Positions 1 through 64,000 of a DNA stretch of 64,000 nucleotides are shown here, in pieces. Positions within the stretch are counted from its first letter, which is position 1; every line of letters starts with the position of its first letter. Origin of the DNA: Clostridia bacterium (GTDB lineage: Bacteria; Bacillota; Peptococcia; DRI-13; SM3-B62); the NCBI GenBank assembly GCA_018433675.1, contig JAHDQS010000001.1:168232-232231 (forward strand), written 5' to 3'. The notes under the pieces were generated by a model. The model worked only from the letters and a program-made list of their open reading frames with translations, did not search any database and had not been told where the DNA came from. Position numbers and translations under genes: made by a program.

Positions 1-1
1 T

Positions 2-583
2 TCATTGCCTGAGGAAGATTACGATCTGCCAATGGGTATCTCTACAGGAGCCGCTTTGATTTTCGGAGTTACCGGAGGCGTTATGGAGGCAGCTCTGCGC
101 ACGGTTTATGAAGTTGTAACCGGCAAAACCCTTGAGAAGCTTGATTTTGTCGAAGTGCGTGGCTTGGAGGGCATTAAAGAAGCAACGGTGGATGTACCTC
201 CGGTTGGAGCTGTTAAAGTAGCTGTTGCCCACGGTCTTGGTAATGCGAAAAAACTGCTGGAAAGAATCAAAAAAGGTGAAGCAGAATACCACTTCGTGGA
301 AATCATGGCATGTCCCGGCGGATGTATTGGCGGCGGAGGACAGCCCCGTGTCACAGGCCCTGAACGTATGAGTCTTGAGGATAACTACTTGGATTTGAGG
401 ACACAAGCAGTTTATAACGAGGATAAAAGTATGGAGTTGCGGAAATCTCACGAAAACCCGGCAATAAAAACATTGTACGAAGAATATTTGGTAAAGCCGT
501 TAGGAGAGAAATCCCATCACTTGCTGCATACACACTATCAGGCGAAACCTAAATACCAGGTGTTGGCTGAGAAAGAATGTTAG
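2..583 (+). CDS. [FeFe] hydrogenase catalytic subunit, C-terminal part (5' end outside window)
   Basis: This is the last 193 codons of an iron-only hydrogenase large subunit that reversibly reduces protons to H2. The H-cluster motif MACPGGCIGGGGQP is intact at about 305-350; its two cysteines help hold the H-cluster. The tail after it matches the small-subunit-like domain that ends HndD/HydA-type enzymes. The reading frame is open to the left edge, so the N-terminal ferredoxin-like and first H-cluster motifs are not visible. Partners such as HydB/HydC or HndA-C, if any, would lie upstream. Whether it is a monomeric or an electron-bifurcating complex cannot be told from this part. Confidence 0.93.
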   Translation, partial: SLPEEDYDLPMGISTGAALIFGVTGGVMEAALRTVYEVVTGKTLEKLDFVEVRGLEGIKEATVDVPPVGAVKVAVAHGLGNAKKLLERIKKGEAEYHFVEIMACPGGCIGGGGQPRVTGPERMSLEDNYLDLRTQAVYNEDKSMELRKSHENPAIKTLYEEYLVKPLGEKSHHLLHTHYQAKPKYQVLAEKEC

Positions 584-606
584 GAAAGAAAAAGGTGTAG
601 AAAAAA

Positions 607-637
607 GGAGGGGGCAGGACTTTGCTCCCTCCTTTTC
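607..637 (+). terminator. Rho-independent terminator after the hydrogenase gene
   Basis: A G-rich arm beginning GGAGGG pairs with a downstream CCCTCC arm, with a GC/GC extension and a short loop, followed by TTTT. It lies 24 bases after the hydrogenase stop codon. Confidence 0.8.
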
Positions 638-657
638 ATTATTGTCGAGACAATAAT
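638..657. promoter_or_regulatory. Perfect 9-bp-arm palindrome, possible operator before the M23 peptidase
   Basis: The arms ATTATTGTC and GACAATAAT are exact reverse complements around a 2-base centre. The site lies just upstream of a TATAAT (671-676). A GACA-like -35 would overlap the right arm, so a repressor bound here would block transcription toward the peptidase gene. The cognate regulator is unknown. Confidence 0.4.
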
Positions 658-778
658 TTACTATAAAGCATATAATAAAGAAAATTAATTCTATTGTCCG
701 AGCAGCAGGATTTATCGAGTTAATAGCGAACTCTTATAGGCGACTCTTTTACTCCAAACGAACCGAGGTAGGTTGCGA

Positions 779-1879
779 ATGGTTATCAAAACAGAAAAAA
801 GGGCAAAGAAAAAGAAAAAAACAACGCATATGACCATGATGGTCATACCACATAGTCAAGGGAATCCAATTAAAAATTATTGTCTCCCCATGTGGTTGCT
901 TAAGTCGTTTTTTGTGGTCAGCATAATATGTATGCTGATTGTGGTGTCTTTTATTGCCGGATATTTTCAGTTAAGATACGTAGCTGCAGAAAACATAGAA
1001 TTGCGAGAGGTAAACCAGGAACAGGAAATTGAGATAAAAGAATTAAAAAATTTGGCCGTAGTGATGCAAGATAAACTGGAGGGCTTAATTGAGCTAGATC
1101 AGGAAGTGAGGGCGAAGGTTGGTTTGGCAAGTCCCTCCGAGGAAGAAAAATCTCTTAGGACCATAGATAGTTCTCGTAACCAGCAGAGGCTGGAGTTGAT
1201 AACAATGGGGCTGGGGGTAGGAGGAGTAGGCCTCGGGCAAATAGCGGATCAACAGGGAATGCTGATACCATATAAGGAAAATGAATATTTGGTAGCCCCG
1301 GGGCTGGAGAGCCAAGATGGGGAGTCATATGAAAGAATTATGGAGCTCCCTGTGGGGAGTGAAGAGGTTGACACACTGGAGGAATTAAAAGGGCAATTAG
1401 CTAAAATGGATGAACTGCTGACATCTCAGGAGAGCGCGATGACTAAGCTTAAGTCGGACGTTGAAAGCCAGCTTGCTTATCAAAACGCCTTGCCCGATAT
1501 TTGGCCTGTGCAGGGGAGGATTACCTCGTCCTTTGGATGGAGAAGAAATCCGTATTCTCCAAGCAGGAGCGAATTTCATAACGGTATTGACATTGCCGCA
1601 TCATACGGTACTGCAATTAAAGCAGCCGGTACCGGGGTAGTAACCTTTTCCGGATACAAATCGGGGTGGGGCAGGGTCGTCATCATTTCCCATGGATACG
1701 GGTTTGTAAGCCAATATGCTCATAATTCAAGTTTGCTGGTCAAGACGGGAGATAAAGTAGAAAAGGGGCAGATGATAGCTCGGCTTGGCAGCACCGGCAG
1801 GAGCACCGGTCCACATTTGCACTTTGGGGTGGCTAAGAACGGACAGTGGATAAATCCATATGAATTACTAAAAAAATAA
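779..1879 (+). CDS. Membrane-anchored M23 family murein endopeptidase
   Basis: This protein of 366 residues has a very basic N-terminus, one membrane segment at about 40-62, a probable coiled coil at about 70-105, and a C-terminal LytM/M23 domain from about 245. The zinc ligands are visible as HNGID and HLHFG. The family cuts peptide cross-links in peptidoglycan outside the cell. The ATG at 779 is chosen over an in-frame TTG six bases earlier because GAGGTAGG at 765-772 is well spaced for it. A bactofilin gene follows within 40 bases; M23 peptidases paired with bactofilins shape cells in several bacteria, so a joint role in envelope shape or sporulation is inferred. Confidence 0.9.
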   Translation: MVIKTEKRAKKKKKTTHMTMMVIPHSQGNPIKNYCLPMWLLKSFFVVSIICMLIVVSFIAGYFQLRYVAAENIELREVNQEQEIEIKELKNLAVVMQDKLEGLIELDQEVRAKVGLASPSEEEKSLRTIDSSRNQQRLELITMGLGVGGVGLGQIADQQGMLIPYKENEYLVAPGLESQDGESYERIMELPVGSEEVDTLEELKGQLAKMDELLTSQESAMTKLKSDVESQLAYQNALPDIWPVQGRITSSFGWRRNPYSPSRSEFHNGIDIAASYGTAIKAAGTGVVTFSGYKSGWGRVVIISHGYGFVSQYAHNSSLLVKTGDKVEKGQMIARLGSTGRSTGPHLHFGVAKNGQWINPYELLKK

Positions 1880-1917
1880 CAACCGGTTATAAACAAGTAA
1901 ATTCGGGAGTGTGGTCA

Positions 1918-2367
1918 ATGTTTAGTAAAAAGGCAGGAAATGTAGACAATCCAAAATTTGAAAAGATCGATACGTTAATTGGCAAGGGTACCTCTTTTGA
2001 AGGGAACATAGTTGCGAACGGTACGATAAGGATAGATGGGGAAATAAAAGGAGAAATAAAGGCTAAGGGAGATCTGGTAGTAGGTGAGTCGGGCAGGGTT
2101 GATGCCAATATTGAAGGTCGGAATATTCTCGTCTCCGGGAAAATAAATGGCAACATTCAGGCTACGGGGAAGATGGAATTAGCCGCCTCGGCTAAGCTGT
2201 ATGGCGATATTAGAGTCAAGGATCTAATCATTGAGCAAGGAGCCCTTTTTAAAGGCAACTGTGTTATGGAAACGGCCTCCGAAGTCGGTGGTAATGTAAA
2301 CTTAAACAAAATAACAAGAGAGAATATTGTAAGAGAAAGCATAGTGAAAGAAAGAACAGGTATTTAA
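1918..2367 (+). CDS. Bactofilin (polymer-forming cytoskeletal protein, DUF583)
   Basis: This 149-residue protein carries the repeating short beta-strand pattern of bactofilins (G-x-I-x-G-x-I-x-A-x-G-D) from about residue 20 to 120, which folds as a right-handed beta-helix and polymerises without nucleotide. The start at ATG 1918 is preceded by GGGAG at a normal distance; a GTG nine bases earlier has no separate ribosome site. It is probably cotranscribed with the M23 peptidase upstream and may place that enzyme in the envelope. The N-terminal 15 residues are likely the flexible membrane-contact tail seen in other members. Confidence 0.92.
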   Translation: MFSKKAGNVDNPKFEKIDTLIGKGTSFEGNIVANGTIRIDGEIKGEIKAKGDLVVGESGRVDANIEGRNILVSGKINGNIQATGKMELAASAKLYGDIRVKDLIIEQGALFKGNCVMETASEVGGNVNLNKITRENIVRESIVKERTGI

Positions 2368-2957
2368 GAGCAGGAGGGACTGCTCTTAGCCCTAATTGGA
2401 TTCAACAAAGAAAAATATATTCCATCGGCGATAAGTTGGGACATTTTAAGGACAAGGCTGAGCCGCGTATTCTGTAGAACCTGCAGCTCAAAAAATCCTC
2501 CTGCGTTGACCACTCCGCTGATGCTGATGTCTCCTATGCTGGGAAGAACTTTTTTTAAGGCGCTGCCCGGGTTCAAGGGAGCCGGTTCTATCAGAACGGT
2601 GCCTATGTTTGAAGAGGAGCCTAAACAAGCATCCACTGCTATCACAGTGTGCTTTTTTATTTTTGCATCAATTTCCGAGAGAACTTTAGAAAGGTTTTGG
2701 GCATGGACAGGCGTATCTACCGTACCAAAAACTTCAACGGTATGTTTGCGCAGCAAGGAAGTTAACCTCCAGCCGGTTAAAGGTCCTAAGCTGTCTCCGG
2801 TGGAACGATCTGTACCGATACAAATAATCAAGGGTGGCAGACTTTTTAAAGAAGTGGATAATTGCTCCCGCAAATTTGATGATAAAGTGTAAAGAGCAGT
2901 GGGATCATCAACATGGATGCGAAACGCATCCTTCTGGTGTGTAGGTAAAAAAGACAT
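2364..2957 (-). CDS. yyaC: YyaC family spore protein (DUF1256, HybD-like protease fold)
   Basis: The 198-residue protein contains the family signature GTDRSTGDSLGPLTG and later VDACLGSS and SGVVNAGGFF, typical of YyaC proteins of endospore formers, which resemble the hydrogenase-maturation/GPR protease fold. Its substrate is unknown. The start at 2957 is chosen because GGAGGG lies six bases before it on the minus strand; the open frame extends 38 codons further without support. It is convergent with the bactofilin gene, their ends overlapping by four bases, and divergent from selB. In B. subtilis yyaC lies near the replication origin, which agrees with the rest of the window. Confidence 0.9.
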   Translation of the reverse strand: MSFLPTHQKDAFRIHVDDPTALYTLSSNLREQLSTSLKSLPPLIICIGTDRSTGDSLGPLTGWRLTSLLRKHTVEVFGTVDTPVHAQNLSKVLSEIDAKIKKHTVIAVDACLGSSSNIGTVLIEPAPLNPGSALKKVLPSIGDISISGVVNAGGFFELQVLQNTRLSLVLKMSQLIADGIYFSLLNPIRAKSSPSCS

Positions 2958-3029
2958 AACATCCCTCCATATATTTCCTGTTAATATTATGTGAAGGTGA
3001 TGAAAAAAATATCCGCAGGAGGTGGAATA

Positions 3030-4952
3030 ATGTCCAGCCTTGTTATCGGAACAGCTGGCCACATCGATCATGGCAAAACTGCTTTGGTGAAAATGCTAAC
3101 GGGGATGGATACGGATCGCCTGAAGGAAGAAAAAAAGCGGGGCATCACCATAGAGCTCGGCTTTGCAAATTTAATATTACCCTGTGGCAAGAATGCCGCC
3201 ATAGTCGATGTTCCCGGGCATGAAAGGTTTATAAAAAACATGGTGGCCGGTGTGATTGGTATGGACCTGGCGCTTTTGATAATTGCTGCTGATGAGGGTA
3301 TTATGCCTCAGACACGGGAGCACTTAGACATCCTAAGGCTTTTGGAAATCAGAGAAATAATTGTAGTCATTAGTAAAATCGATCTGGTAGAGAGTGAATA
3401 CATTGAATTGGTCAAAGAGGAAGTCGCAGAGCTGCTGAAGGGTACTAGGTATAATAAGGCAAAGATAGTAGAAGTCTCTGCAAGCACAGGAGCAGGCAGA
3501 GAAAAGCTTATTTCACTGTTGGATGAATTTGCGATGTGCTCAGATTTTAAAAGGAAAGGGCCTGGATTTGCGCGTCTTCATATAGACAGGGTATTTAAAA
3601 TGCCCGGCTTTGGAGTTGTGGTCACCGGTACTTTAAATAATGGGAAGCTTATGGTAGGGGATAGTGTTGAAATACTGCCCCGTAGGAGGTCTGCGCGAGT
3701 GAGGGGGCTTCAGGTGCACAATAAGACAGTGGATAAAGCCATGGCGGGACAGCGTGTAGCGGTAAATCTGGCCGGTCTGGAATACTCGCAGGTCAAACGG
3801 GGAGATGTTCTGGCCGCTCCGGAACGTTTAAGGCCTTCCCAACGACTTGATCTTTCTTGTTATCTTTTACCGGACGCTCCTGATGCTCTTCGGCACATGG
3901 CACGTGTCAGGTTTCATCATGGTACAGCGGAAATTCTTGGCAGGGTGGTTTTGCCCGGAAAACAGGAACTACAGCCGGGAGAAGAAGGATTTATACAGAT
4001 AGTATTGGAAAGCCCTCTTGTTGCGGTAAGGGGTGATAACTATATCCTCCGAAGGTATTCACCCTTACAGACCATAGGCGGAGGGAGAGTTATTGAGCCT
4101 GATGCCGCAAGACGGAAATTAAAAGACGGATGGGACACGGATGAATTAAAAACAAAAGAAGTCGGTAATACGGAAGAAATCATCAGATTGTACATTACAA
4201 AAAAAAGCAAGCCTGTTACACTTAATGAATTGAGTGTCTACAGTGGGCTTGAGGATAAAGAAGTGTTGCTTTATATGCAAGCCTTGGAAAAGGAAGGCGA
4301 GGTAGTATCCCTGGGAAGCGGGGAGGAACAGATATATGCAAGCACGGGATATTTCGAGTGCTGGGAAGAAAAAATTTCCCGGGAAATAGAAATACACCTT
4401 GAGAAATATCCTCTCGAACCGGGAGTGAAGAAAGAACAGCTAAGATCCAAATATTTTAACAATATGAGCATAAAGATGTTTAATGCCGTACTAGAGATTT
4501 TTATTGCCCGAAAAAGTCTCTCTTTAACGGACAATCAGTATGTAACATGTTACGGACATAAATTAAATATAGATAGACACTTGGCTGATAAGATACTGGC
4601 AATAGAAGAATATTATCTTATCAAAGCCTGGCAGATACCATATTGGAAGACGGTTAAAGAAGACTTAGCAATAAAAGAGGGCGATGCTTTGCAGCTGCTG
4701 AAGTTTTTGTTAAGGACAGAGAAGATTTATCCACTTGATATTGATATCTATATATGGCATACCTTACTGGAGACAGCACAAGCCAAATTACTAAAACTGG
4801 CAGAGGCGGAGGTTGAGTTTACCGTTGCGGAGGCGCGCGATGCTTTGGGAACGACAAGAAAAGTGGTTGTTCCGTTATTAGAATATCTGGATAAAATTAA
4901 ATTTACAGTAAGAACCGGCAACGTTCGCAGGTTAGTTGGTAAACAGAAATAA
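3030..4952 (+). CDS. selB: Selenocysteine-specific translation elongation factor SelB
   Basis: SelB is the EF-Tu-like GTPase that brings Sec-tRNA to UGA codons followed by a SECIS hairpin. The 640-residue protein has G1 GHIDHGKT near the N-terminus, G3 DVPGHE, and a G4 that reads SKID where NKxD is usual. EF-Tu-like beta-barrel domains follow, then about 250 residues of winged-helix repeats that bind the SECIS RNA. The ATG at 3030 follows AGGAGGTGG; an upstream in-frame start at 2991 lacks a ribosome site. The tRNA-Sec gene lies 36 bases downstream. selA and selD are not in the window. Confidence 0.96.
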   Translation: MSSLVIGTAGHIDHGKTALVKMLTGMDTDRLKEEKKRGITIELGFANLILPCGKNAAIVDVPGHERFIKNMVAGVIGMDLALLIIAADEGIMPQTREHLDILRLLEIREIIVVISKIDLVESEYIELVKEEVAELLKGTRYNKAKIVEVSASTGAGREKLISLLDEFAMCSDFKRKGPGFARLHIDRVFKMPGFGVVVTGTLNNGKLMVGDSVEILPRRRSARVRGLQVHNKTVDKAMAGQRVAVNLAGLEYSQVKRGDVLAAPERLRPSQRLDLSCYLLPDAPDALRHMARVRFHHGTAEILGRVVLPGKQELQPGEEGFIQIVLESPLVAVRGDNYILRRYSPLQTIGGGRVIEPDAARRKLKDGWDTDELKTKEVGNTEEIIRLYITKKSKPVTLNELSVYSGLEDKEVLLYMQALEKEGEVVSLGSGEEQIYASTGYFECWEEKISREIEIHLEKYPLEPGVKKEQLRSKYFNNMSIKMFNAVLEIFIARKSLSLTDNQYVTCYGHKLNIDRHLADKILAIEEYYLIKAWQIPYWKTVKEDLAIKEGDALQLLKFLLRTEKIYPLDIDIYIWHTLLETAQAKLLKLAEAEVEFTVAEARDALGTTRKVVVPLLEYLDKIKFTVRTGNVRRLVGKQK

Positions 4953-4964
4953 TTAGTGTATAAT
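4936..4964 (+). promoter_or_regulatory. Probable promoter of tRNA-Sec
   Basis: TTGGTA (4936-4941) and TATAAT (4959-4964) are separated by 17 bases and end 24 bases before the tRNA. It overlaps the end of selB, so the tRNA may be transcribed both with selB and alone. Confidence 0.5.
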
Positions 4965-4988
4965 TGTTTGTTGTACCGGTATTTACAC

Positions 4989-5085
4989 GGGGGCGGATTG
5001 TGACTGGTGTTGCGCCTGGTCTTCAAAACCAGCGGGACGGGGTGATCCTCCGTTTGGTGGGTTCGATTCCCACACGCTCCCGCCA
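4989..5085 (+). tRNA. selC: tRNA-Sec (anticodon TCA)
   Basis: The 97-base gene has the anticodon loop CTTCAAA with anticodon TCA at 5023-5025, flanked by the stem CTGGT/ACCAG. It has a long extra arm (5036-5057), a GTTCGATTCC T-loop segment and an encoded CCA end. The long acceptor stem GGGGGCG/CGCTCCC fits the bacterial selenocysteine tRNA. Its place right after selB confirms the reading. Confidence 0.95.
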
Positions 5086-5142
5086 AAAAAGTTTATTTTG
5101 AGGATAAAAGAACATTACAAAAAGCGGAAAGAAGGGATTATT

Positions 5143-5877
5143 ATGAACGCAGTTTTGGATTTATTAATGGGTCACAGGTCTATTCGAAAATATAAAAAGC
5201 AATCAGTGGAGGAAGAAAAGGTAAAAGCAATCATTGAAGCTGCGCAATGGTCTGCCACGTCGGGGCACTTTCAGGCTTACACAATTATACGAGTAAACGA
5301 CTCTCAAAAAAGGCAAGCCATTTCTGAACTAGCAGGGGGACAAAAGTGGGTGGTGGAATGTCCGCTGTTTCTGATGTTTTGCGGAGATTTGAACAGAAGC
5401 AAAAAAAACTGGCAGGGGATCGATCCGAAAGTACTCTCCAATACGGAGTTTTTCACTATGGCTACTATTGATGCAGCTCTCGCGGCTCAAAATGCCTATA
5501 CCGCTGCCGCGTCTTTGGGGCTTGGGGGTGTTTATGTGGGCGGGATTAGGAACGATATCAAAGCTGTCAGTGAGGTTTTATCTCTTCCAGAATATGTTTA
5601 TCCCCTTTTTGGAATTTGCTTAGGTTATCCCGCAGAGAACCCCGGGCTTAAACCTCGTTTACCAATGGATGTGATTTATAAAGTCGATGATTATAATGAT
5701 TCAGAAGATAGCACTTTGATTGCAGCCTATGACAACGAAATTCTGGATTATTACAAGAAAAGGTCGGATGGGAAGATTCAGGACACCTGGACAACTCGCA
5801 GCGGGGGAGCACTGATGGCAAAAACTCGGGAAGAAGTCGGACCTGCTCTGAGGGAAAAAGGTTTTTGTTTAAAGTAG
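5143..5877 (+). CDS. Nitroreductase family protein (NfsA/NfrA-like, FMN)
   Basis: The 244-residue protein begins with HRSIRKYK, the FMN-phosphate-binding signature of nitroreductases, followed by AAQWSATSGHFQ and the later LGLGGVYVGGIR and FGICLGYP motifs, as in NADPH-dependent NfsA/NfrA flavin reductases. It probably reduces quinones, nitro compounds or flavin at the expense of NAD(P)H in the cytoplasm. The ATG at 5143 follows GAAGGGA; the frame stays open upstream but has no ribosome site. It stands between tRNA-Sec and a Nudix gene with no evident functional link to either. Confidence 0.88.
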   Translation: MNAVLDLLMGHRSIRKYKKQSVEEEKVKAIIEAAQWSATSGHFQAYTIIRVNDSQKRQAISELAGGQKWVVECPLFLMFCGDLNRSKKNWQGIDPKVLSNTEFFTMATIDAALAAQNAYTAAASLGLGGVYVGGIRNDIKAVSEVLSLPEYVYPLFGICLGYPAENPGLKPRLPMDVIYKVDDYNDSEDSTLIAAYDNEILDYYKKRSDGKIQDTWTTRSGGALMAKTREEVGPALREKGFCLK

Positions 5878-5935
5878 AAAGCCTAACTATTGAGAAATAA
5901 TGAGGTGGCAAAGATAAAAACCCGGGGGGATTATA

Positions 5936-6436
5936 TTGGTTAAACTCAAGAACATAGTCACTGTTTTTTTGAAGAATAACAATGACTATTTGTTAATGAA
6001 AAGGGCTGAAAACAGAAAAATTGCACCCGGCTTTTGGAATGGAATCAGCGGTCATATGGAACCGTGGGAAATAAACGATCCTTACCGAACCTGTCTGCGC
6101 GAAGTTCAAGAGGAAAGCGGCATCCAGGAAAAAGACATTAAAGAATTGAGCCTAAAATACATAATCTTGCGAAAGTGTAAGGACGAAATTGTGGTCAACT
6201 ATTTTCATTTCGGCAAAACACAAAGGCGAGAGTTTTCTGCTTCAGAAGAAGGAACCTTGCACTGGATCCCGGAAAGTGAAGTATTGAAAAGGAAGCATGT
6301 TGATGTAATCAAGTTGACCCTTGAGCATTATCTGGAAACCGGAGGCGGGTCTGAAGGCATAATGCTCGGAACGGTGAAGGAAAAAGATAGACAGCCTTTT
6401 ATGGAGTGGCTTGTGCTGCAGGATTGGCAGGAATGA
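5936..6436 (+). CDS. Nudix hydrolase
   Basis: This 166-residue protein starts at a TTG preceded by GGGGGGA. The Nudix box is recognisable as GHMEPWE...LREVQEESGI, the Mg-binding and catalytic segment that hydrolyses nucleoside diphosphates linked to another group. Two extra residues sit between the first glutamate and the REVQEE core compared with the G-x5-E-x7-RE-x2-EE-x-G consensus. The N-terminus resembles MutT/8-oxo-dGTPase-like members. The substrate cannot be assigned from sequence alone. Confidence 0.85.
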   Translation: MVKLKNIVTVFLKNNNDYLLMKRAENRKIAPGFWNGISGHMEPWEINDPYRTCLREVQEESGIQEKDIKELSLKYIILRKCKDEIVVNYFHFGKTQRREFSASEEGTLHWIPESEVLKRKHVDVIKLTLEHYLETGGGSEGIMLGTVKEKDRQPFMEWLVLQDWQE

Positions 6437-6468
6437 CAGCAGTATACAGTATATCTTCAGTAAAAGGG

Positions 6469-6496
6469 TTGAATTTATTTTTATTTCTGCTACTAT
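6469..6496 (+). promoter_or_regulatory. Possible promoter of amt-glnB
   Basis: TTGAAT (6469-6474) and TACTAT (6491-6496) are separated by 16 bases. A start near 6503 would place the hairpins at 6528-6595 in the leader of the ammonium transporter mRNA. Confidence 0.35.
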
Positions 6497-6527
6497 TACT
6501 ATCAAGCTAAGTTAATATTCAATATCA

Positions 6528-6600
6528 GGTACAAGGGTGTACCGGATGTTCGTGAGGCGAAGGTGCCTTTTGGTGTTAAAACACCGAAGGGTGCCTTTTT
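6528..6600 (+). promoter_or_regulatory. Structured leader of amt: hexaloop hairpin plus terminator-like hairpin
   Basis: The first hairpin is GGTAC-AAGGGT-GTACC (6528-6543), with a six-base loop having A at position 1 and G at position 4. The second is CCTTTTGGTGTT-AA-AACACCGAAGG (6566-6590, one mismatch region), and a T5 run follows at 6596-6600. ANTAR-domain antiterminators bind paired hexaloop hairpins with A1 and G4 ahead of nitrogen genes in Firmicutes. Only the first loop fits that rule here, so control by antitermination is plausible but not shown. Confidence 0.4.
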
Positions 6601-6651
6601 GTATTTCAAGCTTCTCAAGTCACTTAATACAAACAAAGGAGATGTAGGGCA

Positions 6652-7995
6652 ATGAAAACAAAAAAAAGAATTGTGGTACTCACGGTGTTTCTCGCATTTA
6701 TGCTGGGCTTACCTGTTTTGGCAGGTGCGGCGGAGGAACTGAGTATGATTGAAAGCACGTCAATAGCGTTAGACACCGTTTGGACTCTGATGGCGGCGTT
6801 TCTGGTCTTTTTCATGCAGGCCGGTTTTGCGATGGTTGAGGCAGGATTTACCCGAGCTAAAAATGCCGGAAACATCATTATGAAGAATCTGATGGATTTT
6901 GCAGCAGGATCGTTAATTTATTGGCTGTTTGGTTTTGCGGTGATGTTTGGAGTCGACAGAGCAGGATTATTTGGAACCACTGGGTTTGCTATGACGGATG
7001 GCTTTGCTCACTTGGGCCTAAGCATTCCTATTTGGGCGTTCCTGCTATTTCAGACGGTTTTTGCCGCTACAGCTGCTACTATTGTTTCCGGTGCTATGGC
7101 AGAAAGAACTAAATTCTTATCGTATCTCATCTACAGCGTGGTTATTAGCGCCGTAATATATCCGATAGTTGGGCACTGGATTTGGGGAGGGGGTTGGCTG
7201 TCCGAGCTGGGGATGATAGATTTTGCGGGTTCTACCGTTGTCCATTCGGTTGGCGGTTGGGCGGCCTTAGTGGGAGCATATCTCATTGGCCCCCGTATAG
7301 GAAAGTATAATAAAGACGGAAAATCGAATGCCATTCCGGGTCACAGCATAACCATAGGTGCTTTGGGAGTATTTATTCTGTGGTTTGGCTGGTTCGGTTT
7401 CAATCCGGGCAGTACGGTGGCCGGGACCGATCCCAGCATAGCAATAATAGCAGTCACAACAAACCTTGCCGCTGCGGCTGGTGCGGTGGGAGCAATGTTG
7501 GTGAGCTGGGTTAAATACAAAAAACCGGATGTGACGATGACCTTAAACGGAGCATTAGCCGGGCTTGTTGCCATCACTGCCGGCTGTGCATCTGTCAGTG
7601 CAGGAGGGGCTGCCTGTATAGGGGTGATGGCCGGTATATTGGTGGTATACTCCGTAGAATTTATTGACAAGGTATTGAAAATTGATGATCCGGTAGGAGC
7701 TGTTTCAGTTCACGGGGTATGCGGCACCTTTGGTACGGCAGCGGTGGGGCTGTTCGCTGTAGAGGGCGGTGTTTTATACGGCGGAGGTGTGAACTTGCTG
7801 GGAATTCAGTTAATAGGGATAGCTTCCGTTTTTGCCTGGATCATTTTAACCTCATTTGTCCTGTTTAAAGTAGTTAAGAAAACAGTGGGTTTGCGAGTTA
7901 CAAATGAAGAAGAAGAATCAGGGTTAGATATAGGAGAACATGGTATTGAAGCGTATCCCGGTTTTATTATGAAAACGACACACATAGAGTTGTGA
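6652..7995 (+). CDS. amt: Ammonium transporter Amt
   Basis: This 447-residue membrane protein has an N-terminal signal-like segment (about 1-24) and some eleven hydrophobic helices. The twin pore histidines are visible in IVGHWIWGGGW and SVHGVCGTFG, and the FMQAGFAMVEAGF entry segment is typical. Amt trimers conduct ammonium into the cell. The ATG at 6652 follows AAAGGAG. A P-II gene begins 30 bases downstream, the usual amt-glnK/glnB pairing in which the P-II trimer blocks the Amt pores when nitrogen is plentiful. A structured leader precedes it. Confidence 0.97.
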   Translation: MKTKKRIVVLTVFLAFMLGLPVLAGAAEELSMIESTSIALDTVWTLMAAFLVFFMQAGFAMVEAGFTRAKNAGNIIMKNLMDFAAGSLIYWLFGFAVMFGVDRAGLFGTTGFAMTDGFAHLGLSIPIWAFLLFQTVFAATAATIVSGAMAERTKFLSYLIYSVVISAVIYPIVGHWIWGGGWLSELGMIDFAGSTVVHSVGGWAALVGAYLIGPRIGKYNKDGKSNAIPGHSITIGALGVFILWFGWFGFNPGSTVAGTDPSIAIIAVTTNLAAAAGAVGAMLVSWVKYKKPDVTMTLNGALAGLVAITAGCASVSAGGAACIGVMAGILVVYSVEFIDKVLKIDDPVGAVSVHGVCGTFGTAAVGLFAVEGGVLYGGGVNLLGIQLIGIASVFAWIILTSFVLFKVVKKTVGLRVTNEEEESGLDIGEHGIEAYPGFIMKTTHIEL

Positions 7996-8024
7996 AATAT
8001 TACAAACAAAGGAGGGCAGTGGAA

Positions 8025-8363
8025 ATGAAAAAAATAGAGTGCATCATGCGGCCTAATAAGCTGGAGGAGGTCAAAAATGCCTTCGCTGATTTTGGCATCA
8101 AAGGCATGACGGTTACAATGGTGATGGGTTGTGGCTTACAGATGGGCAGGACCGAAGTCTATCGGGGCAGCACTTATACCGTAAATTTGATTCAGAAGGT
8201 TAAAATTGAAGTAGTGGTTTCCGACAATATCCTCCATGAAGTAGTGGAAATGATTAAAAGAGAGGCTTATACAGGGAAAATAGGGGATGGTAAGCTGTTT
8301 ATATATGATATTGAAGATGCAATCCGTATTCGTACCGGGGAATCAGGAGAAAGCGCCATATGA
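8025..8363 (+). CDS. glnB: P-II nitrogen regulatory protein (GlnB/GlnK)
   Basis: This 112-residue protein matches the P-II family: MKKIECIMRPNKLEEV at the N-terminus, a T-loop with RTEVYRGSTY that keeps the tyrosine at the position modified in enteric P-II, and the C-terminal TGKIGDGKLFIYDIEDAIRIRTGE, the B- and C-loop region that binds ATP and 2-oxoglutarate. The start at 8025 follows GGAGGGCAGTGG. It lies 30 bases after amt and is surely cotranscribed. No uridylyltransferase is in the window, so whether the tyrosine is modified is unknown. Confidence 0.96.
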   Translation: MKKIECIMRPNKLEEVKNAFADFGIKGMTVTMVMGCGLQMGRTEVYRGSTYTVNLIQKVKIEVVVSDNILHEVVEMIKREAYTGKIGDGKLFIYDIEDAIRIRTGESGESAI

Positions 8364-8458
8364 GAAGGAAGATACCAGACAAAATACCAGCCTAATGTTT
8401 TTTACTAACGTCTTGCTTTTAGAGTGTTATTGGTTTATTATTTAAATCTGGAAACAAA

Positions 8459-8475
8459 ACACAATGTAATTGTGT
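8459..8475. repeat. Inverted repeat in the glnB-degV intergenic region
   Basis: ACACAAT and ATTGTGT are perfect reverse complements around GTA. The 350-base gap between glnB and degV otherwise holds only the terminator at 8504-8540. It may be an operator, but no promoter is clear beside it. Confidence 0.3.
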
Positions 8476-8503
8476 AACTGCAGGTAATGTTCATAAACAA
8501 TTG

Positions 8504-8540
8504 CTCCCGGGAGGACTTAATCTCTTCCCGGGGGATTTTT
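8504..8540 (+). terminator. Rho-independent terminator between glnB and degV
   Basis: A CTCCCGGGA arm pairs with TCCCGGGGGA across a loop of about twelve bases, followed by TTTTT. It probably ends the amt-glnB transcript. Confidence 0.7.
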
Positions 8541-8725
8541 CGTTGGTAAACGTCGAAATATGGCTATATAATAGGATTGGGCAGGAATTCAAGAATCGTT
8601 TTGCAAAAAGCGAGATCACGAAGGTTCATACAGTCGAGGTATCGGGGATAGGGACAATAAAAAGATGAAAGAGCGTTAGTGTAAACACGTTTCAAATAAA
8701 AATTGTCGGGAGGATGTTGTTTATT

Positions 8726-9577
8726 GTGGCAGTGAAAGTAATCACCGACAGCACGGCGTATTTTCCTGAACAAGTTAAAAGGGAGCACCGGCTGACGATT
8801 GTTCCTTTAAGTGTTACCTTTCCGGATGTTTCCTTCAAAGAAACCGAAATAAGCAACGCCGATTTTTATGCGAAAATGGCTCAAAGTCCTAAGATACCTA
8901 CATCTTCCCAGCCTTCTCCGGTGAGCTTTTATGAGGTGTTTTTAAGGAATGTGGAAGAAGGGAATGAAATGGTTGCCACTTTTATTTCAAGTGAATTAAG
9001 CGGAACCTATCATTCTGCCCAAACGGCCCGCAAGATGGTTTTGGAAAAGTATCCGCAGGCCAGGATCGAGATCATTGATTCCCGGGGGACGGCGATGCAA
9101 CTGGGGTACATCGTTCTTGCCGCGGCCAGGGTTGCGGAGCAAGGGGCTTCGTTGGATGAGGTCGCAGAGGTGATCAGGAAAACCATCGACAGCAGCAGAC
9201 TTTACTTTGTCCCGAGAACATTAGAATATTTAAAAAAGGGCGGTAGGATTGGGGGGGCGGCGGCTTTAATGGGAACATTATTACAGGTGAAACCCATCCT
9301 AACATTGCGTGAAGGGATGGTCACAGTTCACGATAAAGTCCGGACAGCGGAGAAGGCATTAATCACGATGCTTTCCATCTATGAAGAGGATGCGGCAAAA
9401 TACGGTGTCAGGGAAACGGCAATCCACCATATTGATTGTTTTTCCGAAGCAGAAAAAATCAGAGAAATCTGTAGAGCTAAGTTCCATAAGGAAATTAGCA
9501 TCAGTCCGATTGGGCCTGTTATCGGATTGCACGTCGGACCCGGAACCTTAGGGATCGCATATGTGTTAGACAATTAA
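8726..9577 (+). CDS. DegV family fatty-acid-binding protein
   Basis: The protein (about 283 residues) has the DegV opening VKVITDSTAYF, the SSQPSP segment, ISSELSGTYHSAQ and later LKKGGRIGGAAALMGTLLQVKPIL, all typical of the family. DegV/FakB proteins hold a fatty acid for phosphorylation by FakA, which is not in the window. The start is uncertain: ATG 8714 touches the GGGAGG site, while GTG 8726 gives the usual DegV N-terminus, and I prefer the latter. A terminator shared with the convergent S-component gene follows. Confidence 0.92.
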   Translation: MAVKVITDSTAYFPEQVKREHRLTIVPLSVTFPDVSFKETEISNADFYAKMAQSPKIPTSSQPSPVSFYEVFLRNVEEGNEMVATFISSELSGTYHSAQTARKMVLEKYPQARIEIIDSRGTAMQLGYIVLAAARVAEQGASLDEVAEVIRKTIDSSRLYFVPRTLEYLKKGGRIGGAAALMGTLLQVKPILTLREGMVTVHDKVRTAEKALITMLSIYEEDAAKYGVRETAIHHIDCFSEAEKIREICRAKFHKEISISPIGPVIGLHVGPGTLGIAYVLDN

Positions 9578-9591
9578 CAATCGCAAAAAAG

Positions 9592-9618
9592 AAAAAAACC
9601 GGGATTACCCGGTTTTTT
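9592..9618. terminator. Bidirectional terminator between degV and the ECF S component
   Basis: AAACCGGG-ATTA-CCCGGTTT with an A-run before and a T-run after serves both convergent genes. Confidence 0.85.
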
Positions 9619-10108
9619 CTGAGGAAGTAAATTTCGGTATCATGTAACCGATGATTCCATAGAGGGATAGGGCAATAAGACTGTCAACACCGTGGTGCAA
9701 AGCAGTTCCAATTCCTACAGCTACACCTGCTTTCTGCAACGTAAAACCGAAAGGCAATACAATCAACGCCTCTGAAAGGGCGTGGATTGGCATTGTGGCG
9801 AGCAGGGTGACTTTAAAGGAATAACCGCGCCTAATCATCAAAGCCCCAAATACAGCAAAAATGATGTGCATTCCGGCACGTGCGCCGATGACCGGTCCCA
9901 GCTTGATAAGAAAGCCGAGAGCAGAACCTGCGGCAACCATCAGAGCAACCAGCGGACTGATCAGCATCGAAAACATTACCGGAACATGGGACGCGAGTGT
10001 GGCACTAAAGGGAGGAATAGTAACTCCTAAAGTACCACCAAAAGCAAGTGGAATAATGAGGGCTAGGGATGTAAGCAGTCCACCCCAGACAATTTCTTTA
10101 ACACGCAT
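9605..10108 (-). CDS. ECF transporter S component, probably niacin-specific (NiaX-type)
   Basis: This 167-residue protein is almost wholly hydrophobic with about six membrane helices, and starts MRVKEIVWGGLLTSLALIIP, the common opening of small substrate-binding S components of energy-coupling factor vitamin transporters. The ATPase and T components are not near, as usual for group II ECF systems. Its promoter overlaps a palindrome that closely matches the NiaR niacin-responsive operator, which supports niacin as the vitamin. Family membership is strong; the substrate rests on the operator and general resemblance. Confidence 0.75.
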   Translation of the reverse strand: MRVKEIVWGGLLTSLALIIPLAFGGTLGVTIPPFSATLASHVPVMFSMLISPLVALMVAAGSALGFLIKLGPVIGARAGMHIIFAVFGALMIRRGYSFKVTLLATMPIHALSEALIVLPFGFTLQKAGVAVGIGTALHHGVDSLIALSLYGIIGYMIPKFTSSEKTG

Positions 10109-10131
10109 ATCGTTTCACCTCTTAGCAAAGT

Positions 10132-10155
10132 TTACACCTGACAAGACAGGCGTAA
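10132..10155 (-). promoter_or_regulatory. NiaR-like operator
   Basis: TTACACCTG and CAGGCGTAA (plus strand) are nearly perfect inverted arms (8 of 9) around ACAAGA. This resembles the ACACCTGT/ACAGGTGT boxes recognised by the NAD-pathway repressor NiaR (YrxA) in Firmicutes. It begins nine bases downstream of the -10 box, so bound repressor would block transcription of the S-component gene. Confidence 0.65.
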
Positions 10156-10163
10156 TTGTGGAT

Positions 10164-10192
10164 ATTATATAGGCATGCCAAGAGGATGTCAA
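10164..10192 (-). promoter_or_regulatory. Sigma-A promoter of the ECF S component
   Basis: On the minus strand TTGACA (10192-10187) and TATAAT (10169-10164) are both perfect matches and are 17 bases apart. Confidence 0.85.
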
Positions 10193-10213
10193 GCTTGTTT
10201 TTGGCCATAAAAT

Positions 10214-10242
10214 TTGCGTAAAACATAAAACTGTGTTAGTAT
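10214..10242 (+). promoter_or_regulatory. Probable promoter of tRNA-fMet
   Basis: TTGCGT (10214-10219) and TAGTAT (10237-10242) are 17 bases apart, about 44 bases before the tRNA. Confidence 0.4.
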
Positions 10243-10285
10243 TGTTAAGGCAAGGGGGAAAACCCTTGCCTAGATAGTTGGATAT

Positions 10286-10361
<76 letters not shown>

Positions 10362-10371
10362 TGTTGGTGAT

Positions 10372-10413
10372 GCATTTCGTCCTTTTTCTAAGGGATGAAA
10401 TGCTTTCTTTTTG
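10372..10413 (+). terminator. Terminator after tRNA-fMet
   Basis: GCATTTCGTCC pairs with GGATGAAATGC (one G:T) and is followed by a T-rich tract. Confidence 0.8.
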
Positions 10414-10506
10414 TATTAAGGGATAATTCTTTTGTTGCTTAGGCAGAGGAAACAGATAAAAAAAGTAGAAATAAAGAGAGAGGGAAGGCTACAGGAGGAA
10501 AATGCA

Positions 10507-11100
10507 ATGAGTAAGGCAAAAGAACTGGAAGAATTAAAAGCTGAGGCCCTGCAGTGTCAATTATGCGAACTGCGCAGCGGCTGTAGCCAGGTGGTATTTG
10601 GAGAGGGCAGTCCTGAGGCAGGAATCATGCTGATCGGGGAAGGCCCCGGCCGGGAAGAGGATAAGATAGGAAAACCCTTTGTGGGAAGGGCCGGGCAGTT
10701 GTTGGACAAAATATTGGAGGCCTGTGGCTTCGAAAGGAGCAAACATGTCTATATTGCCAACATCGTCAAATGTCGTCCCCCGCAAAATCGTGTTCCTACG
10801 CCGTTGGAACGGGCTGCCTGCAAACCTTATCTCCTGAGGCAAATAGAGATTATTGAACCCAAGATTATTATTTTGCTTGGAGCCACGGCTCTGCAAGGAT
10901 TTCTTGACCCCCAGGCCAAGATTTCACAAGTGAGAGGCCAATGGCAAACGTGGCAGAATATACAAGTTATGCCGACGTATCATCCGGCTGCCTTGCTGCG
11001 AAACTCGGGATTAAAAAGGCCGACCTGGGAGGATTTTAAAAATGTGGTAAGTAAGTATCGCGAACTGGTTGATAAGGAGCACGTTTCACCCCACTGCTGA
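10507..11100 (+). CDS. Uracil-DNA glycosylase, family 4 (iron-sulfur type)
   Basis: The 197-residue enzyme removes uracil from DNA. Visible signatures are the N-terminal CQLCELR and the pair CRPP...AACKP that together supply the four cluster cysteines, motif A GEGPGREEDKIGKPFVGRAG, and the C-terminal TYHPAALLR. These mark the thermophile-type family 4 UDG found in many Clostridia. The ATG at 10507 follows ACAGGAGG at normal spacing; the frame remains open further upstream without support. It lies 15 bases before a secreted Ig-like protein gene, with no functional tie evident. Confidence 0.93.
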   Translation: MSKAKELEELKAEALQCQLCELRSGCSQVVFGEGSPEAGIMLIGEGPGREEDKIGKPFVGRAGQLLDKILEACGFERSKHVYIANIVKCRPPQNRVPTPLERAACKPYLLRQIEIIEPKIIILLGATALQGFLDPQAKISQVRGQWQTWQNIQVMPTYHPAALLRNSGLKRPTWEDFKNVVSKYRELVDKEHVSPHC

Positions 11101-11115
11101 AGGAAGGGATGAGTT

Positions 11116-13041
11116 ATGAAAAAGAAGCTAATAATTTTGCTGACAATAGCTGTATTGTTGTTGGGCTCTGTTCCGGTGGCTGCAGCTACTCCTTATCTGG
11201 TCAGCCTCCAGATAAATGAGGAAATCATTCCGGGGCCTGATGATGTTTACCTGACCGTTACAGGTATATATTCAGACGGCACCACCGGGAGAATCTATTC
11301 CGATTTGGCGTGGATCAGCTCTAACAAGGAAATAGCTGAGGTGTACAGTGACGGACGGGTTCACTTTAAAGGAAAAGGGGGCGCGGTGACGATAGCGGTA
11401 TACCGAGGGGCCACCCATGGGAGAAAAAGTGTTACTGTTATCCCTTGGGTAAAAAAACTGGAGATTGAAACAAATCTGATCTACAGTGAAAATCCTTACC
11501 GACTGATGTTACTAGGACATTTGAGTGACGGTGAGACCAGATATTTGGGACCGGAGGATGGGGTGCAGTGGACCTCAACCAATCCCTGGGTCGCGTGGGT
11601 TAATAGCCATGGGATGGTGACCTTCAGTGGCGAGTCGGGTTATGTCTCTATTAAGGCTGTGCTTGATAAGCTCAGTGTTTCAACGGGAACGACAGTCACC
11701 GTTGGCGGTGGAGAATACAGTGCGTACAGAAGGGAAATCAAAATAGCGGAGAAGATCAGCTATTCACCGGAACCGGTCAAGCTCACACTGGTTGCTAAGC
11801 TATCGGACGGCAGTGAAGAAACGTTGGCTAACTCGGGAGCGGACTGGTCTTCCAGTAACACGGCGGTTGCGACAATAGACAGTGAGGGATATATCCGCTT
11901 TACCGGTAAACCGGGGTATACGACAGTGAAAGTTTCCTACGGTGGTTACCACTATGAAACGATAGTAACAGTCGGTAACTTTGTAGAGAGCATTTCAATC
12001 AATCAGAGTCTGAACTATACAAATACCTGGGACGGTGTCCCCATACAGCTGGATGTTACCGCCAGATATAATGATGGTGTGCAATATCTTCGTTCGGCGA
12101 GCATAGATTGGTCTGTCGACAATAAGGAAGTAGCCGAGATAACCGAAAGCGGCAAGTTGACATTTACCGGTAAAGCCGGGACGGTGACGATTAAAGCGGT
12201 GGAGAGGGGATACGATGAGACAGAAGTCGTCGATACATTTACCGTTGTCGTTCCGGAAGAAGAGAAACCACAACCATATAGATTGCTTATCAACAACAAT
12301 CTGGTTTCGGATGAACCGGAGATCGAGTTAAAGGCCCGCTGCTTATTCACGGACGGCAGTGTGCGTGATGTAACAGAGCAGGTTGTTTGGACCTCACAAA
12401 CGCCTGAGACGGCCAGTATCTTTTTAGGAAAGGTCTATTTGTCCCCTGTTCCGGGGCCAATAAAGGTTGCTGCGTGGTATAATGGATTAACGGATGTGGT
12501 AGAAGGGTACATTAATAAAACGGTTGCCGACAGTCAGGTTTATCAGTTGAAGATAAAGGAACATTCACTGGCGTACAGCCATATCCCTGTTAAATTGACG
12601 GCGGTAGCGATTAAAGGCGACAGCAGCAGTAAAGATGTGACGGAGGAAGTAAATTGGCGTTCCAGCCGGACGCAGGTGGCCGTTATTGATAAAGGAAAGC
12701 TAAAATTCACAGGCAGAATAGGAACAACCGTCATTTCGGCCGAAGGTTTTGGCTTTAGGGATTGGATAAGCCTTGAGGTTAGGCCCCAGGATCTGCAGCT
12801 TCAGGTTGAAAAGCTGGTGGTTGAAGGGGGACTGTCAAAGGGAGCAAACCAGTTAAAAGCGGTAGCCTACTTTAATGACGGGAGTAAAAAGGATGTAACG
12901 CAAGAGGCGGTTTGGAACACCAGTAATAAGAACAACGCCATTGTGAACGGGCAGGGAGAGGTCATGTTCCCGAGTGGCTTCAAACCGGTGACGATAACAG
13001 CAAGCTATCTGGGAAAAGAAGGTATGGTATCTTGGAAGTAA
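11116..13041 (+). CDS. Secreted protein of repeated bacterial Ig-like (BIG2) domains
   Basis: The 641-residue protein has a signal peptide (about 1-24, ending near VAAA) and then six or seven domains of about 90 residues. Each ends in a variant of F-x-G-x-x-G-x-V-T-I-x-A (for example VTFSGESGYVSIKA, IRFTGKPGYTTVKVS, LTFTGKAGTVTIKA) and most contain a DGS or SDG turn followed by W-x-S-S. This is the pattern of BIG2 folds used in surface adhesion or wall display. No sorting motif, S-layer domain or catalytic domain follows, so it is probably released or held by other contacts. Confidence 0.85.
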   Translation: MKKKLIILLTIAVLLLGSVPVAAATPYLVSLQINEEIIPGPDDVYLTVTGIYSDGTTGRIYSDLAWISSNKEIAEVYSDGRVHFKGKGGAVTIAVYRGATHGRKSVTVIPWVKKLEIETNLIYSENPYRLMLLGHLSDGETRYLGPEDGVQWTSTNPWVAWVNSHGMVTFSGESGYVSIKAVLDKLSVSTGTTVTVGGGEYSAYRREIKIAEKISYSPEPVKLTLVAKLSDGSEETLANSGADWSSSNTAVATIDSEGYIRFTGKPGYTTVKVSYGGYHYETIVTVGNFVESISINQSLNYTNTWDGVPIQLDVTARYNDGVQYLRSASIDWSVDNKEVAEITESGKLTFTGKAGTVTIKAVERGYDETEVVDTFTVVVPEEEKPQPYRLLINNNLVSDEPEIELKARCLFTDGSVRDVTEQVVWTSQTPETASIFLGKVYLSPVPGPIKVAAWYNGLTDVVEGYINKTVADSQVYQLKIKEHSLAYSHIPVKLTAVAIKGDSSSKDVTEEVNWRSSRTQVAVIDKGKLKFTGRIGTTVISAEGFGFRDWISLEVRPQDLQLQVEKLVVEGGLSKGANQLKAVAYFNDGSKKDVTQEAVWNTSNKNNAIVNGQGEVMFPSGFKPVTITASYLGKEGMVSWK

Positions 13042-13049
13042 GTTTTCCT

Positions 13050-13077
13050 TTGCACTCAGGAGATATTCTGGTACAAT
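13050..13077 (+). promoter_or_regulatory. Promoter of the GntR/RCK_C regulator
   Basis: TTGCAC (13050-13055), 16 bases, then TACAAT (13072-13077) with an extended-10 TG at 13069-13070. Confidence 0.5.
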
Positions 13078-13107
13078 GTTGTCGATGATGTGTAGGAGGT
13101 CAATGAG

Positions 13108-13743
13108 ATGCAGCGTTTAGACACCGGACTCTCTCGTTACGAGCAAATAGCAGTGGATATTGCCCAAAAGATTGTCAATGGGAAATACAAGGTAGGGCAA
13201 AAGCTGTCCGGCCGGTCTCTGTTGGCCGGAACATACAATGTTTCGCCGGAGACCATTCGCAGAAGCATAGCCTTGCTGCAAAACATAGGCGTGGTTGAGG
13301 CAGTGACGGGAAGCGGCATAATTGTTAAATCCACCGGGCTTGCTCATGAATACCTGGCAGAATATAATGAGCGCAGGAATATCATTAACCTTCGCAACAG
13401 GATTAATGATATGTTGAACAATCGCAGACAGCTGGATATGGAGTTGGAAAAGGAACTGTCCAAGCTTGTGGAAATTGCTTTTCAGAAATCATCAATACTT
13501 CAACAAATAGAGGAAGTACCCTTGCCAACAGAATCTTGGATGATAGGGCGCACTATTGCTGATGCAAACATCAGAACCATCACCGGAGCAACAGTTGTTG
13601 CTGTCAACAGAGGACAGGAAGAAATATTTTCTCCTCCTGCGGAGATGACTCTGGAGGAGAATGATATCTTGGTTATTGTTGGAACAGGGGGAGCAAAAGA
13701 AAGAGTAAAGATTTTGATAAACAAAAAACCGATAGATAAATAA
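13108..13743 (+). CDS. GntR-type winged-helix regulator with C-terminal RCK_C (TrkA-C) domain, BusR-like
   Basis: The 211-residue protein has a GntR-like DNA-binding domain (about 10-75, GKYKVGQKLSGRSLLAGTYNVSPETIRRSI), a helical linker (about 85-130) and a TrkA-C/RCK_C domain (about 140-205, IGRTIADANIRTITGATVVAVNRG...LEENDILVIVGT). The same order and length occur in BusR, which senses cyclic di-AMP through RCK_C and represses osmolyte uptake. Binding of c-di-AMP here is therefore likely but inferred. No potassium or betaine transporter gene is adjacent, so the target lies elsewhere. Its ribosome site is TAGGAGGT. Confidence 0.85.
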   Translation: MQRLDTGLSRYEQIAVDIAQKIVNGKYKVGQKLSGRSLLAGTYNVSPETIRRSIALLQNIGVVEAVTGSGIIVKSTGLAHEYLAEYNERRNIINLRNRINDMLNNRRQLDMELEKELSKLVEIAFQKSSILQQIEEVPLPTESWMIGRTIADANIRTITGATVVAVNRGQEEIFSPPAEMTLEENDILVIVGTGGAKERVKILINKKPIDK

Positions 13744-13771
13744 GTAAGAAGACAGTTCTATTAATCAAGCC

Positions 13772-13797
13772 GTTCCCCTTCAAGAAAGGGGAACTTT
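13772..13797 (+). terminator. Terminator after the RCK_C regulator
   Basis: GTTCCCCTT-CAAG-AAAGGGGAAC followed by TTT. Confidence 0.75.
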
Positions 13798-13873
13798 CGT
13801 CTTGTAAGCTGTTGAATCTCGATTTGCAGGAAAATATAGCAAAATAGCGAAAACTGTAAGGGGGGTGCTCGTA

Positions 13874-14611
13874 ATGAATATTGTAGATTTATTAATACTT
13901 GCCATTTTGGGGCTCGGACTTATAAATGGATATAGAAAAGGCCTGCTTAGAAGCGTTATGAGTATTGCCGGCAGCTTGCTGGGACTGCTACTTGCCTACA
14001 AATATTATGAAATACCTGTCCGGTGGTTGAACGAATCAATTGGCGCAACGGAGAGGTTAAGCGAATTTTTCAAATCGTATCTGGTTTTACCCCAGAAGGT
14101 GAGTGGGATAAGTTTCTCTGCTCCTTCTCTGCCCGATATAACCGAACACCTTGACAAAATAACGATAAGTGAGTCTTTGAGAGGACAGCTTATGGTGTAT
14201 ATGCAAAAGCTGCAGTCGGGGCTGGCCCTAGAGGTGCCGGTGTCTTTAGGTGATATTATTCATGAATACCTGGGAGTTGTTGTTATTAATGCCGTGGTGT
14301 TTTTGGTGATGTGGTTTATTATCAGCAAAGCCTTTGTCTTGGGGTCGCTTTTTTTAACAAAGGCTACCAGAGGTACTTTGCTGGGCGGAATGAACCGGCT
14401 TGCAGGAATGATGCTGGGTTTTTGTCTTTCAGCAGTAACCTTGGTCATACTGATTGGCATGATCAATCCTTTGCTCGGTACTGCTGAGATGGCAGAGGCT
14501 TCTTTGTTTTCGGCTGTTATTGAAACCATAGGAGAAGCAAAGCTGGTGCCGTATTTTACTTCTATTTACACTTTTATCTCCACAACGTTCATTGATTTGA
14601 TACTTCTGTAA
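13874..14611 (+). CDS. CvpA family membrane protein
   Basis: The 245-residue protein has four hydrophobic segments (about 1-22, 28-50, 135-160 and 180-205) and opens with NIVDLLILAILGLGLINGYRKGLL, the classic CvpA N-terminus. CvpA proteins sit in the cytoplasmic membrane and affect envelope robustness; the mechanism is not known. ATG 13874 is chosen over GTG 13865 because the AAGGGGGG tract is at the right distance. A HEAT-repeat gene and a DUF951 gene follow closely, probably in one operon. Confidence 0.85.
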   Translation: MNIVDLLILAILGLGLINGYRKGLLRSVMSIAGSLLGLLLAYKYYEIPVRWLNESIGATERLSEFFKSYLVLPQKVSGISFSAPSLPDITEHLDKITISESLRGQLMVYMQKLQSGLALEVPVSLGDIIHEYLGVVVINAVVFLVMWFIISKAFVLGSLFLTKATRGTLLGGMNRLAGMMLGFCLSAVTLVILIGMINPLLGTAEMAEASLFSAVIETIGEAKLVPYFTSIYTFISTTFIDLILL

Positions 14612-14652
14612 CAAAGAGGCGGAGGTTCAATCTTGGAAAGGAGAAAACAGCC

Positions 14653-15492
14653 TTGCTGAAATTTGGAAACAAATCATTAAAACAAGTTGAGATCATCGAG
14701 ATGGTCAGGGAAAATGAAAACTGGCAGCAGGAGCTTCATAAATTGCTGCCGGAGTTGGATTTTGCAAAGCGCTGGGAAATTGTTAAAGAAGTGCTTTCCG
14801 AGCTTGAGGGAACAAAGGCGAGGGATTTCGTACGGGCTTTTCTTGCAGACGACATATTCCATATTAAAGAGAAATTAGAAACATTTGAAGATAGAATGCT
14901 AGCGGTGGATTGTTTGGGGTATTTTTCATCCAGGGAATCAGTCGAAATCTTGTATTCGCTTCTCAATCATAAGGATGAAGCCGTTCAGCTTTGTGCGGCC
15001 GGGGCTTTAAAAAGGCAAACGCCTCGCTTGGTTGTTCCTTATCTTATTCGTGCGCTGATGGACAATAGTGTTTTACCTGCCAGGGCGGGAGAGGTTTTAA
15101 ATGCTATGGGGTATCTCGGGCAGGAAGCCCTGGAAGAAGCTTATCCTCAAGCTAAAGGTGAAACGAAAGCGTACATTCTGGAACTGATGGTTGAGGCTGA
15201 GAATCCAAAATGCCGTCGGTTTTTGCAAAAAGCCTTGCTCGATGAGGATACTAAGCTGAAAAACAAAGCGCTGGAAGCCATTCTGCGACTCTCTTTTGAC
15301 GAACTCTGGCCTGCTGTTTTGGAGTGTTTGCTGGACGATTCTTGGATTATACGGGCCAAAGCCTTAGAGGTATTAGGAAAATTAAAGATCAAAGAGGCCG
15401 AGGAATACATGGAGCTGCTGCTTGACGACGATGACCCCTTTGTGCGCCAATGTGCCGGGGATTATCTGGGAAACGAAGCAAATGGTAGGTGA
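14653..15492 (+). CDS. HEAT-repeat protein
   Basis: The 279-residue protein consists of paired helices with HEAT-like repeats, for example SVEILYSLLNHKDEAVQLCAAGAL, RALMDNSVLPARAGEVLNAM and LLDDDDPFVRQCAGDYLGN. Such solenoids bind other proteins or tetrapyrroles; no catalytic motif is present. The start is TTG 14653, with AAAGGAGA eight bases before. Its end overlaps the region just before the DUF951 start, so translation is probably coupled. Partner unknown. Confidence 0.75.
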   Translation: MLKFGNKSLKQVEIIEMVRENENWQQELHKLLPELDFAKRWEIVKEVLSELEGTKARDFVRAFLADDIFHIKEKLETFEDRMLAVDCLGYFSSRESVEILYSLLNHKDEAVQLCAAGALKRQTPRLVVPYLIRALMDNSVLPARAGEVLNAMGYLGQEALEEAYPQAKGETKAYILELMVEAENPKCRRFLQKALLDEDTKLKNKALEAILRLSFDELWPAVLECLLDDSWIIRAKALEVLGKLKIKEAEEYMELLLDDDDPFVRQCAGDYLGNEANGR

Positions 15493-15497
15493 TAGCA

Positions 15498-15704
15498 ATG
15501 GCACAGTTTTACATAGGAGATATTGTTAAGATGAGAAAAAAGCATCCCTGTGGCAGCGATGAATGGGAAGTACTGCGTACAGGGATGGATTTCCGTATCA
15601 AATGCTTAAAATGTGGGCGTCAGGTTTGGTTGGCCCGTCCCGCTTTCGAAAAAGCGGTCAAAGGGCTCGTAAAAAGGGAGCAAAAGGATGAAAATCAAGC
15701 ATAA
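15498..15704 (+). CDS. DUF951 family small protein (YyzM-like)
   Basis: The 68-residue protein matches DUF951: FYIGDIVKMRKKHPCGSDEWEVLRTGMDFRIKCLKCGRQVWL. The HPCG and CLKCG cysteines suggest metal binding, and the fold resembles small beta-barrel nucleic-acid binders, but function is unknown. In B. subtilis yyzM lies near yyaC and the origin, matching this window. It begins just after the HEAT-repeat stop codon. Confidence 0.88.
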   Translation: MAQFYIGDIVKMRKKHPCGSDEWEVLRTGMDFRIKCLKCGRQVWLARPAFEKAVKGLVKREQKDENQA

Positions 15705-15719
15705 TCGGAGTGAGATAGA

Positions 15720-17114
15720 TTATTTATGATGGAGCTTTTTATATAAAAGGGTCCGATGAATCCCTAAACGGTTTGCTGTTTCACCTATCCGACCGTTACA
15801 TTCTTGCAGAACTTGATTAATATATTTTAACTCAAAGTCTTTTACAACCTCTTTCAGAGATCCTTGAGAGGAATCTTTCGAGGTGTTAAAAGACGCGGTA
15901 GTTGATTGAGATTTGGAGGCCTCTTTTTTCTCGTCTTCCAAATCTAAGTCCAATATTTTTTTGTCATATGATATAATAACTAACCTCTCTATGACATTAC
16001 GTAATTCTCGGACATTGCCGGGCCAGCTGTAATTCTGCAAAGTGTCAATGGTGTTTGAAGAGAAGGTTTTATTGAAACCATATTTTTTATTAAATTCACT
16101 AAGAAAGTTTTCGGCAAGTATTATAATATCCTCCGGTCTTTCGCGCAGTGGAGGCAGTGTGATTGGTATCACATTCAAACGATAATATAAATCTTCTCTG
16201 AACAGGTCTTTTTGAACCAATTGTTTCAAATCTTTATTTGTAGCGGTGATTAAACGCACATCAGTGCTTATAAGCTTGGTTCCGCCTACACGTCTAAATT
16301 CTCTGGTTTCCGTGACCCGCAGGAGCTTGGATTGCATATCTAAAGGAAGTTCGGCTATTTCGTCTAAAAACAATGTGCCTTTGTGAGCCATTTGGAAAAA
16401 TCCAATTTTTCCATGGGGGTGTGCTCCGGAAAAGGCACCTTTTTCATATCCAAGGAATTCGGATTCCATCAAGTCATGTGGAATAGCCGCACAATTTACC
16501 GCAATAAAAGGCTCTTTATATCTTGGACTTTGGTGGTGGATGTGCCTGGCAATAACCTCTTTGCCTGATCCGGATTCGCCCAGGATTAAGACAGAACTAT
16601 CGGCTTTAGCTATTAAATTAGCCCTTTGAACTATTTCCAGCATGTTGGGGCTTTTGGCAATAAGTACTTGGTGCTGCGCATCATCCAGGTAGTGGATGAT
16701 GCTTTTATAATGAGCTGTGTTTTTTCGTTCTTCTTCCAGGGCATCTATGAAGTTTTCAATCAAATCCTTGGAGCGGGTATTTGTTATGACCATAGCAATT
16801 TGCCCATTCTCATTAAAAAGTGGAATGCTTGTTGACATTACTTTTTTTCCTGAAACAAGATTTACCAAACCTGTCACTTGTGAGCGGGTTCTGATGGCTT
16901 CCATGGTTGTGGAACGATCATAAGTGCCCTCTTCCATCAATTCATTGACATTCATTCCCATAACTTCCTCGATCGTTTTTTGCATCGGCAGTACAGCCGC
17001 AGCATTAGCCAGCAATATCTTGCCTGTTATATCTGTAACCAAAATACCGTCGTAGGAATTGTTTATAATTTGTTCCAGCCCAATCTGGTCGAATTGCTTA
17101 AGCGGAAATTTCAA
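15720..17114 (-). CDS. PAS-domain sigma-54-dependent transcriptional activator
   Basis: The 464-residue protein has a PAS sensor (about 10-115), a sigma-54 AAA+ domain with Walker A GESGSGKE (179-186), the sigma-contact loop GAFSGA (226-231, a serine for the usual threonine) and Walker B GTLFLDE (246-252), then a Fis-type helix-turn-helix near the C-terminus (GRIGETANRLGIHRTLLYKKL). There is no receiver domain, so a ligand in the PAS pocket is the likely signal. It is divergent from the DASS transporter, which has a -24/-12 promoter. Three more such promoters lie in the next 5 kb, making this the obvious activator of the island. Confidence 0.93.
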   Translation of the reverse strand: MKFPLKQFDQIGLEQIINNSYDGILVTDITGKILLANAAAVLPMQKTIEEVMGMNVNELMEEGTYDRSTTMEAIRTRSQVTGLVNLVSGKKVMSTSIPLFNENGQIAMVITNTRSKDLIENFIDALEEERKNTAHYKSIIHYLDDAQHQVLIAKSPNMLEIVQRANLIAKADSSVLILGESGSGKEVIARHIHHQSPRYKEPFIAVNCAAIPHDLMESEFLGYEKGAFSGAHPHGKIGFFQMAHKGTLFLDEIAELPLDMQSKLLRVTETREFRRVGGTKLISTDVRLITATNKDLKQLVQKDLFREDLYYRLNVIPITLPPLRERPEDIIILAENFLSEFNKKYGFNKTFSSNTIDTLQNYSWPGNVRELRNVIERLVIISYDKKILDLDLEDEKKEASKSQSTTASFNTSKDSSQGSLKEVVKDFELKYINQVLQECNGRIGETANRLGIHRTLLYKKLHHK

Positions 17115-17180
17115 TCAAAATCACCTCTGTTGCTTTTACTATCATGAATCAATAATAATACATTTTCGCTTTTTTGTTAA

Positions 17181-17196
17181 GTTGCAAAAAAGCAAC
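17181..17196. promoter_or_regulatory. Candidate activator (UAS) site A, inverted repeat GTTGC-N6-GCAAC
   Basis: GTTGCAAAAAAGCAAC is a perfect inverted repeat 50-70 bases upstream of the -24/-12 promoter of the DASS transporter and 67 bases from the start of the activator gene. Nearly the same 16-mer recurs at 20744-20759, which suggests the activator's binding site. Confidence 0.6.
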
Positions 17197-17246
17197 ATAG
17201 CGAGCAAAACAACACGAAGGCAGACCGAAAAAGCAAGCTTTCGGAC

Positions 17247-17264
17247 TTGGCATAGTAATTGCAT
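17247..17264 (+). promoter_or_regulatory. Sigma-54 (-24/-12) promoter of the DASS transporter
   Basis: TTGGCATAGTAATTGCAT matches TGGCAC-N5-TTGCA with GG (17249-17250) and GC (17261-17262) separated by exactly ten bases. Expected start is near 17273. Confidence 0.8.
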
Positions 17265-17419
17265 AATAATATTCGTACGGAATGCAGGCTTTTCAGAAGC
17301 GGACCAAAAAGCTGAACCTGTGGTTGAGGGGGTGAAAAAGACGCTAATTATCGCTTTTAGAAGCAAATGATGTTGTTTAAAGAGAGTATAAAATTACTTT
17401 ACAAAGAATGGGTGAAAAA

Positions 17420-18808
17420 ATGAGCAAAAAAAGAATGAGTGGAGTTATAGGTGCTGCAATAGTTTTGGCGATTCTTTCCTTTTTAACCCCTCCGGAGGGA
17501 ATGTCGGTAGCAGGAATGAACACGGTAGGATTGCTTCTTATGGCACTGGTCCTCTGGGTTACGGAGGCGATCCCTCTATCTATTACAGCATTAGCCTTGA
17601 TTGCATTTCAGCCGATATACGGTGTTGCAACATCCGGTGTAGCATTTACTAATTTTATCAATTCGGTGTTTTTCTTTGTAATTGCCTCATACGGTATGTC
17701 TGTAGCAATTATGGGTACGACATTTACTAAACGCATAACAAATTGGCTTTTAAAGAAGACAAATGGCGAAGTATTCAAGGTAGTTTTGGCCTTTTCCGCA
17801 TCTGTGGGAGTTTTGTCGGCGTTTATTTCTAACATACCTGCTACTGCAGTTTTAATGGGCTTGGCGTTGGGGATGTTGGAACCGATAGAGGAAGGCCCCA
17901 TGAAAGCTAGAATGAGTAAAACATTAATGATTGCTATTCCTTTTGGGGCAATGATTGGGGGCTTGAGTACTCCAGCCGGAAGCTCTATCAACATTTTGGC
18001 CTTATTCTTATTAGAACAAAATGCAGGCATAACGATTTCATTCTTAGAATGGATGGCTTTTGGAGTTCCCATAGCTGTGCTAACCATTCCCATTAGTTCA
18101 TATGTCTTATTAAAATTGTTCAAACCGGACGCGATTAGTGCAGAGTCCATCAATATTATTCTGGAACGAACCACAGTGAAGGAACCACTGACTGTAAAGG
18201 AAAAGAAACTACTCGTCATATTGGTATTGATATTTTCATTTTGGATTGCGGGGACGTGGGTGCCGGCTTTTGATATCACGATTATAGCACTTGTTGGTTT
18301 GATTGCGATGTTTCTCCCGGGGATAGACGTATTGACCTGGGACGAATTCATAGAGGGTGTTAGCTGGGAGGCAGTGCTAATGGTCGGCGGAGTTTCATCA
18401 ATCGGTGCTGCTGTGTCGGCGACAGGTGTGAGCAGTTGGTTTGTAAGTGGCGTCTTATCAGGATTAGCTGATATGAGCATGGTAACCTTAGTTGTTCTGA
18501 TGGGCATGTTCTTTAATTTTATTCACCTTCTGTTACCTATAGGACCGGCTATTGTGGCTATAGGAGTGGTTCCATTGATTGTCTTGGCAGATACCATGTC
18601 GATCAGTCCGGTTATATTTATTATCACGTTGACTTTTATGTCCGGTCTTTGTATGCTTTTGCCTTTAGATGCGGTTCCTCTTATTACCTATACAAAGAAG
18701 CATTACACAATGATGGATATGTTTAAGTCGGGTCTGATTGTTAGTACCGTTGTAGTTGTGTTGCTGGCTATTTGGGGGCCTTTAGTAGGCAGCTGGATGG
18801 GTTATTAA
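17420..18808 (+). CDS. DASS (SLC13) family sodium-coupled di/tricarboxylate transporter
   Basis: The protein of about 462 residues has 11-12 membrane helices and the family motifs MALVLWVTEAIPLSITAL near the N-terminus, FGAMIGGLSTPAGSSIN (the first SNT-type sodium/substrate motif) and LPIGPAIVAIG near the C-terminus. It probably imports a dicarboxylate or related acid with sodium. The ATG at 17420 has GGGTG upstream; a start at 17408 lacks a ribosome site. It faces the activator gene and has a sigma-54 promoter. Two terminators follow. The true substrate is unknown but is probably what the island degrades. Confidence 0.88.
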   Translation: MSKKRMSGVIGAAIVLAILSFLTPPEGMSVAGMNTVGLLLMALVLWVTEAIPLSITALALIAFQPIYGVATSGVAFTNFINSVFFFVIASYGMSVAIMGTTFTKRITNWLLKKTNGEVFKVVLAFSASVGVLSAFISNIPATAVLMGLALGMLEPIEEGPMKARMSKTLMIAIPFGAMIGGLSTPAGSSINILALFLLEQNAGITISFLEWMAFGVPIAVLTIPISSYVLLKLFKPDAISAESINIILERTTVKEPLTVKEKKLLVILVLIFSFWIAGTWVPAFDITIIALVGLIAMFLPGIDVLTWDEFIEGVSWEAVLMVGGVSSIGAAVSATGVSSWFVSGVLSGLADMSMVTLVVLMGMFFNFIHLLLPIGPAIVAIGVVPLIVLADTMSISPVIFIITLTFMSGLCMLLPLDAVPLITYTKKHYTMMDMFKSGLIVSTVVVVLLAIWGPLVGSWMGY

Positions 18809-18830
18809 ACAAGCTTTTGCCTCCCTTGAT

Positions 18831-18853
18831 GGGGCATTAATGCCCCAATTTTA
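18831..18853 (+). terminator. Terminator after the DASS transporter
   Basis: GGGGCA-TTAA-TGCCCC followed by AATTTT. Confidence 0.65.
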
Positions 18854-18854
18854 T

Positions 18855-18904
18855 ATATAGAAAAACAGCTGCCGGCGAACAAACCGGCAGCTGTTTTTCT
18901 ATAT
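18855..18904. terminator. Strong bidirectional terminator
   Basis: Perfect arms of 21 bases (18855-18875 and 18884-18904) with core AAAACAGCTGCCGG and an eight-base loop; A-runs and T-runs on the outside serve both the DASS and the convergent CoA-transferase genes. Confidence 0.9.
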
Positions 18905-18918
18905 GGATTTTTGTGGTT

Positions 18919-20490
18919 CTATTCAGAGGATTTTGCTTCGATAAAGGAACGAAGGGCTCCCCAGTTTTCCCGGAAGATTTCGGGAGGCATTGTTTTTAAA
19001 GTGGGGGAGATTCGTGGTTTGAAATCCATTGCAGAAAGTATATCCTTTTCCAAATCTAACCCCGGAGCAATTTCGATTAAAGTCAAGCCTTCCTTTTCCA
19101 AAGAAAAGACAGCCCGCTCTGTGACGTAAATAACAGGCTGGTTATTGGCTTGAGCATATTTGCCGCTGAAAGTTACTTGTTCAACATTATTGACAAATTT
19201 CCTCATGTTGCTTTCTTTGGTGATTTTAATTTCCCCATCTTTGACTTCCAGTTTGGCGCCATTGGTGAAGGTACCGCAGAAAACCACTTTTTTCGCGGTT
19301 TGGGTAATGTTTACGAAACCACCCGTTCCCACAACCTTTGGGCCAAATTTGCTGACATTGATGTTTCCTTCCTTATCAACCTGAGCCAAACCTACAAAGG
19401 ATGCATCAAGGCCTCCACCATCATAAAAATCGAATTGTGTCTCGTGGGCGATTAAGGCCTCGGGATTATAGGCTGCTGCGAAATCCGGACCACTGGCCGG
19501 TACTCCGCCATAAGTCCCCAGCTCTGTTGTCAGTGTAATAAGGTCGCTGGCTCCCTCTTCAGCGGCTATAAAGGATACGCCTGCGGCTAAACCGATGCCT
19601 AAGTTGATGATGGTGTTAGGAATCAATTCCATAGCTGCCCGGCGGGCGATGACTTTTCGTTCATTAAGCGGCAAGGCAGGGATGCCTTCCAAAGGTATCT
19701 TGATTTCTCCGGAAAATGAGGGGTTATATTGGGTTCCTATGGTTTGCATGTGATTTTCCGGTTCGGCTATCACAATGTAGTCAATCATGTTACCGGGTAC
19801 TTTTACTGTTCTTGGATCAAGAGTATCTGCTCGTGCCAGACGCTCTGCCTGAGCGATTACTATTCCTCCGCAATTCTTGGCGGCTTGTGCCATAGACAAA
19901 GCTTCAAGGACGACAGCTTCTTTTTCCATTGTAAGATTGCCTTTTTCATCGACTGTTGTGCCGCGAATTATCGCAACATCAATAGGAAAGGATTTGTACA
20001 GGAGCCATTCTTCGTTTTCTATCTCAATAACTTTGACTAATTCCTCTTCAGTAAGACTGGTTGCCTTGCCGCCATCTAAACGGGGGTCGACAAAGGTTCC
20101 TATCCCGATTTTAGTAACTACACCCGGCTTTTTTCCGGCAATTTGCCGCCAGAGCTGGGCTAGTACTCCTTGGGGCAATAAATATGCTTGAATCTTGTTT
20201 TCAGTAATTAGTTGGCCTACTTTCAATGCTTGACCGATATGGCCGGCGATCAGTCTTTTCAATAGACCTTCATGAGCAAAATGATTAGTTCCTCTTGTTT
20301 CTCCGCTGCCACACCCACAGCTGTGGGTTGCTGTGATATTTTTGGGATGCCCGCTTTCAAGGAATCTTTTCTCAATAGCTATCGCTACTTCCTCGGGAAA
20401 TCCACACAAACCAGCGGTAGTCCACACGATTGTTGAATTGTCATTGATAAGAGCGGCCGCTTGTTCGGCTGTTACTACTTTGTTAGACAT
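18919..20490 (-). CDS. Family I CoA-transferase (propionate CoA-transferase-like, fused subunits)
   Basis: The 523-residue protein joins the alpha and beta halves of a family I CoA-transferase, as in propionate CoA-transferase. The likely catalytic glutamate is E323 in LTTELGTYGGVPASG, and the glycine-rich GLCGFPEE and GIGLAAGVSF loops are present. It should move CoA from acetyl- or propionyl-CoA to a carboxylic acid, here presumably the island's substrate or an intermediate. The start at 20490 has GGAGG upstream; the open frame extends 34 codons further without support. It has its own sigma-54 promoter and is divergent from the hydroxyacyl-CoA dehydrogenase. Confidence 0.9.
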   Translation of the reverse strand: MSNKVVTAEQAAALINDNSTIVWTTAGLCGFPEEVAIAIEKRFLESGHPKNITATHSCGCGSGETRGTNHFAHEGLLKRLIAGHIGQALKVGQLITENKIQAYLLPQGVLAQLWRQIAGKKPGVVTKIGIGTFVDPRLDGGKATSLTEEELVKVIEIENEEWLLYKSFPIDVAIIRGTTVDEKGNLTMEKEAVVLEALSMAQAAKNCGGIVIAQAERLARADTLDPRTVKVPGNMIDYIVIAEPENHMQTIGTQYNPSFSGEIKIPLEGIPALPLNERKVIARRAAMELIPNTIINLGIGLAAGVSFIAAEEGASDLITLTTELGTYGGVPASGPDFAAAYNPEALIAHETQFDFYDGGGLDASFVGLAQVDKEGNINVSKFGPKVVGTGGFVNITQTAKKVVFCGTFTNGAKLEVKDGEIKITKESNMRKFVNNVEQVTFSGKYAQANNQPVIYVTERAVFSLEKEGLTLIEIAPGLDLEKDILSAMDFKPRISPTLKTMPPEIFRENWGALRSFIEAKSSE

Positions 20491-20588
20491 ACCGTTCCTC
20501 CTAATATTTTCTAGTGGCTTCATCAAGCAAACTACTTCAGGCAAAATCACCCTCATTTCACCGGAAGAGTTACTTATAAGTATAACTA

Positions 20589-20602
20589 GCAAAAATCATA
20601 CC
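20589..20602 (-). promoter_or_regulatory. Sigma-54 (-24/-12) promoter of the CoA-transferase
   Basis: On the minus strand TGGTATGATTTTTGCTA has GG (20602-20601) and GC (20590-20589) ten bases apart. Expected start near 20577, leaving a leader of about 87 bases. Confidence 0.65.
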
Positions 20603-20743
20603 AACATTTATAAGAATGGCCATTTGCGAGGAAATAGAACACAAAAGCCTGATGTAGACAATGTTTGACTGGGGCAAGGGGGCTATTCGGTAACAAAGCC
20701 AAACAGGTTCGTAGCTTTATGGAAGCAAGACAGATACAAATAG

Positions 20744-20759
20744 GTAGCAAAAACGCAAC
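20744..20759. promoter_or_regulatory. Candidate activator (UAS) site B between divergent sigma-54 promoters
   Basis: GTAGCAAAAACGCAAC differs from site A at only two positions and keeps its inverted symmetry. It lies about 65 bases upstream of the plus-strand promoter and about 140 bases from the minus-strand one, suitable for looping to both. Confidence 0.55.
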
Positions 20760-20821
20760 ATCTGTTGACAGGTATAAGAGCGAAAGCGGCTTGGCTGTGG
20801 GGGGAAAGGGACTTTATGGTT

Positions 20822-20838
20822 TTGGCATAGGAATTGCA
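20822..20838 (+). promoter_or_regulatory. Sigma-54 (-24/-12) promoter of the 3-hydroxyacyl-CoA dehydrogenase
   Basis: TTGGCATAGGAATTGCA has GG (20824-20825) and GC (20836-20837) ten bases apart and is nearly identical to the promoter at 17247. Confidence 0.8.
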
Positions 20839-20955
20839 ATATTATATTTTCTGAAAAGAGGAAAGAACGCTTAAATCATTAAAACAAAGGGGGATATGAA
20901 TAGTCAGTTCGGTTGCGTCAAGGAAAAGACATTATACGGAATAGGAGATGGGGAG

Positions 20956-21810
20956 ATGGAAATTAAAACGATTGGGATTGTAGGTTCAGGAGCGATGGGA
21001 ACGGGGATTGCTTATGTCTCTGCCCAAAGTAAATATAATGTAAAAGTATATTGGAGAAGAGAATCAACAAGAGATCAGAGCATTGCAATCATTAATAAAA
21101 CACGTAACAAAGGCGTGGAAAGAGGAAAGATTACTCAAGAGGAGAGCGATGAATTATTCAAGAGGATTGAATTTGTTCATGAACTTGAGAGCTTTGCTGA
21201 TTGCGAATTGGTCATAGAATCTGTTGTCGAAAACCAAGAGATAAAAAATGACATTATGAAAAAACTGGACGCAATACTAGACAAGGATGCCATAATAGCA
21301 ACGAACACGTCATCGTTCTCTATTACTGCCCTGGCAAACGTAACTTCCAGGCCCGGCAAATTTATAGGGATGCACTTCTTTAATCCTGTTTATGCCATGA
21401 GATTGGTTGAAATCATTCGAGGTTTCCATACTTCTGATGAGACTGTCGGAATCATCCAAGGTGTAGTCGAAAGAATGAAGAAAACTTCGATCGTAGTCAA
21501 GCGCGACACTCCGGGTTTTGTCGTAAACCGTTTATTTATGGCTCAAGTAAGAGAAGCCATTAAAATTTTAGAAGAAGGAATTGCCGGCGTCAGAGACATT
21601 GATAAAGGGCTTACACTTGGGTTGAATCATCCTATGGGGCCATTTACCCTTATGGATGCCACGGGAGTAGATATTGCCTACTTTGTACTTTGCCATCTTC
21701 GTGAGGAACTGGGAGATGCTTATATGCCACCACAGTTGCTGAAAAGTATGGTTGAGGCTGGTTGTTTGGGCCAGAAATCCGGGCAAGGGTTTTACGATCA
21801 TTTCGAATAG
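20956..21810 (+). CDS. 3-hydroxyacyl-CoA dehydrogenase (3-hydroxybutyryl-CoA dehydrogenase-like)
   Basis: The 284-residue enzyme has the NAD-binding loop GIVGSGAMGTGIA at the N-terminus and the family catalytic segments TNTSSFSI and GMHFFNPVYAMRLVEII, with the later DTPGFVVNRLF and GLNHPMGPFTLMD. It should interconvert a 3-hydroxyacyl-CoA and a 3-oxoacyl-CoA with NAD(H). ATG 20956 with AGGAGATG upstream fits the family's usual N-terminus; ATG 20896 is an alternative that adds 20 residues. With the thiolase at 31967 it would form the oxidation and cleavage end of a pathway. Confidence 0.9.
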   Translation: MEIKTIGIVGSGAMGTGIAYVSAQSKYNVKVYWRRESTRDQSIAIINKTRNKGVERGKITQEESDELFKRIEFVHELESFADCELVIESVVENQEIKNDIMKKLDAILDKDAIIATNTSSFSITALANVTSRPGKFIGMHFFNPVYAMRLVEIIRGFHTSDETVGIIQGVVERMKKTSIVVKRDTPGFVVNRLFMAQVREAIKILEEGIAGVRDIDKGLTLGLNHPMGPFTLMDATGVDIAYFVLCHLREELGDAYMPPQLLKSMVEAGCLGQKSGQGFYDHFE

Positions 21811-21954
21811 ACACCCAAGCCATAAATTGTTTGTTTACAAACGATGTAAATTACTTTAAGGTGCAGATTAAGATATAATCCGTAGATGTTGATTTTTGAT
21901 ATGTATTCAAAATGATACTATGTATAAAAATTGCTACATTGATAGAAAACAAAT

Positions 21955-21970
21955 GTTGCCTTTTTGAGAA
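21955..21970. promoter_or_regulatory. Weak candidate activator site C
   Basis: GTTGCCTTTTTGAGAA keeps the GTTGC half and the T-run of the reverse-oriented site A/B consensus, but the other half is degenerate; a TTGCTAC half-site lies at about 21931. It is about 110 bases before the promoter at 22079. Confidence 0.3.
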
Positions 21971-22078
21971 TAAGATCAAGCTCGTCTGCTGACGAGAGCT
22001 TTAAACAACTAGCGTAATTACGGTTTTTCTCGGGGCGTGTGTTTTATTACAGAGGGGAAAAAGGGCGGCTTTTTATAT

Positions 22079-22094
22079 TGGCATAAAAATTGCA
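22079..22094 (+). promoter_or_regulatory. Sigma-54 (-24/-12) promoter of the mutase operon
   Basis: TTGGCATAAAAATTGCAC has GG (22080-22081) and GC (22092-22093) ten bases apart. Expected start near 22105, fifty bases before the first gene. It is the main feature of the 344-base gap after the dehydrogenase gene. Confidence 0.8.
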
Positions 22095-22154
22095 CCATAT
22101 AAAGATGAAAGAGCAGCCCTTTAGCATCTTTCTTTATGCAGGAGGAAACAACAA

Positions 22155-23570
22155 ATGGGAATATACTTGCTTGTGGACTTTGGCAGCACTTACACGAAAA
22201 TAATTGCTGTTGATATCGAAAAGGAGATTATTCTGGGCCGAGCCCAGTCACCTACAACAATAAATACCGATATTACTATTGGTTTAGACAAGGCCCTTGC
22301 CGCTTTGGTTAAGAATTGTGGAATTGACACAGACAAGATTCAAGGGAAATATGCCAGTAGCAGTGCAGCCGGTGGATTAAAAATGACAGCGATTGGGCTT
22401 GTGCCGGAATTGACTTTAGAGGCAGCACGCAGGGCTGCGCTGGGGGCAGGCGCAAAGGTTGTTTCCGGTTACGGATTTGAGATTGATGAAGACATTATTG
22501 AAGAGATAGAAGCAGAAAAGTGCGATATCGTTCTTTTATGCGGCGGGACGGACGGCGGAGATAAAAAGGTTATCATTCATAATGCCAAGATGCTTGCGGA
22601 TTCTAAAATCAACTGTCCGATCTTGGTCGCCGGGAATCGCGCTGCCACAAATAAAATCAAAACCATCTTGGAAGAGAAAAACAAGACAGTATATACCGCT
22701 AAAAATGTTTTACCCAGCCTTGATGTCATAGATATCGAACCGGCTCAAGCCTTGATTCGTGAAATATTCATAGATCATATTGTAAAAGCCAAAGGATTGG
22801 GAAAAGCGCAAGCTTCTATAGGGAGAAATATCATGCCTACACCGATGGCCTCACTACAAGCTGCCGCTTTGTTAGCCGATGGGACAGAAGATGAGCCCGG
22901 CATAGGCAGTCTGGTAGTCGTAGAAATAGGCGGAGCCACAACAAACATTCATTCTGTTGCGGACATAACTCCTGTGACACCGCAAACCCTCATTAAAGGG
23001 CTGCCTGAATTACGGGTAAAAAGGACTGTAGAAGGGGATTTGGGCATCAGATATAATGCGCAGACCATATATGATTTGGTCGGTGAGGAGAAGATAAAAG
23101 CAATATTACAATCATTACTGACATCCCAAGCAGGCGGAGAAACAGACATTGAAAAATATGTAAATAACATTGCCAACAATGTTGATTATGTTCCCTCCTG
23201 TGATAACGAGTTCAATCTCGACATTTCGTTAGCTAAGGCAGCCACCGCGATTGCTGTTGAACGACATGCCGGGGTCCTCAAGAAAGAATATTCCATCCAG
23301 GGAGAAACAATGGTGCAATATGGGAAAAACCTTTTGAATACGGAAAATATCATCGGAACCGGTGGAGTGTTCAAATACGGTCTACGGCCGGAACGCATCT
23401 TGCAATCGGCGTTATTCAGCCAGGATAAACCTTGGAATTTAAAACCTCAAAAGCCCCAGGCATACATTGATGACGATTACATGCTTTATGGGATTGGCTT
23501 GCTGGCTAATGATTTTCCTGCTCAAGCTTTAAGGATAGCTAAAAAATACCTAAGACAGACTGCCCTGTAA
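22155..23570 (+). CDS. glmL: GlmL/MutL family accessory protein of glutamate-mutase-type enzymes
   Basis: The 471-residue protein has an actin/Hsp70-like ATPase fold: phosphate-1 loop LLVDFGSTYTKIIAVD at the N-terminus, the adenosine-side VVEIGGATTNIHSV and the C-terminal GTGGVFKYG. MutL proteins always accompany GlmES/OraSE-type mutases and are thought to act in their assembly or reactivation. It is the first gene of the operon and has its own sigma-54 promoter. The 74-base gap to the next gene holds a ribosome site only. Confidence 0.92.
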   Translation: MGIYLLVDFGSTYTKIIAVDIEKEIILGRAQSPTTINTDITIGLDKALAALVKNCGIDTDKIQGKYASSSAAGGLKMTAIGLVPELTLEAARRAALGAGAKVVSGYGFEIDEDIIEEIEAEKCDIVLLCGGTDGGDKKVIIHNAKMLADSKINCPILVAGNRAATNKIKTILEEKNKTVYTAKNVLPSLDVIDIEPAQALIREIFIDHIVKAKGLGKAQASIGRNIMPTPMASLQAAALLADGTEDEPGIGSLVVVEIGGATTNIHSVADITPVTPQTLIKGLPELRVKRTVEGDLGIRYNAQTIYDLVGEEKIKAILQSLLTSQAGGETDIEKYVNNIANNVDYVPSCDNEFNLDISLAKAATAIAVERHAGVLKKEYSIQGETMVQYGKNLLNTENIIGTGGVFKYGLRPERILQSALFSQDKPWNLKPQKPQAYIDDDYMLYGIGLLANDFPAQALRIAKKYLRQTAL

Positions 23571-23644
23571 AACTTCAAACAAAAAAACAATTTAGGATAT
23601 TAAATTAAGAACTAAGCTTTAATGGGAAAAGAAAGGAGACTGTC

Positions 23645-25012
23645 ATGAAAACAGAAGAAAAAATCGTAAAATTTGTTTGCAATACGACGTTTGATGATGT
23701 GCCTGCCAAAACGATGGAAGTAGTAAAGAAACAAGTGCTTACCATTATCGGTACCACAATAGGTGGTAGCAGGTCTGATGGGTGCGAGACCGTGATGGAA
23801 CTGGCCAAAGAACTGGGAGGAAAGGAAGAAGCAACGATCCTGATTTACGGGGGTAAGGTTCCGGCTCGCCAAGCGGCTTTTGTTAATGGGACAATGGCAA
23901 GGGCTCTGGACTTTTGTGATGCTTTGTCACCGGGGCCTCATATTGGGGCGGCAACCATCTCCGGCGCGTTAGCGGCAGCTGAGCTCAAAGGTGGCTGTAG
24001 CGGCAAAGAGTTTATGACAGCCATTGCGGTAGGGGCAGAGGTGGCGATAAGGTTAAACCTCAGTGAAGCTCAATACGATGGTTTTGATCCAACAGGAGTT
24101 ATAGTTGTTTTTGCTTCGACGGCCGCAGCAGCAAAGATACTTGGCCTTTCCGAAGAAGAGACCTGGAACGCCCTAGCGCTTGCTTTCAATAAATGCGGAG
24201 GAAGCTTCCAAAGCCATGTGGACGGTTCTTTAGGAGTAAGGATAAATGAGGGTTGGATTGCAGAAACCGGCATCACATGTGCAAGAATGGCCAGCCGTGG
24301 CATTACCGGACCTAGAAACTTCTTGGAAGGTGTTTATGGATATTTCCATCTCTTTGGCCGGGATCAGATGTCGGGAGAAAAGGTTACCGCAGGACTGGGC
24401 ACAGAATATAACCTGGGCGAAATCGTATTCAAGCTGTTTCCCAGTTGTGCCTTGACCCAGGGAAGTACAGAAAAGATTTTAGAGCTAATGGAAGAAAAAG
24501 ATTTCGGAGCCGACGATGTAGAGCTTGTCTCCATTACAGTTCCGCCCTATACCTATAAATTGGTGGGGCATCCTTTTGAGGTGGGAAGCAATCCAAAAGT
24601 AAATGCCCAATTCAGTATTCGTTACTGTGTGGCCAATGCGCTGGTAAGAAAGGCTTCATTACTGGCTCATTTTGAGGACGAGACTATCAAAAATCCCGAG
24701 GTTTTGGCTCTGGCTAAGAAGGTTGAAGTTATATCGGATGTTGCCATGGAGGTAAGAGGACACACCCCCCTGGATATGAGAGTGGTCTTGAAAGACGGGA
24801 ATGAATACATCAAAAAGCTTGATATCGCTCCGGGTTTCCCCGGCAGGCCTCTGACTGATGAACAGCATAAGATGCGTTTTCTGAACTGTGTCGATTTCTC
24901 GGGCCGGGACATTACTCAGGAAAAGGTAGAAGATATCATAACCACAGTTAATCAACTGGAAACCATGAATGATGTGCGGGAGCTAGTCAAGATGCTCACT
25001 GAAGATATCTAA
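23645..25012 (+). CDS. MmgE/PrpD family protein (2-methylcitrate dehydratase / aconitate decarboxylase superfamily)
   Basis: The 455-residue protein shows the MmgE/PrpD pattern: an all-helical N-terminal domain with VNGTMARALDFCDALSPGPHIGAA, then KLFPSCALTQGSTEKILEL and a C-terminal lid domain. Members dehydrate, decarboxylate or epimerise branched di- and tricarboxylic acids. Here it sits between the mutase chaperone and the mutase E subunit. The acid it handles is therefore probably a substrate or product of the mutase. The exact reaction cannot be read from the sequence. Ribosome site GAAAGGAG. Confidence 0.88.
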   Translation: MKTEEKIVKFVCNTTFDDVPAKTMEVVKKQVLTIIGTTIGGSRSDGCETVMELAKELGGKEEATILIYGGKVPARQAAFVNGTMARALDFCDALSPGPHIGAATISGALAAAELKGGCSGKEFMTAIAVGAEVAIRLNLSEAQYDGFDPTGVIVVFASTAAAAKILGLSEEETWNALALAFNKCGGSFQSHVDGSLGVRINEGWIAETGITCARMASRGITGPRNFLEGVYGYFHLFGRDQMSGEKVTAGLGTEYNLGEIVFKLFPSCALTQGSTEKILELMEEKDFGADDVELVSITVPPYTYKLVGHPFEVGSNPKVNAQFSIRYCVANALVRKASLLAHFEDETIKNPEVLALAKKVEVISDVAMEVRGHTPLDMRVVLKDGNEYIKKLDIAPGFPGRPLTDEQHKMRFLNCVDFSGRDITQEKVEDIITTVNQLETMNDVRELVKMLTEDI

Positions 25013-25035
25013 ACAAGAGAAAGAGAGGAAACACG

Positions 25036-26508
25036 ATGACCTTCGCAATCAAAAATGAAAGGCTGACGGATGAAGAGTTTTTTAAGATAAGAAACGAAGA
25101 AGTCCTTCCCCAGTGGGAGACCGGCAAAGCGATTGCAAATCTGGAAGAAAACATCGCCATAGCTAAGGAATTAACTCAAGGCAAAAACTATGCCCTCACG
25201 TTGGCAGAACATAAAAAGAACGGAACCAATATCTTTGAGCCCCAATTTGGACGGGCACTCACCGAATACATGATCGAGGGCATCACGTATGTAGAGGAAA
25301 ATTCCGACATGTATCCCGACGGAGTATGGACGCTTTTCAGTGATACCTACACACGCAAAGGGGATTTTAAGAAAGCAGCGGCCGGGATTGAGCGCAGTAA
25401 AAAAGAAGGCATGAATATGCTTAACGGTTGGCCTGTGGTTTGCTTTGGCGTAGAAGAGGCTAGGAAGATAACCAAAGCGGCAAAGTGTCCTTTGAACCTC
25501 AATTCAGCCGATGAGGATGCTCGTTTACAAACGGAAATAGTATTTGCGGCAGGCTGGAACGGCGGTAACAATAACCCGATCATGACAGCAATAGCCCATA
25601 GTAAAAACATTCCGATGGATAAACTGCTAAAAATAAAGCAGTATGATGCCAGACTGGGCGGGATCTATACGGAAAACGGAGTTCCGATTTGTCCGCACAA
25701 TGCCAGCAATCTATCCGGTTACGATGCCCCTGCTATGAGATCCTACACAAATGTCGTGCAAGTTTTGCTAGCAGCTGAGCAAGGGATAAAATACTCGCAC
25801 GTTATGCACGGTCTCGGCATGAACATGATTCAGGATACAGCTATGGGTAGAGTGACTGAAAAGCTTTGCAATGAATATTGTGAGCGTTTTGGTTACAAAG
25901 ATATGACTTTTATTATCGGCGGTTATCCTTTCCTGGGTGCTTGGCCTCCGAGATTGGAAGAAGCACATGCCATGATAGCCTGGAATGCCTTGATAGACAT
26001 CATGGGTGGCTTCACTAATATCGTTTTAAAATGTGAAGACGAAGCCTTCGGGACTCCTTCCAAGGAAGGCATGGCCAATTCTGTCAGGTTGGCAAGACAC
26101 TTAGTCACTTTATTGGGAGATCAGAAAGTTGCAGATTCGGATAGACTCAAGCTTGAAGAAAAAATGATAGAAATGGAAGCAAGGGCAATACTGGATAAGA
26201 CCATAGAAGCCGGTGACGGCGATATAGCGATTGGGTTATGTAAGGCGATAGAAGCCGGTTGGTTTGATACCATGGTTTCTCCCTGGTGTCATGTGAAAGG
26301 GAAAGTAGAATATATCCGTGATGCGGAAAATGCTGTAAGGTATTTTAATTACGGTAATGTACCGATCCCTAAAGAAGCAAGGGAATATAACGAAGAAAAG
26401 TTGAAAGAAAGAGAAAAGAAAATAGGCAAGAAATTGACCTTTGATTATGTGGTCAGTGATTTACAGTATGCCTCAATATTACCTGTGCCTAAGCCGTTTA
26501 AAAAATAG
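25036..26508 (+). CDS. Glutamate-mutase-like (GlmE family) large subunit with altered substrate pocket
   Basis: The 490-residue protein aligns along its length with glutamate mutase epsilon, the TIM-barrel subunit that binds the substrate and the adenosyl end of cobalamin. Lys332 and Glu336 (KCEDE) match Lys326/Glu330, which contact the adenosyl group, and Arg107 (DTYTRKG) matches Arg100 of the glutamate-binding arginine trio. The other two are changed: the Arg66 position is Gln70 (EPQFGRA for the usual QPRAGVA) and the Arg149 position is Asn156. The segment around Glu171 is also rewritten. The family call is firm; glutamate as substrate is doubtful. No methylaspartase gene is near. Confidence 0.88.
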   Translation: MTFAIKNERLTDEEFFKIRNEEVLPQWETGKAIANLEENIAIAKELTQGKNYALTLAEHKKNGTNIFEPQFGRALTEYMIEGITYVEENSDMYPDGVWTLFSDTYTRKGDFKKAAAGIERSKKEGMNMLNGWPVVCFGVEEARKITKAAKCPLNLNSADEDARLQTEIVFAAGWNGGNNNPIMTAIAHSKNIPMDKLLKIKQYDARLGGIYTENGVPICPHNASNLSGYDAPAMRSYTNVVQVLLAAEQGIKYSHVMHGLGMNMIQDTAMGRVTEKLCNEYCERFGYKDMTFIIGGYPFLGAWPPRLEEAHAMIAWNALIDIMGGFTNIVLKCEDEAFGTPSKEGMANSVRLARHLVTLLGDQKVADSDRLKLEEKMIEMEARAILDKTIEAGDGDIAIGLCKAIEAGWFDTMVSPWCHVKGKVEYIRDAENAVRYFNYGNVPIPKEAREYNEEKLKEREKKIGKKLTFDYVVSDLQYASILPVPKPFKK

Positions 26509-26565
26509 GGATCAGCTAGCTTCAAATCTCAAGAAGTTGCGCAGTATCTGCGAGGAGGAAGAATT

Positions 26566-27000
26566 ATGGAAAAACGACAAGCAAATAAAAGCGTTGTAAT
26601 TGGTACTATTGGCGGAGATGCACATATGATTGGCGCCTGGGTTCTTTCCAAAGCTTTTGAAAAAGCCGGGTTTAAGGTTGCCTATCTTGGTGCGGTAGTT
26701 CCGCAAAAGGATTTCGTCAACGCTGCCATCGAAATAGATGCCGATGCCATTCTCGTTTCGTCAATGTACGGGATGGGAATAATGGATTGTGAAGGGTTAA
26801 GAGAAAAATGTATTGAAGCAGGGCTGAAGGATATTATACTGTACGCGGGCGGTACTGTTGCAGCGCCGCTGGAGCTGGAAAAAAACTGGCCTGAAATTGA
26901 AAAACGCTTCGAAAAGATAGGTTTTAACCGTGTCTTCAAGAACACCTGTACAGCAGATGAGGCAGTTGAAACTCTGAAAGCTGATTTAGGCATCGAATAA
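26566..27000 (+). CDS. Cobalamin-binding small subunit of the mutase (GlmS/MutS family)
   Basis: The 144-residue protein has the DxHxxG base-off cobalamin motif as D18-A-H20-M-I-G23, in which the histidine replaces dimethylbenzimidazole as the cobalt ligand. It also has LVSSMYG...DCEGLREKC and YAGGTV, which lines the nucleotide-tail cleft. It is the B12 half of the heterotetrameric mutase with the E gene just upstream. The order S after E is reversed relative to classical glmS-mutL-glmE operons. Confidence 0.93.
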   Translation: MEKRQANKSVVIGTIGGDAHMIGAWVLSKAFEKAGFKVAYLGAVVPQKDFVNAAIEIDADAILVSSMYGMGIMDCEGLREKCIEAGLKDIILYAGGTVAAPLELEKNWPEIEKRFEKIGFNRVFKNTCTADEAVETLKADLGIE

Positions 27001-27504
27001 ATGAAGATATATACAAAAACAGGGGACGCAGGTAAGACATCGTTACTTTCAGGAGAGAGGGTATTCAAGGGCAGTTTGAGGGTAGAGGCTTATGGCACTA
27101 TTGATGAACTTGCCTCGGTGCTGGGAATGGCTCGCTCCCTTTGTCAAAACACGAAAGTAACCAAAGAGATTTTCGAGGTGCAGAAGCTCCTTGTGCGAAT
27201 CATGACAGAGGTTGCAACGCGAGCAGATGTTAAAACGCCGATTGTTGATTCCGATGTGCAGAACATTGAAAAACGGATTGACGAAGCAGTTGTTCAATTG
27301 GAACAACTCTGTAGCTTTCTTTACCCAGGAGACAGTCCGGGTTCGGCTGCGCTTCATGTAGCCCGCACCGTTGTCCGCAGAGCGGAAAGAATAATGTGGC
27401 GTCTTTCCTGCGAAGCAAAAGTCAATGAAGGGATATTATCCATCCTAAATAGACTCTCAGATTACCTTTTTATTCTCGCTAGGTATGAAGATGAAATGGT
27501 ATAG
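27001..27504 (+). CDS. PduO-type ATP:cob(I)alamin adenosyltransferase
   Basis: The 167-residue protein makes adenosylcobalamin, the cofactor of the mutase upstream. The N-terminal ATP segment YTKTGDAGKTSLLSGERV and the C-terminal RTVVRRAERIMWRLS, containing the basic residues that hold triphosphate, are intact. Its ATG abuts the stop codon of the S subunit, so translation is coupled. Placing a dedicated adenosyltransferase within the operon ties cofactor repair to mutase expression. Confidence 0.95.
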   Translation: MKIYTKTGDAGKTSLLSGERVFKGSLRVEAYGTIDELASVLGMARSLCQNTKVTKEIFEVQKLLVRIMTEVATRADVKTPIVDSDVQNIEKRIDEAVVQLEQLCSFLYPGDSPGSAALHVARTVVRRAERIMWRLSCEAKVNEGILSILNRLSDYLFILARYEDEMV

Positions 27505-27640
27505 AAGGGGAGTATTGGAAAAGTATGAACAAATTATTAATGTGGGGGGTGGTTACAACTGCTGATTTTATGACGGGGAAGGATCAGAACAAACTATACA
27601 AAGGCCTTTAAAAAACTACAAAAAAATCAGGGGGTTTATG

Positions 27641-28714
27641 ATGAGAAAATTTACCAAAATAGCTATTAGTGTATTGTTAATCTTAAGCTTCATAATGTTA
27701 ATGCCAGGATGTTCTTCTTCATCAAATGAAGAAGGAAACGGCGAACCGGAAGCAAAAACCTATAATTTTAAAGTAGCGCATTTCTTTGGTGCTTCTCATC
27801 CCATGCATGCAGTGGCAACAGAAGGATGGATGGAAGCTATTGAAACAGCAACCGACGGTCAAGTGACATTTACGGCCTATCCCGGCGAGACATTGCTGAA
27901 GGCTACTGAAACTTATGATGGTTTAGAAAGTGGCGTTACGGATATCGGTTTGGCTCCTTTCGGCTACAGCAGAGGACGTTTCCCTGTCAGCGAATTATTT
28001 GACTTGGCCGGAATCGACTACGGTAATGGCAGGGTAGCCAGCGAGGTAGCAATGGATGTAATTGAAAAGTACCAGCCGAAGGAACTGGATAATATGAAGG
28101 TGTTTATGATAATTTCCACCGGTCCGGGACATTTGTTTACAAAAGAGCCTGTAAAAAATCTCGAGGAACTGCAAAAACTGAAAATAAGGGTAACCGGGTT
28201 GAGCACCAAAACCATGGAAGCAATGGGCGTAACACCTGTAGCATTGTCAATGTCAGAGACATACGAAGCATTACAAAGAGGACTCTGTGACGGATGTCTT
28301 GGTGCAGCAGAAATCTTAGAAGCGTGGAATATGGCTGAAGTAACAGATTATATTACCGAATGTCCGTTCCTCTACACCTCTGCATTTTATTTTGGAATGA
28401 ATATGGATGTATGGAATTCACTGCCCGCCGATCTCCAGGCTACTATTCAGGAAGCCAGCGATAAATTCTTTGATGAAAAAGCAGCGGCACTATTAGGAGA
28501 TATAAACATACAGGGAATGCAGTATGGACTAGATCAGGGTATGGAAGCTATCCAACTTTCTGACGAAGAGGAAGCCAGATGGAAAGGATTTATAGAGCCG
28601 CTTCATCAGGATTATATTAAAATGGTAGACGCGGAAGGATATCCGGGAGAAGAAATTCTGGAATACGCTAAATCTCAAACAGCAAAATACAACGCGGAAT
28701 ATGGCTTAGAATAA
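27641..28714 (+). CDS. TRAP transporter substrate-binding lipoprotein (DctP family)
   Basis: The protein of about 357 residues has a lipoprotein signal ending LMPGC (Cys24), then the DctP fold: VAHFFGASHPMHAVA near the mature N-terminus, KIRVTGLSTKTMEAMGVTPVALSMSETYEALQRGLCDG in the middle and a helical tail. It should capture an organic acid outside the membrane for the two membrane subunits that follow. An arginine of the usual carboxylate clamp is present in LKIRVTG. The start at 27641 is better spaced from AGGGGG than the adjacent ATG at 27638. Confidence 0.92.
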   Translation: MRKFTKIAISVLLILSFIMLMPGCSSSSNEEGNGEPEAKTYNFKVAHFFGASHPMHAVATEGWMEAIETATDGQVTFTAYPGETLLKATETYDGLESGVTDIGLAPFGYSRGRFPVSELFDLAGIDYGNGRVASEVAMDVIEKYQPKELDNMKVFMIISTGPGHLFTKEPVKNLEELQKLKIRVTGLSTKTMEAMGVTPVALSMSETYEALQRGLCDGCLGAAEILEAWNMAEVTDYITECPFLYTSAFYFGMNMDVWNSLPADLQATIQEASDKFFDEKAAALLGDINIQGMQYGLDQGMEAIQLSDEEEARWKGFIEPLHQDYIKMVDAEGYPGEEILEYAKSQTAKYNAEYGLE

Positions 28715-28811
28715 CCACAAAACAATTGAGCATTTGTTGTTGAAAATGGGGGAATATACGTAGCAGAGAACATAGCAGTAGTTCAAGTAAAAGTCATGGT
28801 AAAGGGATGGC

Positions 28812-28831
28812 GGCGCTGCACATGCAGCGCT
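28812..28831 (+). promoter_or_regulatory. Hairpin between dctP and dctQ
   Basis: GCGCTGC-ACAT-GCAGCGC is a stable stem-loop without a T-run, in the 211-base gap after the binding-protein gene. Such hairpins protect upstream mRNA and could keep binding protein in excess over the membrane subunits. Nothing else is seen in the gap. Confidence 0.45.
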
Positions 28832-28925
28832 GCTAATCCGCTCCGGATTGAAAAGTATTATAAAGGCATTATTATTGATATAAATAGCTACCAAAAGAAT
28901 AAAAGGGCAGTGAGGGGGTAAAAAA

Positions 28926-29399
28926 ATGGAGCAAAAATTGAAAAAGGTCACCTCGTTTCTGGAAAAAATATCCTGGATATGTTTGATGGCGGCGATGCTA
29001 GTGATTGTCGCCGGGGTCTTAACTCGTGCCTTTACCAAACCGATGGTCGGTACTGACGAATATACGGGCTTTATTATGGCTTGCTTCATTGGATTGGCTT
29101 TGGCGCATTGTGCCATCAACGACGGTCATATTGCCGTGGAAATGTTAATGGTAAGGTTTTCAGGAAAAGTACAGGACGTTGTCAGTTTTATTATAAATGG
29201 TATATCGGCTGTTTTCTGGGCTATAGCAACATGGAATGTAGGAAAATATGCTTATAGCATGTACACCGGCGGCGAAGTAACAATGACAACGACCCTTCCT
29301 TTTTATCCGTATATCTATGTAGTTGCATTTGGAGTTTTTGGACTTATGATAGTAGCAGTATTTAAGGCAATAGAGTCAATAGGGAGGGTGGTCAAATAA
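28926..29399 (+). CDS. TRAP transporter small membrane subunit (DctQ family)
   Basis: This 157-residue protein has four membrane helices and the DctQ-type segment TDEYTGFIMACFIGLALAHCAINDGHIAVEM. With the large subunit it forms the sodium-driven permease for the acid captured by the lipoprotein upstream. A GAGGGGG ribosome site precedes it, and its stop codon overlaps the ATG of the large subunit (TAATG), so the two are translated together. Confidence 0.92.
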   Translation: MEQKLKKVTSFLEKISWICLMAAMLVIVAGVLTRAFTKPMVGTDEYTGFIMACFIGLALAHCAINDGHIAVEMLMVRFSGKVQDVVSFIINGISAVFWAIATWNVGKYAYSMYTGGEVTMTTTLPFYPYIYVVAFGVFGLMIVAVFKAIESIGRVVK

Positions 29400-30706
29400 T
29401 GGACCCTTTAATTTTAGGTGCGATAGGCATATTAGTGTTTTTTGTGCTTCTGGCGTTAAGAATGCCGATATCTTATGCTATGGCCATAGTAGGGTTCGTA
29501 GGTTACAGCATGTTGACATCACCGGAAGTTGCTTTTAGGATCGTCAGTAAGGACCTCTATTCAACTTTTTCGTCTTACTCTCTTTCCGTTGCTCCCATGT
29601 TTATTTTAATGGGGCTTATTGCCTTTCGTTCCGGAATCGGCGGGAAATTGTATAATTTCGCCTATAAACTAATCGGCCATTTTCCGGGTGGACTGGCGAT
29701 AGCAACTCAAGCAACGTGTGCACTTTTTGGGGCAATTTGCGGATCGAATACGGCAACAGCCGCAACAATAGGCTCGATTGCTTTGCCGGAAATGAAAAAA
29801 TATAAATATGATGCATCACTTTCCACAGCCAGTGTAGGTGCGGGAGGGGTATTAGGTGTTCTTATTCCGCCCAGTACAATTTTCATAGTTTACGGAGTAG
29901 CAACTCAGGTATCAATAGGAAAACTTTTTGTGGCAGGTATCGTGCCCGGAATACTTTTGATGCTTTTCTACATGGCTGCGATTTATTATATGGTGCGGAG
30001 GAACCCGGAATTGGGACCCGCCGGAGAAAAGTCTACCTGGAAAGAAAGAGGGAAAGCTTTTAGCTCAGGCCTGTGGGAATTGGCTATTATATTGGTAGTG
30101 TCGCTGGGAGGTCTTTTCGCCGGATATTTCACTCCTACGGAAGCCGGGGCCGTGGGTGCCGCCAGTATTATTATAGTGAGCTTTTTGGAAAGAAGCCTTA
30201 GTTGGGAGAATTTTAAACTGGCTATTTCCGAAACCACCAAAACAAGCGCAATGATCATGCTGCTCATAGCCGGTGCTACGATTTTCGGACGGTTTATGGC
30301 CATCAGCAGGCTTCCCTTTGAATTGGCAACAATTGTAGGGAATCTTCCGGTACCGTCTTTTGTTGCGGTATTGATCATCTTGGCAATTTGCTTAGTGTTG
30401 GGTTGCATTATTGACGCTTTGGCCTTGGTTATGTTGACCATTCCGATATTCTTCCCTGTTGTTGTTGGCACTCTTGGTTATGATCCGATATGGTTCGGAG
30501 TTGTTATGGTTATGGTTGTCGCCATGGGAGTAATAACACCGCCTGTAGGAATGAACATTTATATTCTTAAAGGAATAGCTCCTGATATACCTCTTGAGAC
30601 CATGTTTAGGGGTATCTGGCCATTTTTGCTCATGCAGATATTGCTTGTGCTTGTAATGATAGCAATTCCTGGAATTGCGACGTTCTTACCAAATTTAATA
30701 TATTAG
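29399..30706 (+). CDS. TRAP transporter large permease subunit (DctM family)
   Basis: The 435-residue protein has about twelve membrane helices and the repeated DctM signatures ATQATCALFGAICGSNTATAATIG, GVLGVLIPPSTIFIVYG, GYFTPTEAGAVGA and GVITPPVGMNIYILKG. It forms the transport path of the TRAP system. It belongs to the island by position, although no sigma-54 promoter was found before this transporter. It may be read through from the mutase operon, since no terminator lies between. Confidence 0.95.
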   Translation: MDPLILGAIGILVFFVLLALRMPISYAMAIVGFVGYSMLTSPEVAFRIVSKDLYSTFSSYSLSVAPMFILMGLIAFRSGIGGKLYNFAYKLIGHFPGGLAIATQATCALFGAICGSNTATAATIGSIALPEMKKYKYDASLSTASVGAGGVLGVLIPPSTIFIVYGVATQVSIGKLFVAGIVPGILLMLFYMAAIYYMVRRNPELGPAGEKSTWKERGKAFSSGLWELAIILVVSLGGLFAGYFTPTEAGAVGAASIIIVSFLERSLSWENFKLAISETTKTSAMIMLLIAGATIFGRFMAISRLPFELATIVGNLPVPSFVAVLIILAICLVLGCIIDALALVMLTIPIFFPVVVGTLGYDPIWFGVVMVMVVAMGVITPPVGMNIYILKGIAPDIPLETMFRGIWPFLLMQILLVLVMIAIPGIATFLPNLIY

Positions 30707-30798
30707 CGAAAGGCTGCTGACCACCCTGAAAATCTGTTATCACATCGAATGGCTCAAGCAAGGATGGTCAGCGAATCGTTTATCTAGGAGGAGATTTC

Positions 30799-31335
30799 AT
30801 GCTCATTTCTGAAGAACAGAAAGCCAGAGCATTGCAGTATGCAAAAGAAAATCAGGTCGATCACGGCTTAAGCTGTTCGGAATCCGTTTTTAATGCCTTA
30901 ATCCGAGCCGGGATTATAGATCTTCCCGAGGAATATACCTGTCTTGCTACCGGGCTTTCGGGCGGTGTCGGAGCTTCCGGCAATACCTGCGGTGCTGTTT
31001 ATGGTGCCTTGATGGCTCTTGGTGCGGTCTACGGTAGAAAAGATCCTTTGGCTGAGCCCTTTGAACCCACCAAGCCTATCCCTCTGGAGGAGGACTACCG
31101 ATACTATATGATGCGAAGATTCAACAATCTCAGCAATGACTTTGCAGAGCATCTTGAAACCTGGCGCTGTGGTGATGTTATTGCGGAATGTGGCGGTTAT
31201 TTCGAAAAAAAGCGCAGGGGAAAATGCACAGAAATTATCGTTCATGCCACAGAATTGGCGCTTAAGTATTTGGAGATGGACGAGGAAACGAACGATGCCC
31301 TACCCTACAAAAAAAATATTTATGGATGGAAATAA
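30799..31335 (+). CDS. C_GCAxxG_C_C family putative redox-active protein, copy 1
   Basis: The 178-residue protein has the family cysteine pattern: LSCSESVFNALI, then GLSGGVGASGNTCGAVYGALMALG, then WRCGDVIAECGGYF and RGKCTEI. The family is thought to use conserved cysteines for redox or metal/cluster chemistry but has no established reaction. It has a GGAGGAG ribosome site and is followed 33 bases later by a clear paralogue. Position between a TRAP transporter and a thiolase suggests a role in the island's metabolism; which one is unknown. Confidence 0.85.
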   Translation: MLISEEQKARALQYAKENQVDHGLSCSESVFNALIRAGIIDLPEEYTCLATGLSGGVGASGNTCGAVYGALMALGAVYGRKDPLAEPFEPTKPIPLEEDYRYYMMRRFNNLSNDFAEHLETWRCGDVIAECGGYFEKKRRGKCTEIIVHATELALKYLEMDEETNDALPYKKNIYGWK

Positions 31336-31368
31336 CTCCTGGTAAGTTGAAAAAGGAGGAGTAAGACA

Positions 31369-31923
31369 ATGGCACTTTCGGAAGAACAGAAGAAACTTGC
31401 ACAACAATATGCTGAGGAAAATATTCGTTCCGGGCTGAATTGCTCGGAGTCGGTTTTTAATGCACTGCTGCGTTCCAAAGTAGTAGATTACCCGGAGGAA
31501 CTTACAGCCCTTGTTTCCGGATTGAATGGCGGAGTTGGTTCTGCCGGATATTCCTGCGGTGCACTGGCAAGTGCAATGATAGCCCTGGGCTCCGTATATG
31601 GGCGGAAGGATCCCATCAAGAACCGCGGAAAAATCCTGAATGATTCAGAAACCGCTTACTGTGCCGAGAAGCCGGAGGACGATTTCAGATATTACTTTAT
31701 GCGTCGTTTTAACGCTTGTGTCGAGGAGTTTAAACAAAAAATGGGGACACTGCGTTGTCAGGACGTTATTGATGCGAATGGCGGTTACTACTCGCCTGAC
31801 AGGCAGGCGAAATGTGAGCAGATGATTCATTGCGGTGTCGAGGTTGCACTAAAATATATAGACATGGAACAGGAAGAAGCAGATAAGCTGCCCTATTGTG
31901 AAAATATATTTGGCTGGAAATAA
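31369..31923 (+). CDS. C_GCAxxG_C_C family putative redox-active protein, copy 2
   Basis: The 184-residue protein is a tandem paralogue of the preceding one. They share the N-terminal LSEEQKK...YA-EN, CSESVFNAL, GGVG...CGA, ALG-VYGRKDP, FRYY-MRRFN and the ending NI-GWK. It has an insertion of about eight residues after the VYGRKDP segment. The cysteines of the family pattern are kept (NCSESV, YSCGALA, RCQDVI, KCEQM). The two may form a heteromer. Confidence 0.85.
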   Translation: MALSEEQKKLAQQYAEENIRSGLNCSESVFNALLRSKVVDYPEELTALVSGLNGGVGSAGYSCGALASAMIALGSVYGRKDPIKNRGKILNDSETAYCAEKPEDDFRYYFMRRFNACVEEFKQKMGTLRCQDVIDANGGYYSPDRQAKCEQMIHCGVEVALKYIDMEQEEADKLPYCENIFGWK

Positions 31924-31966
31924 AGACAAAGAAAAGAACAATTACACTATTCTAGGAGGGAAAATA

Positions 31967-33160
31967 ATGTTTAAAAATGCTTTTATTCCGTACAGAGGGT
32001 ATTACAGTACACCCTTTTGTAAATGGCAGGGGAGTCTGCAAAACGATAATTCGATTGAACTGGGGGCCAAAACCAGTAAACGGTGGTTTGAGAGCAAAGG
32101 AATCGATCCCCAAAAAGAACTTGAATACCTTTATTTAGGAATTACGATTGGACAAAAAAGTGTATTCTTTGGCGCCACATGGGCTGCAGTAATGATGGGA
32201 GCACCTGATATCCCGGGGAATACCGTTATGCATGCCTGTGCTACTTCAACAACCTCTCTCTTTAATGCCAGCATGTCGGTAGAGGCCGGTAGCGTTGGCA
32301 CTGCCTATTGTCTTATGGTTGATAGGACATCCAACGGGCCACATACGATTTGGCCTAACCCCTTAGGCCTGGGAGGAGAAGTAATTGCTGAAAACTGGAA
32401 CATGGACAATATGAAAGCCGATCCTTCCACTCAACAGGGAATGATTCAAACAGCAGAAAATGTTGCCAAAGAAATCGGAGCAACCAGGGAAGAAGCCGAT
32501 GAACTGGTCTTGCGGCGTTATGAGCAGTATAATGATGCCTTAGCGAATGACCGGGCTTTTCAAAAACGTTATATGTTCCCGGTAGAGGCTACAATAACCC
32601 GCAAGAAAAAAGAAATGATTTATGAAGATGAAGGAATAACGAAAACAACCAGAGAAGGATTGGAACGTTTGCGTCCACAGTTAGAGGGAGGTATTCATAC
32701 CTTTGGTGCGCAAACACATCCGGCAGATGGTCATGTGGGTATCATAGTCACAAACAAAGAACATGCAGCCCAATTGAGTGCTGATCCTGGCATACCAATT
32801 CAAGTGGTATCCTACGGTGTGGCCCGGGCGCAGAAAGCTTTCATGCCGATGGCTCCTGTTCCGGCTACCCTTAAGGCCTTGGAACGTGCCGGACTCAAAG
32901 CTACGGATATAACCGCTATCAAGACACACAACCCGTTTGCGGCTAATGACCTTTGCTTGGCTAAGAAATTGGGTATTGATGTAAATGGCTTTAATAATTA
33001 TGGTAGTTCTATGGTCTATGGCCATCCTCAGGCACCGACTGCGGGACGGTTGCTTATCGAGGCCATAGAAGAAACAGTAATCAAAGGCGGAGGTTATGCC
33101 CTGGTGACCGGTTGCGCTGCGGGCGATAACGCTGCCACACTCATTGTGAAGGTTGGATAA
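31967..33160 (+). CDS. Divergent thiolase family protein
   Basis: The 397-residue protein keeps the three catalytic groups of thiolases: the nucleophile cysteine in MHACATSTTS, the histidine in VYGHPQAPTAGR and the second cysteine in VTGCAAGDN. The usual NEAFA loop reads HNPFA and the N-terminus lacks the standard RTPFG opening. It should cleave or form a 3-oxoacyl-CoA, probably with an unusual chain. Together with the CoA-transferase and hydroxyacyl-CoA dehydrogenase it completes a beta-oxidation-like end to the island. The start at 31967 follows AGGAGGG; an in-frame ATG at 31898 lies within the previous gene. Confidence 0.8.
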   Translation: MFKNAFIPYRGYYSTPFCKWQGSLQNDNSIELGAKTSKRWFESKGIDPQKELEYLYLGITIGQKSVFFGATWAAVMMGAPDIPGNTVMHACATSTTSLFNASMSVEAGSVGTAYCLMVDRTSNGPHTIWPNPLGLGGEVIAENWNMDNMKADPSTQQGMIQTAENVAKEIGATREEADELVLRRYEQYNDALANDRAFQKRYMFPVEATITRKKKEMIYEDEGITKTTREGLERLRPQLEGGIHTFGAQTHPADGHVGIIVTNKEHAAQLSADPGIPIQVVSYGVARAQKAFMPMAPVPATLKALERAGLKATDITAIKTHNPFAANDLCLAKKLGIDVNGFNNYGSSMVYGHPQAPTAGRLLIEAIEETVIKGGGYALVTGCAAGDNAATLIVKVG

Positions 33161-33179
33161 AGTTACAGGAACGTGTGCC

Positions 33180-33208
33180 TTGACAATAAACCCAGATTAA
33201 AGTATCAT
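33180..33208 (+). promoter_or_regulatory. Promoter of tRNA-Ser and SRP RNA
   Basis: TTGACA (33180-33185), 17 bases, TATCAT (33203-33208), sixteen bases before the tRNA. Confidence 0.75.
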
Positions 33209-33223
33209 CATTTAGTAGACTGC

Positions 33224-33313
33224 GGAGAGATGACCGAGTGGTTGAAGGTGCACGCCTGGAAAGCGTGTGTAGGGGTAACTCTACCGAGGGTTCGAATCCC
33301 TCTCTCTCCGCCA
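33224..33313 (+). tRNA. tRNA-Ser (anticodon GGA)
   Basis: The 90-base class II tRNA has acceptor stem GGAGAGA/TCTCTCC, anticodon loop CTGGAAA (GGA), a long variable arm around GTGTAGGGGTAACTCTACC, GTTCGAATCCC and an encoded CCA. It reads UCC/UCU. Confidence 0.96.
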
Positions 33314-33334
33314 TGACATAGTAAGCTAAGTTTT

Positions 33335-33604
33335 GGCCGTGCTAGACGGGGAGGTAGCGGTGCTCTGTACCTGCAATCCGCTAGAGCAGGGTTGAATTCC
33401 TGAACTGAGGGGCGGTCTTGTGAGGTCTGGCTTCGGAAAGTGGTGATGAGAACCGGGTCCCGCGCAACGGAAATTTGTAAACCCCGTCAGGTCCGGAAGG
33501 AAGCAGCGGTAAGCAAAACCTTTCGTGTGCCGTGGGGAAGCCTGGTTTGAGCAAACTACCGGAGTAACGCTTGGAAGGCTCGTCTCGAAGTTAGGTGCAC
33601 GGTC
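33335..33604 (+). ncRNA. ffs: Signal recognition particle RNA, large (Bacillus/Clostridium) type
   Basis: The conserved S-domain is visible as GTCAGGTCCGGAAGGAAGCA (the Ffh-binding helix 8 with its tetraloop region) near 33487-33506. The ends pair (GCCGTGC at the start, GCACGG at the end), giving about 270 bases, the long form with an Alu domain used by spore-forming Firmicutes. It lies between tRNA-Ser and dnaX, exactly as scr does in B. subtilis. End points are good to a few bases. Confidence 0.92.
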
Positions 33605-33640
33605 AATAAATTACTAAGGCAGATAAATATTTTTGATGAA

Positions 33641-33667
33641 GCGGCTTGCTTTGCAGGCTGCTTTTTG
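33641..33667 (+). terminator. Terminator after SRP RNA
   Basis: GCGGCTTGC-TTT-GCAGGCTGC (G:T pairs) followed by T5. Confidence 0.7.
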
Positions 33668-33697
33668 TGTATTCTATTGGAGAGAGGGGTTTGAAAA

Positions 33698-35287
33698 ATG
33701 GAATATAAAGCACTTTATCGCCAGTGGCGACCACAGGATTTTCAAGAGATAGTAGGACAGTCACATATCAGCGAAACCTTGCGAAATGCCGTCAAGAGAC
33801 AAAGGATAGCACATGCATATCTTTTTACCGGACCCCGCGGAACCGGTAAGACCAGTACGGCTAAAATACTGGCTAAAGCCGTCAACTGCCTGGCAGTGTC
33901 TGATGGAGAGCCGTGCAACGAGTGTGCTAATTGTTGCAGTATCAATGAAGGGCGCTCCTTAGACGTTCTGGAAATAGACGCGGCTTCCAATAGGGGGATA
34001 GATGAGATTAGGGATATCAGGGAAAGGGTAAATTTTGCGCCTAGTCAGGGCATCTTCAAGGTGTATATTATTGACGAGGTACATATGCTGACGACAGAGG
34101 CCTTCAATGCGCTTTTAAAAACCTTAGAGGAACCTCCCGCTCATGTGATATTTATCCTTGCTACCACAGAGCCGCAAAAAATCCCCGCGACAATCCTTTC
34201 TCGTTGCCAACGCTTTGATTTTCATAAAATAGCCCCCCGGGAGATGGAAGAACGATTAAGAAAAATAATGGCGGCTTCCGGGATAACCGCTGATAAAGGA
34301 GTCCTTGAAATAATTGTTAAGAAAGCAGAAGGAGGACTTCGTGATGCCATCGGTATTCTGGATCAGTGCATGGCCTTTTGTCAGGAAAACATTTCTTTAC
34401 AAACGGCTTATGACGTGCTCGGCATGGTGAAAGGCGAAGCACTGACGACAATGACCGGGGCTATTGCTGACAAGGACGCGGCTCGGCTTATGTCTGTGGT
34501 AAATGAACTTTTCAGCGAGGGAGTTGAGCCGGTCCAAATAATCAAGGATCTGCTTGAACACCTGCGTAATATGATTATTCTGGAGGTATGTGGAGATTCT
34601 TCACAGCTGGTGGTCTTGCCGGAGGAAGAAAGAGAGGTATTAATCCGTCAGGCCAAAATTTTAGGAGCCGATTGGTTGTCAAAAACGGTTTCCCGACTGG
34701 CGAAAATAGATGCTGAGAGCCGGTGGCGCCAAAACATGAGGATAGTGTTGGAGACAACCCTTTTAAGCTTGCTTTATGAGGGCGAAGAGGAGTACGCAGA
34801 AAAAAAAGGGAAGGAACAGAAGGCTCCATCGAAGGAAAAGCAGGCCAAGAGCGAAGCAGCAATTGTTGCTAAACAAGCTGTTAAAAAGGAAGGTAAGGCT
34901 TTGGAAAAAAGCGAGCCTTCGGAAAAAACCGATGCCGTAACAGCCGGCGTTTCATCTGCAGAGTTGAGGGAGAAATGGCCGCTGGTCATGGATCTGGTTA
35001 AGAAGAAAAAGAAGACAGCGCATGCCTTTTTGGCAGAAAGCCGGCCGTTGAAAAGCCAGGGACGTGAATTTATGCTCTGTTTCAAACCGGGTTACGATTT
35101 TCATAGAGAAAGGATCGAATCTCAGGAAAACAAAGAAATGATTGAAGACATTTTAGAGAAAGTATTTGGAGAAAAGCGTTGCTTAAAGTGTATAATGGAG
35201 GAGACGAAGGAAAGAAACACAGGAGATGACCCGGTACAAAGGGCGATTGAAATCTTTGGGCCGGATGTTGTGGAAATAGAAGAATAA
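33698..35287 (+). CDS. dnaX: DNA polymerase III subunits gamma/tau
   Basis: The 529-residue clamp-loader protein has Walker A GPRGTGKTSTAK, the four-cysteine zinc module CLAVSDGEPCNECANC, Walker B VYIIDEVHML and sensor 1 FILATTEPQKIPATILSRCQRF, then a lysine-rich linker and a C-terminal tau region. A run of eight A (34800-34807) just after GAGGAG lies at the start of that linker. Slippage by -1 there would meet a stop at 34870-34872 and give a short gamma-like form of about 390 residues. It heads the conserved dnaX-ybaB-recR run. Confidence 0.97.
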   Translation: MEYKALYRQWRPQDFQEIVGQSHISETLRNAVKRQRIAHAYLFTGPRGTGKTSTAKILAKAVNCLAVSDGEPCNECANCCSINEGRSLDVLEIDAASNRGIDEIRDIRERVNFAPSQGIFKVYIIDEVHMLTTEAFNALLKTLEEPPAHVIFILATTEPQKIPATILSRCQRFDFHKIAPREMEERLRKIMAASGITADKGVLEIIVKKAEGGLRDAIGILDQCMAFCQENISLQTAYDVLGMVKGEALTTMTGAIADKDAARLMSVVNELFSEGVEPVQIIKDLLEHLRNMIILEVCGDSSQLVVLPEEEREVLIRQAKILGADWLSKTVSRLAKIDAESRWRQNMRIVLETTLLSLLYEGEEEYAEKKGKEQKAPSKEKQAKSEAAIVAKQAVKKEGKALEKSEPSEKTDAVTAGVSSAELREKWPLVMDLVKKKKKTAHAFLAESRPLKSQGREFMLCFKPGYDFHRERIESQENKEMIEDILEKVFGEKRCLKCIMEETKERNTGDDPVQRAIEIFGPDVVEIEE

Positions 35288-35308
35288 ATAGTGAGGGGGA
35301 TAACAAAG

Positions 35309-35635
35309 ATGGGCTTTGGCGGCATGGGTAACATGCAAAAAATGATGAAGCAGGCTCAAAAAATGAAGGCTGATATGGACAAACTCCAGGAGGAATTAGG
35401 AGAGATGACTGTTGAGGCCAGTGCCGGCGGGGGAGCTGTGACCTTAGTTATGAGCGGCAAGCAGGAAATCAAGGAGCTTAAAATAGATCCTGATATCCTT
35501 GAGCCGGATGAAGCGGAAATGCTTCAGGATATTCTTATCGCAGCCTTTAACGAAGGGATTCGTAAGTCCCAGGAGATGGCCACCCAAGAGATGAACAGGA
35601 TCACCGGCGGGTTAAAGCTGCCAGGGATTTTTTAA
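35309..35635 (+). CDS. YbaB/EbfC family nucleoid-associated protein
   Basis: The 108-residue protein opens with a glycine-rich [22 protein letters not shown] and continues with the family's [25 protein letters not shown]. It forms DNA-binding dimers and is encoded between dnaX and recR in most bacteria. ATG 35309 follows GAGGGGG. Confidence 0.96.
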
Positions 35636-35640
35636 ACAGT

Positions 35641-36243
35641 ATGTATCAATACGCAGCGTCAATTACTAAGCTTATTGAACAGTTTGCCCGTCTGCCTGGG
35701 ATTGGACCGAAAACAGCGCAACGCTTATCTTTCCATGTTCTCAATATGTCGCAGCAGCACGTAGAGGAATTTGCGGCTGCCCTTTTGGCCGTGAAGGAGG
35801 ATATTGTGACCTGCCCTGTTTGCTATAACTTGACTGATGTTGAGCCCTGCAGGATTTGTAGGGACGAGAGCAGAGACCGTTCCCTTATTTGCGTGGTGGA
35901 GGAACCCCAGGATGTTGTAGCTTTTGAAAAAACCCGTGATTATAAGGGGCTTTACCATGTTTTGCATGGTGTAATATCTCCGATGGAAGGAATAGGTCCG
36001 GAGGATTTAAAAATCAAAGAGCTACTCAAGAGGCTTGGTAACGAACAGGTGAAAGAGGTAATCATTGCAACTAATCCTGACGTGGAGGGAGAGACGACAG
36101 CTCTTTATCTGACAAAACTTCTAAAACCAATGGGCATCAAAGTGACGAGAATAGCTTATGGAGTGCCGGTAGGCGGAGATTTGGAATATGCGGACACCGT
36201 GACCTTGGGAAGGGCTTTGCTCGGACGACAGGAGATCACTTAA
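35641..36243 (+). CDS. recR: Recombination protein RecR
   Basis: The 200-residue protein has the N-terminal helix-hairpin-helix [15 protein letters not shown], the zinc finger [16 protein letters not shown], a Toprim domain with [15 protein letters not shown] and the C-terminal [16 protein letters not shown] and [12 protein letters not shown]. It acts with RecF and RecO to load RecA at gaps. It begins five bases after ybaB ends. Confidence 0.98.
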
Positions 36244-36256
36244 TAACAAAACGAGA

Positions 36257-36306
36257 TAGGCTTATACTATACCGATGATAAAAAGTTTGGTACAAGCCTT
36301 TTGTTT
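36257..36306 (+). terminator. Probable terminator after recR
   Basis: AGGCTT and AAGCCT arms with partly paired inner sequence TATACC/GGTAC, followed by TTTTG. The inner loop is long, so strength is uncertain. Confidence 0.55.
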
Positions 36307-36364
36307 TATCCTTGGAAATAATGGGTAAAATATAGCAAACAAATGATTTCCGGGGTGTAAATAA

Positions 36365-36706
36365 ATGAGGGGAATCTTAAGTAATCTCAAAGGGAGTATT
36401 GCCTCAAACTGGCATGAGCTGCTGAACTACCTTTACCGGGAGTTTGTTCTCAAGGGAGAAGGAGCTTATGAAGCAGAGCAGGCGGAAAGGGATTTATCGC
36501 TTGAAAGATTGGTGGTTAAAGCCCACGCTGAATGGTTACAGGCTAAAGCTTATTTTGAAGAGGTAAATGATCCGGATCTGGTGGATTATGCTATTTTTAT
36601 GATGGAAGCGGCGGAACGGAAATACATGTATTTATTAAAACTGGCGAAACAAGAAGGTACGGTCAAGAATAATGTAATACTCGTGCAGGAAAGGGGACTG
36701 GCATAG
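36365..36706 (+). CDS. YaaL family protein (DUF2508)
   Basis: The 113-residue, mostly helical protein carries the DUF2508 pattern AHAEWLQAKAYFEEVNDPDLVDYAIFMMEAAERKYMYLLKLAK. Its function is unknown. Its place between recR and bofA is the same as yaaL in B. subtilis, which supports the assignment. The N-terminal 30 residues are longer than in many members. Confidence 0.85.
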   Translation: MRGILSNLKGSIASNWHELLNYLYREFVLKGEGAYEAEQAERDLSLERLVVKAHAEWLQAKAYFEEVNDPDLVDYAIFMMEAAERKYMYLLKLAKQEGTVKNNVILVQERGLA

Positions 36707-36791
36707 CCGGTCCCCTTTCATAATGAACGTTCTAAAAGGCCAGGCCGGTAATAAAATATTTGTAGGAAAAATAATTTGAGGAGAGATGAAG

Positions 36792-37058
36792 ATGGAGTGG
36801 GGAGTGATATTTGCAACTTTTTTGCTTTTACTGATGCTTTTTATTATTGCGCAGCTTATACTTGGTCCATTAAAGGTCGTCACACGATTTTTTTTAAACT
36901 GTGGCTTAGGATTGGCCGCGCTGGTAATTGTGAATCTTATTGGGAAGCATACGGGGGTTCATATGCCCGTCAACCCTTTATGTGTATTAAGTATTGGGTG
37001 TTTAGGAATTCCCGGGTTTATTTTGGTTGCTTTCATGAGCTATTTATTTATGCCCTGA
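36792..37058 (+). CDS. bofA: Pro-sigma-K processing inhibitor BofA
   Basis: The 88-residue membrane protein has two or three hydrophobic segments and the family motif FLNCGLGLAALVIVNLIGKHTGVHMPVNPLCVLSIGCLGIPG. BofA restrains the SpoIVFB protease that activates sigma-K in the mother cell late in sporulation. ATG 36792 is preferred to ATG 36786 because GAGGAG is better spaced and the length then matches the family (about 87). Confidence 0.92.
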   Translation: MEWGVIFATFLLLLMLFIIAQLILGPLKVVTRFFLNCGLGLAALVIVNLIGKHTGVHMPVNPLCVLSIGCLGIPGFILVAFMSYLFMP

Positions 37059-37080
37059 AAGGGTGTTTGCCACGAGGGGT

Positions 37081-37123
37081 TTAATGCGCGAGAGGAAGTA
37101 AGAACAGCCTGTTCGCGCATTAA
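37081..37123. repeat. 11-bp inverted repeat after bofA
   Basis: TTAATGCGCGA and TCGCGCATTAA are perfect complements 21 bases apart; no T-run follows. It marks the end of the core run before the second accessory island. It may act as a weak terminator or a protein site. Confidence 0.4.
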
Positions 37124-37199
37124 AAAGGAACAAAAAAGACAGAAAAAACAGAAAACAAGAAACGGCGTGCTAATAATTTATACGTGAGATAAATTTATA

Positions 37200-37229
37200 T
37201 TGACAATCTATAAAGTATAATATTATAAT
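37200..37229 (+). promoter_or_regulatory. Promoter of the first FadR-type regulator
   Basis: TTGACA (37200-37205), 18 bases, TATAAT (37224-37229). Confidence 0.7.
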
Positions 37230-37242
37230 TTATAACAACACA

Positions 37243-37255
37243 GTGGTAATACCAC
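37243..37255. promoter_or_regulatory. FadR-type operator
   Basis: GTGGTAATACCAC is a perfect inverted repeat matching the TGGT-N3-ACCA sites of FadR-subfamily GntR regulators. It lies just past the -10 box, in the leader, fitting autorepression. Confidence 0.65.
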
Positions 37256-37313
37256 CATTCCATATGACCCCCCCAGGAATTTGCCAAACTGTCGGGGATT
37301 AAAGGAGAGAGAA

Positions 37314-38015
37314 ATGGAAGAATCGGTTGCAACTAATGGGTTTAAAAAGCTAACCAGAGAAAACCTTTCTGATAGAGTTGTTGAACAAATAAGGGAGAAA
37401 ATAGAATCCGGTGAGCTAAAGCCGGGAGACAAGCTGCCCTCAGAACAAGAACTGGCGGACAGATTTGGTATTGGCAGAATGACCCTTCGAGAAGGCTTGA
37501 GAAGATTGCAGTATATAAATGTTTTATCTGCAGTGCCTGGAGGATATGAGGTGAAAGGTCCGGGGCTGTACAACTTAATCAATGAGTTTTCGGAGATTTA
37601 CAACGAAGGTATTTCTGAACAGAAATTCAGAGAATTAAAAGAAATGCGCCTGACTTTAGAGGTGAAAATTGTCCAATTGGCCTGCGTCAGGAGGAGCGAA
37701 GAAGATTTAATAGGCATAAAAGAGTCCATAGATAATATGAAGAAGGCTGTTGATGATATGGATGAAGAGGCAATAATAGAGGCCTCTATACAATTTCATA
37801 ATAGAATTGCCAGGGCAAGTGGGAATGAACTTTTTATTATTGTGCTGGATAGTATCCATGATGTAACGAGAAAAGGAAGGCTGGAAACTTTGGCAATCAA
37901 TGGTAGATACCATCTGGCTGTTGAAGAGCATTATAAAATTTACAAGGCAATTGAGGAGAAAGACGCAGAAACGGCCGAAGCACTTATGCAGCACCATATC
38001 GAAACAAGTTCTTAA
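37314..38015 (+). CDS. GntR-family regulator, FadR/FCD subfamily (copy 1)
   Basis: The 233-residue protein has an N-terminal winged helix (about 18-80, EQIREKIESGELKPGDKLPSEQELADRFGIGRMTLREGL) and a helical FCD ligand domain whose metal-binding histidine and acidic positions (FHNRIARASGNE, HHIETSS) are present. It probably binds the cluster's organic acid. An operator overlaps its leader. ATG 37314 follows AAAGGAGAG. It shares length and layout with the regulator at 44548. Confidence 0.9.
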   Translation: MEESVATNGFKKLTRENLSDRVVEQIREKIESGELKPGDKLPSEQELADRFGIGRMTLREGLRRLQYINVLSAVPGGYEVKGPGLYNLINEFSEIYNEGISEQKFRELKEMRLTLEVKIVQLACVRRSEEDLIGIKESIDNMKKAVDDMDEEAIIEASIQFHNRIARASGNELFIIVLDSIHDVTRKGRLETLAINGRYHLAVEEHYKIYKAIEEKDAETAEALMQHHIETSS

Positions 38016-38099
38016 GTGAAGTGAAGGGGAGGGGTGCAAAAAGGGATATAAAAATGCATCAAACGGACTTCAGTTCAAGAGAAACGGAGGAGAAAAAAG

Positions 38100-39260
38100 A
38101 TGGAATTTCTAGGTTACACAAGGCCGGACGGACAGGTCGGCGCAAGAAACATCGTAGCAATTATCCCCACAGTTGGATGTGTGAACGCAGTTGCATTGAA
38201 TATCGAGAAATTAATCAAGGGAACCCGTGCTTTTACTCATCATCAGGGTTGTCTGCATCCCCCCCAAGATACCGAAACGGTTACCCGTACTTTAATCAAC
38301 CTTGGCAAGAACCCCAACGTGGCAGCGGTTTTAGTTGTGGGACTCGGGTGTGAGATGGTTGATTTCGATCGGATTGTTGAAGGCATCAAAGAATCCGGCA
38401 AGCCTGTACAGGCAGTCAAGGTTCATGACTTAGGTGGTATGCTGGAGACTATCAATAAGGGTGCGCAGTTGGCGGCCGATATGGTTTTGGAAGCGAGCAA
38501 GCTAAGAAGGACTAAGCAAGGGCTTGATAAACTAAGATTTTGTACTAAATGCGGATCATCTGATACCACTTCCGGATTGTCCTCGAATTTAGTAGTAGGT
38601 GAAGTTTGCCGTCTGATGACAGAAAACGGCGGTACATTCGTTCAGGGTGAGGTCTGTGATATTATGGGCGGCGAATACGCTCTGAAGAATCTCTGCGTTG
38701 ATCCGGCGGAAGGAGATAAAATCATCAATTTTGTTAAGGATCTTTATGACAGAGGAACTGCTGTCGGTGCAGATGTCAGGGGCAGCCAGATGACCAGCGG
38801 CAATGTGGCCGGAGGTCTTACCACTTTGATTGAAAAGGCCATGGGAGCGAATGCCAAGGGACAAAAAGTACCCATTCAGAGTGCTTTAGAATATGGCTCG
38901 CGTCCGATGTGTGCGGGCAGGCATATAATGGCTACTCCGGGTCACGGGTTTGAGAATTTAACGGGAGGCGCTGCCTCCGGTGCTCAATTGATACTGTTTA
39001 CTACCGGTCGTGGGGCTCCTAACGGACATCCCTGTATTCCAACCGTAAAGCTTTGCGGAAACAGTAAGACCAACGTGACGATGCAGTCCCATATTGATGT
39101 TGATGTTGCTTCTGTTATTGAAGAGACGGAAACGGTTGAGCAGGCCGGCAAGCGTTTATACGAGTTTGCTGTCGCAGTTGCGTCAGGCACATTGACAAAG
39201 GCTGAAATATTGAACTTTGACGGTCACATGGAAATTCTGATTAAAGGCCCGGTAATGTAG
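38100..39260 (+). CDS. UxaA-type hydroxyacid dehydratase/lyase, large subunit (SuyB-like)
   Basis: The 386-residue protein is the catalytic C-terminal part of the UxaA/GarD family: GYTRPDGQVGARN at the N-terminus, HHQGCLHPP, the cluster segment FCTKCGSSDTTSGLSSN and the end motif GRGAPNGHPCIPTVKLCGNS. Members remove water (altronate, galactarate) or sulfite (sulfolactate) from 2-hydroxyacids using an iron centre. The length and separate small subunit are as in SuyAB, whose product is pyruvate. The next gene encodes the small subunit. The substrate is not determined. Confidence 0.88.
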   Translation: MEFLGYTRPDGQVGARNIVAIIPTVGCVNAVALNIEKLIKGTRAFTHHQGCLHPPQDTETVTRTLINLGKNPNVAAVLVVGLGCEMVDFDRIVEGIKESGKPVQAVKVHDLGGMLETINKGAQLAADMVLEASKLRRTKQGLDKLRFCTKCGSSDTTSGLSSNLVVGEVCRLMTENGGTFVQGEVCDIMGGEYALKNLCVDPAEGDKIINFVKDLYDRGTAVGADVRGSQMTSGNVAGGLTTLIEKAMGANAKGQKVPIQSALEYGSRPMCAGRHIMATPGHGFENLTGGAASGAQLILFTTGRGAPNGHPCIPTVKLCGNSKTNVTMQSHIDVDVASVIEETETVEQAGKRLYEFAVAVASGTLTKAEILNFDGHMEILIKGPVM

Positions 39261-39296
39261 GGTCAATAGACGAAGAAGAGAAGAGGTGTAATTTTA

Positions 39297-39578
39297 ATGA
39301 AGAAATACGCCAAACAAATAGTGGAAAAGGATAACGTTGCTACTTGCGTAGCTGATATTAATGCCGGTGATGAGGTCTATGTAAAAATTGATGGGCAGGA
39401 ACGTGCCTACAAGGCCAACGCGGTTATTCCTTTCGGGCATAAAATTGCGGTTAAGGCTATCAAAACCGGAGAATTTTTGTACAAATACGGTGAGGCTATC
39501 GGTAAAGCCACCCAGGATATTGCGATTGGCGATTGGGTACACACCCATAATGTTGTTGACCATTACGAAGTTGTCTAA
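39297..39578 (+). CDS. UxaA-type dehydratase/lyase small subunit (SAF domain, SuyA-like)
   Basis: The 93-residue protein is a single SAF/UxaA N-terminal domain: DNVATCVADINAGDEVYVKIDG, IPFGHKIAVKAIKTGEFLYKYGEAIGKATQDIAIGDWVHTHNV. The GHKIA and VHTHN segments are the family signature. In most UxaA proteins this domain is fused ahead of the large one; here it is a separate gene placed after it, which reverses the usual small-then-large order. Confidence 0.9.
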   Translation: MKKYAKQIVEKDNVATCVADINAGDEVYVKIDGQERAYKANAVIPFGHKIAVKAIKTGEFLYKYGEAIGKATQDIAIGDWVHTHNVVDHYEVV

Positions 39579-39607
39579 ATACTGCTAAAGCAGCCGCATG
39601 AAAGGGG

Positions 39608-40858
39608 ATGCAAGAAGTGCAACTTACTAAATATGAGCAGGAAATGGCCGCAGGCAAACATGGGCCCGGACTGCAAAAAGCAATAAACCTATTGATAAAA
39701 TATGGAGACGCTTGTGGTGCTGAAAGGTTTGTAGAAATCAGCAGTGCACACGTTATGCCAAAGGAGCCTCCCGAGCTGTTAGCTCAGTTTACTGAGGGAA
39801 TAGAAGAACTTCCGGTTACTACAACGACACATCCCCTCATGTCTGCTTTTAGCCCGGATAAATGGCAGGAAATGGGGATCCCTGAGGATTTTGCTGAGAA
39901 AGAATTATCTGATCACAAAAAAAGGAAAAAAATACATGAAGAATTGGGCTTTATCAAGAGTTACAGCTGCTTGCCCATGCACATGGGCAATCTGCCCCGC
40001 AGAGGGGACTATATCTCCTGGATCGGTTCCTGTGCGCAGATTCTTGCTAACTCGCTAATCGGTGCCAAAACCAATAAAGACGGAACAGTGATCAATCTTT
40101 GCTCCGCTTTGACCGGACGAGCACTCTATCATGGGTTGTATCTTGATGAAAACCGTTATGCCAAGGTGGTTGTCAAGCTGGCCGATGATGTAGTGCTGGA
40201 GGGAGATGATGATTATGGGGCACTGGGATACTTTGTCGGCGGACATGTAGTAATCGGCAATGTGGTTTTTGACTGTATACCTAAGAAAGCAACCTTTGAT
40301 CAACTCAAGTATTTGATTGCTCCTGTTGCCACCAGCGGGTCGGTTCACGTCTGTCATGTTGCGGGAATAACCCCTGAAGCACCTACGGTGGAAGCTGCTC
40401 TGGGGGGGAAAGAACCTGAAGCAGTGTTGGTGGTGACCCGTGAAGATCTGGAAAAAACCAAGGATTTGTTTAAATACTCTCCCGAGACCCCTGTAGATTT
40501 GGTTTTAATAGGCTGTCCCCACGTGACAGTTGAAGAGGCCAGACAGATAGCCAAGCTGCTCAAAGGAAAGAAGATAGGCGAAGGCAAACGACTATGGCTG
40601 GCAATGGGCGATGCGACGTATACCCTTGTTAAGGCAATGGGAGACGCGGAAACTATCGAAAAAGCGGGAGGAGTATTCAGTAATACCTGTATGGCTACAA
40701 TTCCCGATTCACCTTTGCCGGAGAATGTCAAAGTTGTGATGACTAATTCCTTTAAAGCGGCACATTACGTTAATTCTCTTCAACAAGGGAAGGTTAAGGT
40801 AATAATCGGTAGTCTGGAACAATGCCTGGATTCACTAAAATTACAGAAAAGGTCGTGA
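39608..40858 (+). CDS. Aconitase X family dehydratase, large subunit (DUF521)
   Basis: The 416-residue protein matches the catalytic domain of aconitase X: YEQEMAAGKHGPGLQKAINLLIKYGDACGAERFVEISSAH, then YSCLPMHMGNLPRRGDYISWIGSCAQILANSLIGAKTNKDG and later VLIGCPH. Known members act on phosphomevalonate or cis-3-hydroxy-L-proline. The segment usually reading ESSAVVYANS is GSCAQILANS here, so the substrate may differ. It is followed by its swivel subunit. ATG 39608 sits close to AAAGGGG; GTG 39617 is an alternative. Confidence 0.9.
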   Translation: MQEVQLTKYEQEMAAGKHGPGLQKAINLLIKYGDACGAERFVEISSAHVMPKEPPELLAQFTEGIEELPVTTTTHPLMSAFSPDKWQEMGIPEDFAEKELSDHKKRKKIHEELGFIKSYSCLPMHMGNLPRRGDYISWIGSCAQILANSLIGAKTNKDGTVINLCSALTGRALYHGLYLDENRYAKVVVKLADDVVLEGDDDYGALGYFVGGHVVIGNVVFDCIPKKATFDQLKYLIAPVATSGSVHVCHVAGITPEAPTVEAALGGKEPEAVLVVTREDLEKTKDLFKYSPETPVDLVLIGCPHVTVEEARQIAKLLKGKKIGEGKRLWLAMGDATYTLVKAMGDAETIEKAGGVFSNTCMATIPDSPLPENVKVVMTNSFKAAHYVNSLQQGKVKVIIGSLEQCLDSLKLQKRS

Positions 40859-40865
40859 ATACGGA

Positions 40866-41276
40866 ATGCGAATCAAAGGAAAATCACTTAACAACGGAAA
40901 GGTGAGAGGAGAAGCCCTCGTATTTGATGTTCCGTTTTCCTTTATAGGAGATATGTGCCCCGATACCGGAACCGTCACTATGAGTGGGCATCCTCTGTTC
41001 GGGGAGTCACTGAAGGACAAGATTCTTGTGATACCAACCAGCCGAGGCGGCACGATTGCGCCGTATATTGCTTATTATGCTCAAAAGAATAATGTTGCGC
41101 CTGCAGCAATCCTTTGCAATATTGCAGATACCATTACGCTGGAATGTGCTTTGACTATCGATATACCAATCATGGACGGTTTTGAAGAGGATATAACAAA
41201 AATACTTGCCTCGGGTGACGAATTGGAAATCAATACCGACAGTGGATATATTGAAGTTATCAGACAAATGTTATAA
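40866..41276 (+). CDS. Aconitase X family dehydratase, small swivel subunit (DUF126)
   Basis: The 136-residue protein has the DUF126 layout: GKVRGEALVFDVPFSFIGDMCPDTGTVT...HPLFGESLKDKILVIPTSRGGTIAPYIAYY. Characterised members carry a serine-rich loop (GRGSSS or similar) after the KILV strand that supplies the catalytic serine; here the loop is SRGGTI. Either the threonine substitutes or the chemistry differs. It follows the large subunit by seven bases with a poor ribosome site, suggesting translational coupling. Confidence 0.88.
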   Translation: MRIKGKSLNNGKVRGEALVFDVPFSFIGDMCPDTGTVTMSGHPLFGESLKDKILVIPTSRGGTIAPYIAYYAQKNNVAPAAILCNIADTITLECALTIDIPIMDGFEEDITKILASGDELEINTDSGYIEVIRQML

Positions 41277-41314
41277 ACTCCAGCTATGTGCAAGTTTTGC
41301 TAAAGGAGGGCTGA

Positions 41315-41863
41315 GTGCACTTGAATGTTAAAAAAAGTCCCTGGTCAAAAGTCAACCGTGTATTTTGGTGGGTTGCTACAGCAGCAATCGCAATAATGGC
41401 CGTTTCAACCACAGTAGATGTTATATGGAGGTGGTTCATGGGTGACGCGATTGGTCCTGTCTATTCGTTATGTGAGACACTAATGGCTGTTATGGTCTGG
41501 TCGGCAATAGCGCCAACCCAGGAAACAGGCGGACATATCGGTGTTACGGTTTTTACAAGCAGATTAAAAGGGAAGGTCAAAGTTGTCTTCGAGGTAATAG
41601 GTCTGCTGGTATGTATTACCTTCTTTGTGCTCATTTTTTGGAAAACATTAGAGGACGGAATCTGGGCGTATGGAGTCAAGACCTTCAGGTATGGCGACTA
41701 TTATCGCTTTCCTACCTGGTGGGCAAGGTTATTTGTTCCGGTTGGAGCATTAGCCATGATAGGACAGCTGGTTTTCGAGACTATAAACAATCTCAGAGTA
41801 TTGTTTAGCGGTTCCAAGAGTGATGAAGTCGGCGTTTTGGACGCGGGAAAGAAAGAGGTGTGA
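41315..41863 (+). CDS. TRAP transporter small membrane subunit (DctQ family), second system
   Basis: The 182-residue protein has four membrane helices and the DctQ pattern VDVIWRWFMGDAIGPVYSLCETLMAVMVWSAIAPTQETGGHIGVTVF. It starts at GTG 41315 after AAAGGAGGG. It is encoded with dehydratases, so its substrate is probably the hydroxyacid they act on. Its stop overlaps the ribosome site region of the large subunit. Confidence 0.9.
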   Translation: MHLNVKKSPWSKVNRVFWWVATAAIAIMAVSTTVDVIWRWFMGDAIGPVYSLCETLMAVMVWSAIAPTQETGGHIGVTVFTSRLKGKVKVVFEVIGLLVCITFFVLIFWKTLEDGIWAYGVKTFRYGDYYRFPTWWARLFVPVGALAMIGQLVFETINNLRVLFSGSKSDEVGVLDAGKKEV

Positions 41864-41867
41864 GTGT

Positions 41868-43190
41868 ATGGATCCTATGACCGTTGTAATTATTTGCGTA
41901 GCTTTATTACTGGCCTTGATGGTGATTGGGGTTCCGATTTATGCTTGCCTCGGTTTCACCGGTCTATTGGGCACAGTTATGCTTAGTGGTTGGAAAGTCG
42001 CCATAACTATGCTGAAAAATTTTCCCTATATGCGTTCTGCGGATTACATCATGATGGTTGTGCCGATGTTTATAATGATGGGATATATTGCCTTCGCAGC
42101 CGGGTTGAGCAGAGATGCCTACACCATAGCTAACAAGTGGCTGGCCAGATTACCGGCAGGTTTGGCAATGGCTACTATTATGGCCAGTGCCATGTTTGGT
42201 GCCTGTTGCGGTTCTAGTGTTGCCTGTTCTGCTACCATGGGAAAAGTGTCTATTCCAGAAATGACCGAGAAAGGATATAACCCGAAGGTCTCCGCAGGAG
42301 TTGTGGCGGCGGGGGGGCTCTTGGGAATTATGATTCCTCCCAGTACGATTTTGGTGTTTTACGGGACCCTGGCCGAGGTTTCGGTCGGGCAAATGCTTTT
42401 GGCTGGTGTAATACCGGGAATAGTAACTGCGGTAATATATTGCGGAGGTCTCCTGATTTGGAGCCATTTCGATAAAACCCTTTGCCCTTCAACTTATAAA
42501 GTTAGCTGGAAAGAAAAATTGTGGTCCTTGCGTTTGGTATGGGGTGTTTTTGTTCTCTTTGTAATAATTATCGGCGGAATATACGGTGGTATCGTCACTC
42601 CTACAGAAGCCGCCGCCATTGGGGCTGTTGCCTGCTTCCTCATGATGTTGATTAAAACTCCCAGGAGTGAGTACAAGAATATCGGAACATATATGATGGA
42701 GGCAATGAAGGAGACCGTAAACACGTGTGGGATGATTTTTTTGATCTTGATTTCATCTGCTATCTTCAGTATTTTTATGACTCAGGCAGGGATTCCGGCC
42801 ATGGTCAATAGTTGGGCCACCAGTTTACCCTTACCCTCATTGGCTATTGTAGGAATGTTTCTTATAGTTCTAGTGCCGATGGGCATGTTCTTAGACCCTT
42901 TTTCCTGTTTGGTCATTACCGTTCCCATAACTTATCCGGTAGTAGTTGGAACATTTGGGTACAGTCCGCTTTGGTATGGAATTCTTTTAACCCTGATGAT
43001 TCAGGTTGGACTGATATCGCCCCCTGTCGGCTTGAATGCATATGTCATGAAGGGAGCTTGTCCTGAGCTTAGCCTGGAAGATATTTTCAAGGGCTGCTAT
43101 CCATTTATTTTCTTTACATTGCTTACGGTAGCTCTGATCTTGTTCCTGCCGCAATTGGCTACCTGGTTGCCACTCAGCATGGGAAAATAA
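41868..43190 (+). CDS. TRAP transporter large permease subunit (DctM family), second system
   Basis: The 440-residue protein has about twelve membrane helices and DctM signatures ATIMASAMFGACCGSSVACSATMG, GGLLGIMIPPSTILVFYG, GIVTPTEAAAIGA and GLISPPVGLNAYVMKG. ATG 41868 follows AAAGAGGTG; the frame extends upstream into the DctQ gene without a start signal. It forms the permease with the small subunit before it. Confidence 0.94.
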   Translation: MDPMTVVIICVALLLALMVIGVPIYACLGFTGLLGTVMLSGWKVAITMLKNFPYMRSADYIMMVVPMFIMMGYIAFAAGLSRDAYTIANKWLARLPAGLAMATIMASAMFGACCGSSVACSATMGKVSIPEMTEKGYNPKVSAGVVAAGGLLGIMIPPSTILVFYGTLAEVSVGQMLLAGVIPGIVTAVIYCGGLLIWSHFDKTLCPSTYKVSWKEKLWSLRLVWGVFVLFVIIIGGIYGGIVTPTEAAAIGAVACFLMMLIKTPRSEYKNIGTYMMEAMKETVNTCGMIFLILISSAIFSIFMTQAGIPAMVNSWATSLPLPSLAIVGMFLIVLVPMGMFLDPFSCLVITVPITYPVVVGTFGYSPLWYGILLTLMIQVGLISPPVGLNAYVMKGACPELSLEDIFKGCYPFIFFTLLTVALILFLPQLATWLPLSMGK

Positions 43191-43224
43191 CCATGTGAAT
43201 GGATAAAAAAGGAGGAAAAGGAAA

Positions 43225-44367
43225 ATGTTAAAAGACAAAAAATGGGCACTACTTCTTGTCGTTGTTTCCCTGCTTCTTGCTGGTTGTTTGTTGGCAGGAT
43301 GCGGCGGAGGTGACAAAGCAACAGGAGAAGACGATGCCGAAAAAACATGGACCCTGAAGTATGACTATTACAGCATCGAAAACTCTGAGCCCGCCATCAT
43401 TGACAAATGGTATTTTGATGAAGTGGCGAAAAGAAGCAACGGAAGAATCAATATTGAGTATTACTGGGCCGGTGCTCTGCGTAAAACCGGTGAGCATTAT
43501 GGTGCTGTACGTGACGGGCTCAGCGAATTGTCGTTTTTGAACTATGGATACTATTCTGCCGAGCTTCCCATTAGCCGCGGCGTAGAATGGAAATGGAGAC
43601 CCGGCTTAGAGAGCCCGGATGGTCTTAATAAGGCCATTAATAAGCTTTACGATGAAACTGAAGCTTGGCAACAAGAATACGAACGCAACAACATTAAGGT
43701 CCTTTATATGTCCAATTGGGGCGCGGAAGCATGTCTGTTTAAGACCCCCGTTCTGTCTATCGATGATTTGCAAGGCTTGAAGGCACGTACCTATGGTGTT
43801 GAGGGCGATGTCATGAAGATACTGGGCGCAGTACCCTTGTCGATAGCTAACAATGAAACCTATACTTCCCTGGAAAGCGGCGTTATCGACTGTGTAACAA
43901 GCTTTGGACTCAGAACCGCAGCCGGCATGCGTTTGCACGAAAAAGCCCCGTGTATTGTTGATATTGGAGCAGGCGTGCAGGGACCTTCAGCTGTAGTCAT
44001 GAATCTTGATCTCTGGAACGAGTTTCCACAGGAGATAAAAGATATCTTCTTGGAAGTCCGGCAAGAACTTCTTGATTATAAATGGGCAGAGATTATGAAC
44101 AACACTGTTTTAGAAGGCGTTAATATGATGCTGGAAGACGGCACCACATTCTATGAATGGCCGGAAGATGTCATCAAGCAGGCTGCGGATATTGCCGTGC
44201 CGATGCAGGAAGAGAATTGGATTAATGACATGGTTTCTATGAAACTAATGACAGAAGAAGAATGCAAAGACTTTTTAGCTAAGCTTGACAAATATACTGC
44301 TGAGTTCAGTGAAAATGCGGAAGTTAAAAGTTTCAGTCAGGTATATAAGGAAGTAACCGAGAAGTAA
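43225..44367 (+). CDS. TRAP transporter substrate-binding lipoprotein (DctP family), second system
   Basis: The 380-residue protein has a signal peptide with two overlapping lipoboxes, LLAGC at Cys21 and again at Cys26. The mature DctP fold follows, with KARTYGVEGDVMKILGAVPLSIANNETYTSLESGVIDCVTSF holding the carboxylate-clamp arginine. It comes last in the gene order Q-M-P, unlike the P-Q-M order of the first TRAP system. A strong terminator closes the operon. Confidence 0.92.
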   Translation: MLKDKKWALLLVVVSLLLAGCLLAGCGGGDKATGEDDAEKTWTLKYDYYSIENSEPAIIDKWYFDEVAKRSNGRINIEYYWAGALRKTGEHYGAVRDGLSELSFLNYGYYSAELPISRGVEWKWRPGLESPDGLNKAINKLYDETEAWQQEYERNNIKVLYMSNWGAEACLFKTPVLSIDDLQGLKARTYGVEGDVMKILGAVPLSIANNETYTSLESGVIDCVTSFGLRTAAGMRLHEKAPCIVDIGAGVQGPSAVVMNLDLWNEFPQEIKDIFLEVRQELLDYKWAEIMNNTVLEGVNMMLEDGTTFYEWPEDVIKQAADIAVPMQEENWINDMVSMKLMTEEECKDFLAKLDKYTAEFSENAEVKSFSQVYKEVTEK

Positions 44368-44399
44368 AAAGCTTACGCCTCCCTATATATACCATATCC

Positions 44400-44434
44400 A
44401 AAAGGGTATCGGGCTAGAAAGCCGATACCCTTTT
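44400..44434 (+). terminator. Terminator after the second TRAP operon
   Basis: AAAAGGGTATCG and CGATACCCTTTT arms with a GCT/AGC extension and one bulged G, ending in TTTT. Confidence 0.88.
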
Positions 44435-44464
44435 GGTGACAAAAAAACAGTTTCAACCTATTTG

Positions 44465-44504
44465 TTTGTACTTAATTGTACAAAGCCATAGTATGTATTA
44501 TAAT
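44465..44504 (+). promoter_or_regulatory. Promoter with overlapping operator for the second FadR-type regulator
   Basis: TTTGTAC-TTAATT-GTACAAA (44465-44484) is a perfect inverted repeat whose right half overlaps the presumed -35 TTGTAC (44476-44481). TATAAT lies at 44499-44504, 17 bases on. This suits autoregulation by steric blocking. Confidence 0.5.
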
Positions 44505-44547
44505 CTAGAAGGAGCATTCATACTATCTTATGAAAAGGTGCCTGAAA

Positions 44548-45249
44548 ATGTTAAAACCAAAAAACACGTTTGAAAAAATCGATAGAAAAAATTTGCCTGA
44601 TCAAATTATCCGCCAAATTCGAGCGATGATTGAAAAGGGATTACTTAAACCTAATGATAGGCTGCCTTCTGAGCGTGAACTGGCGGAAATGTTGGGAGTT
44701 AGTCGATTGCCCTTGCGCGAAGCCCTAAAATCATTACAATCTACCAACGTGCTTGATGTTCGACCGGGAGAGGGTTATTTTGTGCGGGGTATTGAGACAG
44801 TGCGTCTGCTGGAGTTCTTTGAGGGCAAGTTGAATCAAGAAAAAGACATGCTCAACGATCTCAAGGAGGCCCGTATCATTATTGAATTAGGCGCAATAGA
44901 TCTGGCCTGTGAACGAAGAACAGAAGCGGATATTAAACGGATGAGAAGTAGTAATGAAAAAATGAAGAAAGCCGTCAATGAAGACAGCGAGGATGTTATT
45001 AAGTATTCCATGGAATTTCATAATAACATTTTTGAAACCAGCAGAAACGGATTTCTTATTTCTATTATGGCTTGTATGAACAGTGCAATCTATAAAGGCA
45101 GGATCAAATCATTAAAAACCATTAATAAACGATACCTGTTAGCCTATGAAGAGCATAATGAAATGCTGGAGGCAATTGCTGTACGAGACGCTGAAAAGGC
45201 AAAATCTCTAATGAGGCACCACCTGCAATCTTCATATCATGTTGATTAG
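44548..45249 (+). CDS. GntR-family regulator, FadR/FCD subfamily (copy 2)
   Basis: The 233-residue protein has a winged helix (IRQIRAMIEKGLLKPNDRLPSERELAEMLGVSRLPLREAL) and an FCD domain (MEFHNNIFETSRNG, HHLQSS). It is a paralogue of the regulator at 37314 and has exactly the same length. ATG 44548 with AAGGTG upstream is chosen; ATG 44530 would place the nearest AGGAG site 16 bases away. It stands between the TRAP operon and PFOR and could control either. Confidence 0.88.
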   Translation: MLKPKNTFEKIDRKNLPDQIIRQIRAMIEKGLLKPNDRLPSERELAEMLGVSRLPLREALKSLQSTNVLDVRPGEGYFVRGIETVRLLEFFEGKLNQEKDMLNDLKEARIIIELGAIDLACERRTEADIKRMRSSNEKMKKAVNEDSEDVIKYSMEFHNNIFETSRNGFLISIMACMNSAIYKGRIKSLKTINKRYLLAYEEHNEMLEAIAVRDAEKAKSLMRHHLQSSYHVD

Positions 45250-48937
<3,688 letters not shown>

Positions 48938-48968
48938 TTGTTAAATTAATAATTTCGGAAAACTTTTT

Positions 48969-48998
48969 AGAACATGTCTGTGAAACAGGCATGTTCTT
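48969..48998 (+). terminator. Terminator after PFOR
   Basis: AGAACATGTCTG-TGAAA-CAGGCATGTTCT (one bulge) followed by TTTTG. Confidence 0.8.
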
Positions 48999-49047
48999 TT
49001 GTTTACACCGGTTAAATATTAGCAAAGTGTCATACAATACAAATACT

Positions 49048-49728
49048 ATGCAAATAAACTCATGGGGAATCAAGCAGAGAATTGCAGAAGCCTATATAGG
49101 CGAATATGCCAGCGGAAAGAGTGAAATGGCGGTTAATAGAGCATTGTATTTACTGCATAACGGATTTACTCCTGTTACTCTGGTTGATTTGGATCTGGTG
49201 GAACCCTTCTATACGTTGCGACCCATTAAGGTTCAATTAGAAGTGGAGGGGCTGGAGGTAATAGCCTGGGAAACAGCGGATACCCTCGGGCTTGGTGAGG
49301 CCGGAAACATATTAAAGCCGGGCATGCGCTGGGCTCTCAAAAAAGAGGGTAGCGTTATCTTTGATGTTGGCTACGGAATAGATGGAGCAAACAAGACGAG
49401 GTTGTTGGAGGGTGCAGGGGAGCTAAAGATTTACGTGGTTGTTAATATTGCGCGGCCGATGACAGGTGATGTAATGAGAATTGTTGAATACGTACAATCT
49501 TTGGGGCGAGTGGACGGGCTGATAAACAATTCCCATTTGGGCGACGATACGGATCTGGAAATTATCAATGAAGGGGTGGAGGTAGTTACGGAAGCGGCAA
49601 AGAAATTTGGGCTTCCGGTTATCTGGACAGCGGTAGAAGAAAAATTTGCCGAGCAAATAGGGGATTATGATAAAAAGGGGAACCCCGTGTTTTTTTTGAA
49701 AAGGAGAATGCAGCACACTTTTTGGTGA
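49048..49728 (+). CDS. P-loop ATPase of MinD/ParA-like (SIMIBI) type, function unknown
   Basis: The protein of about 226 residues has Walker A GEYASGKSE near the N-terminus, the switch-like LVDLDLVEPFYTLR, and a Walker B-like VIFDVGYGIDG. The base-contact segment LINNSHLGDDT follows later. This is the layout of ATPases that mature or regulate metalloenzymes, though no specific family was recognised. It sits between PFOR and the second oxidoreductase, so a service role for one of them is a guess. The start is uncertain: ATG 49048 lacks a clear ribosome site and GTG 49027 is possible. Confidence 0.65.
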   Translation: MQINSWGIKQRIAEAYIGEYASGKSEMAVNRALYLLHNGFTPVTLVDLDLVEPFYTLRPIKVQLEVEGLEVIAWETADTLGLGEAGNILKPGMRWALKKEGSVIFDVGYGIDGANKTRLLEGAGELKIYVVVNIARPMTGDVMRIVEYVQSLGRVDGLINNSHLGDDTDLEIINEGVEVVTEAAKKFGLPVIWTAVEEKFAEQIGDYDKKGNPVFFLKRRMQHTFW

Positions 49729-49789
49729 GAGCGGCAATAATGCCGTTGTTATATGATACATATTAAGTTACTGGGAGGTGTTTTTTAAT

Positions 49790-50875
49790 ATGTTAGAAAA
49801 ACCCATCGGAGGAGAAAAGAGAGTATTCATGACGGGGAACGAGGTTGTTGCCTGGGCAGCTCTTGCTGCTGAAGCCGATATTATGTATGGCTACCCGATA
49901 ACACCGCAAAATGAAGTGATGCACTACTGGACAAGATTAGCGCCGAAATACGGCAGATCTTTTTTGCAAACAGAAGACGAAATCTCTGCCGGATTTACGA
50001 CCTGTGGCGGAGTACTATCGGGCAAGAGGGCCTTCACGGCCACAGCCGGTCCGGGTAATATTTTGATGCAGGAGTCCATGACTATGGCTGAAATGATGAG
50101 AATACCAACGGTGCTTGTCGTTCAGCAGCGGGGTGGACCTTCGACCGCTACTGTTATTTATTCACAGCAGGAGGTAACTATGACCTGCTTTGGAGGAAAC
50201 GGAGAAGGCCTGAGGATTGTGTATTCCACATGTAGCCATCAGGAGTTGTACGATTATACCATTAAAGCATTCAACGTTGCTTGGAAGTATCGTTTTCCGG
50301 TGTTTGTCTTGGGCGACGGCTACCAGGCCAAGATGAGAGAGTCGTTGAAGATGTATGATCCGGCAACCAAAGGAATCAAAATGGTAGAGACGCAGCCTTC
50401 GTTGGGATTGGCAGGAGTGCCGGGGGTGGATCGTGAACCCAGCCATTTGCGTAATACATACAATACCGAGGAAGAGCTTTGCGAGGTCGTGACAAACCTG
50501 GTTAAGGAATACAATAAAGTAGTGCCGGAGGTAGTAGAGTACGAGACCTTTGAGACAGAAGTTGCGGAAATAGTATTGCTCGGACACGGAATTGTGACGA
50601 GAGCGGCCCAGGCGGCAGTCAAGACGCTGCGTGAGCAAGGGATCAAAGTCGGACATTTCCGGCCTATCACTATCCACCCGTTTGCGGCTGATGAATTAAG
50701 GGCAATTTGTAAGCATGCTAAAAAACTGATAGTAATTGAATCGGCCCAGGGTCAGTTTGAGAGGATTGTGAAGGAAGCCATTTATGGCGAGTCCGTTCCT
50801 ATGGAAAGCTACTTCAAGCCGGGGCAAGGTGTAACCGGCGAGGAGATAGTAGAATACGTCAAAAAAGGACTGTAA
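49790..50875 (+). CDS. 2-oxoacid:ferredoxin oxidoreductase, alpha subunit
   Basis: The 361-residue subunit has the N-terminal pyrimidine-binding motif GYPITPQNEVMHYW, DEISAGFTTCGG, TATAGPGNILMQE and the transketolase-C-like domain beginning EVAEIVLLGHG. Together with the next three genes it forms the four-subunit type that decarboxylates 2-oxoglutarate or branched-chain 2-oxoacids with CoA. ATG 49790 follows GGGAGGTG. Subunit order alpha-beta-gamma-delta. Confidence 0.93.
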   Translation: MLEKPIGGEKRVFMTGNEVVAWAALAAEADIMYGYPITPQNEVMHYWTRLAPKYGRSFLQTEDEISAGFTTCGGVLSGKRAFTATAGPGNILMQESMTMAEMMRIPTVLVVQQRGGPSTATVIYSQQEVTMTCFGGNGEGLRIVYSTCSHQELYDYTIKAFNVAWKYRFPVFVLGDGYQAKMRESLKMYDPATKGIKMVETQPSLGLAGVPGVDREPSHLRNTYNTEEELCEVVTNLVKEYNKVVPEVVEYETFETEVAEIVLLGHGIVTRAAQAAVKTLREQGIKVGHFRPITIHPFAADELRAICKHAKKLIVIESAQGQFERIVKEAIYGESVPMESYFKPGQGVTGEEIVEYVKKGL

Positions 50876-50895
50876 ATTGAGAAAGGAGGTTAATC

Positions 50896-51645
50896 ATGTC
50901 TGTTGTACCGAATATGCCGAAATCATGGCGTGAAGAAACAAAACCACATAAATTCTGTCCCGGTTGTGGACATGGGTTAGTTTTAAAGGCTTTAGGTGAA
51001 GCTATAGATGAACTGGCAATCCAGGAGAAGGTCGTGTTTGGATGTGATATTGGGTGTTCTTTGTTGTCTTGGGACTTTTTCAATTGCGACTCCGTGCAGA
51101 CGCACCACGGGCGGACAACGCCGGTTGTGACAGGCGTAAAAAGAGCCAGGCCGGACAGGATATGTATCGCCTATATGGGAGACGGGGGCGGATATGCTAT
51201 CGGCGCCCAGCATTTAGTTAATGCGGCGGCCAGGAACGAAAGGATTACGGCCATACTGGTAAACAATTGCAACTATGGCATGACGGGCGGCCAAATGGCG
51301 CCGACGACGCTGCCGGGGATGAAGACACAGACCTCTCCTTACGGGCGCGATACGGACAGCATGGGATATCCGACGCAAGGACCGGAAATGGTTGCGGCCA
51401 TTGCCAGAGAAGGTGCATATGTTGCCAGGGGAACCGTGGCCAATGTCCGGCAGCTAAAAAGATATATTAAAAGTGCTCTGCAAAATCAAATCGACGGAAA
51501 CGGATTTTCCTTTGTAGAAGCCCTTTCGGGATGCCCGACAAACTGGAGCACTAATGCTCAAAAAACCTGGGAGTTCATAGAAAAAGAAATGCCCCAGTAT
51601 TTTAAGGTTGGAGAAATAAAAACTCCTGGGAAGAAGGGGGAATAG
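50896..51645 (+). CDS. 2-oxoacid:ferredoxin oxidoreductase, beta subunit (TPP-binding)
   Basis: The 249-residue subunit has the cluster motif FCPGCGHGLVLKALGEAIDE and the thiamin pyrophosphate motif GDGGGYAIGAQHLVNAAARN...NNCNYGMTGGQMAPTT, typical of KorB/VorB chains. It carries the active site of the complex with the alpha subunit. Ribosome site AAAGGAGGT; 20 bases after the alpha gene. Confidence 0.95.
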   Translation: MSVVPNMPKSWREETKPHKFCPGCGHGLVLKALGEAIDELAIQEKVVFGCDIGCSLLSWDFFNCDSVQTHHGRTTPVVTGVKRARPDRICIAYMGDGGGYAIGAQHLVNAAARNERITAILVNNCNYGMTGGQMAPTTLPGMKTQTSPYGRDTDSMGYPTQGPEMVAAIAREGAYVARGTVANVRQLKRYIKSALQNQIDGNGFSFVEALSGCPTNWSTNAQKTWEFIEKEMPQYFKVGEIKTPGKKGE

Positions 51646-51648
51646 CAG

Positions 51649-52215
51649 ATGTCGAATGCGGTAAAATTGGCGTTGGCCGGTGAAGGCGGACAGGGAGTCC
51701 AGTCTGTGGCCGGAATCCTGGTGGAAGCAGCTAACGATGAAGGCAGGGAGGCACTATATATACCTAATTTTGGTGTTGAACAGCGGGGCGGCGTTTCCGT
51801 TGCTTTTTGCCAAATATCCGATGAGAGAATCGGTTCCCCTAAGTTCAAATTTGCCGACTTGGTAATTGCTTTATCCGACAGAGCTGTACGCCGTACCAAG
51901 CAATATGTTGACGAAAACACCGTCTTCATCTACGATTCTTCTGTAGAGGGAGTGGAGGATGACCTGCCGCAGAAGGCGAAAAAGATCTTAGCCATACCGG
52001 CTTTGGATATTGCAAAAAAAGAACTGCATCCCAGAGTATTTAACGTTATTGTCATGGGCGCGGCAATTGCTGTAACAAAGATTGTGGATATGGAGCAGGC
52101 AAAAAGCGCTTTAGAGAAAAAGTTAGGTTATAAATTTGAGCAGGATCCCAAGTTGAGAGAGTTGAACTTTAAAGCTCTAAAAAAGGGTGTGGAACTTGTT
52201 GAAGGAAAGGTCTGA
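51649..52215 (+). CDS. 2-oxoacid:ferredoxin oxidoreductase, gamma subunit
   Basis: The 188-residue subunit shows the gamma-family opening LALAGEGGQGVQSVAGILVEAAN, then NFGVEQRGGVSVAFCQISD and VMGAAIAVTKIVD. It helps bind CoA in the complex. It starts three bases after the beta gene's stop codon. Confidence 0.94.
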   Translation: MSNAVKLALAGEGGQGVQSVAGILVEAANDEGREALYIPNFGVEQRGGVSVAFCQISDERIGSPKFKFADLVIALSDRAVRRTKQYVDENTVFIYDSSVEGVEDDLPQKAKKILAIPALDIAKKELHPRVFNVIVMGAAIAVTKIVDMEQAKSALEKKLGYKFEQDPKLRELNFKALKKGVELVEGKV

Positions 52216-52246
52216 TTCTTTTAGGAAAGAAAAAGGAGGGGATAGG

Positions 52247-52498
52247 ATGACTACCAATGCTTATAAAATGAAGCAAGTGGAGACAACAAAATCGGTATTC
52301 ACTATTTTCACCGGATTGTGCAAGGGTTGCGGCCTGTGTATAGAAAAATGTCCGACCAAGACACTGCATTGGTCGGATACCCTGGGTGTTTACGGAACAC
52401 CTTCCGTTGAGCCGAAGGAAAACGATAATTGTACCGCCTGCGGGATGTGCGCGCTGGTTTGTCCGGATTGCGCGATAGTGATTGAGCGTAAGAAGTAA
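52247..52498 (+). CDS. 2-oxoacid:ferredoxin oxidoreductase, delta (2x[4Fe-4S]) subunit
   Basis: The 83-residue protein has two ferredoxin cluster motifs, CKGCGLCIEKCP and CTACGMCALVCPDC. It carries electrons from the active site to external ferredoxin. ATG 52247 follows AAGGAGGGG. In many such operons this gene comes first; here it comes last. Confidence 0.92.
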   Translation: MTTNAYKMKQVETTKSVFTIFTGLCKGCGLCIEKCPTKTLHWSDTLGVYGTPSVEPKENDNCTACGMCALVCPDCAIVIERKK

Positions 52499-52579
52499 TC
52501 TGGGGAAATATCCCATAGAACCAAGACAAACGGGGCAGAATATTCTTATGAGAGAAAGAAAACAACGGAGTTGACAGCA

Positions 52580-52789
52580 ATGGTCATGAAAGCAAGAGAA
52601 AGAAAGGTACTGCCTGTTTGTTCCTTGTGCAGTAAAGTCCCCGACAAAGGTCTACGAGACGGCTTTTTTCTCAAGGGCATCTTTATTTGCAGTGCCTGTG
52701 AAAAAAGATTACTTCGCTGTCGGCCCGTCGATGGTGAGGAATACACATTGATGATTGCGAACATGCGTCAGATTCTGTTTAAAGAATAG
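52580..52789 (+). CDS. csfB: Anti-sigma-G factor Gin (CsfB) family protein
   Basis: The protein of about 69 residues has the Gin zinc-finger pattern CSLCSKVPDKGLRDGFFLKGIFICSACEKRLL, two CxxC pairs 20 or so residues apart. Gin binds and restrains sigma-G (and sigma-E) during sporulation. In B. subtilis csfB lies downstream of bofA before yaaO; here 15.5 kb of accessory genes separate it from bofA. ATG 52580 has GGAG upstream. Confidence 0.88.
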   Translation: MVMKARERKVLPVCSLCSKVPDKGLRDGFFLKGIFICSACEKRLLRCRPVDGEEYTLMIANMRQILFKE

Positions 52790-53082
52790 CAACAATAAGG
52801 ATGGCGACAGACAATACAATTTAAAAAACTGAATATCAGACACAAAACAGTAGGGATATTGTATGTAACAGTATCTCTTTTTTGTTTTTTTTTCAGTATA
52901 TCTAAAAGGGTGACAAGCTTATAAAAGATTGTAGGCTTGAATGCTGTCCGCATAGATATAATTTACTCTACTGCTGGTTTGTTTTGCTCAAATAAACCTA
53001 TGGTCGGTTGCAAGTCACTCGTACTATCGCTTAAAATTTAAATGCAATAAAAAAGCATTATATAGAATTGGGAGGTTGATTT

Positions 53083-53997
53083 ATGGATAATGAAAAAATG
53101 GCTCAATTCATTACAGAACTGAGAAAGGGGAAAAATTTAACACAGAAAGATCTGGCAGAAAAGTTAGGGGTAACGGATAAAGCCGTTTCAAAATGGGAAC
53201 GCGGATTAAACTGTCCCGATATCTCGCTATTGTCAAAGCTTTCTTATATATTGGGTGTAACAACAAGTGAATTGCTAAACGGTGAAAAAGCGGAGCCATC
53301 TGTGCCGGAAGTAGAAGCTATGGTTGAAGCAACACTTCAATATGCCGATACTGCAACAAAAAGCATAATTGCTAAAAGCAAAAGAAGGACAGATGTCGCC
53401 ATAGCATCTGCAATTTTATTATTGGGTATTCTTGTTTTGGTTGGATGCAATTGGGCTATTGATAGCGGCATGGGATGGTCTATCCTACCCGTAAATATAA
53501 CAGCATTTGTTTGGCTGGTAATAATGTTAGGAGTGTTTGTAATGGGAAAAAACAAGATAGCTTCTTTTTTGCTCTGTGCGTTTTTTGCTTTTATAACAAC
53601 ATATTACTATTCTTCTTTGAATCAAGCTACGACGAGAGATGTCAGCGCCTATGGAGTATTTAATGGTTTCACGATGAACCACATTCCGCACTACAATATC
53701 ATTATAGTCATGTTTATTGTTTCTATCGCAGTGGCGGTGATTTCTTTCTTAATTCAAAACAAAAAGATTTCCGGGGATAAGGTTTTTCTTCTTGTGACAG
53801 TGAGTATAACCATTATTATCTTATCCGTAGTTACCTTGACTTCAATTATGGATTACGTTGACATTCAAGGCCTTGGCGTAAATCCGAAATTTACAATTGT
53901 TTCACTACTAACGTTCTTGATGAATTGCGTTTCACTGGCCCTATTGGCAAAACGCCACAGGAGACAGATTGCAGAGAAACAAAAGGTAGGCAAATAA
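53083..53997 (+). CDS. XRE-family helix-turn-helix membrane protein
   Basis: The 304-residue protein has an N-terminal XRE domain (about 7-62, LRKGKNLTQKDLAEKLGVTDKAVSKWERG) and six to seven hydrophobic segments from about residue 105 to 295. The type is common in Firmicutes, where the DNA-binding part is tethered to the membrane; ligand and targets are unknown. It is AT-rich relative to its neighbours and lies alone between csfB and a convergent regulator. Ribosome site GGGAGG. The 293-base gap before it shows no other feature I can support. Confidence 0.85.
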   Translation: MDNEKMAQFITELRKGKNLTQKDLAEKLGVTDKAVSKWERGLNCPDISLLSKLSYILGVTTSELLNGEKAEPSVPEVEAMVEATLQYADTATKSIIAKSKRRTDVAIASAILLLGILVLVGCNWAIDSGMGWSILPVNITAFVWLVIMLGVFVMGKNKIASFLLCAFFAFITTYYYSSLNQATTRDVSAYGVFNGFTMNHIPHYNIIIVMFIVSIAVAVISFLIQNKKISGDKVFLLVTVSITIIILSVVTLTSIMDYVDIQGLGVNPKFTIVSLLTFLMNCVSLALLAKRHRRQIAEKQKVGK

Positions 53998-54083
53998 ATG
54001 TATATATCCTCTATTGTCCAGCAAAAATAAAAAACCGTTGTTTAGACGGTTAAACTACAAACAAAGTTTAGATAGCCAGGACT

Positions 54084-54121
54084 AAACGGTGGTTTTGCAA
54101 TGAAAATCAAAGCCGCCGTTT
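54084..54121. terminator. Hairpin between convergent XRE and regulator genes
   Basis: A 14-bp stem (54084-54097 with 54108-54121, two G:T pairs) around ten bases, with T- and A-rich flanks. A smaller hairpin AACCGT...ACGGTT precedes it near 54032. The two may end transcription from both sides. Confidence 0.55.
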
Positions 54122-54162
54122 TCCGTTTCAAAAAATGGACTTTCGGAGAGTTAGGTGTTAGT

Positions 54163-55479
54163 TCACCAGTTGTTCTTCGTATCAATAACATATGTTTTTG
54201 ATGGCCTGCCTTTACCTTTGACTGTTTCAGATTCCAATTGCCGGGCTATTTTTGATTGAACCATGCTGCTCATAATACGATTTGCGCTCCGAATAGTGAT
54301 ATTCAATGATTTGGCTATTTCAGATGATTTTATAGGTTGGCGCATTTTGGTCCAAAGGCCGATAACGCGTGCAAGATTGTCCGGCGTAACATTAATTTTT
54401 TTGGCTAGCTTTCTGAGTCTGTCGTCTGGCAGTGGATAATGAAGACAAATATCATAGCCCAGGGGACCAGAGACAGTGTTTAAAGAATTAACTAAAAATC
54501 CGTGGCAAGGACCAAAATTTTTTGCAATTTCAAGAGCTTTGATGGAATAATATCGACCTTGGTCAATACTTCTGCCAATACCAAGCCCCACGGAGAATTC
54601 GAATGAGAGAGTCTCTCTCAAATAGTTGAGCAAGGGAAATGCTTCGGATGTGTGCAATTGGCCCAATTTGTTTTGGGAAAAAGTGATCTCGAAGCCCGAA
54701 GACAGTTTTAGAATGCTCATATCCCATTTATATTTATAGCGGAAATCGACAAGAGCTTTGTGCAGAGAAACATCGCGATACTCTGCCTCCCTGAAGTCTA
54801 TTTGTTCATCAGTCATACCTGCAATCTGGATGATACCTACAGTAAGTGAGTTTTTCTTCATATAGAACAGTTCCGTAGACTGGCAAGCGTGTTCAATCGT
54901 CTTTAAGATAGATTCCTGAGTATGTTGAATATGAACATGCGGAATGCCCATGTCCCTTAATTTTGGCAGGATATTGGTAATTGCTGTGAATACAAAGTCC
55001 AACTGATTGTTAACCCATAATTCCCTGATATCTTGAAGTGCGATATTGTAGCTATTGTCAATCTGGTCAAATGAAGAAAGGGAAAATGTTTTAGGAAGTT
55101 GATTTTCGTCAAGTATATTTCCTAATCCCATGTGGTTATTTGCTTTGTTAATGATATCCGAGTAGGTTCTCGTAAGTTTGAGACCAGGTTGAAGAACAAG
55201 TTGATGAATAACATGGGCTAAAACATGCTTTTCATCAAACTCAATATGATATACAGGAAAATCATCAACCTCAACATGATGCATCAGGAAGTGTGCTCCT
55301 AAGATACCAGTAAATATGACGCCGTCCCAATGCTGACGATTGCTGTTAAAGATATCAAGGATTTGGCTGAACATATTATATGTATGTGGGATCAAAACAC
55401 AGTCTAGGGTTTTGTTTTCAACGGATTTCATTATATGAGCTACGGACGGTTTTGGCCCGATTAAACCAAATTTGATCAT
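54163..55479 (-). CDS. Transcriptional regulator with degenerate GGDEF-like domain and C-terminal HTH
   Basis: The 438-residue protein has an N-terminal sensory part of about 210 residues I do not recognise. A degenerate nucleotide-cyclase-like segment follows (FEFSVGLGIGRSIDQGRYYSIKALEIAKNFG) without the GGDEF catalytic residues. A C-terminal winged helix (KSSEIAKSLNITIRSANRIMSSMV, then GKGRPSKTYV) ends it. This resembles regulators of amino-acid or peptide uptake. It is divergent from the GltS/M20 genes, and a palindrome lies in the promoter between them, so it probably controls that pair. Confidence 0.75.
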   Translation of the reverse strand: MIKFGLIGPKPSVAHIMKSVENKTLDCVLIPHTYNMFSQILDIFNSNRQHWDGVIFTGILGAHFLMHHVEVDDFPVYHIEFDEKHVLAHVIHQLVLQPGLKLTRTYSDIINKANNHMGLGNILDENQLPKTFSLSSFDQIDNSYNIALQDIRELWVNNQLDFVFTAITNILPKLRDMGIPHVHIQHTQESILKTIEHACQSTELFYMKKNSLTVGIIQIAGMTDEQIDFREAEYRDVSLHKALVDFRYKYKWDMSILKLSSGFEITFSQNKLGQLHTSEAFPLLNYLRETLSFEFSVGLGIGRSIDQGRYYSIKALEIAKNFGPCHGFLVNSLNTVSGPLGYDICLHYPLPDDRLRKLAKKINVTPDNLARVIGLWTKMRQPIKSSEIAKSLNITIRSANRIMSSMVQSKIARQLESETVKGKGRPSKTYVIDTKNNW

Positions 55480-55558
55480 TTTTTTCTACCTTTCTACCTT
55501 CTTTAATTACAATATTTTATCATATAAATGAACCTAAACACATTTGATATGAAAAAGA

Positions 55559-55587
55559 TTGCATAATATTTTGTATTATGATAAAAT
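55559..55587 (+). promoter_or_regulatory. Promoter of gltS-type operon with operator in the spacer
   Basis: TTGCAT (55559-55564) and TAAAAT (55582-55587) are 17 bases apart. CATAATA-TTTTG-TATTATG, a perfect inverted repeat at 55562-55580, fills the spacer. A further imperfect repeat (CATATAAATG...CATTTGATATG) lies at about 55521-55551. These are probable sites for the divergent regulator. Confidence 0.6.
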
Positions 55588-55638
55588 CCTATTTATTAAA
55601 GGACGTATATTTTTTAAGTCCATAAAGGAGGGGTTATA

Positions 55639-57024
55639 TTGACAACAGAATCTTTGGTTGAACTATTATACGTATTAGCGTACTTAAGTGTTTTTTTGCT
55701 TTTAGGAACCTTCTTAAGAGCAAAAGTCAAATTGTTTCAGAGTACGTTTATGCCGGCATCTGTAATAGGAGGTTTTTTAGCCTTGATACTGGGACCAATT
55801 GTACTGGGGGTAATATCCATTCCTGAATCCTGGCTAACAACCTGTTCGTTGCTGCCCGGAGTTTTGATTGTACCCATTGTAGCATCCGTACCATTAGGTC
55901 TGAAAATCGGCAAAGGTTCAGGCACCACGAAAAGCATGATTAATATTCTACCTACAATCTTCATTATGGGTGTAATAGGTTGCTTGCAGCATATTGTCGG
56001 TTTTGGAACCAATTTATTGTTCAGTAATATGGGTTATGATCTTTATCAGACTTTTGGCTGGGAGTTGCCATTAGGTTTCTCAGGTGGTCACGGTTCAGCG
56101 GGACTTTTGGGCAACATCCTTCATAGCATGAATCTTCCATATTGGGAAACAGCGCAAGGTGTGGCAGTAACATCTGCGACATTCGGTATTGTCGGTGGCA
56201 TTCTGATCGGTATGGTTATGATCAATTGGGCAGCCAGAAAAGGTTCTACCGAAATTCTTCAAAATCCCAGCAGTATTCCCCCAAATATTCGTATCGGTTT
56301 TGAAAAAGACATCGTTAAACAGGGAAGCTTGGGGCGTGAAACTACTACTTCCTCGTCCATTGATACATTTGCATTTCATTTAGCACTCATTTTTGCCGGC
56401 TGCGGTCTATCTTACATAATGCTAAATTTGTTAAAGCTGTATAAGGTACCTGTATTGTCCAGTATTTCGATTTGGGCTTATGCCATTCTTGTCATGTTCA
56501 TCCTTTGGGGTATCATGTGCAAGATGAAGATTGATTATCTTGTTGATGGAAAGGTCAAGAGCAGGATTTCCGGGACATTTACTGATTTTGCTGTTATATC
56601 AGCAATTGCAAGTTTGCCTCTTGAAGCCGTAATGGCATACATTGTACCGATTCTGGTCATGGTTGTACTTGGTTTTGCGGTTACAGTAATTTCAGTTTGG
56701 TTCATTTCAAAAGTATTCATCAAAGATTATTGGTTTGAACATGGTATTTCTGTGTTTGGTATGTCTACCGGTGTGTTTTTGACAGGATTGCTCTTACTGC
56801 GTATATGTGACCCGGAATTTGAAAGTCCGGTTCTTGGAAACTACTCACTGGCATATACTTTTTTTACTATTTTGAACTTCGCGATGCTTCAAATGTTTAT
56901 TGGTATAATCATGTCGAAAGGCGCACTGGGCATGATCTTAGTTAGCTTGTTAATGTTAGCAATCTATGGAAGCGGTCTTATTATCATAAAAAAAGCAAAT
57001 AAAAATGTGCAATTATCAGTATAA
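55639..57024 (+). CDS. Sodium/glutamate symporter (GltS) family protein
   Basis: The 461-residue membrane protein has ten to twelve helices and GltS features: FMPASVIGGFLALILGP near the N-terminus and GFSGGHGSAGLLGNILHSMNL in the re-entrant loop region. It imports glutamate or, in this context, perhaps an N-acyl-glutamate, with sodium. The start is TTG 55639 after AAAGGAGGGG. It is followed by an M20 amidohydrolase gene in the same operon. GltS family is clear; substrate is inferred. Confidence 0.87.
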   Translation: MTTESLVELLYVLAYLSVFLLLGTFLRAKVKLFQSTFMPASVIGGFLALILGPIVLGVISIPESWLTTCSLLPGVLIVPIVASVPLGLKIGKGSGTTKSMINILPTIFIMGVIGCLQHIVGFGTNLLFSNMGYDLYQTFGWELPLGFSGGHGSAGLLGNILHSMNLPYWETAQGVAVTSATFGIVGGILIGMVMINWAARKGSTEILQNPSSIPPNIRIGFEKDIVKQGSLGRETTTSSSIDTFAFHLALIFAGCGLSYIMLNLLKLYKVPVLSSISIWAYAILVMFILWGIMCKMKIDYLVDGKVKSRISGTFTDFAVISAIASLPLEAVMAYIVPILVMVVLGFAVTVISVWFISKVFIKDYWFEHGISVFGMSTGVFLTGLLLLRICDPEFESPVLGNYSLAYTFFTILNFAMLQMFIGIIMSKGALGMILVSLLMLAIYGSGLIIIKKANKNVQLSV

Positions 57025-57062
57025 ATTGCATTATATCAAGGATAACTAGGGAGTGATTGCTT

Positions 57063-58496
57063 TTGAATTTCGATGTCAAAAAACATTTAAATGAGCAAAA
57101 AAAACAGCTTATAGATTTGAATGACAAAATATGGGAATACGCAGAAACGAGATTTGAGGAATATAAATCCGCAAAAATCTTGAAATCCTATCTGGCAGAC
57201 AATGGATTTGCAATTGAGGATAATACAGCAGACATAGAGACGGCATTTGTTGCAAGTTATGGTAAAGGTCGACCGGTTATCGCTATATTAGCGGAATATG
57301 ATGCGCTTTCCGGATTGAGTCAAAAAGGCGGTATTACTGAAAGAGAAGCGCTCGTAGACGATGGTAACGGTCATGGCTGCGGACACAATATCTTCGGCTC
57401 AGCATCTGCAGGTGCCGCGGTTGTTGTGAAAAAGTGGCTTGAATCTACGGGCAGGGAAGGTACTATCCAACTTATTGGTTGTCCGGGGGAAGAAGGCGGT
57501 TCAGGAAAAACCTTTATGGCAAAAAAAGGCGTATTCAGCAATTTAGACAGTGCTCTGGCTTGGCATCCAACAAGTGTTAATATGGTCATATCTGTGAGTA
57601 CACTTGCCAATTACCAAGTTTACTTCCGTTTTAAGGGAATTGCTTCTCATGCTGCTACATCACCTCACCTGGGACGAAGTGCTTTGGATGCTGTTGAGCT
57701 CATGAATGTCGGTGTTAACTATCTTAGAGAACACATTATTCCCGAGGCACGGGTACATTATGCCGTGACAAATACCGGGGGGAATTCCCCCAACGTTGTT
57801 CAAAGCAATGCAACTGTTTTATATCTCATTCGTGCGCCGAAGATGCACCAGGTTGAAGATATCTACCGGCGAATTTGTAAAATTGCCCAGGGTGCTGCTA
57901 TGATGACAGAAACAGAAGTAGAAATAATTTTTGACAAAGGCTGTTCGAATTACCTGCCTAATCGCGAGCTTGGAAAAGTGCTCTATAATAATATGGTGAA
58001 AGCAGGAGCGCCGGAATTTGATCAAAACGATATGGATTTTGCACAAGCCATCAGAGAAACTTTCTCAAAATCAGGGGGCGGCAGTGAAGAACTCTTAACC
58101 ACTTTTGTAGACTCCAAAGAATTTCTTAAATTAGCCAAGGAAATACAAAAGAAACCGCTTTGCTGTGCGGTTTTGCCATATGTTGCCTTGAATACTACTA
58201 TGCCTGCATCAACGGATGTGGGTGATGTTAGCTGTAATGTACCCACAGCACAGTTCGGAATGAGTTGTTGTGCAATTGGGACACCGATTCATTCATGGCA
58301 GATGGTATCACAAGGAGTAACATCATTAGCTCATAAGGGTATGCTAAAAGCCGCTGAAGTTTTAGCCATTACGGGCATAGACCTTATACAACATCCTGAA
58401 GTGGTAAAAAGGGCTCGTGAGGAATTTGAAGAAGTAAACGCATCGGGATATGTGTGTCCTATTCCTGACGGTGTTGAGCCATTACCTGTAAAATGA
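57063..58496 (+). CDS. M20 family amidohydrolase (AbgB-like, aminobenzoyl/acyl-glutamate hydrolase)
   Basis: The protein of about 477 residues has the M20 metal-binding segments GHGCGHNIFGSASAGA, GCPGEEGGSGKTFM and ALAWHPTSVN, and a lid domain. It most resembles AbgB, which splits p-aminobenzoyl-glutamate. With the GltS-type carrier upstream it suggests uptake and hydrolysis of an N-acyl amino acid. TTG 57063 is chosen because AGGGAG is nine bases before; TTG 57057 is too close to it. A strong terminator follows. Confidence 0.85.
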   Translation: MNFDVKKHLNEQKKQLIDLNDKIWEYAETRFEEYKSAKILKSYLADNGFAIEDNTADIETAFVASYGKGRPVIAILAEYDALSGLSQKGGITEREALVDDGNGHGCGHNIFGSASAGAAVVVKKWLESTGREGTIQLIGCPGEEGGSGKTFMAKKGVFSNLDSALAWHPTSVNMVISVSTLANYQVYFRFKGIASHAATSPHLGRSALDAVELMNVGVNYLREHIIPEARVHYAVTNTGGNSPNVVQSNATVLYLIRAPKMHQVEDIYRRICKIAQGAAMMTETEVEIIFDKGCSNYLPNRELGKVLYNNMVKAGAPEFDQNDMDFAQAIRETFSKSGGGSEELLTTFVDSKEFLKLAKEIQKKPLCCAVLPYVALNTTMPASTDVGDVSCNVPTAQFGMSCCAIGTPIHSWQMVSQGVTSLAHKGMLKAAEVLAITGIDLIQHPEVVKRAREEFEEVNASGYVCPIPDGVEPLPVK

Positions 58497-58516
58497 ATTT
58501 GTTAACTCTGATCGCT

Positions 58517-58575
58517 GATTGTAGAAAAACGGCTCTCAAGCGCTACTGCTGCCTGAGAGCCGTTTTTCTACAATC
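58517..58575. terminator. Strong bidirectional terminator
   Basis: 22-bp perfect arms (58517-58538 and 58554-58575) with core AAAACGGCTCTCA. It serves the M20 gene and the convergent small gene at 58588. Confidence 0.9.
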
Positions 58576-58587
58576 AAAATCCCGGAA

Positions 58588-58830
58588 TTATCGGAGTTTG
58601 TTGCTTGTTGGGAAAGATTTTTTCTTAATACGCCGTTGTCTCTCTCTTTCGTAGAGGTTTGTTATTTCTTCGCGAATTTGGGAAAGCTTTAATACATCTA
58701 TTCCCAATGCTTGAGAAATCTCAAGGTCATTCTTTTCCTTTTTCCAGAAGCGAATTAGTTTTTGAATGTCACATTTGTATTTTTTGGTAAGCAAGGCGGT
58801 ATTAATTGGTTCCTGACGGTTTTTGGCCAT
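58588..58830 (-). CDS. Small basic helix-turn-helix-like protein, function unknown
   Basis: The 80-residue protein is rich in lysine and arginine and has a helix-turn-helix-like stretch NDLEISQALGIDVLKLSQIREEI. I recognise no family. The start at 58830 has CAGGAG six bases before it; an open frame of 21 more codons upstream lacks a ribosome site. It is encoded on the same strand as the zinc-motif protein and GAPDH, about 100 bases downstream of the former. Confidence 0.55.
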   Translation of the reverse strand: MAKNRQEPINTALLTKKYKCDIQKLIRFWKKEKNDLEISQALGIDVLKLSQIREEITNLYERERQRRIKKKSFPTSNKLR

Positions 58831-58936
58831 AGCAAGCTCCTGTACTGTTCTTGTTTCGGTATGTCTTGCTATTATCTTTCCCGCGGAGCACATTTTTTCT
58901 CTAGCAGTTTATTGCAGTAATTCTATTACTGACTAT

Positions 58937-59137
58937 TTACGAAGCATACTCTTCATTCTCAGCAAGGCCTGAGCCGTTGCAAATGGGACAGATATCCTTA
59001 TGATAACCTTTGCCATTACAGTTTTTACAGGTACCGGAGGATAAATTTTCAAATTCAAAGGAATCCGTATTGCGACAATAGGGACAATCTTCCAAGACAT
59101 AACCGGTTCCGTGACAAGCAGAGCATTCCTTAGACAT
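58937..59137 (-). CDS. Small DnaJ-type zinc-finger (CxxCxGxG) protein
   Basis: The 66-residue protein consists of paired cysteine motifs: CSACHGTGY, CPYCRN, CKNCNGKGY and CPICNGSGL. These resemble the central zinc domain of DnaJ without J or C-terminal domains. Such proteins bind unfolded chains or act as zinc-ribbon adaptors; the role here is unknown. AGGAGGTG precedes the start. It lies 23 bases downstream of gap and is probably cotranscribed. Confidence 0.75.
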   Translation of the reverse strand: MSKECSACHGTGYVLEDCPYCRNTDSFEFENLSSGTCKNCNGKGYHKDICPICNGSGLAENEEYAS

Positions 59138-59160
59138 TTTTACACCTCCTTGTTTTTCAG

Positions 59161-60165
59161 TTATATTTTTTTGCTTATGTAGCCAGCCAACTCAATAATC
59201 CGACAAGAATAAGCCCACTCATTATCATACCAAGCGAGAACCTTCACTGTACGGTTGTTGATAACATTGGTAGAAAGGGCATCAATAATGGCAGAGTGTT
59301 CGTTATTGTTGAAATCTATAGAAACAAGCGGCTTGTCGCAATAATCCATTATCCCGGAAAGCTGGCCTTCGGCAGCTTTCTTCAGGGCGTTATTAACCGT
59401 ATCAATACTTACATCCTTTTTAACCTGTACCACAAGGTCAATGAGGGAAACGTTGGGAACCGGTACGCGGACGGATAGGCCGTCGAGCTTTCCCTTCAAA
59501 TCCGGAATAACCTCACCGATAGCCCTGGCTGCTCCTGTAGTGGTAGGTACTATCGATTGGCTGCTGCTCCTGGCGCGGCGCAGGTCCTTATGGGAATTAT
59601 CCAGGCTGCGCTGGTCGCTTGTAAAGGCATGGATAGTGGTCATAAAACCACAATCTATCCCGAAACTGTCGTTTAACACCTTGGCGACCGGGGCAAGACA
59701 ATTGGTAGTGCAAGAGGCGTTGGAAATTATCAGGTGTTTGCCGGGCTCATATGTACTTTCGTTAACGCCCAGAACTATCGTTGCATCTGCATCCTCACAG
59801 GGAGCAGTGACTATCACAGCTTTCGCGCCGCCGGATAAGTGAACTGAAGAGGCCTCCCGGGTATTGAACATTCCGGTAGATTCGAGTACGATATCTACGC
59901 CAAGTTCTTTCCACGGTAAGTTGGCCGGATTCCTGTCGGCAAGGATTTTAACGGAACGACCGTCAATAATCAATTCATGATCCGTGGCTTCGATCGTATT
60001 GGGTAGTGTGCCGTGGACAGAATCATATTTTAGAAGGTGAGCCAGTGAGGGGGGTGGTGTAGTTCCGTTAATCGCCACTACTTCGATACTCCCTTGTTGT
60101 AAAGAAGCTCTTAAACATGACCTGCCAATACGTCCGAACCCGTTTATGCCTATTTTGGTTACCAT
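59161..60165 (-). CDS. gap: Glyceraldehyde-3-phosphate dehydrogenase, type I
   Basis: The 334-residue enzyme oxidises and phosphorylates glyceraldehyde 3-phosphate in glycolysis or runs in reverse in gluconeogenesis. GINGFGRIGR binds the cofactor, the catalytic cysteine is in SNASCTTNCLAPVAKVL and the phosphate-binding segment TTTGAARAIGEVIPDLKGKLDGLSVRVP is intact. No phosphoglycerate kinase or CggR gene is near, so it is a solitary gap. GGAGGG precedes the start. The 248-base gap upstream has no feature I can defend beyond AT-rich promoter-like sequence. Confidence 0.97.
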   Translation of the reverse strand: MVTKIGINGFGRIGRSCLRASLQQGSIEVVAINGTTPPPSLAHLLKYDSVHGTLPNTIEATDHELIIDGRSVKILADRNPANLPWKELGVDIVLESTGMFNTREASSVHLSGGAKAVIVTAPCEDADATIVLGVNESTYEPGKHLIISNASCTTNCLAPVAKVLNDSFGIDCGFMTTIHAFTSDQRSLDNSHKDLRRARSSSQSIVPTTTGAARAIGEVIPDLKGKLDGLSVRVPVPNVSLIDLVVQVKKDVSIDTVNNALKKAAEGQLSGIMDYCDKPLVSIDFNNNEHSAIIDALSTNVINNRTVKVLAWYDNEWAYSCRIIELAGYISKKI

Positions 60166-60413
60166 TTTTCTCCCTCCATGCCTAATAAGACAGAATAATT
60201 ATTGTTATAGGGTAACATAAATACCTTAATTCATCTAATAGTATAACAGAATAAATCCGTAAATTGTAGTAGTAATGTTAATAATAAAAGGTTTTTTGCA
60301 AAAGATCACACTGGTACGGCGTTATGTCACACGTTATGCCCTTATCCTAGTAGGATGTGGATATTTATGATAAAATTAAGTAAAATAGCACAGATATAAA
60401 TTAGGGTGTATTG

Positions 60414-61853
60414 ATGTCCAAACCATTGCTTGAAGCTATAACAAGGCATGTTTTTCATAATGTAACGGGTTTTCACACTCCCGGACACAATAGGGGCTGG
60501 GGCTGGAGTGAGGAACTGCGGCAAATTATGGGTCAAGAAGCAGCAAAAATGGATTTAACGGAGCTGCCGGGGCTGGATAATCTAAAAAATCCGGTCGACT
60601 GCATAAAAAAAGCCCAAGATTTAGCGGCCCATACCTTTGGTGCTTGCGGGACTTTCTTTTTGGTTAACGGTTCTACAGTAGGATTGCAGGCCGCTTTGTT
60701 AGCATTGAGCCGGGAAGGTACAAAAACCCTTGTTACCAGGCAGGCGCACCTTTCCATTTTAAACGGTTTCGTTTTAAGCGGGGGAGAACCCCTTTTTGCT
60801 CCGGTGAAAGTTGATGAAAAATGGGGGATACCCTTGGGAACCACCGGAGACGATATTGCCGCGTTGGCAGGAAAGCATGCGGGAATCCAAGGGGTGATTA
60901 TCACACAGCCCTCATACCATGGTTGTGGTGTTGAAGCCGCAGGGCTCGCTCTGAAGGTGAAAGAGCTAGCCCTGCCACTGATTGTTGATGAAGCCCATGG
61001 GTCTCATCTGTACTTTCAAGATATGGTGCCCTTGTCAATGCAAAGACAGAAAGCGGATATTGTTGTCCAAAGCACCCATAAGACTCTGGGAGCCTTGACG
61101 CAGGCCGGTATGCTTCATGTCAACAACCAAGAATGGCTCAAACCAGTCAGTGAAGCCTTGGGAATTTTGCAGACAACCAGTCCGTCTTATCTATTGATGG
61201 CTTCTTTGGATGATGCCCGCCATCGTATGTTTACGGAAGGTCGTTTGTTGGTGACGGGATTGCTGGAATTAGCGGATTATGCACGTGTGAGAATAAAAGC
61301 AATGACTGGTTACTCCCTGTTTGATGAAGAAGTATACGCTGATTGGAGTATAGATCCCACCAAGCTGGTGTTGTCGGCAAGTGGGTTGGGAATGACAGGT
61401 TGGGAACTGGCAGAGACTCTACGTATAAAATACGGCATAACCGTTGAATTAAGTGATTACTATTATGTTCTGTTCCTCTTGACAATCGGACATCAAAAGT
61501 CCGATGTAGATTGTTTGCTGGCAGCGCTGCGAGAAATTTCTGCCGATAAAGGCAAGGGCAGATTGCTTCCGTTGGAGAATATGGCTGAGATATATCAAGA
61601 ATTGCCGAGACTTGTGTTTACACCGCGAGAGGTTTATCAGAGTAAGAAAAGGGAAGTGCCTTGGGAATCGGCAATGGGTGAAATTGCCGGTGCTTCCCTG
61701 ACAGCCTTTCCTCCCGGGATACCGCTGGTTTGGCCCGGGCAAAAGATTGAGGAAATACATCTTGATTATTTGAGATATATAATTGAGAATGGTTTGCCGG
61801 TGTTGGGGCTTGGGCCGCAACAAACGATAGCGGTAGTAGAAGAAGGCAGTTGA
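60414..61853 (+). CDS. Orn/Lys/Arg decarboxylase family protein (YaaO-type)
   Basis: The 479-residue PLP enzyme has FHTPGHNRG at the N-terminus, VDEAHGSHLYF and the cofactor lysine in STHKTLGALTQAG, then the C-terminal domain of the family. It probably decarboxylates lysine, arginine or ornithine to a polyamine precursor. Its position before yaaR-holB-yaaT corresponds to yaaO of B. subtilis. The ATG at 60414 has AGGGTG upstream. Confidence 0.88.
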   Translation: MSKPLLEAITRHVFHNVTGFHTPGHNRGWGWSEELRQIMGQEAAKMDLTELPGLDNLKNPVDCIKKAQDLAAHTFGACGTFFLVNGSTVGLQAALLALSREGTKTLVTRQAHLSILNGFVLSGGEPLFAPVKVDEKWGIPLGTTGDDIAALAGKHAGIQGVIITQPSYHGCGVEAAGLALKVKELALPLIVDEAHGSHLYFQDMVPLSMQRQKADIVVQSTHKTLGALTQAGMLHVNNQEWLKPVSEALGILQTTSPSYLLMASLDDARHRMFTEGRLLVTGLLELADYARVRIKAMTGYSLFDEEVYADWSIDPTKLVLSASGLGMTGWELAETLRIKYGITVELSDYYYVLFLLTIGHQKSDVDCLLAALREISADKGKGRLLPLENMAEIYQELPRLVFTPREVYQSKKREVPWESAMGEIAGASLTAFPPGIPLVWPGQKIEEIHLDYLRYIIENGLPVLGLGPQQTIAVVEEGS

Positions 61854-61875
61854 GTGATAAGGGTGTTGATGACTC

Positions 61876-62328
61876 ATGCGTGTAAAAAACGAAAAAGGTT
61901 TTAAGAAAGCGGACAAGGCAGGAAAGAGGGGCAAGGCTACCGGCAAGGAGTCCGTCGAGAGGAAAAGTTTCCCCGATGTGCTTAACCGCTTGCAGGCACA
62001 AGAAAGGGGAAGAAATCTGGATGAGGTCATTGCAAAACTTGAGGAGATTGGTCAAAGACTGGCCAAGACCTTTTCCTTCTACGACTTGAAGGAATATAAA
62101 GAAACACTTACCCTGTTCTTAGGTGAAACAGAGAAAGAGACATATCGTATTCAGGAAGAGACTTACTGGTCTAAGTGGGGGAAACCTAAACTGTACCAGA
62201 CTATACATTTAATCAACAAAGAGGTGGAAGAATTATCGAGTCTTGTCCTGGCTAAGCAGAAGGATACCTTCAAAGTGTTGAAACAATTAGACTATATCAA
62301 GGGGCTTCTTATTGACCTTTATTCCTGA
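61876..62328 (+). CDS. YaaR family protein (DUF327)
   Basis: The 150-residue protein has a basic, probably disordered N-terminus and a helical DUF327 domain (FPDVLNRLQAQERGRNLDEVIAKLEEIGQRL ... SFYDLKEYKETLTLFL). Function is unknown. It directly follows the decarboxylase and precedes holB; the tmk and yaaQ genes found between yaaO and yaaR in B. subtilis are absent. Confidence 0.85.
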   Translation: MRVKNEKGFKKADKAGKRGKATGKESVERKSFPDVLNRLQAQERGRNLDEVIAKLEEIGQRLAKTFSFYDLKEYKETLTLFLGETEKETYRIQEETYWSKWGKPKLYQTIHLINKEVEELSSLVLAKQKDTFKVLKQLDYIKGLLIDLYS

Positions 62329-62351
62329 AGGGGAGGATAGGTAAAGAAAAA

Positions 62352-63326
62352 ATGGGATTTGAAAAAATCATGGGGCAGAAGAGGGCTAAAAGTGTTTTAA
62401 AATCAGCAGTTAAGTTCAAACGCATTTCGCATGCCTATCTGTTTTACGGGCCCCGCGGGGTGGGTAAGAGTATGGCGGCCTTAGCCTTTGCTCAGGCGCT
62501 AAACTGTTTATCCCTGCGTGACGGCGGCGAGCCGTGCGGCGTATGCGCGAGTTGTCTGAAGATAGCCGGCGGCAATCATCCGGATGTTTCCAGAATAACT
62601 CCGGAGGGTAGCTCTTTAAAGATCAAGCAGATTCGTGACATGCAGGAAAAGGCGTATTATAAGTGTTATGAAGGTAAGATTAAGGTTATAATTATTTATG
62701 AAGCACACCTTTTAACCCCGGAGGCGGCAAACAGTCTTTTGAGAATTTTGGAAGAACCTCCGGGAGATACCGTTTTTCTTCTCCTAGTTGAGGATACACA
62801 AAGACTGCCGGATACCATCATCTCGCGCTGCCGGGGAGTATCCTTTAGCCCCCTTGCCGATGAGGCGGTCAAGGGAATACTTGAGGAAAAGGGAATATCT
62901 ATACAAGTTCCCTTGAGCTTGGCCTATGGTTCGGTACAGAAGGCCATTGATTTAAATGAGGACAGCAGTTGCCGGGAACTGGTGAAGGAGACGGAAGAGT
63001 TTCTAGCTAAAATTCAAAATCACGGATACCGGGAGCTCTTTTCCTATGCAGAGCATATTGAACAAAAAAAAGGGAAAATCACTTTGCTGTTAGATTATTT
63101 TGACATAGTCTTCCGTAATAGGATGTTGCGGCTTGTGGCTCACGATAAAGGGGGCGGCAGCGAAACAGAGACGAGTGCAGGAGAGGCCTTTGGATATCAG
63201 GCGTGCCGAGAAGCTCTTGAGGAAATAGGCAAAACGTATTACTATTTGTACAATAACGCAAATACGCGGCTAGCCTTGGAGAATCTTTTTATTAAACTGA
63301 AGAAACTTTCGCAAAGGGGGGGTTGA
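62352..63326 (+). CDS. holB: DNA polymerase III delta-prime subunit
   Basis: The 324-residue clamp-loader subunit has a Walker A GPRGVGKSMAA, zinc-module cysteines CGVCASCLKIAGGNHPD, and sensor 1 LVEDTQRLPDTIISRCRG. Its Walker B segment reads VIIYEAHLL. It loads the sliding clamp with DnaX and HolA. It lies between yaaR and yaaT, as in most Firmicutes. Confidence 0.94.
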   Translation: MGFEKIMGQKRAKSVLKSAVKFKRISHAYLFYGPRGVGKSMAALAFAQALNCLSLRDGGEPCGVCASCLKIAGGNHPDVSRITPEGSSLKIKQIRDMQEKAYYKCYEGKIKVIIIYEAHLLTPEAANSLLRILEEPPGDTVFLLLVEDTQRLPDTIISRCRGVSFSPLADEAVKGILEEKGISIQVPLSLAYGSVQKAIDLNEDSSCRELVKETEEFLAKIQNHGYRELFSYAEHIEQKKGKITLLLDYFDIVFRNRMLRLVAHDKGGGSETETSAGEAFGYQACREALEEIGKTYYYLYNNANTRLALENLFIKLKKLSQRGG

Positions 63327-63332
63327 CCCTAA

Positions 63333-64000
63333 TGGTTAAGGTTGTAGGAGTTAGATTTAAACCTGCTGGGAAAATATATTATTTTGATCCGGGTGAATTA
63401 AGTATTGAAAAGGACATGAATGTGGTTGTTGAGACGGTTCGTGGCTTGGAATTCGGGATGGCAGTGATTGGTCCCAGGGAGGTGTCGGAGGAGGAAGTAG
63501 TGTTGCCTCTGAAGAAGGTGGTGCGTGCCGCTACCCCCGAAGATGTTGAGCAGCTGCGTAGCAACAAGAACAAGGAAGCCGAAGCTAAGGAGATATGTTT
63601 GAAGAAGATCGAGGAGCACGGCTTGCCGATGAAGCTTATCGATGTGGAATACACTTTTGATGGCAATAAGGTAATCTTTTATTTTACCGCCGAAGGAAGA
63701 GTTGATTTTAGGGAACTCGTTAAAGATTTGGCCTCTGTTTTTCGTACCCGTATCGAGCTCAGACAAATTGGCGTACGGGACGAGGCTAAAATGATCGGGG
63801 GGATAGGTTCATGTGGACGAGTGCTTTGTTGTACCTCCTTTTTAGGCGATTTTGAGCCCGTGTCGATTCGTATGGCAAAAAACCAGAATTTATCCCTTAA
63901 TCCGACAAAAATTTCGGGAATTTGCGGTCGTCTGATGTGCTGTCTTAAATATGAAAGCGAAGGCTATCTTTGTGATAAGAAGTGTGTTAAACTTCCGGAA
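63333..64000 (+). CDS. ricT: RicT/YaaT (PSP1 family) protein, 3' end outside window
   Basis: The first 222 residues are visible. They match PSP1-domain protein YaaT: VVGVRFKPAGKIYYFDPG, the central VEYTFDGNKVIFYFTAEGRVDFRELV and the cysteine-rich IGSCGRVLCCTSFLG and GICGRLMCCLKYE that bind iron-sulfur clusters in the RicA-RicF-RicT complex. That complex affects sporulation, biofilm and RNA processing with RNase Y. The ATG at 63333 begins seven bases after holB ends. The gene runs off the right edge. Confidence 0.92.

Follow-up and report, generated by a model that had tools for sequence, protein, structure and literature searches.

The window, the whole 64-kb stretch of DNA analysed here, carries at 25036..26508 on the + strand an uninterrupted open reading frame of 490 aa, which encodes a full-length, divergent GlmE-type large subunit (hereafter the variant GlmE). 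The gene lies in an operon (22155-27504) whose first gene encodes a GlmL-type mutase accessory ATPase (22155..23570, +; NF040745, 567 bits, cutoff 475). It is followed by the genes for an MmgE/PrpD-family protein with an altered active site (23645..25012, +; Pfam MmgE_PrpD_N/C and active-site columns), the variant GlmE, a GlmS-type B12-binding subunit with an intact D-x-H-x-x-G motif (26566..27000, +; TIGR01501, 151 bits, cutoff 135.8; 1i9c chain A, E = 3e-39), and a PduO-type cob(I)alamin adenosyltransferase (27001..27504, +; TIGR00636, 167.6 bits, cutoff 108). The operon is a complete kit for an AdoCbl-dependent enzyme.

Beyond the operon follow three TRAP genes, two genes for C_GCAxxG_C_C proteins and one thiolase gene, all on the + strand. 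The solute-binding protein DctP (27638..28714; NF037995, 98 bits, above cutoff) contains the motif LKIRVTG. The small permease (28926..29399) has no NCBIfam match and is assigned to the DctQ position from its place between DctP and the large permease DctM (29399..30706; TIGR00786, 347 bits). TRAP systems with a conserved arginine in the binding protein select carboxylates (PMC4646407), and LKIRVTG probably holds the carboxylate-binding Arg of this DctP. An assignment of the TRAP ligand from PDB matches was dropped, as the matches were too distant. The two putative redox proteins of the C_GCAxxG_C_C type (30799..31335, TIGR01909, 61.8 bits; 31369..31923, PF09719, 67 bits, and TIGR01909, 57.5 bits) precede a thiolase-fold acyl-CoA acetyltransferase (31898..33160; TIGR01930, 185 bits, below cutoff; Thiolase_N/C), the start of which is probably internal. 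Farther downstream, at 37281-44367, a GntR regulator, a UxaA-type dehydratase and an aconitase X large subunit are followed by an apparent small AcnX subunit and apparent TRAP genes, forming a separate cluster for acid or amino-acid catabolism.

Upstream of the operon lie a DASS-family sodium-coupled anion symporter (17408..18808, +; TIGR00785, 165 bits, below the cutoff of 198.6), a fused CoA-transferase (18919..20592, -; Pfam CoA_trans; FadX-like, 463 bits, below cutoff), which probably starts downstream of the TTG, near 20490, and a 3-hydroxybutyryl-CoA dehydrogenase-type enzyme (20896..21810, +; likely start 20956; NF004474, 320 bits, below the cutoff of 408). Exact matches to the sigma-54 (-24/-12) promoter pattern TGGCATANNNATTGCA begin at 17248, 20823 and 22079. 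The first, TGGCATAGTAATTGCA (17248..17263, +), precedes the symporter gene and is represented by TGGCACAGTAATTGCA at the same place in a sister species; the second, TGGCATAGGAATTGCA (20823..20838, +), precedes the 3-hydroxyacyl-CoA dehydrogenase gene, and the third, TGGCATAAAAATTGCA (22079..22094, +), the mutase operon, both being identical in the sister species. A near-consensus site stands before the CoA-transferase gene (20588-20603, -) and is conserved there as well. With up to two mismatches, TGGCATANNNATTGCA occurs eight times in the window against 2.4 occurrences expected, a number reached in none of 100 shuffles, and 17 copies of TGGCAYANNNNTTGCA are present genome-wide, compared with two of the reversed control pattern. 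The host genome has rpoN, and a PAS/AAA+/Fis-type sigma-54-dependent activator (15720..17114, -; Pfam Sigma54_activat, 228 bits, with PAS and HTH_8; PrdR-like, 406 bits, below cutoff) is the probable regulator of the cluster. Judging from these sites, the mutase operon probably forms one catabolic sigma-54 regulon with the genes for the symporter, the CoA-transferase and the dehydrogenase.

The variant GlmE matches the GlmE of Clostridium cochlearium (1cb7/1ccw/1i9c) over residues 5-476 (E = 3.5e-86), and its barrel is recognised by PF06368 over the whole length (317 bits). The barrel is paired with a separate GlmS, in which the motif GGDAHMIG aligns to 1i9c chain A. The system resembles the GlmES of C. 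cochlearium (EC 5.4.99.1; TIGR01503/PF06368) in that both subunits are homologous over their whole length, the B12 histidine motif and the equivalents of K326, E330, G68, N123 and R100 are present, and a GlmL chaperone is encoded in the operon. By fold, partners and cofactor features, the predicted protein belongs to the GlmES superfamily. The methylmalonyl-CoA, isobutyryl-CoA, 2-hydroxyisobutyryl-CoA and 2-methyleneglutarate mutases, which likewise carry out AdoCbl radical skeleton rearrangements, have a homologous B12-binding domain (weak matches). Unlike in the CoA-ester mutases, the barrel of the variant is of the GlmE type, a type that binds a free acid rather than a CoA ester, and a profile search gave no match of the variant GlmE to the large subunits of the CoA-ester or 2-methyleneglutarate mutases. 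At the level of the curated equivalog family TIGR01503, the variant reaches 316.3 bits, below the cutoff of 390.1, whereas the canonical paralogue of the same host reaches 759.

Residues 100-210 of the C. cochlearium protein align to the variant with zero gaps, a constant offset of +7 and many invariant anchors, so that the pairings R100=R107, R149=N156, H150=S157, E171=N178, Y177=T184 and Y181=H188 are unambiguous. For R66=Q70, the flanking pairs P65/P69 and G68/G72 serve as anchors. The alignment bears out the numbering of the initial annotation, which had reported Arg107, Lys332 and Glu336 as kept and Gln70 and Asn156 at the other two positions of the arginine claw (R66, R100, R149). It likewise places the segment AGWNGGNNNP, described there as rewritten around Glu171, at residues 172-181, with N178 in the place of E171. 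The cofactor side was said to be retained, and G68, N123, K326 (=K332) and E330 (=E336) are indeed all present; K326 and E330 we take to be adenosyl-side residues of the C. cochlearium enzyme. Further changes in the pocket are H150>S157, Y177>T184, Y181>H188, F216>A223, H291>Y297 and M294>L300. In a comparison set of 56 canonical GlmEs, drawn from the phylum of the host and from plasmids, R66, R100, R149, H150, E171, Y177 and Y181 are each at least 98% conserved, which places the substitutions of the variant beyond ordinary variation. The variant changes 71 of the 143 near-invariant canonical positions and keeps 72; with about half of them altered, some of the changes need not concern the substrate.

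The roles of these residues are known from the C. cochlearium enzyme, for which a rate of 16-20 per second is cited in PMC10947579. According to Gruber et al. 2022 (PMC10947579), R66, R149 and E171 bind the glycyl moiety of glutamate, R100 and Y177 bind its acrylate moiety, and G68 and N123 are in backbone contact with the adenosine. In the variant, the three glycyl contacts are gone, and R100, G68 and N123 are retained. An AlphaFold2 model built from two sequences was discarded (pLDDT 34), and the pocket geometry is read from sequence; on this reading, the variant no longer has a site for the amino-acid half that migrates, and Gln and Asn line its place. As R100 (=Arg107), the holder of the acrylate carboxylate, is kept, one carboxylate is probably still bound, and its site on Arg107 is probably intact. 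The earlier view that the pocket for both carboxylates and the amino group had been rebuilt thus applies to the glycyl contacts and not to the acrylate carboxylate.

The genome of the host also contains, on another contig, a canonical set (L065) with glmS-glmL-glmE, a complete methylaspartate ammonia-lyase gene, a citE-like gene and citF. The two loci have the glmS/glmL/glmE core in common, but the variant operon has neither the ammonia-lyase nor citE/citF. The presence of this second set implies that the variant is an extra copy, released from its duty in the methylaspartate pathway. In the canonical operon of the host, as in Peptoclostridium, E. coli, Ensifer and Rhizobium, the methylaspartate ammonia-lyase gene comes after glmE; in the variant operon, the lyase gene is absent, and an MmgE/PrpD gene is found instead, on the opposite side of glmE from the canonical position of the lyase. 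Together with this MmgE/PrpD, TRAP and sigma-54 context, the replacement of R66, R149, E171 and Y177 and the score below the curated cutoff set the variant apart from known GlmES systems. As the family score, the arginine claw, E171 and the ammonia-lyase link all fail to match glutamate mutase, the name methylaspartate mutase is unfit for it.

The MmgE/PrpD family includes, among members of known structure, cis-aconitate decarboxylase, iminodisuccinate epimerase and 2-methylcitrate dehydratase. Its main catalytic histidine is H102 of B. subtilis IRG1, and its basic cavity is thought to hold carboxylates (PMC7347537). The protein of the variant operon keeps the main histidine as H99. It has D148 and V198 in place of the second histidine (H151) and the lysine (K200), and its loop at R100 is shorter. 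Both neighbours, GlmE and the MmgE/PrpD protein, have lost basic residues, which fits a shared metabolite; this metabolite would bear one charged group fewer.

Other pocket-divergent GlmEs in 398 genomes of the phylum are L061 and L049 (genome G362) and L050 (genome G133). They are about 30-37% identical to the variant, as they are to canonical GlmEs, and are probably not its orthologues. E171 is lost in all of them. All three keep R149, and L049 and L050 also keep R66, whereas the variant has neither. TRAP carriers are encoded nearby, as at the variant locus. In G133, an MmgE/PrpD gene adjoins the GlmS gene; its product is 35% identical to that of the variant operon and, in a search of 396 genomes of the phylum, ranks among the three best matches, with the query itself counted. 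The fifth-best match lies on contig C4 of G362, about 12.5 kb from GlmE, and on contig C26 of that genome a further MmgE/PrpD gene adjoins a GlmL gene. Divergent GlmEs are thus paired with MmgE/PrpD proteins in two other lineages as well. The pathways presumably differ from that of the variant locus, as the L049 and L050 clusters include HyuA/B carboxylase- or lactamase-like proteins and glycyl radical enzymes, which are absent there, and aldehyde:ferredoxin oxidoreductase occurs in the G362:C4 cluster (by Pfam) and in the G133 cluster (by appearance).

L061 (G362:C25, 7782-9221; without E171 and R66) and L050 (G133:C1, 8299-9765; without E171) score 393 and 399.5 bits against TIGR01503, just over the cutoff of 390.1. 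They would thus be annotated as methylaspartate mutase E despite their differing pockets, and the automatic label "methylaspartate mutase subunit E" can mislead. The cluster on contig C26 of G362 (L149) encodes a lactate racemase-like protein and two 2-hydroxyacyl-CoA dehydratase-type subunits (752-4559 and 14900-17853), together with TRAP proteins, a GlmL and two MmgE/PrpD proteins in which Asp replaces the family His and Phe the Lys.

With moderate confidence, the variant GlmE can be regarded as the large subunit of a GlmES-type AdoCbl-dependent carbon-skeleton mutase with a substrate other than glutamate. The initial annotation had already considered glutamate an unlikely substrate; the loss of the glycyl contacts, the canonical operon of the host, the absence of ammonia-lyase from the variant operon and the purifying selection described below all favour that view, at the strength given here. 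The substrate of this mutase is probably a carboxylate in which the half that migrates is not an amino acid. The adenosyl radical would remove a hydrogen from X-CH2-CH2-COO-, held by its carboxylate on Arg107, and the group X would migrate to yield X-CH(CH3)-COO-, or the reverse. X would be neutral, without the glycyl ammonium and carboxylate, and gripped by neutral amide side chains. The acid could enter via the TRAP or the DASS carrier, the MmgE/PrpD protein would work beside the mutase, replacing methylaspartate ammonia-lyase, and the product may be finished by the CoA-transferase, the 3-hydroxyacyl-CoA dehydrogenase and the thiolase, the first two of which would be under sigma-54 control with the mutase operon. 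It counts against this scheme that Arg73 could partly stand in for R66 and that the MmgE/PrpD protein is left without a specific role.

The number of known AdoCbl carbon-skeleton mutases is small, and to our knowledge all GlmES-type enzymes act on glutamate/3-methylaspartate. A natural variant in which the glycyl half of the site is replaced, with the acrylate half and the cofactor machinery retained, would show how a radical scaffold changes its substrate, and the defined regulon opens the substrate to growth and expression tests. As a more specific and quite speculative version, the enzyme might be an AdoCbl mutase that acts on a 4-hydroxy (or 4-oxo) carboxylate as the free acid, converting R-CH(OH)-CH2-CH2-COO- to R-CH(OH)-CH(CH3)-COO-. 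The resulting 3-hydroxy-2-methyl acid could then be cut to an acyl-CoA and propionyl-CoA by the CoA-transferase and the dehydrogenase, which are co-regulated with the mutase, and by the thiolase encoded nearby. Such a reaction would fit the neutral migrating group, Arg107 and the neighbouring enzymes and would not account for the MmgE/PrpD protein. We know of no skeleton mutase reaction on 4-hydroxy (or 4-oxo) carboxylates; if real, it would allow gamma-hydroxy acids such as 4-hydroxyvalerate to be metabolised anaerobically.

That the enzyme has remained a glutamate (or 2-oxoglutarate) mutase, with Arg73 and polar Asn/Gln residues rebuilding the glutamate site differently, appears rather unlikely. 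This reading draws on position 69, three residues past R66, which is Arg73 in the variant and Lys in L061 and is basic in no canonical GlmE; these two are the only proteins of the divergent group without R66, and Arg73 may partly replace R66 or reach the pocket. GlmL and GlmS also score above the curated cutoffs of glutamate mutase families. However, R149, H150, E171, Y177 and Y181 are changed too, with no visible replacement, and an enzyme of this kind would duplicate a full canonical operon while lacking the methylaspartate ammonia-lyase. In another five GlmE homologues (L043-L047, from G158, G123, G082, G077 and G118), the claw and E171 are kept, Y177 is replaced by Ala/Ser/Thr, and four of the five have Arg at position 69, which may represent a further substrate shift.

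A dicarboxylate without an amino group is likewise an unlikely substrate. In this hydroxy-acid mirror of the methylaspartate pathway, 2-hydroxyglutarate, for example, would be converted to 3-methylmalate, which the MmgE/PrpD protein would then dehydrate as PrpD does 2-methylcitrate. Such a route would give the MmgE/PrpD protein a purpose at the place where an ammonia-lyase is expected. The G133 and G362:C4 relatives, which retain all three arginines and have lost E171, fit a non-amino diacid, and 2-hydroxyacyl-CoA dehydratase genes stand near the MmgE/PrpD and GlmL genes of G362:C26. The variant itself speaks against it, having lost two of the three arginines, with a partner that has D148 for the family His and V198 for the Lys and a cluster without citramalyl-CoA lyase or 2-hydroxyglutaryl-CoA dehydratase. 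The latter enzyme was also considered as a downstream step from elsewhere in the genome and rejected, as the HGD-D-type proteins found are weak partial matches on other contigs.

A changed type of reaction, namely AdoCbl-dependent elimination without skeleton rearrangement, is very improbable: the pocket divergence is large and R100 alone could hold a carboxylate beside the radical, but nothing specific favours it, and we know of no eliminase that combines the GlmE fold with a GlmS-type protein as a separate subunit.

The sister species carries the variant glmE at 98% identity, with the same substitutions fixed. Between the two species, dS is 0.495, dN 0.0069 and omega 0.014; the canonical GlmE, compared between these genomes, has an omega of 0.060. 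The variant GlmS shows no amino-acid change (dN/dS 0). Purifying selection on the variant GlmE is strong. A decaying or non-catalytic paralogue, which the loss of many normally invariant residues might suggest, is hardly credible given these values and the conservation of operon order and promoters between both species.

Beyond the sister species, no orthologues were found in the host's own class (46 genomes), in the phylum (398 genomes) or in the classes of G133, G362 and G083; all other matches, the GlmE homologues from the 398 genomes of the phylum among them, are at most 37% identical to the variant where identity was measured. A pattern scan of 84,980 species, requiring an exact short peptide match, returned the sister species only, and a scan of viral contigs for further related sequences gave no match. 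No report of GlmE paralogues with other substrates was found within open-licence papers. The separate clade defined by Gln70/Asn156, proposed initially as a check, thus exists as the two sister species only. A wider clade of all divergent GlmEs is compatible with the data: it is recovered in a quick tree (SH-aLRT 98), left unresolved in a careful one and not rejected by the AU test (p 0.65); given the very long branches, it is kept as no more than possible.

Several other GlmE-like proteins are of note. The neighbours of two of them (L052, 8865-10325; L053, 8201-9610) include genes resembling those for ribonuclease PH/RdgB and for tripartite tricarboxylate carriers, and no GlmS was seen among the ORFs nearby. 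Both have lost R100, L053 also lacks K326/E330, and they are possibly not mutases. In L062 (G093:C1, 8650-10842), GlmE makes up residues 247-729 of a 731-aa frame, the N-terminal 246 residues of which may be a fused partner or merely an upstream open frame. A very divergent GlmE-like protein with the claw residues kept is encoded on a Methylobacter plasmid (L085, 5898-9251). It is encoded together with a B12-binding protein and a third protein, next to genes for a PLP enzyme, asparagine synthetase A and an EamA transporter. A biosynthetic use is possible.
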